64,000 nt of DNA from positions 9,486,001-9,550,000 of the forward strand of contig OX359190.1 of NCBI GenBank assembly GCA_947172415.1, in the 5' to 3' direction. Position numbers and translations under genes: made by a program. This DNA is from Chondrosia reniformis (lineage: Eukaryota; Porifera; Demospongiae; Chondrillida; Chondrillidae). Positions 1 through 64,000 of the stretch are shown piece by piece. The number at the start of each line of letters is the position of its first letter. Within the stretch, counting starts at the first letter, position 1. Under the pieces are notes generated by a model. It searched no databases and had not been told where the DNA came from. It was given only the letters and a program-made list of their open reading frames with translations.

Positions 1-2915
1 ACTGCATTGGATTTGGTTGCTCTGGGGGTACCTTTAAGTTTATCATTAGTAGATATTAATAATCATCCTCTAATTCGTTTACTAGCTCAAGCTGGGTGCA
101 GACTAACAACTGAGAAGATACATGCTGGCGTGAAAACGATTGTTCAAAATACATCATTACTCCCAAAAAAGATTGTGTGTGTCATGGGGCATGCTTGCGG
201 TGGAAAGAGTACATTAATTGCCGCACTTTTAAGAGAGGGAACACTGACTGTTACTAAAGTGTTTAAGCGATTTCAAAAGATTAGCAACATCACTGAAAGA
301 ACAGCTGGCATTGAACCAGTTTCATTTAAAAGCCAAAAATATGGAGAGGTCATATTCTATGACTTTGCAGGTCAACACGACTACCATGGTCCACACCAGA
401 CCTTCCTTGAAGCTCTAGTAAACAGACCAGGAACCACTTTGACTGTCCTGCTCCTCGTGAAGGCAACAGAAGAAGAAAATGACATGGAACAACAGATGAG
501 ACGATGGCTTCAACCACTTTCATGGATCTCATCTGAATGCTCTATTCAGGTGACTGCAGTTGGAAGCTTTGCTGATCAAGTGAAGGACTTCAAGTTGGCC
601 AAAGAAAAATTAACAAGATGCTGTCAGTCAGTGTTGGATAGAGATGTGCCACATATGACATTCACTGATCCAGTCCTCCTTGACTGTCGAAGGATCCTAT
701 CTGATGGCATTGAAAACCTTTGTTCACTCATTCAGCAAACGCAGGTTCCAGTAACTTTATACAGTCCATCAAAACCATACAATGTTCACTGGGTACTGTA
801 CCATTTAAAACAGCTCAACACCTCTGCTTTATCAACTGACATGTTGCCAGATTGGTTGAAAGTCAATGAAATACATCCACATCTATCAGAGAGTGATATT
901 CTCTCACTGTGTAAGGATCTCTCTTCCACTGGACATGTCTTATTTCTTGAAAACATGCAAAACCCAAAGCGAAGTTGGTTAGTTCTCCAACTTGATAAGA
1001 TTCTCCATGAGGTGTATGGAGCTCTCTTCACTGAGATAGCTCCCAAGCTGAACAACCAGTTTGGACTTGTACATGTTGACCAGATAGCAAAAGTGCTCCC
1101 TGATTTTGATCACAGTTTCATTGCCTCACTTCTAACCAGTATGGACTTCTGTCATGAAGTAGATCCAAGTCTATATGTAAGAGGCATACTGTCTGCCAGC
1201 AATAAAGAAGGCTGGTTGTTCTTTCCATGTTTGGTCACTGCTAAACCAACCTCATATTTTCCAAAAGATCAAAGTTCAGAGTACAAGTATCTCTGTTGGC
1301 AAGTCAACACTTCAAAGGAAAAGTTCTTTTCTCCCCGTCTCCTTCAGGCAATTCTCCTTTCTCTTACAACACACCAGACTATCTATTCCCTTGACATTCA
1401 GTCTGAAATTCAGGACAATTCCTTACAAGTCAAGGAACACTGTTGTAATCTGTGGTCAAACGGCATCACCTGGCAGACCACAAGTGGTGTTGATGTACTA
1501 GTCCAGCTCTTTGACAACACCATTGCTCAAGTAATAGCCAGAACTCCACATGAAGAGGATCCACTAATCTTAGTGCATTGCTTGTCTTCAATAGCAGGTG
1601 ATATCCTTCACACAGTCAACCGGCTGTATCCAGACCTGATGTCCCACTTACAAGCATTCATTATTGATAGTGGTGACTACACAGAGCTATGTGACAATCC
1701 CAAGTGTACAACGCCACTACAAGTATTTCGAATATCAAGTATAGCCAAAAGTCTGTCTAACAGAGAAACTGGAAATCCTTACTGTTTGTCTTTAAAGGAA
1801 GAAGGTGGTCATTCTACTAATAAGTCAATCAAGAAGCTCTTCCATGGTTGTGTCCCCTCACTAGACATCATATCTGCCATTAATCCACTTGAGAGAGCAA
1901 GATGTGATGGACCCCCTGACACTACCAACTCTGATCAACCACGTTACCGACAAACATCAGATGATGACCAAGTTCCAAAGAAAACAGATGAAGATTCCAT
2001 TTTAGCCCCTCATCCTTATATGCTGACATCACTTGACAGTGAAACTACTATTTCTAATTCCAATATAAGACCTACTTCTGGTGATGACCGAAATCCAAAA
2101 GAAACGGAAGATGATGTTACTTGCCTAGTGCCAGCCCCTCAAGTTGTTCATCTTCCGAGAGATGGTCTTCAATCATCTGGGACCGATCAAAATCTTTTAA
2201 CCATTTCTAATTCCAATTTAAGGCCTACATCCAATGGATTGTGTCAAGTTGATACATCATTAGATCCTTCGGTTGTCATTCCTCATTCCTCATCAGTATT
2301 CAATACAATTATGCAAGAGAGAGTTGAATCTTTCCTCTCTACTTCAAGCTTCCACGACTTCCTCCATGATCACTGTGACGTGAGGAAAATAGCAACCAAA
2401 CTTCACACCCTTGACACTATTAGTAGAGATGAACTAGATAAAATGGCACATCCTAAGGGCCTACAAGAAGCTAACTCAAGTCTCTATGTCGCTCTGATAA
2501 GTGACCCAAGTATTGCTAAACTAAAGCTTGTTTCAAAGGCTTTGAAATTTGACACTTCACATGAGGGACATCAGACATTAGCAAAGAGAATTGATGAGTT
2601 TGTAAAAGGTACGTATGTTACTGAGTACAGTATATCTGCTATGTATAGATACTAGATATATACATAGTTTAGCGTCCACTGGAACACATCCATGTACCTT
2701 TAAACCAATATATAACAACTTACATACACCTTTGTTTTATTTTATAAATAGAATTTGCAGCAAAAGAGAATTCTTTAGGCTGTTCAAGTGAAATTTTGAC
2801 TGCCAAACCAGAAATTACTTCTACTCCACATTACATTGTGGGAAGAAGTTCAGATTCCATAAGTGATCTATCAAAGAAGTCAGACCATTGGACACAGTCC
2901 AGTTGTGACAAATAA
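1..2915 (+). CDS. ANK-ROCO protein, copy A (3' part; 5' end outside window)
   Basis: The frame is open from base 1, so the N-terminus (probably ankyrin repeats, as in copy B) lies upstream. Exon 1-2608 encodes a Roc-type GTPase: Walker A GHACGGKST near residue 60 and a switch-II-like DFAGQ near residue 120. A COR-like region follows, then a Ser/Thr/Asp-rich linker, then a helical CARD/death-like domain at the end of the exon. The donor after base 2608 (phase 1) fits an acceptor before 2752; exon 2752-2915 adds about 54 codons and ends in TAA, overlapping an AATAAA. It is a near-identical paralogue of 8940-12071 in copy B but ends early: the death-domain and second CARD-like exons of copy B are missing. 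ROCO proteins are GTP-binding signalling scaffolds; death-fold tails suggest innate-immune or apoptotic signalling (inference). The exact biological role is unknown. Confidence 0.85.
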
Positions 2916-4000
2916 AGTAAATAAACATTACAGATGAGGCCATATACGTACGTACAGTAGATGTTGTTCAATTATTTTTTTTACCCAATTTTATGATTAG
3001 ATTCATGTATCACACATGTAGTTATGAGAGTGTATATATATTTGATGTTAACTTCACGATTGCCACAATAAAAATTGGCTAATTATAAATTTCACAGAAT
3101 ATCTTAATGTTTTATGTAGATATCAAAAGTTCATTGGATGTGAACTCAATCAATTGAATAAATTGTCAATTAGAGTCATATTTTGTAATTCTTTTAATTT
3201 TTGTAAGTTTAACGCATGCACCAAAAACCACTCTAACACTATTTTTATCAATCTTTCCTGCCATTTTTGTATTGTAATTGACATTAGCCCAGGAACAGTT
3301 TAACCACACCCCTCGTATAAGCTTTGCAGTGCATTTATGTTAATTAATCATTCTGTAAACATTATTGGTGATGTACGCACATCATACACTAATAGATTAC
3401 ATTGTAATATACATAAAAGTTACAGTTAAAGTATAATTGTTTTGCATTTAAGGCTTGTTGCAGAAAATGGCCGCCTCCTCTATGAGGCGGGTATTAGTTT
3501 CATAAGCTGCTCCACTAAAGTTGTTATCCAGCTATTTCATAGCAGGAACACTGAAGAGAGATAAAGTGTCCATATTTTCCAGTGGAGCAGCGGGGGTGGA
3601 CAGCCGGCTCTTAGGAAAACTATCAACTGGATGAGATACTCAAAATTATTCAAGATAATGTACAATATATAGAATGACCACATGTACTGAATGTATTTGC
3701 ACATTATATAGGATTATAATTATATATATATTGCCTGAACAAAGAATTACAGTGTAAAGATTGCATGTGTTATTATACGTATATCCAGTGATTATTCATC
3801 TTTACACATAGTATTATACAATGTCATATACATGCATTTAGAAAGTGTTGTAAACATTATACTGGTAGCTAAATATAGATTATTTATTGATCATCAACAA
3901 CATAAACAATATATTTAATGAATATATGATGTTTTAACCCGATGAAGATCTCTGAGCTGAAATGTTCATTAAATTTATAATTTATGTTATGAGCTGAACA
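2916..4000 (+). repeat. Duplicated 3' flank, copy A
   Basis: This non-coding stretch follows copy A. From about 3120 to 3990 it matches the flank of copy B at about 14570-15440, with small indels. Shared landmarks include a block ending in a 25-bp motif at about 3940-3965 and a block at 3455-3650 whose central 64 bp is inverted relative to copy B. No gene is seen here. Confidence 0.75.
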
Positions 4001-4227
4001 TTTTATCAAAGGACTTACGTATGTTCAATGTACATGATAATCTAAATCATCATTTTCCTTCATGATTATCAAGTGTAAGAGGCTAAGAAACTATAAGGAG
4101 ACAAGATCTCGAATATGGCCCAATGGAGTAGTGGAGAAAGGAAGAAATTGGGTCTAACTGTACGTATATCAAAATTTCTATCCTATTCTATTCTATTGTA
4201 TCCTTGTCAAAATCTCTGTTGGCTTGC

Positions 4228-4335
4228 CCTAAGTCTCAGACAACTGTTTGTGGAAATTTTACCATTCATCAGTAATGTGTATTTCAATCTCCTTATTCCA
4301 AATCCTTGTCTTTGTTCAAGAGCATGCAATCTCAA
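4228..4335 (-). repeat. Degenerate copy of interspersed repeat family A
   Basis: The stretch around AGACAACTGTTTGTGGAAAT followed by a TTCATCAGTAA-like block is a decayed version of the repeat seen intact at 63793-63985, 51885-52135 and elsewhere. The rest of 4001-4690 is AT-rich and shows no supportable gene. Confidence 0.5.
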
Positions 4336-4692
4336 TTCATTTCATTTCATTCTGTAGAGTTATTTTTTCAACATCTTGTACTGTCCTCAACATATGGTCC
4401 AGGATTTCCTCTCTCCCTCTCTGAACAGCTTCAGCGACATATAAGGAAGTCAGGATGGAAGTTTTAAACATCTTTCTGTTCTTATGCAAATCTCAAATTC
4501 AAAATGGTTAATCTTACCATATTTTTATGATGTGTTTATAGGTACAACTGTCTGGCCGAGGAAGAAATTGTTATGAAACTTGAACCATGATTTTACAAAA
4601 TGATGCTTTAGATTATTTGTTAAACCTGTTTTACAAAATGAGACTAGAAGTGGCTAGTAATAAATGTATGGTTACTATGGAGACCGACTAAA

Positions 4693-4702
4693 GGGGCGGG
4701 GC
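4693..4702 (+). promoter_or_regulatory. GC box upstream of ANK-ROCO copy B
   Basis: GGGGCGGGGC is a consensus Sp/KLF-type GC box in an otherwise AT-rich stretch. It lies about 100 bp before the chosen start codon at 4801. A promoter role is inferred from sequence and position. Confidence 0.5.
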
Positions 4703-4800
4703 TTGTCTGTCAGTCTGATTATGTGTGGGAGGGACAGTTATTTAGGGGCGTACACTTGTGTCAACTAACAATCCCTCCTGCTGAGAGGTCAAGGTTGAAG

Positions 4801-7800
4801 ATGTCTCTTGGTAAGGCTTCCGCCGAAGGAGATTACGATCAAGCGATACAACTTATTAGAGAAGGACACAATCTCGAAGAACAGGTAGAGTATGCGCATC
4901 GTAAGTGGAAGTTAACTGATAAACCTGTACGAAAATGTACTCCCCTGATAATCGCGTCCTCCGAAGGACACGTCGATATCGTACGAGCACTTCTTGGCGC
5001 TGGAGCGAACGTTCACGCTAGAGATGCTTGTCCGGCAAGGCGAAGGACGGCTCTACATTACGCGTGCGGGCATGGGCACCTCGAAGTAGTTAAGGTGCTG
5101 CTGGATAACGGCAGCGAACCGAACGAACCGGATGAGTGTGATACTCTCACTCCGTTATTTCGTGCTATTGTCTATGGATACGAGGACATTGCATTGGAAC
5201 TCGTTTCCAGACTGAGTGAAGAAGATGTTGGTGTAAAGGACAGCGATGGCCATTCAGCTCTTTACTACGCACACAGAAAGACCTTCAGTAAATGTACTGA
5301 ATTGTTACTAAGCAAGATGGGTCACTCTAGGCCTGATGGAGGAGATAGTGAATTCAAAGTGATCATAGATAGAGCTAAAGTTTGGCTTGCAGATTACAAG
5401 AAGAAACATCTTTGTAGAGCTTGCAGAGAAGGTGATTTGGATGAAGTGAAAGAACTTCTTAGGAATGGACATGATATTAAAGAGCAGGTAGAGTATGTTC
5501 ACAGATCATTGCAGGTACCCAATGCAAAACCTCTACCAAAGTGCACTCCACTAATAATAGCATCCTCTGAAGGACACCTCAAAATAGTACAAGAGCTTAT
5601 TAGTGCTGGAGCAAGTGTCAGAACTAAGGACACTGTATTGGGAAGAACTGCTCTAAACTGTGCTTGTCATATTGGTCACCTTCAAGTGGTTCAACTCCTC
5701 TTAGAAAATGGAAGTCTTCTTGATGAACCAGATAATTATGATCATGGTCGAATGAAGAATAAGAAACATGGTCTTACTGCTCTTCATATTGCTTGTGAAG
5801 AGAGACACCTGAAATGTGTTCAGGTGTTACTAGATGCTGGAAGTAGACTGAATGAACCAGATGATTATGACAACCGAACTCCATTAATACTTGCTATTTT
5901 CAATGGACACAAAGAGGTTGCATTAGAACCTCTCCAAAGAGGGGCAGATATCCATGTAAAGAGTAAGGAATATGGTCGCACTGCTCTTCATATTGCTTGT
6001 GTAGAGGGAGACATGAAATTTACTCAGCTGTTACTAAATGCTGGAAGTAGACTGAATGAACCAGATAATTTTAATAACTGCACTCCATTAATGCTTGCTA
6101 TTTTTAATGGATACAAAGAGGTTGCATTAGAACTTCTCCAAAGAGGGGCAGATATCTATGTAAAGAGTAAGGAATATGGTCGCACTGCTCTTCATATTGC
6201 TTGTGTAGAGAGACACCTGAAATGTGCTCAATTGTTACTAGATGCTGGAAGTAGACTGAATGAACCAGATGATTATGACAACCGAACTCCATTAATGCTT
6301 GCTATTTTCAATGGATACAAAGAGGTTGCATTAGAACTTCTTCAAAGAGGGGCAGATATCTATGTAAAGAATAAGGAATATGGTCGCACTGCTCTTCTTA
6401 TTGCTTGTGTAAAGGGAGACATGAAATGTGCTCAATTGTTACTAGATGCTGGAAATAGACTGAATGAACCAGATGATGACAACTGCACTCCATTAATGCT
6501 TGCTATTTTTAATGGATACAAAGAAGTTACATTAGAACTTCTTCAAAGAGGGGCAGATATCCATGTAAAGAGTAAGGAATATGGTCGCACTGCTCTTCAT
6601 ATTGCTTGTGTAAAGGGAGACATGAAATTTACTCAGCTGTTACTAAATGCTGGAAGTAGACTGAATGAACCAGATAATTTTAATAACTGCACTCCATTAA
6701 TGCTTGCTATTTTTAATGGATACAAAGAGGTTGCATTAGAACTTCTCCAAAGAGGGGCAGATATCCATATTAAGAATAGGAAATATGGTCGCACTGCTCT
6801 TCATATTGCTTGTGTAGAGGGACACCTGAAATGTGCTCAGTTGTTACTAGATGCTGGAAGTAGACTGAATGAACCAGATGATTATGACAACCGAACTCCA
6901 TTAATGCTTGGTATTTTCAATGGACATGAAGAGGTTGCATTAGAACTTCTTCAAAGAGGGGCAGATATCCATGTGAAGAGTAAGGAATATGGTCGCACTG
7001 CTCTTCATATTGCTTGTGTAAAGGGAGACCTGAAATGTGCTCAATTGTTACTAGATGCTGGAAATAGACTGAATGAACCAGATGATTATGACAACTGCAC
7101 TCCATTAATGCTTGCTATTTTTAATGGATACAAAGAGGTTGCATTAGAACTTCTTCAAAGAGGGGCAGATATCCATGTAAAGAGTAAGGAATATGGTCGC
7201 ACTGCTCTTCATATTGCTTGTGTAAAGGGACACCTGAAATGTGCTCAATTGTTACTAGATGCTGGAAATAGACTGAATGAACCAGATGATGACAACTGCA
7301 CTCCATTAATACTTGCTATTTTCAATGGACACAAAGAGGTTGCATTAGAACTTCTTCAAAGAGGGGCAGATATCTATGTAAAGAATAAGGAATATGGTCG
7401 CACTGCTCTTCATATTGCTTGTGTAGAGGGACACCTGAAATGTGCTCAATTGTTACTAGATGCTGGAAATAGACTGAATGAACCAGATGATGACAACTGC
7501 ACTCCATTAATGCTTGCTATTTTTAATGGATACAAAGAGGTTGCATTAGAACTTCTTCAAAGAGGGGCAGATATCCATGTAAAGAATAAGGAATATGGTC
7601 GCACTGCTCTTCATATTGCTTGTGTAGAGGGACACCTGAAATGTGCTCAATTGTTACTAGATGCTGGAAATAGACTGAATGAACCAGATGATGACAACTG
7701 CACTCCATTAATGCTTGCTATTTGTAATGGATACAAAGAGGTTGCATTAGAACTTCTTCAAAGAGGGGCAGATATCCATGTAAAGAGTAAGGAATATGGT

Positions 7801-10800
7801 CGCACTGCTCTTCATATTGCTTGTGAAAAGGGACACCTGAAATGTGCTCAATTGTTACTAGATGCTGGAAATAGACTGAATGAACCAGATGATGACAACT
7901 GCACTCCATTAATGCTTGCTATTTTTAATGGATACAAAGAGGTTGCATTAGAACTTCTTCAAAGAGGGGCAGATATCCATGTAAAGAGTAAGGAATATGG
8001 TCGCACTGCTCTTCATATTGCTTGTGTAGAGGGACACCTGAAATGTGCTCAATTGTTACTAGATGCTGGAAATAGACTGAATGAACCAGATGATGACAAC
8101 TGCACTCCATTAATGCTTGCTATTTTTAATGGATACAAAGAGGTTGCATTAGAACTTCTTCAAAGAGGGGCAGATATCCATGTGAAGAGTAAGGAATATG
8201 GTCGCACTGCTCTTCATATTGCTTGTGTAAAGGGACACCTGAAATGTGCTCAGCTGTTAATAGATGCTGGAAATAGACTGAATGAACCAGATCATGATGG
8301 AAACTACACTCCATTAATGCTTGCTATTTTCAATGGACATGACGTTTCCAGACTAAGTGGAGAAGATGTTGGTGTAAAGGACAGTGATGGTCATTCAGCT
8401 CCTTATCACGCACGCAGAATGTCATTCAGTAAATGTACTGAATTGTTACTAAACAAGATGGACCAAGGTGATGGAGAAGATAGTGAAGTGAATGAGGCCA
8501 AGATTTGGCTTGAGGATTACAAGAAGAATCAGATTTATGGTAGTTTTAAAGGAGGTTATTTTTCTGAAGTGGAACAGCTAATAGGGGGAGATATTAGTCT
8601 GTGTGAACAGCTAATGTATTCAAACTTGTCACTAATAGTTGCATCTTCAGAAGGACGCTTCAATTTTGTTCAAAGGCTTCTTAATGCCGGTGTGAATGCT
8701 CAGACAAAGGATATTGCACAAGGAAGAACTGCTTTGCATTATGCATGTAAAAATGGTCATTTGGATATTGTTCAGAGTCTCTTGGGCATCATGAGTTTAA
8801 GTCGAATTAACGAACCAGATAATAGCGGCAAAACTGCCCTTAAACTTGCATGCTTGTCAAGGAATTATCATATTGTCCAAGCTTTAATCTGTAGAGGATG
8901 CAATGTTATAGGAAAAGGTTTACCTGCATTAAATGCAGTTGCTGAGAGGATACCCTTTGATTTACCATTTGCAGAAATAGATATTAATCATCCTCTAATT
9001 CGTTTACTAGCTCAAGCTGGGTGCAAACTAACGCTAAAGAAGATACATGCAGGTGTGAAAACGATTGTTAAAAATACATCATTACTCCCAAAGAAGATTG
9101 TGTGCGTCATGGGGCATGCTTGCAGTGGAAAGAGTACATTAATTGCTGCACTATTAAGAGAGGGAACACTGCTGACTGTTACTAAAGTGTTTAAGCGATT
9201 TCAAAAGATTAGCAACATCACTGAAAGAACAGCTGGCATTGAACCAGTTTCATTTAAAAGCCAAAAATATGGTGAGGTCATATTCTATGACTTTGCAGGT
9301 CAACACGACTACCATGGTCCACACCAGACCTTCCTTGAGGCTCTAGTAAACAGACCAGGAACCACTTTGACTGTCCTGCTCCTCGTGAAGGCAACAGAAG
9401 AAGAAAATGACATGCGACAACAGATGACACGATGGCTTCAACCACTTTCATGGATCTCATCTGAATGCTCTATTCAGGTGACTGCAGTTGGAAGCTTTGC
9501 TGATCAAGTGAAGGACTTCAAGTTGACCAAAAACAAGTTAATAAGATGCTGCCAGTCAGTTTTGGATAGAGATGTGCCACATATGATATTCACTGATCCA
9601 GCCCTCCTTGACTGTCGTAGGATCCAATCTGATGGCATTGAAAAAATTTGTTCACTTATTCAGCAAACTCAAGTTCCAATAACTTTATACAGTCCATCAA
9701 AACCATACAATGTTCACTGGGTACTGTACCATTTAAAACAGCTCAACACCTCTGCTTTATCAACTGACATGTTGCCAGATTGGTTAAAAGTCAATGAAAT
9801 ACATCCACATCTATCAGAGAGTGATATTCTCTCACTGTGTAAGGATCTCTCTTCCACAGGACATGTCTTGTTTCTTGAAAGCATGCAAAACCCAAAGCGA
9901 AGTTGGTTAGTTCTCCAACTTGATAAGATTCTCCATGAGGTGTATGGAGCTCTCTTCACTGAGATAGCTCCCAAGCTGAGCAATCAGTTTGGACTTGTAC
10001 ATGTTGACCAGATAGCAAAAGTGCTTCCTGATTTTGATCACGGTTTCATTGCCTCGCTTCTAACCAGTATGGACTTCTGTCATGAAGTAGATCCAAGTCT
10101 ATATATAAGAGGCATACTGTCTGCCAGCAATAAAGAAGGCTGGCTGTTCTTTCCATGTTTGGTCACTGACAAACCAACCTCATTTTTTCCAAAAGATCAA
10201 AGTTCAGAGTACAAGTATCTCTGTTGGCAAGTCAACACTTCAAAGGAAAAGTTCTTTTCTCCCCATCTCCTTCAGGCAATTCTCCTTTCTCTTACAACAC
10301 ACCAGACTGTCTATTCACTTGACATACGTTCTGAAATTCAGGACAATACCTTACAAGTCAAGGAACACTGTTGTAATCTGTGGTCAAATGGCATCACCTG
10401 GCAGACCACAAGTGGTGTTGATGTACTAGTCCAGCTCTTTGACAACACCATTGCTCAAGTCATAGCCAGAACTCCACATGAAGAGGATCCACTGATCTTA
10501 GTGCGTTGCTTATCTTCAATAGCAGGTGATATCCTTCACACAGTCAACCAGCTGTATCCAGACCTGATGTCCCACTTACAAGCATTCATTATTGATAGTG
10601 GTGACTACACAGAGCTATGTGACAATCCCAAGTGTACAACGCCACTACAAGTATTTCGAATATCAAGTATAACCAAAAGTCTGTCTAACAGAGAAAGTGG
10701 AAATCCTTACTGTTTGTCTTTAAAGGAAGAAGGTGGTCATTCTACTAATAAGTCAATCAAGAAGCTCTTCCGTGGTTGTGTCCCCTCACTAGACATCATA

Positions 10801-13800
10801 TTTGACATGAATCCACTTGAGAGAGCAAGATGTGATGGATCCACTGACACTACCAACTCTGATCAACCACGTTACCGACAAACATCAGATGATGACCAAG
10901 TTCCAAAGAAAACAGATGAAGATTCCATTTTAGCCACTCGTCCTTATATGCTGACATCACTTGACAGTGAAACTACTATTTCTAATTCCAATATAAGACC
11001 TACTTCTGGTGATGACCGAAATCCAAAAGAAATGGAAGATGATGTTACTTGCTTAGCGCCAGCCCCTCAAGTTGTTCATCTTCCGAGAGATGGTCTTCAA
11101 TCATCTGGGACCGATCAAATTCTTTTAACCATTTCTAATTCCAATTTAAGGCCTACATCAGATGGATTGTGTCAGATTGATACATCATTAGATCCTTTGG
11201 CTGACGTTCCTCATTCCTCATCAATATTCAATACAATTATGCAAGAGAGAGTTGAATCTTTCCTCTCTACTCCGAGCTTCCATGACTTCCTCCATGATCA
11301 CTGTGATGTGAGGAAAATAGCAATAAAACTTCACGCCCTTGACGCTATTAGTAGAGATGAACTAGATAAAATGGCTCATCCTAAGGGCCTAAAAGAAGCT
11401 AACGCAAGTCTCTATGTCGCTCTGATAAGTGACCCAAGTATTGCCAAACTAAAGCTTGTTTCAGAGGCTTTGAAATTTGACACTTCACATGAGGGACATC
11501 AGACATTAGCAAAGAGAATTGATGACTTTGTAAAAGGTATGTTACTGAGTACCATACATACATATGTCTGCTACGTATGTATATACACTAGCTACAGTGC
11601 AATCCACTTAATTCAAATCCATATTGCATATTTTGAATCGAACTCTGGTACATCTGGAACTGTCAAGAGCATCTAAATGCTTGCACATAACCTTACTATT
11701 TTTGAGAATTCTATATTCACTTTTTACACCTATATTTCACTTGTATTTTTGCTGTTTAGACATTTATATTTTCCCGATTCCCTAGAAATTTGAATTACAC
11801 TGTATGCAGTTTAGTACCGCTGTAACATATACCTTTAAACCAACATATACAACTTACATACTGTACATCTTTGTTTTATTTTATAAATAGAATATGCAAC
11901 AATAGAGAATTCTTTGGGCTGTGAAACCCTTTCAAGTGAAATTTTGACTGCCAAACCAGAAATCACTTCTATTTCATATTACTTTGCGAGAACAGATTCA
12001 GATCCATTACACTTTTCAAGTTCTTCCGATGAAACACAATGCAAAGAAATGATTACAAACAAAGAAATTAAGTTAGTTCACTTCAAATGTAACAACAATG
12101 AACATGCTTTATGCATTACTGTACATTTAGAACTTTGATGGAAGACTGCACTGAAGAAATATCTTGCAAATGGAAGAAAATAGCAGTAGCTCTTGGGTTC
12201 AGTAATGCTTTGGTAGAATATATTGATCAAAGATTTGCAGAAAATGAACGGTGTCTCTCTGAAGTGTTAAGTAAATGGCTTGACAGAGTTGATGACACTG
12301 GGGAAAGACCAAGAGAATTACAATCATTCTATGATGTTTTAGAGGATTTAAGTGAGCACGATCATCAAAATTTAGAAGCTGTCCAATTAACAGAAGATAT
12401 CACAAAAGATAGTGACTTTGATACCTTAGTGGCAAGTAGGTACAACATTATCATGCATTGTCAATGTTTGGATGTAAATTTTAATTTCTTGTGTAAGTGT
12501 AATTATATTGTGTACATATTCTTTATGATTCAGAAATCAAGGGACTTTCTGTTCACTATAACTCTTTAAAGTTGCTATTAAATGAAGGTAGTCTGATTCT
12601 GCAAGAAGAAACGGGTCACCCCCTTCTCCCCCAGCATCAAGTATCTGAAGAACTGGACATCTCCGACTTTTGGTCGGAGTATGACATTGACCTGCTGAAG
12701 TTTGTCACTGAGAGAGGTTTTGTTGTAGAGGATGGTCTTAGGATTGCAATTAATGATGTAGTTGGTATATTTGGGCAAGTGTGGCATGCAGATACCAATT
12801 ACCTATCTATGTTCCCACAATTAGCAAGTGTTCTCTTCAAAAGGCCTCCACTTCATGAGCTAGTGGTCCTTACGCTTGACACACATGCTGACAAACTGTC
12901 TCTCCCAGATGTGTTGAAGATCAAAAAGTGTCTTTGCTCTGTCTTGGGTCTACCTCTCCACACTGTGCTTTTTGCTGGTTATGAAGAAGGAAGAGTTAAA
13001 CTAAAATTCTTCATACCAAGAGGGAAAATGGGTGAGGTTTCAGAAGATAATTGTAAGAAACGAAGAAAGCTTCATGAGCTATACCATGATCTACTTGATA
13101 AAGGTGTAAAGATAGGCTTACTTCCTGAGGCTGAAATTGATAATTCCAGCAAACCTAAGGTCAATATCACTGATTTCTTATTCTTACACTCCATAGTAAC
13201 TCATACAGAAAGTTTCCTTTCATTCTTCAGGTTAACATTTACATTTCATCACCAGAAGATATAGCTTTGCCAGAGACTATACAGATTATGCAAACATATC
13301 TAAATGAAGGCTATGAGATAACTGCTGTACCTGTATCTGATTCCAAAACAAAAGTTAGTATTGGCAATCTCTACCTATGTATGCATGTCCTGTTGAATCT
13401 TGTTTCTTTAGCTTGAAAATAGTGGAAGAGTATATTACAATTTGTTTCTTTAGCTTGAAGTTTATAATGGAGAAAAATTACTTGATTTACAATTTGGTGA
13501 AAAAGAAACTCAAGGTGCTAGTTGTTCTAAACCTGTAGACCAAGCACCATCACTTTTTAATGCACATCCTGATCCAAAAGGTATAATTGAATGGGTGGAG
13601 AACTTTGAAAATACATATGTGTATTTTGCAGGATCACTGTGTAATGTAAAGGTGAATCAGATTAAAATTTCCTGTATTTCATAGAAATATCCCCTGATGT
13701 GCATCCATTATCTCCTGAAGTTCCCCCTTGTGAAAGATGGACTGATCATGACGACTGGAAACATATTCTTCGCCAAAATTACTGGACCATTCTCATTGAA

Positions 13801-14471
13801 AAGCTCAATGTAAAGGACATAGTAGAAACACTCTATCAAGGAATAAATGGAAGACCATTAGTTACTGACAAAATACGTAATGAAATAAGAGCTGCTCTTG
13901 ATAAGAGAAGCGCCAACATCATATACCTTCAACATCTTAAAGATACAGGCGGAGAAAAGAGCCTGTGCTACTTTTTTCAAATACTATTGGAAACTTATGA
14001 AGTTTATGAAACTCATGAAGAACTCATTACTATATTCAAAGAGGATAAAGATCTTGTACGTAAATATATAAAATGCAGTACTTTTACAATTAAAGAAATG
14101 CAATTAACATTTATCATATATAAACTGTTGCTATCATCAACTCTGAATTGTATTTATACAGGAGAAATACTGGCCAAAAGTTTAGTTTGGAGGATTTTCT
14201 GTCATTGCTACCTATTTTGCCTCACTCTGCCAGTACATATATGTATTAATACATTGAACAAAGATAACAAAGGTAAATTTAAGTTTTACATTATAAGTGC
14301 TACTATATGCCTATGTTTGATTGAATTAATTCCCACTTAGGGTATATTTTGTACTTCTATGGAGAATATACTTATGACATTATTTAAGGGATATTGTTTC
14401 TAAATTTTATCCTGATTGTTTGCTTTCTTCTTTTGTAGATCACAACAATTTATCTTACTGCTGTCAGCTAA
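4801..14471 (+). CDS. Giant ankyrin-repeat ROCO protein with death-fold tail, copy B
   Basis: Eight exons with agreeing phases: 4801-11536, 11891-12071, 12131-12435, 12534-13159, 13231-13353, 13454-13580, 13685-14055 and probably 14439-14471; about 2,830 residues. Order: ankyrin repeats (about residues 10-1380), Roc GTPase (Walker A GHACSGKST near 1435; DFAGQ near 1500), COR-like region, acidic/Ser linker, CARD/death-like helices (about 2150-2240), death-domain-like exon 3, an unrecognised module in exons 4-6, and a second CARD-like domain in exon 7. The start at 4801 is chosen because the first ankyrin helix follows at once; an in-frame ATG 26 codons upstream (4723) is possible. The exon 2 donor (GTTAGT at 12072) is weak but is the one keeping the frame. 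The last exon is the least certain: an unspliced reading stops at 14340. Likely a cytosolic signalling scaffold or sensor (inference). Confidence 0.85.
5770..8335 (+). repeat. Homogenised ankyrin-coding tandem array (201-207 bp unit)
   Basis: Inside the large exon, 12 full units and one partial unit of about 67-69 codons (two ankyrin repeats each) are nearly identical in DNA. Later units repeat every 201 bp, with only a few substitutions between neighbours. Each unit begins at a TALHIAC motif and ends at a KEYGR motif. Flanking ankyrin repeats (4801-5760 and 8340-8930) are well diverged, so the homogeneity is local. Confidence 0.95.
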
Positions 14472-15472
14472 TATTAGTCATAATGGGTACACATTTTTAC
14501 TTGATTATAATTAATGAAATCATATATGCGGACAATAAATAAGAGATATGAGAAAACTAAATTTAAAAGATTTAAAATCTCAAAAGTTTATCAGATGTGA
14601 ACTCAATCACTCAATTGACTGAATTTTCAATTTAGAGTCATATATTTTGTAATTCTTTTAATTTTTGTAATTTAACGCAAGCACCAAAACCACTGTAACA
14701 GTATATTATCATCCTTTCCTGTCACTTTTACATTAGAATAGACTCAATCTACTGTATTTGAAAGTAATAATATTCGTATAATGTATATTGAAATTGAGAG
14801 AGATCAAGAGTTTTGGTGTGTTTAGCTATAATGACTCCAATATTCCTTTGGAATATTACATATAGTATCATGATCATAAAGCTATAATTATACACTTAAA
14901 GTTGTTGCAAAATTTATGTTATAATTAACCATTCTGTAAACATTATTGGTGATATGCGTATGCACATCATATACACTAATAGATTACATTTTGTTACAAT
15001 ATATATGTCCACATACATAATTACAGTTGAAGTACAGTGTTCTATAAATGGTGTGTTCAATTAAGGCTTGTTGCAGAAAATGGCCGCCTCCTCCATGAGG
15101 TGGGTATTAGTTTTATAAGCTGCTCCACTGGAGAATATGGACACTTTATCTCTCTTCAGTGTTCCTGCTATAAAATAGCTGGATAACAACTTTAGTGTTG
15201 GGGGTGGACAGCCAGCTCTTAGGAAAACTATCAACTGGATGAGATACTCAAAATTATTCGAGATCACATTAGGATTATAATTACCTATTACATGAACAAA
15301 GGATTACAGGAAATGTTGTAACCATTATACTGGTAGCTAAATATAGATTATTTATTGATCATCAGCAATATAAACTCAATGAATATATGATGTTTTGACC
15401 CGATGAAGATCTCTGGGCTGAAATGTCCATTATAATTTATGTTGCTTATGTACAATAAACATCTGACAACAG
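14472..15472 (+). repeat. Duplicated 3' flank, copy B
   Basis: The stretch between the ANK-ROCO gene and the end of the convergent NIDO gene holds no gene. From about 14570 it matches the copy A flank (3120-3990). It includes a 15119-15200 segment inverted relative to copy A and the CCGATGA...GAAAT motif at about 15394-15420. Confidence 0.75.
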
Positions 15473-18400
15473 TTAGGTATATGTATAAAGAAGACATACA
15501 TTTATTTTAACCGAAAGATCTGGTTTTCCCTTAAACACTCTCCATATTGAGGCTTTATAGACAATCTTACAAGAAAGAATCCTTTGAATTTTGTGTACAA
15601 ATACTTCACCAACTAGACCATGCCAGAGAGATACAATATAAATATACCAACATGGATCCAAAGTATTAATATTACAAGTATATATTATCCATTATGTATT
15701 ATAATTATATGCACACACCGAATGTCTGTTGATTGCACAAGTCTGTCACATTTTTCACATCAGTAATGCACTGTCTCTTTGTGGCACCATCTAAATAAAC
15801 ATACATAGATCTATTACACCATCTTTTGACATGATTCTAGAGTAAAATCCTATAGGGAGAACTAAACCTGGCAAGAGCTTTGGATGAGGATACAAGAGGT
15901 TTCTCAACTGGGACAGACAACTGTTTCTGGAAATTCCATCCTTTATCAGTGACCCTGGGAATCTTTGTCTTGTTCTTCAGCTTTTGTGAAACTTTCAGCT
16001 TCAGCTCCTTCCATATACAGTAATTAGATACAATGCACAGATATTTCTACATATATTATATTGACATGAATATATGTACAAAACTTATACATGTGTGTAT
16101 AGGTCTATATAATAATATACTAAGTCATGTATACGTACATGTGCATAATAAATTTTACATGTACGTATATACATATATACCAGGTCCACATACGTATATA
16201 CACTAACCATTATTCTCAATGAACAAGATTGCGTGGGTGGAACTGATTACATTTTGTTGACAGTATGTGTTAGATTCTTTAATCTCACGCATAAGGCTCT
16301 CCGACTTGGACATTTCCACATGCAGACAGACACTACCTTGTGGTGGACTAGAGCGTGAAAGATTGAGGGCAAATTTGGCCTCATCCCACCCCCTCCCAGT
16401 CGTGAGGTTCATTGCAAGTGGAGTAGCCATCATCTCTCGATCTTTAGAAAGTGAAATTATATATATAAACATTATAAAGATAATATTTTTACAAGATATT
16501 CATAATACCGTATTTCCTTTATATAATATATATTTTCAATGAAAAAAAAAATTATATATAAAATATATACTATAATATATTATATTAATTATGTAAATGG
16601 ATTAAAAAATACATTAAGTATATATATAGCAAGAAAAAAGGGAGTTAGACATTATATTGTATTGAGCTGTGCAAAGGCAATGATGATCAATAAATAATCA
16701 CTGGAATGTATTATGCCATACCAGCCCGGTGACCAAACTCATCATCACTGAAGTGTACACACTAATGAGACCAAATATGGGCATAACAGCTGTCCGTGGT
16801 TCTTTAATATATTTTACCATCTTGGATGACTGGGAGGCAATCACTGGTTGCCAATGTACTAGGACATCAGTCCCCCAGTCAAGATCAGACTATACTGTCA
16901 TTGACTGGTTTGGTATAATACATTCCAGAGATTATTTACTTATCATCATATAGCTATGTTCCATATATTTGCATATATATGCGTGTATTTAATCCAGAGG
17001 TATTATTGAGCAACAGCAACATAAATTATTGATAATAGAACGTTTCAACCCGTAGGTCTTCATCAGCAAAACATAATAAAATGGTTGGGGTTTATATAGA
17101 AGTTGGATGAGAGGTGTGAAAAAGATGATGTCATAAATTGCGCTGAATAATTTTTGAATTCTATTATCAATAATTTATGTTGCTGTTGCTCAATAATACC
17201 TCTGGATTAAATCATGATCGCAACAAACAACCCTTATCACTTCATATTCGTGTATATGGTCCACGTGGAATGATTTACCCATCAAATGCATAGTTTAAAT
17301 GCTGGCATACCATTAGTTGAGTGAATGTAAAGAGGCTTTGGGAAGTAAGAAGTGTTCACTGGATGGTAGAGGAAGGTGCTGACATTCACAATATTGTTGT
17401 TGTTGGGTTTGCTAGTATCAACTTTGTACACAAATTTATCAAACGATAAACAAGGAACTATACAAAAGAAAAACATATGTCATACGCATAAATTTAATGG
17501 TACAGGTCAAACACCTTGTTTACATATACAGTACATGTGTCTCAGTTGTCACTAATGATGTACTACATTCAATATTATAACTTACATTCTTCAGTGATGA
17601 CTGTCATTGGGTTGGTAAAGGTACCTTCTCCTATAATCATATTCATTGCTGCAAGCCTTACCTCGTATCCTGTGTAAGGCCTTAAACCATGAAATTGATA
17701 AAATGTTGCAGTATGGCTGACAATTTTAGTGATGTTACCAAAGCCTGGATGAGTGAGGGTGATTATGTAACCATCTACAATGCTTGCATCACCCCTGTAC
17801 TCCCACTTGATGTATATTTCTGAGGAACTCATTCCGAGGGTTCTTGTGATCAGTGGTGCTTCTAGAACTATATATTAAAGAGATACAGGACCACATAATA
17901 TTTAATTTATACGCAGTGGCTAGAGTACTGGTACAGGTAACAGAACGCATTGCCAATACAGGTACACAAAAAGTTAGCTATTACAGTGTATACAACAGTG
18001 GTTAAGAACCGTCAAGAATAATATTACATTTATATAATTATAATATAAGTATAACAGTACATAGATAAGCACCAGCTTACAAACTCCGTACACATAGCTG
18101 TGTTAACGTATATAGCTGCAATAAAACAATACTTCAGTGTCATGCAGTAATAAACAAGTTAATGATAACCCTGCTTACAGTATCAAACCTTACTGGTACA
18201 CTAATCCAAAAATTAATGATACCAGTACCCGTAACGAACATGTCAATTCTTAAGATACGGTACCGGCACTTTAACCAGTAAGGTAATAAATTAGCTATAA
18301 ATTAGGCTATAAATTTATGGAAAGAAGTAAATTTTGTTTGGAGTGCATTATCAGGAATTGTTGCTGAAGGCATGTATATATACTGTGTGTGTTTCTGTTT

Positions 18401-21325
18401 GTATGAAAACTGTATATACATACTTGCAGCTGGTGTAGTTATTTGAGCAGACAGTCTAGCCACATTTTCACTGTTGCTAAACTTTGTGATGCCACATGCA
18501 TACCTTGTGTTTTGTGACAGTCCTTCAACCGTAATACTGCTTAAACCTACAATGTTAGGAATACGTAGTAGGTTCGATAATTACTATTATTAAACTTCCC
18601 TTCAATCGATCATTCTGCATATATATATACAGTACAAGTTACAATATACTAAGGTGATTATTTATATATATTTATATATAACAAATAACTTGTACCTGAT
18701 TTGTTACGGATCATGAATTTTGTCATTTTCTGTCCATTCCCAGTACATTGCAACATGTAGTGGATGACGTCACCATTTGCAGACAACATGGGCTCATCGT
18801 CAATAAATGAGAATGTGGCAGAGAAAGGTGTTAGAGCTGTAGCCTTGAAACCTCTAAAAGGTTCTACAAGCATGCAATACGTAACTGCAGATTACAATAC
18901 AACCTTCAATATCTTTATTAACAGGACCTTGCTTGGCAAAAGTATAAAAGCAATGTACAAACATGTGTTTATGCTGACAAACATTAATAGCGACAGAGGC
19001 ATACCCATGTATATACAGTGTGAATTACAAAATCCAACAGTAATGTAATTCCATGGTTTTAATATTTATAATAACTCACTTATTTTGCAAGAAGGAGGAC
19101 CATATCTGAACACACATTTACAGTCATACAACCTCTGGTTGCATCCTTCATAGGGACATGAGCATCTGTCTGCTGATAATCCTATGTGAGCAATCAAATG
19201 ATATATCAAACCACAACTATTGTATCCTGAATAAATGTCAACAACATGGTCATTGGCTCATCATATCTATGCTGTACTATATTTTATACATATACCTATT
19301 ATATAATCTCAGTACTGATCAGCATACTAAAGGTTTATCAATGTTGAAAACTCTATGTTTAATATAGACTCACTTCTCATCACTTTACATTAATAGGCTA
19401 TATACATTTCAATTAATGTCTCACCTGTCATGCTGATTACATATTGTCCCACTGTTCTGCAGTTAGTTGAAGTTTGCAGAAGAAGAAGATCCTTAACTTC
19501 TTCTTCTCTTATCGACAGTAATGTAGAGCCTACTGCTGCTCGAGGATTGTCTTCATCAATAAACGAGATAGCTATGATTGCCAGCATTTGATCTTCTTTT
19601 AGACCAGATTGGGGACAAGCTTGAGATGCTCCTCTGAGAAATGGCATCCCGTTGCTAGGGAAACTGAAAAGTCCATATGTCATGCTGCCATTGGTTGCCA
19701 GGACAACCTGAAAGGTATTGCCCTGAGGGAAATGGGCATATATAGTTAAAATTCTCATGTCTAATTAGAATATACCACAACAAGTTAATTAAATATTACC
19801 ATATGCACAGTAATTTCTTAGTAATGGTGAAATATGTATATTATACTGATAGATAAGTTTATTGGAGCGACAGTATCTGCAACAAAAATTGAGCTATATG
19901 GATTGAACATTTCAACCCATAGGTCTTCATCAGCAATAATATATATATATATAATACACTCTACATAGGAAACTATAGAACATTATAATATACATATACG
20001 TATATATACATAGGATTCACAGAAGATCAAGATAAAGAAAAAGAAAAAGACAAAGACTCCTAGGATCACTGATGAAGGGTGGAATTCCCAGAAACAGCTG
20101 TCTGACCCAGTGGAGAAGAAGATGAAAAAAGGCTAGAAGGAAGAATTAAAGATTCCTGTATCTTCATCCAAAGCTCTCTTCAGGTTTAGTTCCCCTATAG
20201 GCTTTTTACAGAATAGGCATAGCATGTAGGAAAATGGTGTATTGAGTGTGTGGGTAACCCTGATTTATTATTCTATAATCTTCGAGATTAGCTTTAGGTA
20301 TCAAAAGTACCCCATTTACATATACAGTAAATAATCATAATATTGCATGTGTGTATATATGTAGACTGTTGTACATAACATATGCACATGTATTATATTA
20401 TATGTACGTATTGTGTGCACTTACTGCAGCTTGTGATGTTGTTCCATCAGTACACTTTAGTGTCAGTATGTAGTTGTGTTGGGTAATAATAACCAATGAT
20501 TGTGCAATAAATCCATCATTCATGCATTCAACATCTAAATAATGCAGACATCAGTTATACGTATATGTAGTGTGTGTATTTGTACATGAATAAACAATTG
20601 CAAAGTAAGGAAGTAATTAATAATAACATTATAAAGTTAAGAGGGAAAAACACAAAAGAAGCAATTTCTGGGTATCAAACACCCAGGACAGCGGCATGAC
20701 CACCAGTGTGCTGCTACGGAGCTACAATTGCCACAACAATGCTCGATTCATGTTTCCCCTCTTACCGTGCATATACTGCCTACATGCATTCATGCATGTG
20801 TTAGTAATGTACGTATGATTACCTCTCCTAGCCTTGGCCAAGAGGACTGGGTTTCTTGTTTCTATGACTGTAATATCGGGTCTCAAAGTTGGGTAGATTG
20901 ATGTTGGAAGAAACCCCATGTTTATGGCAATGCCGTTGCTTAGGAACACAGCACCCTCACCATAGTAACCAGTTCCCTAATAATTGGAGAGGAAACAATT
21001 AAATATACACTGTATAAAGTTCCATTCACGTTTCCTTAAGTAGCCTCCATTTTGTACTGGTAATTGCCATTTTGAGCTATTTTGCTGTACTTATTGTATT
21101 ATGCATATATACAATAACATAAATTATATATACCTCAAAATATTCAGTTGTATAATCTCCAATAATATAATCAGCATTGAGTTCTCTCTTTCCACTGGTC
21201 ACATCTTGACTGTAAACTGGTGAGGCCAGCCTCAGTCTACTTGGGTACAGGTCCTCCTTCCTTAAGCAGCAAGCCTTGTGAGACCACAGCAGTATGGCCA
21301 AATGAAAGAGTAGAACCACCCTCAT
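15473..21325 (-). CDS. Secreted NIDO-domain protein with fibronectin type III repeats
   Basis: About 13 exons, transcribed right to left: 21325-21134, 20976-20823, 20534-20425, 19722-19425, 19181-19080, 18863-18696, 18546-18424, 17867-17586, 17457-17311, about 16858-16735, about 16436-16208, 15790-15719 and 15612-15473 (stop). The first exon starts with a hydrophobic signal peptide (MRVVLLFHLAILLW). Exons 1-4 form a NIDO domain; GNTFQVVLATNG is the hallmark strand of nidogen-like domains. Exon 5 is a short Cys-rich EGF/laminin-like segment; exons 6-8 give fibronectin III-type folds. Exon 10 has a hydrophobic stretch (IFGLISVYTSVMMSLV) that could be a membrane span or a beta-sandwich core. Phases agree at most junctions; the exon 10/11 junction is unresolved. 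NIDO proteins are extracellular-matrix or adhesion proteins. No one-to-one vertebrate orthologue is recognised. Confidence 0.78.
15835..16012 (-). repeat. Interspersed repeat family A
   Basis: Minus-oriented copy in an intron of the NIDO gene. It carries the family blocks in order: a CCTATAGGG-type junction, TTTGGATGAGGATACAAGAG, a GACAACTGTTTCTGG-like block, and ATCAGTGACCCTGGGAATC. Confidence 0.8.
16987..17212. mobile_element. MITE with 54-bp perfect terminal inverted repeats
   Basis: Bases 16987-17040 and 17159-17212 are exact reverse complements, enclosing about 118 bp with no coding capacity. The outer ends read ATTTAATCCAGAGG and its complement, so TTAA could be the duplicated target, as for piggyBac-type elements (inference). 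It sits in the NIDO gene intron between exons at 17311 and 16858. Just inside the left arm is a CTGATGA...GAAAC hammerhead-like core on the minus strand. Confidence 0.9.
17041..17070 (-). ncRNA. Hammerhead-ribozyme-like core motif (candidate)
   Basis: The minus strand reads CTGATGA, a 13-base spacer that can form a short stem II around UACG, then GAAAC; these are the two conserved boxes of hammerhead ribozymes. Related versions occur at 19908-19935 (-), about 3940-3965 (+) and about 15394-15420 (+), the latter two with CCGATGA and GAAAT. Stems I and III and a cleavage triplet could not be demonstrated by eye, so catalysis is not claimed. Confidence 0.3.
18184..18285. repeat. Short fold-back element
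   Basis: CCTTACTGGTA near the left end and its complement ACCAGTAAGG near the right end enclose a segment containing CGGTACCGG-type sequence like that bounding the element at 40850-42640. It lies in a NIDO gene intron. Confidence 0.5.
20010..20250 (+). repeat. Interspersed repeat family A
   Basis: Plus-oriented copy with the GATCACTGATGAAGGGTGGA block, the CCCAGAAACAGCTGTCTG block and a tail resembling GCATAGCATGTAGGAAAATG. It is in the NIDO gene intron between exons at 20425 and 19722. Confidence 0.8.
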
Positions 21326-22144
21326 TTCCTCCTCTTGGACAAATGAATCTTTGAAGGAATTAAGTAAACACCTAATACGTATACACTGCTCTATGGCTAT
21401 AAACTAACTTTGAGTTCTGCACCGATAACTATATACTATCTTTATTAATTCAAACACTGTAGACTGACATATAATATACATATACATATGTATGTACACT
21501 AATCACTTGGCAACAGTTTCATTATGGGAATGTTTAGAATACTATCACTTGCTAATTTTTATATTTGTGTTAGCTATCATGTTAAGGTATATATATTTCA
21601 GACTAGGAGTCTATCATTATAATGGTATACATATACGTATATCTGCTATCAATCACCACATCGCACATCTCCTGTTTGGGATCAGTTGTGGGAGCAGTTG
21701 GTTGCTAGGATGCTACAAAAAGTGCTAAATTTGTCACCCAATTATACAGATACACTGGCTAAGGAACTCTGTAGACAACATACCAACTGGACAGCAACAT
21801 CTTTGAGATTTTAAAGATTTTAATATATGGGTACGTACATTCCCTTCTAGTATATGGGATGGTTATCCTCCCACCACGCCCCCTTCCATTCTGCTTCTGT
21901 TGTGGGACCACGCCCCCTGGTCCTTCCTCTTTAGTTATACTCAGTCAATGACATTAAAACACACTAGATATTATTACTTTAAAAATTAAAAGTTTACAGA
22001 CACATTAAATTTGCACATAATATATAAAAGACAAGTATAGAGATTAGGCATTGTGCTAGTTGCTAGTTCAATAAATTACTAGAAATATTCTTCTAAAATT
22101 GATGAACCTGATTGAACAAATTAATGCAGACGAATATGTTATTA
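21326..22144. promoter_or_regulatory. Intergenic gap: NIDO gene promoter side and FNIP 3' end
   Basis: No coding exon is seen between the NIDO start codon (21325) and the FNIP stop codon (22145). Two close CCACGCCCCC/ACCACGCCCC motifs (about 21876-21930) resemble KLF/Sp boxes and may be regulatory for the NIDO gene. The rest is AT-rich. Confidence 0.35.
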
Positions 22145-25100
22145 TTAAGCAACTACAGAATATCTTCCGCCATTTACTCCTAAGCCTTGCGACTTCAGTA
22201 GCTGTTCAATATTCTTGTCTTGAGCTGAAGCTACGGACAGAAGCAACTCCTTGTCAGATTCATGGATTCTGAAGAAGCAAAGAGAAAGAGAATGTTACAA
22301 CTACACTAAGCAGTTCCACTACATTGGCAGCTCTGTTACTAAATCACCAATTATTTGGTTGACATAGCAATGATTGAGGGTTCATTTGCAATTTTGAGCC
22401 AATTATATGAAAGTTAAAGTCATTTATCATTTTGTCATGTACGTATTACCTCTTAAAAGAGTTATGAAAACTTTGTAATAATATATATTATTGTATACAA
22501 CATCAGTAGTAAACACTACTTACCCAAATAGGGTGTCCATATCCTGCAGTAAACATGACAAGTCCATCTTTGAGTTTTCAACAATAAAGTTCGCAATCAG
22601 CTACAATGAGTATAGTAGATAATTTTAATAATACTAAGTTCAATTAACACTATGACTATAAGACAAATATGAATCATCTTAGCCATGTCTATAATATAAC
22701 TCACTTCTCCTTTCTGGTTGATGCCTTTTAAAGTGTTTTCCAAATGTGTCAGGCACTGAAAAAGATTGGTTCATTAATTAATGATCGTAACAAGTTGGAA
22801 GAGAAGACTTGTGGTTTAATTATCTCTACCTACATCCATATATATGACAAACAAGCTAATCACTTACAAATTCTGCTGAAGTTCCAATTTCCCACAAACT
22901 TCTCAGACCTTTCAACATGTCTCTCACGCACATGGCCGGCCTTTGAGGCTCGGGTCTAGAAAAAGAGGATCAAGAAACATTAATAGATTATGTACGTATA
23001 TACGTAACTACTTACATATGTACATACATCAGACATTTAATTGATAAGGTCTGCTTACTTGCAAGTGTATTCTGTAGTATCATTTCGAGTCATTTTCCAG
23101 ACTGTCAAAATTTCACATAACCTAATGATTGGAAGATATCACAGTACACGTTATTTAACTCAATACCTGAGATTCGCTTGCTTAGGTTAGAAATTCCATA
23201 GTCCCTAAGATGACACTTAAGATAGCCAACCATCCGAAAACAATATTCTCAGAATACCTAGTAACATTATACTCCCTAAGAACTCTTATTATACCACCGA
23301 CTCAATGAAATAACTACTCTATGAATACCTACAGTAACTAGCTGATAAGGGCCTCCAGGCTTGCATGTTAAACTCCCAAAGAAGAGGTTAAAGTTCATGC
23401 AACATTCTGGCCCTTTGGTAAAGGTCAAAGGTTCAAGGTCACAATACAAACATTCTCATATTTAACTACATACATATTTAGATTACATTTATGCGCTAAT
23501 CAACAATATTTGGAAAGTCTAATGATAATGAGTGCTGATGTAAGTTGAATTCTCAGATTTGGTGATATGTGTAGAAAAAGATGTTCATGATCCACTTTGA
23601 AGCCAAATAAATTAAACTAGAAGATGCACGTGCCACATTTATGCCACTATATATACACAGAATAGGTGGCACATCACTAAATAGATTCAAAATTGTGATT
23701 GACCTCCTGTCACACCCCGGCAAAGGATACATCACCGGAGTTGACACCTGAAATGTCAAAAGTTTGGCTTCTATGCACATGTAAATTATGCATGGTGGCA
23801 TTTAGCTCCTATGAACACAGCACCCAAATCGCATGAGAATAACTCGAGGCACAGCATGTAATAAAGATAAAGGTTTAACTGTAACTCCTCCCCTTCCTCC
23901 CCAGCCACTTCCCTTCCTCCCCAGCCACTTCCCTTCCGCCCCTGCCACTCCCCTTCCGCCCTTGCCACTCCCCTTCCTCCCCTATCACTCCCCTTCCTCC
24001 CTTGCCACTCCCCTTCCTCCCTGCCACTCCCCTTCCTCCCTGCCACTCCCCTTCCTCCCTGCCACTCCCCTTCCTCCCTGCCACTCCCCTTCCTCTCCTA
24101 CAGAATCTTACCAGGAGGATGAGTCTGCAAGTATGCAACAAGCACTGTTGTCAAGAGAATCTTCCTCGGATGCATCTAAAATAGCTTCCAGATCACGGAT
24201 AAGAGTCATCCTAAAGTCATCGGTCTGTGTCTGCGTGCCATGCAGCACAAAGTCAGGCAAATAGTTCTCAGAATATCTACAATTTTGGAAGCATAGGAGA
24301 GGTTAGTTATAGAGCATCATTTTCAAGCAACATACATAAAGCGTAATATTTTGCAATACTACAATTACTTGAGCTAAGAAATACGTATATATTTGGCAGG
24401 TTTTACTGGGAAATTGAATGTTTAATTTGAGGTGTATGTCAGATCTTAAAATAGTCAAGCTCCTAGCTATTTAACAAGCAATTTCTTTCTCTTTTTTATT
24501 CTATTAACAAATTTCATAGCTACTAGCTTTAGAAGAATTAACTTAAAAGAAGATGAACAAGTATGCAGGAAATATGGTGGCAATGAGCCCACATGTTAGG
24601 TCTGGCTGATCTAGACTTACCCGGCAAGGAGGGAGTTAACAAATTGCTGGTCAATTGGATCCAGTTTCCGCGGAGAAAAGTGATCTGGGTCATATCTGAG
24701 CAATACACAACAAGAGGAATTCACTTAACTGTTACATGATACAGATATGATTTGAACTTAGAAAGACGATTCTTCACAATGTCCTACCTCTATATAGCAC
24801 ACCTTCACTGCCATAATTAGTCAAATAAACATAATTGCCCTTCAAGTGTACAAATCTGGAAGGCATACATACTTGTGTACACGTACAATACCCACTAACT
24901 CTACACACAAACTTTCACATCACTCTTTCTACATAAACTACATACAGTATACTATATGGATATTGATTGTTAGAATAGTATCTGCCAAACCAGCCGAGGG
25001 AATAAAGCCTTATCTTGGTTGGGTTACAAAGTGCTATTAAAAGTGAGAACCAGTGATCGATTCCTAATCATCCGAGATGGTAAAAATCATCAAAGAACTA

Positions 25101-28100
25101 CAAAACTGGTTTTGCCCTCTTCGGACTCATCAATTTAGTGGTAACTTTGGATAACTACCTTCAACACATGCGTACATTACCCATTACAAGTAAAACACTT
25201 GTGGTTTCATAACAAGTTAAGGTGAAAGAGGCTACAATGTAAATGAGACTGAGCGCTCACAATAAAAGAAGAGTTCACTGCCCAATCTCCCAGTGCAAAG
25301 GCTTTCTACACATGTAACAGATTCATTCTCCTCACCTATCCTTTCTTATACTCTTTGTAAGGTACCCCAGGTCCTTCAAGGTCTCTCTATCTTGCTCACA
25401 GGAGCACGTCCAGGAGTCACTGGTGAGCTGGGACTCAGTGAACTTTGACAACATAAGACTCTTCTCTGGATCAATGTTGTTCCAACTCCACTTATGACAG
25501 CACTCAAATGAGTCTGATAGAACACTACTAGGATGACTTGCACTGCTGTGTGAAGAGACCAAAATAAATACATCATCCACTCCCCTTCCTCTCCTGCCAC
25601 TCCCCTGCCTCTCCTGCCACTCCCCTGCCTCACTTGCCACTCCCCTGCCTCTCCTACCACTCCCCTGCCTCACTTGCCACTCCCCTGCCTCTCCTACCAC
25701 TCCCCTGCCTCTCCTGCCACTCCCCTTCCTCTCCTACCACTCCCCTGCCTCACTTGCTACTCCCCTTCCTCTCCTACCACTCCCCTGCCTCACTTGCTAC
25801 TCCCCTTCCTCTCCTACCACTCCCCTGCCTCACTTGCTACTCCCCTTCCTCTCCTACCACTCCCCTGCCTCACTTGCTACTCCCCTTCCTCTCCTATCAC
25901 TCCCCTTCCTCTCCTGCCACTCCCACTCCCCACCCAGCCCTACTAACCTGTAGTCATCCCTGTCATACATCCCACTATCAGAGCTCACTCGACTGGAACA
26001 GTGACCTTGTCTGAACAAGGACCTGGAGGGACTGCTCGGAGTAAACTGTCCCTCAGACAAAGGAGTCACCGGCTCTGGTTGTGAGGGATCTACAAAGAAT
26101 GGACCTCTGGTAAGTACAGGTATTCTTAATAGGACGACAATTTGCACACAAGACAGAATGAACACTCACTTATTGGCAGGGAGTTAGTTTTGCTCGGTTG
26201 CATGTTGAGGCAAATGGGATGACGCAATGAAGAAGTGACTTCCTGTGAGTTGCAGTCAGATGGAGGAGAAGAAGAAGAGAGCTGTCTACTGCTGACACTC
26301 TCTTCTTGTGACATTGAGTTGATCTTCATAGCCTCCATTCTTGCTAAAATAATTTTGTCTTCTTCTCTTGAGGTAAGGTCTCTATGTGAAGAAAAACATT
26401 TCTGCCAAATAAGGGAAGGGGAAAACTGACCACCCCCTACCCCACCCATGCATTTAAGAGGGGAAAACCGATCATCCTCCTACCCCACCCATGAATTTAA
26501 GAGACATTATTATTGTAATCTCACATTGCATCACTCTTCTTTATGTCTCCCAACTTCTTGTGAGTCACTGGCCCATCACACAAAACAGAATCCTGACAGA
26601 TTGGAGGTAAGGCGGTCATGCTTTCATCTTTGCAGTTGTCATCTAACTCATTCCCTTGTGAGGTGAGATCTTTGCATCTTATGAAATAGGTCAACAGATA
26701 GAGTAGCCTAGATATGTCCATCTTGGATTGGCCGCACAGAACGGTCCGACATAACCTCTTTGGCCTATTTACAGCGCCATAGAGATGCCTAGATAAATAG
26801 GGAGAATCTGTATACCACTATCTATGTATGTCTTGGAGATGGTTAAAATTCAGCTTACGGTTCAAGGAGATATTGTGTAGAACAATTAATCACTTTACAA
26901 GTTTTTAACACTTGATTTAGTTGTCATATACATACATATGTCTTTGAAATGTTTATCAGAGTTCTTCTTACCAAAACTGCTCCATCAGGGGATTATGATT
27001 TGGTCCAGAAAACTGCATATCAAAAGTAGAGTTGTAAATATGGATGATAGACACACATACGCAGCACACATTCTGTATGTAAAAACGAAGTGATAGCATA
27101 AACCACAACCATTTTGTACTCACCGAATGCGACCGTTCACAGTCACTGTTGTATTTTGAATTCTGAGCGAGGAATTGGATCCAACCAACATGCTGCGCCA
27201 GTACACTAGTGACCAACCGGGACAGGAAGCTGCGGGAAAATGGAGTGACACGCAATGTACATATAAAATGATAATTCAGTGGTAGCTTATTTAGAAAAGG
27301 TACATGTATGTACGTATGAACATTAACAAAGATTAAAGTACGTAATTCTAAATATTAGAAACTTACTAATTGTTTTCCTTTAGGTCAAATGTAGTGATTG
27401 TGTGAGTCAACTCTTGCATAAACGTTGTCATGGTGGTCTTACGGCTGTCGGGGTTACGCAACAAAGTTAGAAACACAGGTTTCTACACACAAGTAGACAT
27501 ACATATGTACGTATACAATACTAACTAACAGCATATGAGAATGCATATACTGTATTGTACATACATAACCAAACATACACACATATATTGAATAGGGCGG
27601 CCATGTTTTTTCGGCCATCCCTAATTAGAGAGTACTACCTTACTCTATTAATATATTAATATTGGATTTACCTTAATTCTGAGTGTTGAATAAATTAGAT
27701 TAATGTCTGTTAATAGAATATTTTTGGCATCGTTAACTTCAGAAATGAATTGTGTCTTGTTGCAGCTGCAAGCAAACCAGAGGTCTTCTATTGTCATCTT
27801 GAACACTCTGATCCTTCGATCAATCATTGGAAAATGGGAAAAGACAAAATCTTCAAGTTTCCTAAAATTAAACGTGCAAGCAACATCACCATATATACTC
27901 GTACATAATCTCCTTAAAATGATTCGGTGTGGTGCCAGTGAGAGACCTACTGGTGCTAGTGTGAGACCTACCGGTGCCGGTGTGAGACCTACCGGTGCCA
28001 GTGAGAGACCTACTGGTGCTAGTGTGAGACCTACCGGTGCCGGTGTGAGACCTACCGGTGCCGGTGTGAGACCTACCGGTGCCAGTGTGAGACCTACCGG

Positions 28101-31100
28101 TGCCTGTGTGAGACCTACCGGTGCCGGTGTGAGACCTACCGGTGCCGGTGTGAGACCTACCGGTGCCAGTGTGAGACCTACCGGTGCCAGTGTGAGACCT
28201 ACTGGTGCTAGTGTGAGATTAAGGCCTCACCTTTGAGCAGCTTCTTCTCCTTGGGCATCAAGGTCCTGTCTAACTTTGAAGATGACTCCTATTGACAGCT
28301 TGGGGCCTCTAATCGGGGATTTCCCAAATTTCTCCTAAGAAAGAAAACTAATTTGATAAACCTTACTTGAGTTTCCCCTAAAGTTTGACAAACTTAATCA
28401 AAACTACGTATGTACTGCCGTGCTAAACTCGGAGTGGAATTACTTCATTGTGGTATTTCCTCGGACAACCAAATGAAGTGCCTGAAGGAAATTACTTCAA
28501 TCGCTGTATTAACCACTCCAAAAACTCCTTACAGAGTAATCACACTATTGCATAAACTATACTGTATATTGCCTCATGCTATATATGTCACCCTTATCTA
28601 TACGAAAATGGTGTCTTAGATTACGTATGTAGTTTGGTCAACCGCACTATAGACAGGTTTCACTGTACATACACATTAAAGTACACAGTCTAATAGGGAT
28701 TGAGGAAAGGGGCTAACCCTGTCATCATTCATCATGACCCTGTGGTAGAGCTCCCCTGGCAACGTATGTCCCCTCCTTCTAAGGCCATTGGTCCCTGGCA
28801 CACTGGAGGCACCGTTGGAGGGGGAGGACCTCCCGGAGGTGGTGGGGCTCGGAGAGTTGTTATCTCGCCCACCGCGGCCTGGGACACTTAGGCTGGACGA
28901 ACGACCTTTGACCTTGTGAACAATATCCTCAGCAACTGCAATACATATAAAGTACATCTAGGGGTTAAAGTTCACTTAGAAATTCAACAAACTGTCAACA
29001 TTTCAGCTAATAGTGCTTACCTACCTATGAATACGTTTATATGGATATGAAATGTGTGATACCTTTCAGACTACTAACTACTATGTACTGTCCCATGGGG
29101 AACATAATACAAGAATAGGGCAATCTAACATAAGCACTGTCTGTGTAGTACTCCCATGGGCAAACCTTTATTCATACATATATATGTTTAAAATATCACC
29201 ATGACAACCAATATCAAAAGATGTCTCTCCTTACTTGTTCTAAAGCTCGACATTCCGTTGGAGATGAAGCCATCATTGGAAGTGGTGGGGCAGACAGCCT
29301 CGGGGTCATACAGCGGACAAGATGGAGGTGGGTGCTTCATCGGATGAAATACCTTTGTGATCAGTAGTTCACTTGTCACTCTAAGAAATAAGACATTTTA
29401 TTGAAACGTGGCATACACCTTGTGTTACCATGGTAACTTGGCATGTGAGAATGAGTTAGAGTACAGTAAATAAGTAAGGCTTTCCCGTGTTGAATAAGAT
29501 AAATAAATATAAGACAATATCAATTGTTACAAAATTTGTGATATCAATCAAACTAAGCTACTTAGCTTACTTTATGTAGTGAATCTTAGTCGGATCTGCC
29601 TTCCTTTTCACACCTTCGGAACCGAACATCAGTTCAGAGTACATTGTCACATCAGGCTACAGGACGAGGGAGAAAGGAGACTAATGTGTGAATTCTGATT
29701 ACTGGCTGCTCTCTGATAACTGCATCATCACTAATTAGTGGAAAAGACAGAGAGATTCCCAGGGTCACTGATGAAGGGTGGAATTCCCAGAAACAGCTGT
29801 CTGGCCCAGTGGAGAAGAAGAGAAAGAGAAGGAGAAAATTCTTGTATCCTCATCCAAAGCTCTCACTAGGTTTAGTTCCCTATAAGCCTTTACTTGTAAG
29901 TAAATGTAGCATGCAAGTAAAATGGTGTGTTAGAATATTCATTTGTACATATATACTTGTATGTAGTATTGATTCTAGTCATGTACTAGTCATGTACGTA
30001 CTAGTCATGTACTAGTCATGTACGTACTAGTCATGTACTAGTCATGTACGTACTAGTCATGTACTAGTCATGTACTAGTCATGTACTAGTCATGTACTAG
30101 TCATGTACTAGTCATGTACGTACTAGTCATGTACTAGTCATGTACTAGTCATGTACTAGTCATGTACTAGTCATGTACTAGTCATGTACTAGTCATGTAC
30201 TAGTCATGTACTAGTCATGTACGTACTAGTCATGTACTAGTCATGTACGTACTAGTCATGTACTAGTCATGTACGTACTAGTCATGTACGTACTAGTCAT
30301 GTACTAGTCATGTACGTACTAGTCATGTACTAGTCACGTTCAAATACCAAATTGCTATTGGTTTATCAGAGCTAGAAAGAACTTCATTGAAACAACACCA
30401 GGCGCCCACAGGCCAAAGGGAGTGCCTGTCAAAATAGTTCACTCAATCTTGCTCACCATTTTCCCTCTTAACATCTTGGTAACGTGAGCTGCTGTCCTCT
30501 TTGCACAACTGGCACCACCTAGACTCTTGCTCTTCCAAATGCCACTTCTCTCTGAGGTACAGGAGGTCAAACTGTTTGAGGTACACAACGAGGAGCTCTT
30601 GCCTGGAAGGTGTGTCTGAGAGCTGCTCAAAGTCATATTACCAGAGTCAACTACATCCTGGATATATCAGAACAGACGTGTACACTATACTTGGGATTTC
30701 GGACACTAACTCTAACAATAACATACATAGGTTCTATCCATCCTATCTCTACAGAATGGTCCACCTACCCTATCTCCACAGAATGGTCTGCCTACCCTAT
30801 CTCTACAGAATGGTCCACCTACCCTATCTCTACAGAATGGTCCATCTACCGTATCTCTACAGAATGGTCCACCTACCGTATCTCTCTTGCTGGAGTTCAT
30901 TGTTTCTGAGTCGTATAGCAGCTTATCATGTTCTCTCATTACAATCACTCGAATTTCAAACAAACTAAAATCACGATTGCGTAACCTAAGAAAAACATTA
31001 CACAACACACCAGATATATTGCACAATAATTGTTGCCTATTCATGCAGCAACTGTTTCAATTAGTGACCAATGAGATCATACCATGTGTTTATTGAGGAA

Positions 31101-32354
31101 ATATGGCCTATAGAATAGGCATAGCATGTAGGAAAATGGTGTATTAGATTATTCATGCTACATTATCCATTACATACCCTTCCTGGTCAGAGTATAGCAG
31201 TCTACAGTAATAGTCCTCATCCCGAGATGGGTCCCTGTGAGTAAACAAAGAACAGACATGAAAGTACATAGAGACTGGTAGCAGTATTGATAATATAAGG
31301 TAAAGGTAGAGGTCAAATATAAAAAGGAAGGTATGTGGGATGGTACTAGTGATTAAATGTCAAAAAGGATTTGGTGACTAGTCTTATTAAATCTCATACC
31401 CAAAAAACAATTAATGAATCAAATTGAAAATGGTTCAACCCTACAACTATTCCATCTGCTGAAGTAGCAATATGGTTAGTGTTGTCAAGGAGGTCATATG
31501 ACTTCAATTGTGTACAGACACTGATATATTAGGAAGAGTGAACAACTGTCACATGACTAGACCATGCAGCCACTACCTATGTACACTCCAGGAATCACAA
31601 GGTTTAAAGGTCATTCATAGCTGCTGACTATCATGAGATAGATACAGAGTACATATTGAATAATATAGTAATACATAATAATAAATATATCACACATCTT
31701 CAGTATCTGTGAATGTGTCTTTCTCTCTCTCTCACACACACACACACTCTTTCTCTCCCTCTCTCTCTCACTCTCTCTGTGTGTACATGTGCTGAAATAC
31801 TATCACTAATTAATATGCAGTTAAAACTTGAATGCCTACTTTTTCAATACAAAAGCATTGCGACATTGATCTGTTTATTGCATACATACACATGTGATGA
31901 GGATACGCTTGTGTTGCTTCTATACGTAGGTACAGTACAAATCAAAGAGATAGTTAAACCACAACTACTTCATATGGATCACCAAAAATGCTTATGACGT
32001 AATCATTAGCAATTAGACTATGCTCTTATGCAATTTGTAACATAACTTTTCTACAGGTATACGTACATACCATTACATACATATGTACGTAGATGCATTC
32101 TGTCTGGCAACAACTCGGCACACATTCACCAAGATAAATACATACATAGGCTAAACGTTGATTTGCTAATACTGAGTTACTAGATGTCTAACGTACAGAA
32201 GTGCCCAATGGCATGTGTTTACAAACTTATCTATATATATAATAATATTATACTAAAAAGTTAAGTTGAGATGCATATAAACTGCTTACTCAGAAGGTCT
32301 TGAGGAGGATGACTTTGACCGAATCTTGTGGATGAACCCTTGTAATTTTTCCAT
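22145..32354 (-). CDS. FNIP: Folliculin-interacting protein (FNIP1/2 family)
   Basis: About 23 exons from ATG at 32354 to TAA at 22145, including 32354-32290, 31234-31178, 30964-30877, about 30640-30457, about 29657-29577, 28935-28718, 28336-28233, 27860-27672, about 27233-27135, about 26789-26525, 26385-26168, 24285-24105, 23121-23059, 22955-22868, 22755-22705, 22600-22524 and 22268-22145. Family landmarks in order: FEIRVIV strand (FNIP N-domain), SELMFGS, LSIGVIFKV, DFVFSHFPMID, FLSRLVTSVLAQHVGWI, LLYLLTYFIRC, NYLPDFVLHG, and a C-terminal CLTHLENTL...GIHESD segment, all matching the FNIP longin/DENN-like core. FNIP binds folliculin, contacts AMPK and HSP90, and acts in Rag GTPase/mTORC1 control. 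The middle exons are Ser-rich and less conserved. The frame of the 30640-30457 exon is uncertain because two frames are open. Orthology is firm; exon edges are by eye. Confidence 0.9.
23885..24098. repeat. C-rich minisatellite (about 20-bp unit) in FNIP intron
   Basis: Tandem variants of CTTCCTCCCTGCCACTCCCC, about ten copies, lie directly against the donor of the exon encoding the VPDF-like (LPDFVLHG) segment. A second array of the same unit type lies at 25573-25925. Confidence 0.95.
25573..25925. repeat. C-rich minisatellite (20-bp unit) in FNIP intron
   Basis: About 17 copies of variants of TCCCCTGCCTCTCCTGCCAC. They fill the intron between exons ending near 25949 and starting near 25545. 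Confidence 0.95.
27591..27660. repeat. Short repeated element, copy 1
   Basis: ATTGAATAGGGCGGCCAT followed by a T-run and an AGAGAGTACTA... hairpin-like tail. The same arrangement recurs at 42788-42860. It lies in an FNIP intron. Confidence 0.55.
27930..28215. repeat. 21-bp minisatellite in FNIP intron
   Basis: About 13 copies of GTGTGAGACCTACCGGTGCCG variants lie between two FNIP exons, abutting the donor of exon 28336-28233. The array is an open frame on the plus strand (a 7-residue periodic peptide), which is judged incidental. Confidence 0.95.
29735..29945 (+). repeat. Interspersed repeat family A
   Basis: Near-complete copy: the GGGTCACTGATGAAGGGTGG block, CAGCTGTCTGGCCCAGTGG, CATCCAAAGCTCTCACTAGG and an AAATGGTGTGTTAGA-type tail. 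It is in an FNIP intron. Confidence 0.85.
29985..30335. repeat. Palindromic ACTAGT/CATG/GTAC minisatellite
   Basis: About 26 units alternate irregularly between an 11-bp form (TCATGTACTAG) and a 15-bp form (TCATGTACGTACTAG). The array is built only of palindromic tetra- and hexamers, so both strands read alike. It is in an FNIP intron. Confidence 0.95.
30728..30885. repeat. 27-bp minisatellite covering an FNIP splice donor
   Basis: About six copies of a 27-bp unit. On the minus strand each copy carries a GGTAGGT donor-like sequence; the first one is the apparent donor of the FNIP exon ending at 30877. Confidence 0.9.
31095..31160 (+). repeat. Tail fragment of interspersed repeat family A
   Basis: GAATAGGCATAGCATGTAGG followed by AAAATGGTGTATTAGA matches the 3' tail of the family A copies at 20010-20250 and 29735-29945. 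The 5' part is missing. Confidence 0.65.
31719..31780. repeat. CT/CA microsatellite
   Basis: Runs of CTCTCT and CACACA dinucleotides in the first long FNIP intron. Confidence 0.9.
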
Positions 32355-32879
32355 AGTCAGCACCTACATGAACGCGAACGACGCCATACGAATAGCTTAA
32401 ACTTTGAAAGTAAAACAATAACAATACAAAGCAAGAATCTTTGGACCTGGTCTCGAAGCTTGAGTGCGCTAGTGCTACATGAGGGGTGGGGAAAGCATAA
32501 CCCTTCAAAAGGTTCTAAAAGCAACTATATTCTAGAACATGAAGCCCCGTCCCGACATCCCAACATGTGCGTAAGGCGCCGCTCTTACTTAGCTTCATTC
32601 AATCTTCAATCCTTTCTTCTTTACGCTTTCCTTCTCCTCCAGGCCCTTCACGAAAGGGACACCGATTCATGTAGTCTATGTCAGTGGAAAATGGACTCAG
32701 TCATATGACTGTTTTGAATGCTCAGCATGTGATTGTCGTAGTCACATGATAGGTGCGGCCATTTTATTTTATGTCTCGTACATACAGACCCACACAACCC
32801 CGAATGTTCGCATGGGGTCAGGGACGTCACGCAAGCATGTACCCCACTCACACGATCTCGTACGATCCGTGGTGTGATC
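32355..32879. promoter_or_regulatory. Shared head-to-head promoter region, FNIP / ankyrin gene
   Basis: The FNIP start codon (32354, minus) and the ankyrin gene start codon (32880, plus) face away from each other across 525 bp. The gap has no coding exon. It contains a GCGGCCATTTT sequence (about 32755) resembling a YY1-type site, and CACATG boxes. A shared or bidirectional promoter is an inference from geometry. Confidence 0.5.
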
Positions 32880-33795
32880 ATGGAAAAAACAAATGTACGC
32901 AAGTACGAAATGTCGAAGCTGGCATCCACGGCAAAGCGTGTTGAGGAAGTGGATGATTATAAAGGTTAAGCCGGTTGAATATGCTAGTAATGACCTACAG
33001 TGAAATGCGATACATGCGGAGTAATCAATTGTGTACTGTACTTATTTTCACCGTGCCAAACGTATATTCATCCAGATTGGATCTTAAGTTAAAAGTGGAG
33101 TGGAAGATCCGTACTTATATGCTGTATTGTTAATCATTCAATACTCAGTAATGTACAACTCCAGTCTCATGGTCACATGCAATGCTATACTGTTGCATCA
33201 TCTTCTTATTACCTAACCAACTCTCCTACCATCTTCTAATTACTTCTCGTGTGTTTCTCATCTCTAACTAGATCTTAGTCTCCCACCCAGTTCTGTATTT
33301 GAGAGACGTTCATCCCTACCTCTAAGTGACTCCCACTCAGCAATAACCAAGCATCGTGACCTTGGCCTGTTTATAGGGTGGAGGGAAGTGGAGTGGGTCC
33401 GTGCTGCTATCAAGGATGGAGCATCAACAAACACTCCAAGGGAATACGCCAAGGAACACCATATATGGCATAGTCCTCTCCATCTTGCTGTACTGGCAAA
33501 CTATGCTGAAGTAGTTCCTCTGTTGGTAGGGGAAGGGAATGCAGAAGTGGATGCTAGATCTCATATGTACCCCTTTTATACTCCACTTCAGTTGGCAGCT
33601 GCTGGTGGAAAGGCAGAGATGGTTAAGATACTCCTCTCATATGGGGCAAACCCTAAATTAGTTGCTTACTTGGATGACCCCAAAAGTTGCCTTCCTTACT
33701 TTCGACCTGACTCAATTCAAATTGCAAAAAGTATGAATCAAAAGGAAGTTGTTCTATTACTTCAAGAATATGTTGATAACCAGGAAGATGTGTGA
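32880..33795 (+). CDS. Small ankyrin-repeat protein
   Basis: Two exons, 32880-32964 and 33272-33795, joined in phase 1; about 202 residues. The N-terminus is charged and Ser-rich. At least two good ankyrin repeats follow (SPLHLAVLANYAEVVPLL near residue 107 and TPLQLAAAGGKAEMVKILL near residue 145), with partial repeats either side. There is no signal peptide or membrane span, so a cytosolic or nuclear adaptor role is likely (inference). The start is the first ATG in frame and gives a clean GTTAAG donor. No orthologue is recognised. It is not related in detail to the ANK-ROCO genes nearby. Confidence 0.8.
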
Positions 33796-34471
33796 CTGAT
33801 AAATCAATATAAGATGACTTCAAAAGAATATTCAAAACACATAGCTAATGTTTATTTATTTATTTATTATAATTAACAATATGTTTGTTTTTTGATATAT
33901 CTTTTCTGTTTCAATATGTCCTTATTTCTTCAGTATATTTTTGATTGTTATCTCTTGAACAGTATATACATACATTTTTTAACAGAGTCACACGATTGTA
34001 AGATACATACTCAGTCTATATTTAGTTACAAATTACCTGAAAGATACCTGTGTATGTACGCACCTAGTCTATATTGTGTAGTGCCAACAGGTACTTGTTG
34101 CACATATGGTGTGACTACGACTACATATAATTGAAAATTTATTATAATGGCAGGCTTCCAATTCAGCCCGTGTGATATGTAACAAATTACTATATAGAAG
34201 TAAATATATGGCTACTATAAATTCTATTTCTAATAGTTGTACCTGTGGTCATGCTATGAGAATTCATAGTTCTTATTACCTAGATGTAATATGAATATCA
34301 TTATGAATACACAGAGTACAATTGGGGTCAACCCCCTTTATAAACAGACCCGCTTGTGGTTATATTTAAAAGGTAGCCACACAGGATCTGGAGCTAAAGG
34401 CTGTCCAACAAAATATATAGAATAGCTTGGAGGCCAAAGAACTGATCTTCTTTGAGGTGTGGACATACAAG
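33796..34471. other. Intergenic, nothing recognised
   Basis: AT-rich sequence between the ankyrin gene and the SRCR-Ig gene. Only short unsupported open frames and no repeat family seen elsewhere in the window. Confidence 0.5.
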
Positions 34472-37400
34472 ATGTGCAGAGTGATTTTATTTAAAGAATT
34501 GTTCAGTTTATTGATAGCTACACTGGTCTACAGCTCCATTGCTAGGACAAGCCATAAAGATGGTAAATTTACGCCAATATATATAATAAAAGTAGCGGAT
34601 ACAATAGGCACTATGAATTATAATATTATACAGAGTTCATTTGTTGATACAAATATAGAAGACTAGCTAGTAAGTTACCTTAACATTTTAAGTATTTCTA
34701 TTTAAATACTGCATATATAGATCACATTAAGATTGCCGGGGGCTACATACCAAATGGGGGGAGAGTGGAAGTAGTCAATCAAAACGTGTGGGCACCAGTG
34801 TGTGGAGCAGAATGGAGCTGGAGGGAGGCTGCCGTTGTCTGCAGGCAGTTGGGATACAATTCTGGAGCCATGGCTACCACTATGCCATTTTTTGGTAGCT
34901 TTGCTAGTGACAGCTGGATTGGTGGGATTAGATGTAACGGAACAGAAGAGTTGCTACAGCACTGTAGAAATGAGGGAGATTGGGCGACCTTAGAGACGTG
35001 TGAGGAGTATGCTGGAGTTTATTGTAACGAAGGTATATCAATGTTCATAATTATAAGAATAATACTTATGGTGTATATATACATAATATTGCAAAGCAAT
35101 TTTCCAAGTCCTGTTCATTTGTGATTGAAAGAAAAAGAACCTGGTCATAGTAAATAGAAAGGTCATTTTAATTGAATATGTGTATATATATATACCAATT
35201 AATAGCTATACTTGACTTACAGGATAACCATTTCCTAGTTACTCAACAACAACACACTATGCATGGTACATGTACAGTATAATGCTTAAACATATTAAAC
35301 ACTTTCCATCAAATATCTAGATCTAGTAGTAATTTCTATGACAACTTCAACACTTTGATGATATTGAAATCATGTGACAATGTGTGCAATTTTGTTAACT
35401 GTAATATAAAAGTATACAGTTTCATTTATCATTCATCCTTTTTGCCACAAAGTTTCTCTAAATGGTTCAATTTTGAATTAAATATTGTTCACATACATCA
35501 TATATAGGTTCCTTTAAAGTCTGAAGTGTACGTATAGTGGAATATCAAGGTGGCCATATTAAGAAGCCAATCGCACACATATAGTTCAGTTATAGGAAAA
35601 CGATTCATATAAATATATTTCCACTATTTGGAGCCTCACTGAATGGGTAAATAGTTAATCTCAACTGCATGCAATTCTACTCTAAGCCCATATAGTTCAA
35701 GACAGCACTGTTACAAGCTAAGTTGACATTAATTCAATTTGTACAATGTGTCCCACTGTGAATCTGTGATATCATTATACAACTGTACATTCATAAATCT
35801 ACAAATTATATAACCAACTTATTCTCCATCAGGCAGTGGTCCATTTAACTCGTTTATTACCCCTGCCCCCTGCCCCTTCCTGTCCCTGCCTCTTCCTGTC
35901 CCGCCCTCTTCCTGTCCCGCCCTCTTCCTGTCCCGCCCTCTTCCTGTCCCCGCCCCTTCCTGTCCTGCCCCTTCCTGTCCCTGCCCCTCCATGTACATTG
36001 ACAATTGTTTTGTAACTAGTTGTACATCATGCAGCAACACTAGGTGTATAAACAGAAGAATTTGAGTGTCTTCTGTTTACAATCAGTGTCTGATGCTACC
36101 AAAACAATTAATTTTCAATTAGAATGCAACAAATACTCTTTACAATTAAATAAGAGACCTTTATATACAATGTTGTCATTCCTATATATTTACCCTATAC
36201 CTAGAGAGTACGGCATGATACAGTAGCCAACATATACATGTATATATATAACAGTGTTGTAATTATAAACATTTTTCATTAAAGCTCTTGTAAATATGTA
36301 GATATTCACCCAGGTTACTCTGTCACAATTGACATAAGGGAAGAACAGCATATAGCCATCTTAGAGGGGACAGAGGTCGCTATTGATTGCTTGGCCTTTG
36401 GAGTTATCCATTTCAGGAATCTACTTGATTTGAACTCATTTTCTTGGTTTAAAGAAGGAATTAAACTTGACAATGCAACATGTAATAAACCACAATGTCA
36501 ATTAATTTATAAATGGAAGGTTGTAATTGCGGACTTCCAGACTGACAATGGGATGGATACAGTATATACCTGTCAAGCCTGTAGCACAGCAAATATTTCT
36601 GATTGTAACAATATCACAATTTCCATTCATATCTTCAGTAAGTCAGCTATATATAGGTCTTACTCATATATACGTATTTTACAGTAGCAGATTTAGAAGT
36701 GCTCTGGGTACTGAAGCACTCCCTCCCTCTGAGTTTGACTCAGCTATTATTCCTTCAGGGGGACATGAGCACCATATAACTTATCCTTCTATTACACTCC
36801 TAATGTAATTTAGCGACCCTGGGTCCCTTTACAGTTCTGGCCCCATTAAAATGTAATATGCCAATTTCTTACATTGGCATATTACATATGCATTACAGAG
36901 TATTGCAGGCTAACTGATTTTGTAATTTGCCATTTAAATAACAAATACAGATGGATGCATGCATTTTCTTTTCACTTCTCATTTATTTTCGTAAAATTGA
37001 ACGTTTTAAACTGTTAAGTCTTCTTCATATACGTATAGTCTAAAATGTATGTATATATTATATGTGTACCATATATTTGCAAAGTCATAACGTCCTCTAA
37101 CATAAATTACAGAAAATAGCAGCTAAAAATAAACTTGTTTGTTTCTGCTGTTTACATCTACACAGATCCTATTATCTTTGATTCTGTGCCTGAAGGAACA
37201 ACAGGTGGAAGTGTAGCACTTAAGACAGTTCACTTGGGAACTGATTTGTGTTTAGAACTTGGTGAATCCATCCTCTTCCTCACCCTGATCTACAAGCCTG
37301 GAACAAGATCGCATGGTGCAGACTGCAACCTGTACAACCCAGGTGGCCTGTCTCTACAACAACTACAAGGTGTCTTCAGTTCCAATTTGATTATGTCAGA

Positions 37401-39924
37401 AGGAGCAAATAGTGTTGAGCTCATTGAAGTTGTTCAGAATCCACAAGATCTTGGGTTTCCGTCAATTCTTGGCACCTGGTATAGTGTGTGTAACAATAGT
37501 GATGGGAGTTCTCATGCAGCTTCTCACATTGGGCCATGTAGTAAGTATCCCCCTACATATATGCTCACTGTATATTATACACGTACATATGTGCATATAT
37601 AAGTACATGAAGGTGTATATAAGGTGTAATTATTATTGTGTAGTAGATGAGACAATGGATTGTTAAGCATTGACAACATAGATTAGTAATATATACATAT
37701 ACATATATATATGCAGATGTCATTGTCCTACGTTATTGTAGAGTATTTGAGACCATAAAATATATGAATTATCACTAATTGAGGTGATTATTGCACAGTT
37801 CTAGTGCAATTAATTCCCTTACTTCACATACATATATTAAAGAGACAATCATTGCAAATTATTGCACCATGAACTAATCATGACTAACTAAGTGACTACA
37901 GTCGCACAGGAAGTATATAATCAACTCTTCTTATATATGTACGTATATATACAAGTTTTCATTGTAAATGTCTATATATACATATTTATATAGAAACAAA
38001 ATCCATGACAGTTGTGAGACCACATACAAGTGTGCTAGACATTGGCTCATCCCTAACACTAAAATGCTTGTATTCAGAAGGTCACTACAATGGAAAATAC
38101 CTCTGGTTTCACGAAGGCAAACATCTGGCTAACCACACAGATCAATATCTCAACATCAGTAATGCTTCATTAGACGACGATGGCCAATATCAATGCTTTA
38201 CTGCAGATCTAAACATTCACACAAATGGTCCTTCCAGTCATGTCTATGGTAATATAACACTATACACTGAAGTCATATATTCAGCACATACTGCATAGAT
38301 GGATATGTTTGGTATAGTTTGGCGGTTGAAATATTGGCTGACTCCTCTCAAAACCACCAATCCGCCAAAATAATATATTTCCCACCAAAATTTCATATTA
38401 TATATATGAGTCTAGACTCTAGAGATCTGTGATGGTTTATTCCCGAGATTGATGCAAACAAATGGTAGGAGCATGACCCTTGTATATCCACATCTACGTA
38501 TATGTACTGTGTATAATCACTATATATGTATAATAATATATGCCAAGCCAGTAAATTAAGTGATCAAAGGTTTATTCTAAGGCCCCCCAGCCAAGATACA
38601 TAAGGCGTTGGTAACTTAGCTAGCTCGGTGTACAGACATTGGGCAATCAACTTTCCTATTATACGCATAAAAGCATAGAAATATCTCAAACAGCAAAATT
38701 GTCTTTGAATTGGTTCATCTTGAGCCTTGTGAGTGTCTAGAGAGGCAGTTGGTTTATCTTCTTCTTCTTCTTCTTCAGACATTTCAATCCTAAGGATCCT
38801 CTTCAGTGAACTGAATGTCTCTAGACTCTCATAAGACTCAAGATGAACCAATTCAGAGATATGTCTGGTGCAGTTAGAAGAAACCCTTATCATCTAAGCA
38901 AAATTATCCTCTTTCGTACTCTTTTGGAGTCACATATATAGATCAATATTATATATATAGATAACTGGGTTGTCAGTAGCAACAGTTGCTGCTAAACATT
39001 GATCATGTGTATATAATTTCATTCCTTGTCTCTCCAGTTAAACCTATTATTATCGAAGAGCCCTCTTCTGTGAATATAACGGCAGGTTCACTTCTAATGA
39101 TATCTTGTACAGTCAAGAGCAAGTCGCTAGTGCAATTTGAATGGTATAAATATGAAGAGCCATTGGGAAAAGGAAGCTATTACAAGTCTAGTGTTTATAA
39201 TAGCAATCTCATGTTATACACAAGCAGGCTCCTCATTACAGACGTTAATTTGAATGATACAGGAAAATATGCCTGTACTGCTAGTATAATGGCAATTAAT
39301 GAAACAAAACCGATAGCCAAAATTCCTATCCCAGGTGGACAAATTGGAATTATCAAAGGTATAATATATAATATATATCGGTACTTTAATTCATACATTA
39401 TAAGACCCCTATATAATTAGCACAGAGAGCCATGCAAGGACTCAAGAAAAAGACAAAGATTCCCAGGGTCACTGATGAAGGATGGAATTCCCAGAAACAG
39501 GCTCAGTTGTCTGGCCCAGTTGAGAAGAAGAGAAGTATATAGAAGAAGAAAACTCTCGTATCCTCATCCAAAGCTCTCAATAGGTTTAGTTCCCTATAGG
39601 CCTTTCATATATAAAACTGTGTTAATCACATTTACATATATTGTAACCAATTAACTGGTATATCCATTACTGTTCTTTTCAGATACAGTGGTTAAGGTTG
39701 GTGTGGTAGACGAAAACAAACATTATTTACCAGCTCTAATTGCTGTGACCATACTGTTAATCTTGGTACTGATTGCCTTCCTCGTCATCCTGGCCTTCTT
39801 TTTTGGAAGAACTCTCATCAACCGCATGCATCTACACCTAAATAAAAAGGAACAAGATAATGAACTAAAAGAGATGCAGTCACAGTTTAGCAGTGACGTC
39901 CCAGAATCACAAGCTGAAGCTTAG
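34472..39924 (+). CDS. Type I membrane receptor: SRCR-Ig-unknown-Ig-Ig-TM
   Basis: Seven exons, 34472-34562, 34721-35032, 36314-36637, 37166-37540, 37994-38248, 39038-39358 and 39683-39924; every intron is phase 1, the classic pattern for shuffled extracellular modules. Exon 1 is a signal peptide. Exon 2 is a whole SRCR domain (GGRVEV, WREAAVVCRQLGY, CNGTEELLQHC). Exon 3 is Ig-like with Cys, Trp and a late Cys. Exon 4 is an unrecognised 125-residue module. Exons 5 and 6 are Ig domains with D.GQYQC and DTGKYAC signatures. Exon 7 has a strong membrane span (about 25 hydrophobic residues) and a 45-residue charged cytoplasmic tail without an obvious ITAM/ITIM. N-glycosylation sequons are frequent. 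It is probably a cell-surface recognition or adhesion receptor (inference); sponge SRCR and Ig-type receptors are known. Confidence 0.9.
35855..35995. repeat. 16-bp C-rich minisatellite
   Basis: About eight copies of GCCCTCTTCCTGTCCC variants in the large intron between exons 2 and 3 of the SRCR-Ig gene. Confidence 0.9.
38707..38855. repeat. Fold-back element with about 37-bp arms
   Basis: GAATTGGTTCATCTTGAG... at 38707-38743 pairs with ...CTCAAGATGAACCAATTC ending at 38855, with one or two mismatches and a loop of about 75 bp containing a CTT run. It lies in an intron of the SRCR-Ig gene and makes a spurious 109-codon minus frame. Confidence 0.75.
39440..39640 (+). repeat. Interspersed repeat family A
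   Basis: Copy with GGTCACTGATGAAGGATGGA, GTCTGGCCCAGTTGAGAAG and CATCCAAAGCTCTCAATAGG blocks, in the last intron of the SRCR-Ig gene. Confidence 0.8.
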
Positions 39925-40204
39925 GCTAAGTGCTTTCAACATAATATGCAATCTGCAGTTTTAGTACAATAATGCATGATCACCAATTAATATGTTAACT
40001 TGTATATGAACTAATTATAATCAAATTTCAAAAGTCATAATGCATATGTTACTTTTTAATTCTGTCTGTATTGTAAAATGCATATATATACACTTTAAAA
40101 ATATATATAATATATGCCAGACATGCATGCTGTTACACACCACTATATACATACAAACTTTATCGAGTCCACTCAACTATACCCATAAAAAACTATGTAT
40201 ATAT

Positions 40205-40740
40205 ACAAAGTTAATGTATGGAGAGAGATAGGGCAAATTTTAAGTCCCATCAAAATTTCAAAAACTCATTGGACATGCTCTGTAGATGTCTGTGAATGCT
40301 GACACAAAAGTTTTAATTTCATATCTTTTGCTTTTGATGAGTTACAGCCATTACTGTACATTAAAGTCTGGTATACAAAGTTTATGTATAGAGAGATAGG
40401 GCAAATTTTATATAAATTCCATCAAAACTTCAAAAACTCATTGTACATGCTCTATAGATATCTGTGAATACTGAGACAAAGTTTTAGCTTCATATCTCAC
40501 CATTTGATAGAGTTACAGTTTTCAATGTATATTAAATTTCTGGTATACAATGTTAATGGATATATGGTGAGAGATTGGGTAAATTTGAAGTTCCATCAAA
40601 ATTTCAAACACTCATTGATCATGCTTAATAGATGTCTGTGAATGCTGACACCAAGTCACAGCGCTAGCTTCATATATTTCCATTTGATAAAGTTACAGAA
40701 CTACAGTTAATGTACTGTATTGTTAGAGAAAATTGCGTAA
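40205..40740 (+). repeat. Three tandem copies of an about 170-bp unit
   Basis: The block beginning AGAGATAGGGCAAATTT starts near 40221, 40391 and 40569. Each copy continues with CATCAAAAYTTCAAAAACTC and GATGTCTGTGAATGCTGA-like blocks. Copies differ by roughly 10-20% by eye. No coding potential. Confidence 0.85.
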
Positions 40741-40849
40741 TACTATTATATATGGCCAACCGTTACAAGGTATACAATAAAACAAAATTTAATATTATAT
40801 CTGAATATATACTTTCCAATTTTTTTATCGCAGCGGCTAGAGGCCGGTA

Positions 40850-42640
40850 CCGGTAACGAAACTTATTGTGTTAAAGTGCCTTAGTGCCTTAGTGCTTAAG
40901 TCACTTTTTGCTCTAAGCACCGGCAAGTCCCAAATTGACAGTTAAGGGGGTCCAGGTGCCTGCCAACTGTTCTACGCCCATCTTACAAGCTTGCCGGTGC
41001 TTAAGTCACTTTTTGCTCTAAGCACCGGCAAGCCCCAAACTGACGGTTAAGGGGGCCCAGGTGTTTGCCAACTGCCCTATGTCCATCTTACAAGCTTGCC
41101 GGTGCTTAAATCACTTTTTGCTCTAAGCACTGGCAAGCACTAGCAAAACAGTTAAGTGTATTCAGCTGCAGGTGTCTACCAATCGCCTCCAAAGCACCAT
41201 ACTATGCTACTTATACACGATTAATTTGTACCTTATCTACCTTTATCATTAGTCCACCTTGCTATTTTTCGTATTCATTAATGATCATTATTATGGTAGA
41301 CACTGAAGATTAGCAGGCTTACCCACAAGTTCGACACTTTTCTGTCCTAAACGGATTAAAACAAAACTGTCTACATCGTCGTTCAAGGTTTCGTTCCATT
41401 TACAAACCTAAATACAGAAGTAAAAGCTTTAATCAACGCTTGAAGAACAGCCCGGGCTATTAATCGAACCTTCAAACATAACGCTTTCCAAAATCTATTG
41501 TTCTTACTATTTAAGGATTTGCTGCAGGCCATCAAAGAAAGAAAATACGAACGAAAACCCTCGAGTAACTTGGCGTGAGTATGCTAAGTCGGCGTTGTTA
41601 CTTATAATTTATACTATTATATAGTTGCAGTCTGTGTACTAAATGTGTACTATTCAATACATAAAGTGGTTAAGCACCGCTAGCATTAGTACAGAAAGTA
41701 TAGCTGGTGCTTAAATTAGTATAATAAACTATAACGCTATTATTGTATAAAATGTTAAGCACCAGCCATACACTTAGGAACTGAATATATAACTAGTATA
41801 TTTCCACTTCCATCACCACCGCGCTGGTGGCAGAGTGATGCGAGAGAGAAGCGTATAGAATAAAAGGAAGCTTCTGGTATTGGTTCAATTACAACGGTAA
41901 TCACTTTTTTCCTTTTTTTCTTTATCATTTCACAACGTAGTTGCATATAAATAGTCCATTTTAACATGACCATTCAGGCCTGCCAGCGTGGAGCCTCGGG
42001 TAAGAGAGTAAGTCCTTATTCGTTGGCTTGGCAGTGTCTAGGTTCCGTAGCTGCCCTGTATCGGTTGGTGCCATGGGGATGTGCTCACCAATTATCGATT
42101 TATCGATACAACGGAACCCGGGGAGGGATAAGGCCGGTTCTGTCACTCCGTGACTACCAAAGCCGAAACTGCACCAGTTAGGCGTTACCAACGATCCTGG
42201 CCCCAGACGACCAGCGATGGAAGGACGGCTCGCATTGTGGATGGTAACGTGAACTCCCTGCGTCGAGCAAAATCCAAGTCACACCTCCTCGTGGTGCTCG
42301 ACGGTAACAGCAGTCTCTGCTGGCTAACGTGACTGGTTTTTTCTTTTTCTTATCGTCCGTATATCGCGATATTTGTTGTAACCCACTGAGAATGAGAGTT
42401 TTTCTCTTTTTTTCCTTATCGTTAGCATATCGCGATATTTGTTGAAGGGTCTGGGAACCGATTGAGTTCCAAACACGCTTGGGTCGTTTTTTCTTCTTTT
42501 TTCTCGTTGCGATATGTAAAATTAATATTACTCTTACTTTACACTTTACTTAGGAAAAATTCAAAACATTGAAATAATAAATATCATACAAAGTTAAAGC
42601 GCCCGTACCGGTACCGAAAAATGTGTTAAAGTGCCTTGTA
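40850..42640. mobile_element. Unclassified repeat-bounded element (about 1.8 kb)
   Basis: Related sequences bound it in direct orientation: CCGGTACCGGTAACGAAA...GTGTTAAAGTGCCTT near 40850-40885 and CCGTACCGGTACCGAAAA...GTGTTAAAGTGCCTT near 42605-42640. Inside are 105-bp tandem repeats able to form hairpins (40886-41150), further TAAGCACC/GGTGCTTAA motifs (41670-41765), a locally GC-richer 500-bp core (41800-42330) with two short overlapping plus frames of 71 and 60 codons, and two copies of a TATCGCGATA-containing block. No transposase, reverse transcriptase or recombinase is recognisable. It may be a non-autonomous element or a remnant. Confidence 0.45.
40886..41150 (+). repeat. 105-bp tandem repeat with 13-bp hairpin stem
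   Basis: TCACTTTTTGCTCTAAGCAC recurs at 40901, 41006 and (variant) 41111, a 105-bp period. In each copy TTGCCGGTGCTTA precedes and its exact complement TAAGCACCGGCAA follows a 12-15 base loop; the first and last copies are imperfect. Confidence 0.85.
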
Positions 42641-42787
42641 CGTAGTGGTTATGAAGCTTATCAGAGGTATTTCGCTAGTTATAGTCAAGCAATCTGTACA
42701 TGTCAAATATACCTTCATCCACCAGTTTTGAAGTGGCCTCTATTAATTTTAATGGTAATGAATTTGAAACTATTTATTAATAATACA

Positions 42788-42860
42788 TTGAATAGGGCGG
42801 CCATATTTTTTCAGTTAACTGATATATAGAGTACTATCATATATACTCTCTGATAGTGAT
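42788..42860. repeat. Short repeated element, copy 2
   Basis: ATTGAATAGGGCGGCCAT followed by a T-run and a GAGTACTATCA...TACTCTC hairpin-like tail, as at 27591-27660. Confidence 0.55.
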
Positions 42861-43133
42861 TCTCTGTGGCCCAGCAGTGCATAAATTTTATATATGCCCA
42901 ACTAGTGGATATATATATATATATACAGTATGGTAAGATGCAATATGTAGATTCAGCTACATATGCTAGGTTTCCTTTAGCTTCATTGTTACTATGGAGA
43001 CCCTGAATGCAATTCATCTGAATACACAATATTGCATGCAACTGAACAAGTACGCCAGAGTCTGAGACTACATGATTAAGATACTAGTAACTTTCAAGAG
43101 CAAGTACATTTTACGCATTGAAGTGCTTAATGT

Positions 43134-46100
43134 TCAGTTTGGAACTTGAACATCTCTATGATCAATCACAGTCCATTCCTTGGTGGATGATACTTTGGCA
43201 TTTGATGGTCCAATAATGGAGGAAGAGGAGATGCTACTGTTGCTATTCAAGTACCTACAGATCCGATCAGAAGAGTGTGTACTATAAAGCAATTAAGACA
43301 CATCACACAAGGAACTACAGATAATACTTACTTGTTGGCTACTTCAATGAGGTCATCCTTGTCAGTCCCAATCAGTTCCTGCCTGTGTGCCTCCATCATC
43401 TCCTTGGTGATCCTTGATAGAAAGTATGCAGAACCTTTGTTGCCGGGGGATACAGGGCTGTCCACCTAAATATATGCACACATGCATAAAACGTGTGCAT
43501 AAAGACAGATGCAATGATGATTTGATTTGATTATCACTATGATTACATAGTCCTCTTGAAAGTGTTCAGCAAAAACAGATAAAACTTGGCAAAGGACTTA
43601 GATTATTTATAAAAACTATATTACCATTAATGGTGATCCATTATTCTTTTCATTACTTTGAAGAGAAATTTGTAACACATTTGCATTGATACTATAGAAA
43701 CACATTTGCACTCACCATTGAAAATATGCCAAGTTTTGCTTCATCAATATCCCTTTGCGTAAAATCACTACATAATATCCACTTTATAGATTGGTTAAAA
43801 TTCTCCAAAGTTTCCAAACAGTTTGGATCTCTGAAAAGAGAGACAGGACAGGCAGGATGAGGGATTTAGGTATATTGTTGAACTTACTAAAAACCTATTA
43901 TAGCAATAACAGTCATAAATTAACAAGATTATAATAATGATATAATTATCCTTTAATAGTCTACATCTATATCTATACACCTCTCATATAATACAAGGTT
44001 GGCATTGTCATGCATACAGAAACTAGAGGTTTAATTAATGGGTTTGTCTACCTCCAAAAGGAGCTTTAAGTAATATTATTATGTGTTTCATATTTAATTT
44101 GGTCAATAAATATATTTTTCATTTATGTCAATTTAAGCAGTTATGCAAATTCTCAAATGTATGGTTAGCTAAGTAATGAGTATGTATTTTATTGGTTCTA
44201 CAGTTTTGAAGTGCAAAGGGCACCAATATACGAGTTGATTTTTAATAGTTTGCACTATGTTGCAGAGGAAATCTTTCATTGGTGTTATTAGCGCCTCATT
44301 TGATGGTTGAGGTGGTATAACAGTCACACTACGGAGTATTAGTTGACTTTGATCTAATGCATCTTTGCGTGGTACTATAGCGTGAGGAGTCGTGGAGGAG
44401 CGCACAGAAGATGTGGCCCGTCTGCTACTGGTGCTGATACGCGATTGAGAAAATGAACGAGTCCAACGATAGCTTAGGATATGAGACCTCTTTATTCGAT
44501 CTACCAGATCAATATTACAGGAGCATAATTGTAAGCTTCTCTGCGGCGTTTCTTCTCATCAACGGGCTATGTTTCTTTCTTGCCTACGTACCCATATTCA
44601 GAGTTTTACCAAAGCTGGGATGGGATTCACTATTCAAGTGGCTTGCGATAAACTATTCTATTGTCGGACTAGTACTGCTTCTGGACAGCATTGCTATTTT
44701 TGCGGCTGATTTGACCCTGTTGATGGATGAGAATGGAATATCTACCAATGAACTGTGTACGTTTCACTTTTCCCTCGTCGCTACGGTAATTCCTACACTG
44801 GCCGTCTGTATTCCGTTCACCTTTGTCATCGTCAAAACTTGGCTGGTGCACAGAAATAGAGTCTATAAACACTTGTGGTTAGCTTATGCCGTGCTCTCTA
44901 TTATCTGCTGGGTCAGTGCTATCACCCTGGGAATCCCCTTGCTGGTCCCCACCTTATTCCCGAATGTTCTCTCATTCGGTCATATTTGTGCATCGAATGG
45001 ATCGAAAGCATCAGTGATTCAGCAGGTTAAAATACTACTCCACATATTACCATTTACTATTTCAGTGTTTTGCCTTTACTCCATCGCTCATGTACTGCTG
45101 CAAGTCCACAGTTCAGTCAACAAGCCAAAGGAGGAATATATGCAACTTAAGGCACTTACTGCTGCAACTCTTGTCCATCACTTTCACACAACACTGAGCG
45201 GAGTTGGGACTACTATTGTCAGTACAATTTTCCAACGTGACGGCTTTACCTGGCCTGTTCTTATCATAGTACAGCTAAGCATTGAATCTTCAAAGCTAAT
45301 CTATTCTATGTTTGGTATAATAATGATATTTTTATCAAAAAAATTCTCTAGATCAGCCAAGGAACTGTATTACTGTAAGAGGAAGAGACACCATTCAAAA
45401 TCTACAATTTTTCCTCAATGATTTTATTTTTGTCCAAATGTTTCTCCTATGTACAAACTGTATGTGATTTTTGATATGAATAAAGTGTATAATTAATACA
45501 TAATGTATGACTGTTATAGGTACGTATATAATGTTGAAAATTGTAAAAAGTAACAATGCTTAACATTTTAAAACAAGATCAATATTATAAAATACTGAGA
45601 ATACAGTATATAGCCTTACTCTCTACATTATTTAAACAGTCAGTTGTAACTAGGCAACCAACCCTAATATAAGTGACCTACCTATATGAGTAGAATGAGA
45701 ACACACCACCTCCATATTTGGCACCTCCTCCATAAGCCCCGCCCTTTTCTCGGATCTCTCGATGTAGAAATTTATTGGTCATAAGTCGCGACAACACGCG
45801 TAACCTAGGCACCGGATGGATCATAAAGAGGAAATTTCAACAAAATATACTGGACACCAGATATTCCATTAATATATATTCTAATATGATATTATACACA
45901 TATGTATGTGTATATATACATATAAAATGTATACTTGAGTCACACACATACTTGGCTGCATCTGGATTACTATAGGGAGCTCCAGGTAGACTGGTACTGA
46001 CATAGTTGATAGGAAATGGCATCACGTGATGTAGCCTTTTGGATATAGGTTTGAAATCCTCGACCTGTACAGTAGAATAGGGTAGCCAGATACAATGAAT

Positions 46101-49100
46101 GGATGGACGGATGGATGAATGGATGAATGGACAGATGGATGGAGGAATAGACAGATAAATGGAGGGATAGCCAGATAGATGGAGGGATAGACAGATAGAT
46201 TTATGGATGAGTGGATGGACAGATGGACGGAGAGATAGAGGGATGGATGGATGGATGGACGGAGAGATAGAGGGATGGATAGATGGATGGATGGATGGAG
46301 AGATAGAGGGATGGATGGATGGACGGAGAGATAGAGGGATGGATGGACGGAGAGATAGAGGGATGGATGGATGGATGGATGGATGGATGGATGGATGGAT
46401 GGATGGATGGATGGATGGATGGATGGATGAATGGATGGATGGATGGATGGATGGAGAGATAGATGGATGGGTGGACAGATGAACGGAGGGATGGATGGTG
46501 GACAGGTGGACAGGTGGATAGACAGACATGATATACTCACTGTAACAATGGGAGAAGGTTCATGAGGTGAACCAGGCAAGGCTCTGATGAATTCATCTAG
46601 ACTGGGAAGTGCCTTTTCTAATCCTTCAGAAGTTGCATTTAGAGAACATCTGAAAAATTAACTCAACACTTCAAACTTCATTATCATGTCATAATTTTGA
46701 TTATACATTTAAAAATGATGTTAGAAGTAGGGTTGGCAGTACTTGCAACCATGACTTGAAAAAGTAATGTAGCAAGACATTGATTATGTAGTAAGGCTAA
46801 CCATAAAGAAGTGGCATACTAAAATTTAAGTGACTTAGCCATACACATCACTTCTATGTTTAGGCTTATCATGATAGTTGAAGTAAGCGTGAAGCCCCTA
46901 AATGTAGAATTTGGTCCGAATAGGTACACAACCTCATTTGTGAGCAATCAAATACATGTGCTGCTATGGATCCAAGCTTCTTAGCTACCATGGCAACATC
47001 CTCTTCTGTCTGCCTCTTAAGGAAGGCTGCCTGGGTAATTCCCCCAAATTGCTCGGAAAGTCCCCCAGCTGGTGTGAGAGAGGCAGCTGATGACATCATT
47101 GCAAAATGATGACCTGAATAGGCTATCTCCGAGGACAGATTTGAGGCAGCCATTTTGATAAGAGCCCCCAATAATTCTAAATCTTCAAACTTGGGACTGT
47201 ATGGGATGGAAATTGAAAGTGAAAATTAGGATCAATTATAGTACATACATTAGCCATTTTGATAAAAGCCCCCAATAATTCTAAATCAAATCATTCTATA
47301 GTCTGAGTTAGCTTATATTTTATCTCAATGATCAATGTGATTGAGTTAATTTTAAAAAGGAGACAGTACAATATTGCTGGGAAACACAAAGTTTCAGAAA
47401 TATAAAATACCTTTTGAACAGTGTTGTCCAGAGGCTGAACATATAAGGAAGGTTCTTCTCCAAGCTGTGAGAACTAAAGAGTACACTCTGCTCAAAGCAT
47501 CTCACATCAGAGTGATCACATGCAATGTGGGACGTCACACCAAGACCGCCGGTGCGAAGGTTGCATTCTTCAGAGAAGTCACGATGGTCCATATCACCAG
47601 CGCCAAGACTATGAGGTGATAGATAGGTAGGAGTAGGCTGATGTGAAAATGGAACCCAGGGGGAGGGGCGGAGAGGGCGTAACTTCTCCCTATTTTCCTT
47701 GTGTAACAGTGCAGTAATTTACTGTAAGCCCCAAAAGTCGTTAAAAAATTTGTCTGGATTAAGTGAAAAAGGTTCTTACAAAAGTACCCCTTTTTAACCA
47801 AGCCCCATTCCAAATCCTGGACCCACCCTCTGAGCCCCTGACCCCACCTACCATTTTGTTATTATAAATTAAAGAAAAATTGAAAAAGTAGCAACTTTAC
47901 ATCATTAAGATCTTGCTATAATAATCACCTGGTAATGACGGAGCAGAATAATGGCACGTAATCCATAAGATCATCCGGAAGAGAAGTGATGCTAGAGAGA
48001 GCCTTGAAGTAGACAATTCCATTTGTGGGCTGTTCAGTTAACTGTACTGGAGTTCCAGCTATAGTCGTGGAAACAGACATATTCATAAAGATGTACTGTT
48101 ATTAAAATCAGTTACTTAATAAGGGGAGGGGATGCCAAGTTATATAAGAGTGGGCGATTGGCTAGTATTGCCAAACATTTGAAATCTGGTTGAAACTCAG
48201 GGGGGAGGCTTCAGCAGCCAGACCCCCTAAAGCCACCACTGAGACGACCTTACCAGCAAAGTCATGACAGAGAACAGGATACACGCCTTCTCTACTGATG
48301 TCTGCAGGTTATGAGAAAATGGATGCCTCTCAATGAAAGCTGGGCATGAAAATGAGAACAGCTTAACATACCAGCTATCTGTAGTGTAGGCAGAATACTA
48401 ACGTCCTCTTCCATACTCTGTCTATTTTCCATTTCAATTCCTAATTTTAAATTTAGAATTTTACTTAACTGTGACGAATCTTGAATAGAAATGATATTTT
48501 GCTTATCTGAAAGATGTTACTTGAATTATTACTGCAATAAATCCAAACAGAAACTCACCTTCTTTTATTAGAGTTTGACGATCCTCTCCAGTCAATTTGG
48601 AGACATATTTGTTCAGTTTTTCTTGCTCAAGCCTCTGAAGATTGCTTTCATAGTCTTGCTGTACACAAAGATGATAGGAATGAAGCCTACCTGACTAAAG
48701 TCAGCCAAAAGATCACACTAATTAATGTGAACATACTTCTGGACTCATTATTAAAGTCAAACAATGAGGATTATCCAGAAAGTACTCTTTGACTTTCTCC
48801 TTTAGAATTTCGGGATGGCTTTGCAATGTCTCCTTCAACTGTTCCACTCTTTCAGAAATCTTCAGTGCTTCAGATACCCTCCCCCCGTGGTTCCAGAGTG
48901 GCATCATGCTCTGAGGGATTGAGTATAGAAGCATACCTACACCCTAGGGAATTTCTGGGGGACTGGGATTGCAGTCATATACACCCTAGGGAATTTCTGG
49001 GGGACTGGGATTGTAGTCATGTACACCCTAGGGAATTTCTGGGGGCCTGGGATTGCAGTCATGTACACCCTAGGGAATTTCTGGGAGACTGGGATTGCAG

Positions 49101-52100
49101 TCATGTACAACCTAGGGAATTTCTGGGAGACTCACATAACAACTGACATAAAGAATGAATGCATGTAAACTGACAGAAATAAGCTGAAGGCCAAAATTGC
49201 TTCCTTGGTGCTTTTGACTGAGTTCTAGCTGATGAAGAAAAGCCTTAATCCTATCCTCAGGAAATCCTTCCCTAATAAACAATGAATAAAAGTGTATCAT
49301 AGGGGGAGGGATGGTGGGGGGAGGGGAGGGGAGATGGAGGAAGGGTGGTGGGGTGGATGGGAGGGGAGGGGGAGATGGAGCGGAGAGAGGGGTGGTGGAT
49401 GGGAGGGGAGGGGGAGATGGAGCGGAGGGAGGGGTGGTAGAGGGGAGGGAAGGGGGAGATGAAGTGGAGGGAGGGGTGGTAGAGGGGAGGGAAGGGGGAG
49501 ATGGAGTGGAGGGAGGGGTGGTAGAGGGGAGGGAAGGGGGAGATGGAGTGGAGGGAGGGGTGGTAGAGGGGAGGGAAGGGGGAGATGGAGTGGAGGGAGG
49601 GGTGGTACATAAGTGTGCTGCATATGACTGAATGCCAATCAAATAGGACATACGTAGTGCTAGAATGAAGGATTAATTGACTCCTTACAACAATACAACT
49701 TACTCAGCCACCTTCTTAAAGGTCTCCCAGATCCTCTCTTTGACATTCTCAACATCCTCTTCATTGATTCCTTGAAGACCAATGGAAAAGGACATCTCCT
49801 TAAGATGTCCCCCAACACTGGAACAAAGAACAGTAACTCAACTGAGCAACAAACCCCAACAATTTAAAAGTAACTCTGGTAATGCTAGGCTATGACTGTT
49901 ACTAGTCAACAACCTTTAGGAAATGATACAGTCTTCTACTTTTATAGCAAAGAAATAGTGCTACATTTTGTTGATATTTGGTTTTAAAAAGATCTAGCTG
50001 TTGTGTAAGAATATGTTACCCTGTTCCGGGAGAAAAATTGGAGCCAACATTTGATTCTATCAGAGACTGGTAGAATGGAGATGCTTGTCCATCCACCAGC
50101 AAATGTGAGATCAGAGCAATCAGGAGATTCTCTTTCAAATCTGTCATACTGTAGAATGGAAAGTGCATCAGGAGAGTTTTAGAAAAAGAAATGAGATGGA
50201 CGCAAAAAGAGAGAGGGAGATGGACGCAAAAAGAGAGAGGGAGATGGACGCAAAAAGAGAGAGGGAGATGGAGAGGGGGAGGAAACAGGGGAGGGAGGGA
50301 GAGGGGGAGGAAACAGGGGAGGGAGGGAGAGGGAGGGAGGGAGGGAGAGGGGGACAGTGAATTGAAAGAGAAACAGAAAATAAGTGGAGATGAAGAGTCT
50401 GTACAATAATTAACAATGGTCTCACTGACCTTTTCAACAGAAATGAGAGAGCAACTGTAGTCTGTTTAGCTGGGTCTGGGGCCATTGCATCAGGAGCACA
50501 ACTTATGTGACTCTCCCTCTACATACAGGAGTACAGTATCTATGATAACTCATGTGACTATCATGTGACCAAAGAGTATCCTTATATCACTAACAGGAGC
50601 TGTCCATCTAGTCTCCAGCGGTACTGCTGTGACCTTTTCTCCTTTTGTAAAATGGCTTAACACCTGCCTGTCTATCTCTCTGAGGTGAGACTTTAGAGAC
50701 ATGTCACCATATGTGAAGAAACTAGAAGAGAATGGAGAATATTAATAAAAACATGTATTGTATTTTCTTAAATTTCGGATACCAAAATATTCATAAAAAT
50801 GGAATTAATCATCACTAATGTCAATATATATAAAATTGCTGAGCTGAAAGGATTCAAGAGAGGGGGAGAGCCATAATTATGAGGTGCTTTTAGTGTCAGA
50901 CAAGTCATCACAGCAAACGAAATCGGGTCCTATTACAAAACCAATTGTTGAAGAAACTATTTTGGAAGAAACTGAAGAAAATGTATGTTATGAACATTCA
51001 GAGGGACAGTAGTGCATCCCCTCAAGCTGGTGCATCAGTGATTGTGTACTATATGGACTTGGGGACTGCAGTCATGAGACCTACGTACACTGCATTGCTG
51101 GGGTGATAGTGCTTGGAGTGAAAATCTCTCAGCTGCTGCCACTGAATAGAAAAAGCAAACATAATACGTATACATACAGCTACACCAATTGGAACTTACA
51201 GTGAGATTTGGTATATCCAAGGGGTAGCCCCCATATTCATTGGAGTAGGTGTGTCCAGGATAAAGCTTCCTCTGCAAGTGACTCAAAAAAATTGAATCAC
51301 TATCCGACTATGATCAACAAACAAAATATTCATCACAATATACGTACATTTATCATAATAGCATAGTAACTAGGGGAGGAAACAGGGGAGGGAGGGAGAG
51401 GGAGATGGAGAGGGAGGAAACAGGGGAGGGAGGGAGAGGGAGATGGAGAGGGGAGGAGACAGAGGAGGGAGGGAGAGGGAGATGTAGAGGGGAGGAAATA
51501 GGGGAGGGAGGGAGAGGGAGATGTAGAGGGGAGGAAATAGGGGAGGGAGGGAGAGGGAGATGGGGAGGGGAGGAGACAGAGGAGGGAGGGAGAGGGAGAT
51601 GTAGAGGGAGATGGAGAGGGGAGGAAATAGGGGAGGGAGGGAGAGGGAGATGGAGAGGGGAGGAAATAGAGGAGGGACTACCACACTTGTATGAATAATA
51701 ATAGTATAGTAACTATAAAGATAAGTAAACTCACAAAATGGCCCTTCATCTCGTTAAAGACTACTCCTTTGAAGATGATGGGTGATTCCTTGTCATGCAC
51801 ATCTGCAGGCTCTAGTCTCCATCCTTCCTGACTAGAGGAGGAAGGTCATTAGTGGTGAAGGTGAATAATAAATGCTGTGTTATATAAGCATTCATGGGTA
51901 AGGCCAAGGACTCACATAAGATCAAGAAGATCAAGAAGACAAAGATTCCCAGGATCACTGATGAAGGGTGGAATTCCCAGAAACAGCTGTCTGGCCCAGT
52001 GGAGAAGAAGAGAAGTAGAAGAAGAAAAGTCTTGTATCCTCATCCAAAGCTCTCACTAGGTTTAGTTCTATATAGGCCTTTACTTGTAAGTAGATGTAGC

Positions 52101-53496
52101 ATGTAAGAAAAATGGTGTGTTAGATATTTATGAGAGGCAATTACCGAAAGTCCATCTCTTTCAGTAGTGGAAAAAAGACTGCATCGAGGTACACTGAGAG
52201 TAGGTTTTTAAAGTCTTGTTCATTTTGAGTGGAGAATGGATATAATGTATAATCACAGGCTAAAATAGAAAAAAAAGAATTTTGTGAGTAATTGAAGTGA
52301 TAATCAAACCACAAGTAATTACAATAAAAATTATCCAGAGGAAAAATGAAAGAAGCGAATACAAAATACTCTTACATGTGAAAGCATTCATGAAAGTGGA
52401 TAAAGATCTATTCAGCATTTTAAAAAAGGGATCTCTGCAGGGAAAGCTCTTTGATCCACAGAGAACAGTGTGTTCCAGAATATGTGGTACTCCAGTACTG
52501 TCCATTGGAATTGTCCGAAAACCAACACTGCAGAACAAAAGATAGCTTGATATTATTTCCCCAATCACATCCTTATATTAACTACCCTTGATTACTGGTT
52601 CTGATAACAATTGCTTTTCAAAATCAGTTAAAGGTCCATGCTGTGTATGAGTAACTGAAGGTAGGAGTTAGTGATAGCACGGTCTCTGGAATTTACAAAC
52701 AATCAACAACCAAACAATCAATATTCAGGCCTTAGAGATCTTCATAAAACTAACAAGACTTAAAAACATTTCTAAGAAGTTTTTCCCCCCACACGTGCAG
52801 TTAAGGAAGATCTTCTGATCGAAACATCATGGATATTGAACCCCAGGGGGCGGAGCTATTGCTCAATAACTAGTACTCCTACCCTTAAAATCAAACTCGT
52901 ATGAAATCAGTGCTAAACTGTATAGGACTATATGAGCATATGAACTGACCTAAATACGTTATTGCCATCGTCCCTTGCTAAATGGAGATGTTGAGCAGCA
53001 GTGGTCCGGTGTTCTAGTTCCACTGCTGTCAGCTGAAAATCTGGAATCCGTGTCACTTGTCTGACAATGTACTTGTCAATTGTACCTCCAGGACTCAATT
53101 CATCTTTTACACAATAAAGAAAATGTGATCACAAATAAAAAGAGGAGAATTTACCTTTACATCCAGAAATGGCTTTGCATATAATGGAGTTACTTGCATA
53201 GAGGTTGCAATAAATAGCAGTTGGTGAAACAATCTATCAACTGCAAACTTATATCTCAACATGTACAAAGAGATGAAAAATATTACAAACCTATTTCTCG
53301 CAAACTAGACTCTATTCTAGCTCTTCCAGAAGTAGAGGCGATATTCTGGGGTCTTTCACTCCATGACGAATTAGTACCCGAGCTCCTGTAAAACCGTTGC
53401 GACCTAAGATATAAGCATACTTGTAATGTTCTACGCCATATTCGCGGCTTACATGACTTACCGAGACTTCGATGCCAAGATTAGCCTTCTAAACAT
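43134..53496 (-). CDS. PITRM1: Mitochondrial presequence protease (PreP, M16C)
   Basis: Twenty-six exons with consistent phases from ATG 53496 to TGA 43134, e.g. 53496-53462, 53403-53291, 53103-52950, 52527-52376, 52259-52145, 51831-51735, 51307-51200, 50721-50595, 48910-48737, 47608-47411, 47196-46933, 46649-46541, 46064-45952, 45804-45682, 43830-43716, 43465-43332 and 43254-43134; roughly 1,000 residues, the usual family length. The N-terminus is Arg/Ser-rich without acids, fitting a mitochondrial presequence. The inverted zinc motif HILEH, with [10 protein letters not shown] downstream, marks the M16C catalytic domain; the distal Glu should lie in the EMDFRQEGWRLE region. The C-terminal half carries [18 protein letters not shown]. 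It degrades presequence peptides and amyloid-type peptides in the mitochondrial matrix. Several introns contain G-rich minisatellites, and one holds an antisense 7TM gene. Confidence 0.95.
44453..45421 (+). CDS. Single-exon seven-transmembrane receptor (rhodopsin-like, unassigned)
   Basis: One uninterrupted 322-codon frame. Seven hydrophobic segments lie at about residues 25-48, 61-85, 103-128, 140-163, 190-215, 228-255 and 264-292. The N-terminus has NES and NDS sequons. A Cys at the top of TM3 (ELCTF) and one in the second outer loop (HICASNG) could form the family disulfide; TM4 has the conserved Trp (ICWVS). The DRY and NPxxY motifs are not conventional, and a basic helix-8-like tail ([10 protein letters not shown]) follows TM7. 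It lies antisense inside a PITRM1 intron (43831-45681). An AATAAA follows the stop by about 58 bases. The ligand is unknown; a sponge lineage-specific GPCR or chemoreceptor is likely. Confidence 0.88.
   Translation: MNESNDSLGYETSLFDLPDQYYRSIIVSFSAAFLLINGLCFFLAYVPIFRVLPKLGWDSLFKWLAINYSIVGLVLLLDSIAIFAADLTLLMDENGISTNELCTFHFSLVATVIPTLAVCIPFTFVIVKTWLVHRNRVYKHLWLAYAVLSIICWVSAITLGIPLLVPTLFPNVLSFGHICASNGSKASVIQQVKILLHILPFTISVFCLYSIAHVLLQVHSSVNKPKEEYMQLKALTAATLVHHFHTTLSGVGTTIVSTIFQRDGFTWPVLIIVQLSIESSKLIYSMFGIIMIFLSKKFSRSAKELYYCKRKRHHSKSTIFPQ
45479..45484 (+). terminator. Polyadenylation signal of the nested 7TM gene
   Basis: AATAAA 58 bases after the stop codon of the intronless receptor, in the expected position for 3' end formation. 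Confidence 0.6.
46085..46525. repeat. ATGG/GGAT tetranucleotide array with 28-bp higher-order blocks
   Basis: GGATGGAT runs alternate with GACGGAGAGATAGAGGG blocks, over 400 bp, in a PITRM1 intron. The resulting His/Pro/Ser-rich frames on the minus strand are not genes. Confidence 0.95.
48930..49135. repeat. 42-bp minisatellite in PITRM1 intron
   Basis: About five copies of a 42-bp unit containing CCCTAGGGAATTTCTGGG and GGGATTGCAGTCATG. It lies between PITRM1 exons at 49271-49175 and 48910-48737. Confidence 0.95.
49300..49610. repeat. 42-bp G-rich minisatellite in PITRM1 intron
   Basis: About seven copies of a unit with GGGGGAGATGGAGTGGAGGG and GGGGTGGTAGAGGGGAGGG. Strong G/C strand asymmetry, with G-runs of 3-6. 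Confidence 0.95.
50175..50350. repeat. 24-bp and G/A-rich minisatellite in PITRM1 intron
   Basis: Three and a half copies of GAGATGGACGCAAAAAGAGA-type units run into GGGAGGGAGAGGGGGAGGAAACAG repeats. Confidence 0.95.
51374..51680. repeat. 39-bp G/A-rich minisatellite in PITRM1 intron
   Basis: About eight copies of a purine-only unit containing GGGAGGGAGAGGGAGATG and GAGGGGAGGAAATAGG. The unit is related to the second half of the 50175-50350 array. Confidence 0.95.
51885..52135 (+). repeat. Interspersed repeat family A, best-preserved copy
   Basis: Contains the full block order: a GATCAAGAAGATCAAGAAGA region, ATCACTGATGAAGGGTGGAA, CAGCTGTCTGGCCCAGTGG, CATCCAAAGCTCTCACTAGG, and a TAGATGTAGCATGTAAG/AATGGTGTGTTAGA tail. 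It keeps an open frame of 70 codons across most of its length. It lies in a PITRM1 intron. Confidence 0.9.
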
Positions 53497-53673
53497 CGTG
53501 GAATCGTATTTCGTATTTCTTTGACTATTGAAAAACGGTTAGTAACGAGATATTATTGTCGATATCCCATATAATATTACGATCGTATCCTTAAGAATTA
53601 TCGTTTTGCTTTTTTCATTTAATCACCGCGAATTTCTTAGCAACAGTTTTCGTAGCAAAAATATAGACAGAAT
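53497..53673. promoter_or_regulatory. Bidirectional promoter between PITRM1 and DAGL
   Basis: Only 177 bp separate the divergent start codons of PITRM1 (53496) and the DAG lipase (53674), so both 5' UTRs and promoters must share it. It contains the perfect palindrome TACGATCGTA at 53578-53587. No canonical TATA box is convincing in either direction. Confidence 0.7.
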
Positions 53674-56600
53674 ATGCCGGCTCTTCATGCATTCGGTACA
53701 AAATGGAAAATTGGCAGTGACGACTTAGTCTTTCCATTTTTCTGGTCACTACTCATGCGTTTTGTTTGGTAAGAGCTTTGCAGTGTAGCAGGTTGTCCTG
53801 TGCAAGTGTTTTCCATTAAATTACTATTTAAATGCATAGCCTTTAAGGCCTCAAGTGTTTTCCATTAAATTACTATTTAAATGCATAGCCTTTAATGTCA
53901 TGTTACGTATGATAGATCAATTTTTCTTTGTTCGTAGGATTATTATCATTGGTTTGGTGTTAGTATTTTTTGCCGACAATCAGGGTTGCAAAGAAATAAA
54001 TTTGCTAAAAATCTATCTCTGCGTTCTCATTGTCCTCCATGGAGCCATGGGAGCTATAGAGTTTAGTGGTCTCTGTATCAGTGCGAAAGGCACCATAGGA
54101 AACCCAAGGCCAAGACGGCACATGAATGTTATCCTTTATCTCCTAACTTTCGTCTTCCTTCTGGTAGTTGTATGGGATGTGATGGGATTCATATGGGCCT
54201 TCGATCCAGAGGTCGATTGCAACATAAGTCACACTCTTCTAACATTCACTCGTTTATTGCTCGTCTGGAATACCATAACAACTTTTGGCGTGACCTGTTT
54301 CATGTTTTTTAGAATCGGCATCTGTCGTATGTGTTGTGTTCCCAAAAAGATGAAGTACGAAGAGCTCGCTCCCTCCGAGAGCTATGGCGGTAGAAGGTTG
54401 TCGAGGATTAGTAGCGCTTCTCTTAAGCGTCATCTTCAGCGCCGTAGATGGCAATGGCGTCTTCAAAATGTATTGTGTTGCATGAAGCTTCGCCAGTTTC
54501 AGAGATCGATATTCAGTGAAGTAGCTATAACGCTGGCAGATGTATTTAGAAAGTTAAGAGGTTATGTACCATCAGATATTGCAGCGGGAATGGTACTTTT
54601 AGCAATGGATTGTTCCACTAAAGAGGTATATGTATATATATATTGACTAAATACATTTACTACATACTGCATGTACATACACGAGCACATGCAGCCTTGT
54701 TTTGCTATACCTTTATTAATCAGATGAGTACTGCCATCCTGATATGCACACATGAAGCTGCAACCTCAAAAATATCATGAGCCCAAAGATTTTTCTCACA
54801 TGAAAATATGTGATAGATAATAATAATTAGCAATTGAATTTATAAATGATTTTAATCTTGTAGGATGAGTGGATAAATTTAGGAACTGAAACGAACAAAG
54901 GGTGTAGCTTAGAGTTGACAAAGAAGGTAACCATGACAACATATGTATATAAGCATACGTACTTATCAGTGGCTCTTATATGTGTCAATGTGACTCTTTT
55001 TCTGTTAATGTACATGTAGACTGACAGAACTATTATCAAACGACTTTCTCACTACTTCAAGTATGCATGTGCCATATATGGTTATCCCTGCTACATCAAA
55101 TCTTCACCATTTTTGGGAAGAATCAAACTGTACACTTCCTGTTGCTGGTCAGTACATACCACCTCATATATCACAGATACATTATGTTACAATAGTCTAT
55201 ACAATAGTCTGTTTTTATAATTATACTTTCTACATGTAGTTGCAAAAATAGTACCAAAGAAGGTGATATGCAGTTGTATGTCACTGGAGACAACAGATGT
55301 GGATGGAATATGGTAGCTGTCATGAATACTACTGGCCTAAAGATGAGAGATATCATTTATGCACAATTTCAACCAGAAGTACATACATACAGTGCACATG
55401 CATACAATTCAAGGATAACACACAATTTATATATGTAAACATTCAGACTGTATATATACACTCCATTGCTATGGCAACCAAGGCAAATTATATCCCACAA
55501 CTGAAGTATAACTATAATAAGAGGCACTTTGGCCTTTTATTATAGTTATACAATGCGATATCCCACTGATAACTCAGTAAACACCTATAAGCTTGCGTTA
55601 TCCATTATCCCACAAAAAGCCTACAGGGGCGGAGTGTATAACTATTATGTACGTATACACAGTAACATGCGTTTATATCCATGTTTATATGTACACAGGT
55701 ATACTTGCCAGCATTCTTTATAGCAGTGGACAATAAGGAGAAAGCAATAGTATTGTCAATAAGAGGATCTAAATCTCTTTCTGTGAGTTATTTCAGGTGC
55801 TTTGTGTATGTCTTCCGACTGAGAATTAATACATGTGTAGGATCTACTAACAGATTTAGCCTCTCAGCCAGAACTGGTATCTGCTCCAAATGTCAATGAA
55901 TTTTATGCTCATAAGGTGAGTTTATATGCATACAGTACATCAGCGTACACCTCAGTGTACACATTGATATGGAAGCCATTTTGCAATAAAGGACAACACC
56001 TCCATATAATAACCAAAGGTGTCCTTATATGGAGGAGGTTCCACTGTGCAGTATAATCTATGTACGTTACATGTACTTATATAGGGATGTGCTGAAGCAG
56101 CTCAAGCTCTGCTCTTTAAACTGAAAGCTGAAGGAATATTGGATACAATATCACTCCTCTATCCAGTTAGTTAACACATACATATATATGGCTCATAGGT
56201 CTGTATACATTCCTACTTAGAGAATACTACATATATCGTACTCTCTGATATTCATTAAAAGGCTTATAGGTTAGTGGTAACTGGACACAGCCTAGGAGCG
56301 GGGATTGCAGTTATAATAGCAATCATGCTCAAGGAGACATATCATGCCGTACACTGCTATGCCTTCAGCCCACCTGGAGGACTACTGAGGTATGGACTAC
56401 ATGCATTTTGTACTCTATATGAGAAAGAAATTTATTGTATAAGGTCGATCTGCATGTACAAAGACCGCATGCAATGCCGCAAGACCTGTCTAATCCAGTC
56501 ACCCATGGGAATTTGGCTGCCTTAATTACTAACCAGGCTATCAGAGTTTAAAATAGTGTAGTGTAAATTAATAGGACTAGACTAAGATTAAGTGTCTATA

Positions 56601-58373
56601 GTAATATAAACAGGTGACTCTCCTATGCATAGAGAAGTGAGTATTTATGCATGTATAGAGAGCATGCAATTGTGGAACTGTTTATTACCTTTTGTTCTTT
56701 ATAATTTAGTCAGAATGCTGTTACCTACTCCCGATCATTTGTGACTTCAACAGTGTTCGGTGATGAAATGATACCAAGGTGTGTATATGTATTAGTTATA
56801 CCACGGTGCTGATCATGAGGTGTATATACAGTATATACACCTCATATATACATAGGCTTGTGATCATACTATAACACACATATATATATGAACTTAGACA
56901 ATCTAATCTTATTCACCATTTAATATTAATGTACATAGACCTTCTGTGACTAGTATATAAGCCAATTTGGCAGCTCAGCTTACTGTCACGTTAATATAAT
57001 CATTTTTATCAAAATCATGTATACAATATGTTAAATGTATGTATTGTAATACACAATATGTATACATTAGACTTAGTCTTCAATCTGTTGAGTCACTTAC
57101 TGAAAGACTACTACAAGTCATTAGGATATCCAACAAACCAAAGGTATAAATGTGCACATGCATATAAATATGTATGTACGTATATGTGTATACCATAAAA
57201 CAGATAGGCAGTGCAGGTCACATGCATGATACATTTAAATGACAACCAGTAGCTTCATGTATACGTATACATGTCAAATTGATAAAGATGCAGCACTAAG
57301 TTTCCATTAAATACTATAATAGTTATAGTGTACAGCCAAACTGATATTAATGAAAAGGATGGAGTTTGTGTGCGATAGTATTCTATATCGGAGCATTTAA
57401 AGTTTTAGGATTTAAAAAAAGGAAAATTGTTTTTGTCTCTCTGTCTCTTACATTGATGTTATATCTCTTGCCAACTAGTATCGTATATTCCTGGAAGGCA
57501 TCCTTGTTTGGTTGGGATGCTGGAAGCCTTCCTTTTCCACAAAGAAAGCATCTTCAAAGCAAGCACTAAAGATGGCATTCTCCACAGATGAAGGGGATGA
57601 TTTATGTAAGGGATTTGAACACATGGCCAATGAAGAGGAGTTGCTGGTGTGTGGTAGCACAGATGAGCTTACTGGAAAGAAGCTTATTCCACAAACTGAA
57701 AGAGAAGATCTCTTTCTACCAGGAAGGATACTGCATATTCACAAGAGAAAGGAGAAAAGGTACTACAATTTTAGAACAAACACTTGTATACCTTTCTATA
57801 AAGGCTACATACTTGATCATGGACATATGTTATAGGATCAAGATTAGGATTTAATGTTGTACTTTTAGTTGATAAAGCTGAAGTGGTACATATATGATTT
57901 ATCATTATAGCCATTTAAAGGAGTGGCATGTTAACCCTGCATGAAATAAGATAGTTTGCATGAGTGACTGTACTTGTTTCATGGGAAAATACAATTGCAA
58001 AATAATACATACTTTGTAAAAGTATATATGTGTATCACTATATATTTTAATACAGTGTTCTACACAAATGATTTCGCATACATGCTTGCCTTGATTCCTT
58101 TAACTCTATGCAATTATATATCTATTAAACCAATTAAGATTATCATAAATACCTAATGAAATTGGACATATACTCCAAGCAGTTCATTTTATAGCATATA
58201 CTGTATATATGTGCAGGTGCTGGGGTTTGCTGCACTCCTCAAGCTATAGGGTAACCTGGGAGACACAGGCTGCCTTTTCAGACATTTATGTGAACCGCAA
58301 GATGTGGACACACCACAAAACTGAGAGTCTTACAGCAGCCCTGAGTACTTTGAAGAGTTCAGCAAAGATTTAG
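53674..58373 (+). CDS. DAGL: sn-1-specific diacylglycerol lipase (DAGL, short beta-like form)
   Basis: Thirteen exons: 53674-53768, 53938-54625, 54864-54926, 55020-55147, 55240-55378, 55699-55782, 55841-55915, 56085-56165, 56262-56389, 56710-56778, 57071-57143, 57479-57759 and 58217-58373; all phases agree, about 680 residues. The N-terminus ([12 protein letters not shown]) is the DAGL hallmark, followed by four membrane spans in exon 2. The lipase core has the nucleophile motif GHSLGAG (exon 9), a catalytic Asp candidate in VFGDEMIPR (exon 10), and a His candidate in LPGRILHIH (exon 12). It hydrolyses diacylglycerol at sn-1 to give 2-arachidonoylglycerol-type monoacylglycerols. The length and lack of a long C-terminal tail resemble vertebrate DAGL-beta rather than alpha. 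The lid/regulatory segment after exon 6 is short. Confidence 0.95.
53803..53895 (+). repeat. 49-bp tandem duplication in DAGL intron 1
   Basis: CAAGTGTTTTCCATTAAATT... occurs at 53803 and again at 53852 with no difference over 44 bases, so the duplication is recent. Confidence 0.95.
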
Positions 58374-58949
58374 ACACATTCAATATAGTGAAAGCAATAA
58401 TAATGTGTTTTTGAATCCTATGTATATATATCCATGTACACTCTACATATATCCTGTATTTATTACCCAATTCATGTACATCAGAGAGTACAGTATAGCA
58501 CTCTGTCAAAGTAGGGATGGATGAGAAAAAACACATGTACATCACCTTATGGGAAATTACTTTAGGTCCAACTTAAATTCTAGCATGAAAGAGTAATGTA
58601 TGGATAGATATAGATCAAATTATATTTAAATGCATCATATTTTCTAAAACTTTAGAAGTTTGTATTTTTAAATTATTGCAGTTTAGGTTACAGAAACTTA
58701 ATTGGCACTGTCAAATGAACAAGTTCTGCATACACCACACACATACACACAATCTGCATTTCACATAAACAATTCGAGACACAACATGTACAGCTCCTCA
58801 ATCCATATCCTACAGAATGAAAATACTGTACATGAAATATATATAAATGTGCACCAAGCTGTGCAAAGACTATGATGATAAGCAAAAAATTAAATATAGA
58901 ATGATGCAATTATACCTATGTGACTTAACTTGAGAAAAAAGATCTTGAG
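58374..58949. other. DAGL 3' flank, nothing recognised
   Basis: AT-rich sequence with no coding exon or repeat from elsewhere in the window. Confidence 0.5.
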
Positions 58950-59600
58950 AGTGGTCATGTACTTCTCTCAGCACAACTCAAGTAGAGCTGTCCCAGGGCA
59001 CACCACGAGGAGGTGAAAGTACATCGTGCCCCACCCCACAGCGTTGACACTAACTATTGTGTAACAGAAGCTGTAACTGCGCAGTAATCTGCACTCATGG
59101 AGTTACTAGCCATGACATAGGAATCGATCAGCGTTAGCCTCACTTTCAGCCTATGCCAAGTCCGACCCTCCCGAACCGCAAACTGCCCCGATGAGAATCA
59201 GTGTGTTGCCACACCTTTAACTCCTCAGGATCGGATGACGTCCTTGAAGTGGGGACTGGCGAAACAACTGCCCAAATCAGGTGTCGACAACCGACTTCAA
59301 CTTACATAGTTACGCGATTACCTCAATCTCCGTGCCGTCAGACCCCAGCCGAAGCCAGAGCTAGTGAGGACCAATCCCAAGCACCAACCCTCCCACTGAG
59401 TTCCTGATCAGATTGCATATCCAACGTGACACCAGGCCGCATTCTCAGCTCGCTGGCGGAGCCGAGGGGAATCCTGGGTCTACTTGTCTAGCGCTCCGAA
59501 CAGGACTACTCGGGATAAGGAAAGACCACCGTCAGGCACAGAAACTTTAGCAACCACACGCGTCAAGTAAGCCACTGGGGGTAAACTGAAAAAAGTTCAC
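58950..59600. other. GC-rich block of unknown nature
   Basis: About 650 bp markedly richer in G+C and CpG than its flanks, with no long frame (the longest is 68 codons on the plus strand), no tandem structure and no recognisable RNA gene. It could be a CpG-rich regulatory region, part of a non-coding transcript, or a decayed mobile element. Confidence 0.4.
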
Positions 59601-59634
59601 ACCTCGCCATCTTTTATATGGCTGCATTCCATTG

Positions 59635-59689
59635 TTCCCGCGCAAACTCCTTATTAGGAATTTCCGGTCACGTGTTTAGGATGACGTCA
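59635..59689. promoter_or_regulatory. Promoter-like cluster: E2F-like, E-box and CRE sites
   Basis: Within 55 bp lie TTCCCGCGCAAA (59635-59646, E2F-like), CACGTG (59669-59674, E-box) and the full CRE palindrome TGACGTCA (59682-59689). Short ATG-started frames follow (59730, 59899), but no downstream plus-strand exons could be assembled. It may drive an unrecognised transcript. Confidence 0.5.
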
Positions 59690-60255
59690 GCCTAAATTAT
59701 AGTTTCACACCACTTTCGCAATATACAAAATGGCTGGCGAAGTGCATTGAAGAGAGGCACGAGAACGATCTTCATCGCAATCCGTGGTGAATTTGAGAAC
59801 TTTACAATTTGTGATGCATAGTCTAAAGGAATCGTCTGTCGAATCTCTCCAAAGCTTTTCTTAATCACACGCTAACCAGTTAATAAATCGATTAAAGCGA
59901 TGAACAGAAGCAGAGGTTTGTGAATTGTAAATTCAAAATTAGTTAGAGTTAGGCCCAAGAGGCATTTCTGCTGGGAATTATTACAAAGATCATAGGTTTC
60001 CAAAGTAATTGTCTAGGAAAACGATCTATTCTAGTTGTATTTTATCTTAACATTGATGTCAAGCTTATCTGTAAGAAATTGGATTAGATATATTCACGGT
60101 GAGATTCACAAACCAACTCCGCCCAGCCCCTCTATCATGGCTTTTAAATCATTATGGTTAGATTCAAAGAGCTGTCTGTGACATTTCATAGCAGTAATAG
60201 TATACCTAGAGCTAGATAAAGTTAGAGACAAATGTGGAAGAAACAGTTTTCAAAG

Positions 60256-60690
60256 ATTTCCTATGCACGCAGATACTCTTAATATTTCCTATACACACAG
60301 ATACTCTTAATATTTCCTATACACACAGATACTCTTAATACTCCCTATACACACAGATACTCTTAATATTTCCTATACACACAGATACTCTTAATACTTC
60401 CTATACACACAGATACTCTTAATATTTCCTATACACACAGATACTCTTAATATTTCCTATACACACAGATACTCTTAATATTTCCTATACACACAGATAC
60501 TCTTAATATTTCCTATACACACAGATACTCTTAATACTTCCTATACACACAGATACTCTTAATACTTCCTATACACACAGATACTCTTAATACTTCCTAT
60601 ACACACAGATACTCTTAATATTTCCTATACACACAGATACTCTTAATATTTCCTATACACACAGATACTCTTAATATTTCCTAATATAAT
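60256..60690. repeat. 28-bp tandem repeat
   Basis: About 15 copies of TATACACACAGATACTCTTAAT followed by TTCC or CTTCC variants, nearly uniform. It lies about 150 bp beyond the 3' end of the sulfotransferase gene. Confidence 0.95.
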
Positions 60691-60833
60691 ATAATCTTAA
60701 TATCATTGTGTTCTATTCAAATGAAATTTTTAAAAATATTTTAGTACACCTGTAGCTGTATTGATAATAATATTAATGTGAAATATTTATATCCTGAATA
60801 TAATTCATTTAAAAACGAGATGTCTGTATACAA

Positions 60834-63723
60834 TTAAAGATATTTCAAATGCTGATTTCTTTCTTCTGGAAATAATGCATAATATAGTTCTAATTCGTCC
60901 TCCCAAGCAAGCAGAAGATCTCGTATCACACTTCTTGGAATGCTATAGAGAATATAAAAAAAGCAATTGTGACTGTCCATGTGAAACATATTTTCATCTA
61001 TATTCAACAGAAGAAGCATTTTTGATATCATTTGAAAGGGCTTCTGTAGTTCTACTAAATGGGGCAATTGACAGTGTCATATTTGTAAACTGTAAAAAGC
61101 AAAAACTAAAATCTGAAATCTGTAACAGCATAAGAGTCTTAGATTGCCTGTTATACACAACACTATCAACAACGTCTTCCAATTCCAAATGGCTCATACC
61201 GTATGCACTTGGTCTCTATGATTATGCAATGTCTTTACGTCACATGTGTTCAATGTCGTGAATCTCATTAAACCTACCTGTATATAAACCTATGTCACTG
61301 CACTTTGGGGGTCACATTATGAAGTAAAACACACTGATTGTGAATTATGTATGTGCAAACTAATTTAGCAACGAAAGTCAGGTGCAACCGAGTTACCTTT
61401 CTCTTGGAAGGTTAGCTGCGTCGATTCCCATCTTTTCAGCCCTGTCTTCTCTTTCATTGTGATCCATGTCAGCCATGAACAAGTCAACAATGTCGGCAGT
61501 GGGCAGCTGAGGATGGGCGGCATGGTTTAGGTAATAATGGTGCGGTATCTGAAACATATCCATCACCCTATTTGGATCGTCAGGAAGGTACTTGAAGTTT
61601 GTGTATAAGTCGTAATTGATAGTACACGGATGACATAACTCCATAAAAGGACGAAAGTGTTCATTTAAATGGCTGCAATGGAAATGATTGAAAGTTCAGT
61701 CTGGTTAGATCAGTACAGTAAGAGAATACTACATTTACAGTGACCTACATGTGTCTATCTTAACGGGATTTAAAACCATATCTTCTTAATGAAAAAGAAA
61801 ATTGTTCCAATACTTAATGTAATGAGTACTTTATTCCATTTTCAACACAAGTAAGGTTCTTCTTCAAACTGTGCAGAACCTACCTATCTTTTGGATGGTT
61901 TATCTTTCTCGACATTTTGAAGATGTAGTTCAGTAAATCTTTAAACCGAACTACTCTTTAGATGCTCAAAAGGTCAAAGGTGAACCATCCAAATGATAGG
62001 TAAACGAAACATTACAAGACACAGCTCTGCTATATTCACCATTTTAAGGTAATAACTGATTAACAGTTAACCAAAAATGACATCTTCTTATGTTCAAATC
62101 ATATGTCTACTAACACAATAACCTCATTCACAGACTTGTATACAATACTTGCTGCATGATGCCATGTATGTACCTACATATATAGGAGACTTACACTCGC
62201 GGAACTGTGGAAAGGTAGTGCAAGAAACTAAGAAATTTTGGATGGATGTCGCTAGTCTTGTTTGTCTTCAGCCAATCTTCTAACAAATTTGACTCAAACT
62301 TTCTTAACATAAACAAAATCTCCTTATATGGAAAAGAGTATCTCATGACATAATCAAGAGGCTCTGTTACCTATGAAATGAGATAGATGTCTTTCAAGCC
62401 TAAATCTCAGGATTTTAACTCAAAGATTAGTTATCAAAACTACATACAGTACAAAATGTAAGAAAGTTAGCGTTCACCAGGCATGTATCTAGGTCTCGAA
62501 CTCACAGGGGCGACAAGACGTACTATGTCAACTTTTTTACAATTTGTACCATACTACATCCATTCTACAGTAAAAGGCCTATAGGGAACTAAACCTAGTG
62601 ATAGCTGATGCATGTAATATACTTTATTTCTATAAGCAGATATTATCCTCTCTAATGGGTTCCTCAGCATGGAAAACTTGAAGTATTCCTTTAGTCTCCA
62701 TTCCCTCTCTTCTGGCTTGAGATAGGCCAGCTTATTTGCTTGTCTTAGAATCTGTTCAGGAGGTCTGTTGCTTGACTCGGTGGGTGGCAATATACCATTT
62801 AACACAACAAAGAGTCGTTTCCAATTTGAACAACCAACTGAAAAATGACAAAAACACAGACTTGGATTACTACATGAATAATCCAATACACCATTTTCCT
62901 ACATGCTACATCTACTTTAGAGTAAAGGCCTATAGGTAGTGAGAGCTTTGGATGAGGATACAAGAGTTTCCTCCTCCTTCTCTTCTTCTCCACTGGACCA
63001 GACAGCTACATACATGTTTGGTAATATAATTGCTATAAAGATGTACCTTTTGGAACGTAACAAAAGATTAATTTCTTGTCATCATCATAGAGAAGATGTT
63101 TAAACAATTCATACTCTCTAACTCCTTCTTGGAGACTATCATTTGCTGAGGAAAAGGCTGCACAGAATGTTTTCATTGCTTCTTTCTGAAACTACCACAA
63201 GAGAAGATAATAAACCACAACTGTTATCACAATCCAACACTATATATACATAGGCCTATATAGTACACATGTTCTCAAAACAACAATCATAGGTTTGCCA
63301 CCCCAGCACTCAAATAACATACTTACTGCTTTGTTGGGCTTATACGTATATAGTAATAATCTTAAAAATATGAATATATTAGGAGCATACACATGTGTAT
63401 ATAGTACCTACCTTCATCCGTTCATTTAAATCCTCTATACTGTACGGTGCCTCAGGTTTCTCCTCGTATTCTACATATACGTATGTACATGCGTACGTAC
63501 ATTAATTTTCAATTCTTCTAACCATCTAGTTTGCAATGTTACACAGACTAACTGATCTAGTTACTCCTGAATAAATGTGAAGTGTAAAATGTACCTAAAG
63601 ATTTGTCCAAGATTTTATGTGGCATTTCTGGGTGCTTTAGTGGAGTGATGTGGTCTCCATTTAATATTCTTCTTAAAGCAATAGCACTCTCCTTATGATA
63701 CTTCTTATGTAAGTCATCCATCT
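60834..63723 (-). CDS. Carbohydrate sulfotransferase, family 2 (CHST/HNK-1ST-like), 5' end unresolved
   Basis: Seven exons: 63723-63595, 63470-63412, 63191-63047, 62837-62623, 62370-62195, 61672-61397 and 60942-60834 (TAA); phases agree throughout. The 5'-phosphosulfate-binding motif is YVPKVGCSNWKR and the 3'-phosphate motif is RNPLERIISAYRNK; HPCTINYDLYTNF downstream matches the conserved C.PC.I.YDF block of the family. These enzymes sit in the Golgi and move sulfate from PAPS to glycosaminoglycan or other glycans. The usual N-terminal cytoplasmic tail and signal-anchor are not in the exons seen; they must lie in a further exon, probably beyond base 64000, or the 63721 ATG is used. Exact acceptor sugar cannot be told. 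Confidence 0.88.
62560..62605 (-). repeat. Tail fragment of interspersed repeat family A
   Basis: TACATCCATTCTACAGTAAA followed by AGGCCTATAGGGAACTAAAC is the family A tail/junction in minus orientation, in a sulfotransferase intron next to the 62623 exon end. Confidence 0.65.
62885..63005 (-). repeat. Interspersed repeat family A, truncated
   Basis: Tail (ACACCATTTTCCTACATGCT), CCTATAGG junction, AGAGCTTTGGATGAGGATAC and CTTCTCCACTGGACCAGAC blocks. The copy stops before the TGTTTCTGGGAATTCC block. It is in a sulfotransferase intron. Confidence 0.8.
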
Positions 63724-63792
63724 CTATAAAGCGACCATCCAAAGATTAATAGAAATATTCTTTGTAGCTACGTACATATGCGTAATTAACAC

Positions 63793-63985
63793 ACCATTTT
63801 TCTTACATCTACTTTAAAGTAAAGGCCTATAGAGAACTAAACCTAGTGAGAGCTTTGGATGAGGATACAAGAGTTTTCTCCTTCTTCTCTTCTTCTCCAC
63901 TTGGCCAGACAGCTGTTTCTGGGAATTCCACTCTTCATCAGTGACCCTGGGAGTCTTTGTCATGTTCTTGATCTTTTGTGAGTCA
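63793..63985 (-). repeat. Interspersed repeat family A
   Basis: Nearly full-length minus copy, from the ACACCATTTTTCTTACATCT tail through AGAGCTTTGGATGAGGATAC, CAGACAGCTGTTTCTGGGAA and CATCAGTGACCCTGGGAGTC. Confidence 0.85.
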
Positions 63986-64000
63986 ATAGTATGTACTACT

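Follow-up and report, generated by a model that had tools for sequence, protein, structure and literature searches.

The ROCO gene and its exons

The window analysed here, a 64,000-nucleotide stretch of the Chondrosia reniformis genome (C2:9486001-9550000; 117.4 Mb in 15 contigs were searched), carries on its forward strand a ROCO-type gene whose ankyrin repeats and Roc GTPase domain can be joined in one frame to a tail of putative death-fold exons. A single open frame in the ORF listing, 4648-11676, holds the ankyrin array, the Roc domain and a DED/CARD-like region. Splicing at GT-AG sites could connect eight exons in a common frame, giving 2830 residues from a Met at 4801, the assumed start at which the model begins with exon 1. 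The features are:

1..2860, + strand: 3' part of tandem copy 2 of the gene, without the stretch matching 12007-14577
4801..11536, + strand: exon 1, with ankyrin region, Roc GTPase, post-Roc (COR-like) and DED/CARD-like regions; donor AAAAG/GTATGT after 11536
5755..8337, + strand: tandem ankyrin array (Tandem Repeats Finder; 201-bp unit, 12.7 copies, 93% matches)
9100..9462, + strand: Roc GTPase domain; P-loop GHACSGKST and DFAGQ seen by eye
9463..10827, + strand: conserved post-Roc region aligned in 12 ROCO sequences, taken as COR
11236..11536, + strand: DED/CARD-like helical region (tentative) at the end of exon 1
11891..12071, + strand: exon 2, linker of ~60 residues; acceptor and frame kept in tandem copies 1 and 2
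12131..12435, + strand: exon 3, putative death domain (Pfam Death E 2e-4, 21.9 bits, cut-off 22.6)
12534..13159, + strand: exon 4, N-terminal part (12534-12838) and TRADD-N-like core (12839-13159)
12992..12994, + strand: AGA (Arg) codon in place of Ser in the turn between strands 2 and 3 of the core (alignment A2)
13231..13353, + strand: exon 5, short, beta-alpha-beta by eye; similar ORFs, also by eye, after the module in several paralogues
13454..13580, + strand: exon 6, linker (gene model)
13685..14055, + strand: exon 7, CARD by family; at least 143 matches within its own genome, itself included
14162..14185, + strand: exon 8, EKYWPKV and stop (gene model)

The seven GT-AG introns measure 354, 59, 98, 71, 100, 104 and 106 bases, and the model contains no internal stop. 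Since the sites were picked to preserve the frame, the open joined frame is no independent proof of splicing; exon joining makes the one-gene reading possible, and from it we infer a single transcript. A first-pass annotation had listed 11250-11536 and then 12131-12435; 11250-11536 is in fact the end of the long frame. A direct splice from 11536 to 12131 is out of frame and reads G+AA CTT TGA, a stop. The frame is repaired by the linker exon 11891-12071, missing from the earlier exon list, or by a weaker acceptor at 12145. The exon 2 acceptor is conserved in both other tandem copies, and the first part of the exon, which they share, stays in frame through indels of 9 and 3 bases, which fits the expectation for coding sequence.

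If the exon 2 frame is read through instead of spliced, it ends at a TGA (12136-12138) that overlaps an ATG in the frame of the death domain (12138-12140). This overlap would suit an arrangement of two genes, in which a ROCO protein ends in exon 2 and an adaptor with death domain, TRADD-N-like domain and CARD starts at the ATG at 12138, and copies 1 and 2 are indeed ROCO genes without the tail. We consider this arrangement unlikely, as the splice from exon 2 to exon 3 is in phase across a plausible 59-base intron and similar ORFs immediately follow two distant ROCO paralogues in the same orientation, an arrangement that favours fusion but is also compatible with neighbouring genes.

Domain assignments

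The Roc stretch 9100..9462 of the window gene reached 19.2 bits with Pfam Roc, under the cut-off of 27 that four of the eight ROCO proteins scanned did pass, and 23.5 bits with MMR_HSR1, above the cut-off of 21.9. A Roc profile of the window gene and 11 ROCO paralogues (alignment A5; 11 ROCO stretches out of 56 matches, which include exon pieces) found the Roc domain of LRRK2 as its top match among 177635 PDB sequences (E 1e-6). Judged by sequence, the family belongs to the Roc GTPases, and the membership of the window gene rests on its paralogues. Pfam COR matched none of the eight scanned proteins (E <= 1), and neither NACHT nor a kinase was matched in 8500-11538 (Pfam, E <= 10).

The death-fold exons differ in how directly they can be assigned. 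Exon 3, previously described as death-domain-like, is open and spliceable, but its Pfam Death score remains borderline, just below the cut-off; the runner-up, DEATH_SH3BP4, reached 17.6 bits, and at least 142 stretches of the genome match Pfam Death. The exon described as CARD-like, exon 7, has no Pfam match of its own, CARD included. In an alignment of 13 members of its family, 11 reach a Pfam CARD match at E <= 10 (1.6e-5 at best), the window exon not being one of them, so that exon 7 would be a CARD by family only. The label of the DED/CARD-like region at the end of exon 1 stays tentative because the region has no Pfam match and hhalign gives its family a probability of only 29% against the CARD-exon family (P 6e-4). 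Of the alignments used, A3 holds the window's own sequence and 12 of 14 matches (without L026 and L029; after trimming, L023 and L005 start past an in-frame stop and L064 ends before one), and A4 the window's own sequence and nine of ten matches (L037 left out, L046 trimmed before a stop). No death-fold chain came up among the PDB sequences with the profile of either the CARD-exon or the DED-like family, the best match of the CARD-exon profile being a designed protein (E 2.9e-5). An NCBIfam search returned nothing useful. The first-pass annotation had staked its reading on death-fold similarity, and at the level of sequence such similarity is seen, borderline for exon 3 and by family for exon 7.

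Exons 4-6 together encode 292 residues, in agreement with the module of ~290 residues proposed earlier. The module had been called unrecognised, and it is indeed Pfam-negative, but it is best read as TRADD-N-like from sequence context and a structural model, which had been missed. It occurs at 15 paralogous loci of the same genome besides the window's own (16 in all). Exon 4 shares 53-55% identity with three paralogues on contig C13, with dN/dS of 0.28 and 0.40 against two of them, which argues that it is more than a chance reading frame. Modules L011 and L012 give a dN/dS of 1.7 against each other, a value based on very few substitutions. Alignment A2 covers 15 of the 16 loci (C1:9796830 left out) and alignment A6 covers 14 (L012 left out too).

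AlphaFold2 modelled the whole exon 4 protein poorly (pLDDT 41.3), and therefore the core was folded alone. Run without an alignment, the prediction gave the order E-H-E-E-H-E at medium confidence (pLDDT 62.7, pTM 0.48). In this single-sequence model, the beta-alpha-beta-beta-alpha-beta arrangement (ACT/RRM-like) is that of the TRADD-N fold type. In a Foldseek search with the core model, rows 1-3 were phenylalanine hydroxylase, whose regulatory domain is an ACT domain, and TRADD (1f3v) ranked 17 of 1201 matches with an E value of 0.037, which is not significant. TRADD was absent among the best 50 rows of a second structure comparison of the core (VIA-align). Structure prediction and fold search, which had been proposed as a check and were run here on the exon 4 core, gave a model of this fold type, and the PDB matches of both structure comparisons lay below significance.

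At the sequence level, the hhalign comparison of the module with TRADD lies within the range of shuffles. Pfam TRADD-N (PF13820) has no match in the genome, and none of 14 controls matched it either; scans of the members of the module family likewise gave no Pfam TRADD-N match. Passages of Kaur et al. (2021, PMC8195603) describe the TRADD-N motif as a tiny residue and Ser in the turn between strands 2 and 3, with Cys occasionally instead. A Gly-Ser turn is found in 14 of the 15 aligned module members; the window gene has Gly-Arg and itself departs from the motif.

Could the core belong to a different family? A domain with no relation to TRADD-N, whether ubiquitin-like or of some other RRM/ACT/ferredoxin-like kind, would account for the profile matches to the ubiquitin-like domain of FAF1 (E 0.0075 over 31 residues) and for the lack of a TRADD sequence link above shuffles, and the fold type is common. 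Ubiquitin has two strands before its first helix. The model has a single one, and for this reason a ubiquitin-like core was set aside despite the FAF1 matches; the hhalign scores are 14.0 for ubiquitin and 15.5 for TRADD, neither of them meaningful. The death-domain neighbourhood and the Gly-Ser turn of the family fit TRADD-N, including the Amphimedon proteins as described in parts of PMC8195603. We therefore regard an unrelated fold as rather improbable.

The tail might instead be a decaying remnant that had an ancestral function, was lost in copies 1 and 2 and is relaxed in copy 3, the window gene. Its absence from two of three tandem copies would be in line with decay, as would the turn Ser that is missing solely in the window copy among the 15 aligned. 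Yet the gene model is without internal stops and GT-AG throughout, and the dN/dS values of 0.28 and 0.40 speak against decay, although they are averaged over the whole divergence, so that a recent relaxation stays compatible with them. On balance, we find a decaying tail unlikely.

Tandem copies and relatives of the tail

Is the tail a fixed part of this gene? The closest relatives by Roc are two further tandem copies on C2 (93%) and seven genes on C10, C6 and C4 (61-66%). The DED/CARD-like region is present at all ten loci of this close Roc subfamily, the window gene included, whereas among the matches listed the module occurs only at the window copy and near none of the others. Copies 1 and 2 can be followed alongside the window gene up to ~12007, lack the death domain, module and CARD exons, and resume in its 3' flank at ~14577 (copy 2) and ~14671 (copy 1). 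In copy 2, positions 2-2628 are 95% identical to 8924-11552 and positions 2691-2860 are 82% identical to 11826-12007. Only matches of more than 100 bases entered the comparisons of the tandem copies and of the C7 locus described below. The ankyrin array of copy 1 has at least 5.8 units in the stretch taken, whose start falls inside the array.

The nearest relatives of the module are the three C13 loci, and the two examined follow ROCO genes from a distant clade, with 2.4-2.7 kb in between. At one of the two, one strand carries the ROCO gene, a CARD (E 6.5e-7, over the cut-off), a linker ORF and the module. At the other, the ROCO gene is followed on one strand by a weak death domain (16.3 bits, below the cut-off), a death domain (2.8e-11), a linker, the module, a DED/CARD-like ORF and a further death domain (3.2e-7). 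A ROCO gene on C7, whose own frame holds a single stop inside its match, is followed downstream by a CARD of the exon 7 type with 39% identity (E 0.034 against Pfam CARD, below the cut-off); between ROCO and CARD lie two ORFs that look DED/CARD-like by eye. The gene model and the recurrence on C13 and C7 thus support the ankyrin-Roc and death-fold parts of the ankyrin-Roc-COR-CARD/DD combination proposed in the first pass; its Roc scores below threshold and its COR finds no Pfam match. As an observation the architecture is partly confirmed, and its interpretation is partly supported by sequence comparison.

The Roc tree places the window gene with the C2/C6/C10/C4 set (100/100), the three tandem copies not being separated, whereas the module tree (13 of 16 loci) places the window module with the C13 modules (99/99). 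Some branches are long: in the Roc tree those of C7 and C13, which meet, and that of C9, and in the module tree that of C10_6629k. The discordance of the two trees would be expected under tail exchange. The synonymous divergence dS is ~0.07 between the C2 copies (Roc) and 0.9-1.2 between the C2 and C13 modules, which puts the split between the C2 and C13 modules well before the tandem duplication. A fresh insertion is therefore less likely than an earlier gain of the tail or its loss from copies 1 and 2. When 12008-14900 served as a DNA query, the matches were the region itself, three on C13 in exon 4 (68-69%), two in the 3' flank (one each in copy 1 and copy 2) and a short one on C4; with no close donor among these, a very recent insertion from a surviving close donor was set aside as unlikely. 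In collections of viral and other genome contigs, no relatives were confirmed. Sequence comparison suggests that death-fold tails are acquired, dropped or exchanged among related genes. PMC11378527 describes a shuffling of LRR exons in the ROCO genes of brown algae.

Proposed mechanism and known systems

We favour, at a probability of roughly 60%, a single gene for an ankyrin-Roc-(COR)-DED/CARD-like-DD-TRADD-N-like-CARD protein of ~2830 residues whose tail forms a cassette that is acquired or shed in one piece. In the mechanism that we propose with it, the expanding ankyrin array would bind ligand and act as the sensing part, and the nucleotide state of Roc would gate the protein. On activation, the C-terminal tail would nucleate assemblies, in which the death domain and the CARD could recruit death-fold partners and caspases. 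TRADD-N of TRADD binds the MATH domain of TRAF2, and the TRADD-N-like domain may provide a second docking surface for MATH-containing partners. The tail itself would move between ROCO genes as one unit. The genome holds 19 caspase-family and 113 MATH matches.

NLR inflammasome sensors combine a repeat sensor, a NACHT NTPase and a death-fold effector. By analogy, the window protein would likewise unite a repeat sensor, an NTPase switch and a death-fold effector, and inflammasome-type sensing with an immune role may be envisaged for it; unlike these sensors, it has a Ras-like Roc switch, and NACHT is unmatched in 8500-11538. DAPK1 has ankyrin repeats, Roc and a C-terminal death domain. Like DAPK1 and LRRK2, the window gene encodes a ROCO protein with ankyrin repeats and Roc, but it shows no kinase match in 8500-11538 and adds several death-fold units and a TRADD-N-like domain. 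With TRADD (1f3v, 1f2h) it would share a TRADD-N-type fold, as modelled, and a death domain on one polypeptide. The window protein is a far larger scaffold without a sequence match above shuffles, and the order differs, since the death domain lies C-terminal to TRADD-N in TRADD and before the module in the window gene.

A close parallel is the lineage-specific expansion of NCOA6-clade TRADD-N proteins in the sponge Amphimedon, for which passages of Kaur et al. (2021, PMC8195603) report 357 proteins of diverse architectures; the window genome has 16 module loci. As described there, one to three death-like domains precede a TRADD-N-type domain and many proteins contain ankyrin repeats, as in the window gene. 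However, the Amphimedon unit is N-terminal with a variable C-terminus, whereas the window unit is C-terminal to an ankyrin-Roc scaffold. The AP-GTPase (Roc)/COR passages of PMC8195603 concern prokaryotic systems and DAP kinase rather than animal TRADD-N. A Roc-TRADD-N fusion is not described in the titles and abstract openings among the papers listed, and the architecture tables of PMC8195603 may list it. The combination of an ankyrin-ROCO scaffold and a death-fold tail that can be exchanged is probably a real, unusual architecture within a known theme.

If the gene is transcribed as modelled, a Ras-like switch of the LRRK2/DAPK type would be tied to death-fold and TRADD-type adaptor signalling in one protein of an animal that probably branched off early. 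The tandem copies point to tails that are gained and lost whole, and copy 3 with the tail offers, next to copies 1 and 2 without it, a natural comparison for the tail's contribution. We further speculate, more tentatively and with considerable doubt, that the ROCO GTPases of this animal form an inflammasome-like sensor class with a varying number of ankyrin repeats, in which a tail cassette of DED-like, DD, TRADD-N-like and CARD exons is exchanged between distant clades; if so, one and the same sensor could be redirected to new outputs of the death-fold or TRAF type.

Several further features were noted. A MATH cluster at C2:9336761-9404804, ~80 kb upstream of the window and often with two domains per open frame, may be a coincidence. 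At C13:342908-343635, ~5 kb from the module locus C13:348934, lie two caspase-family fragments with a stop inside each. Within the window, a repeat at 15809-15989 has five more matches of 68-77% identity (~20041-20206, 29753-29894, 39441-39600, 51933-52125 and 63791-63981) and is perhaps a small mobile element. On the minus strand at 17575-19764, ORFs resemble fibronectin type III domains by eye and perhaps belong to a receptor gene.
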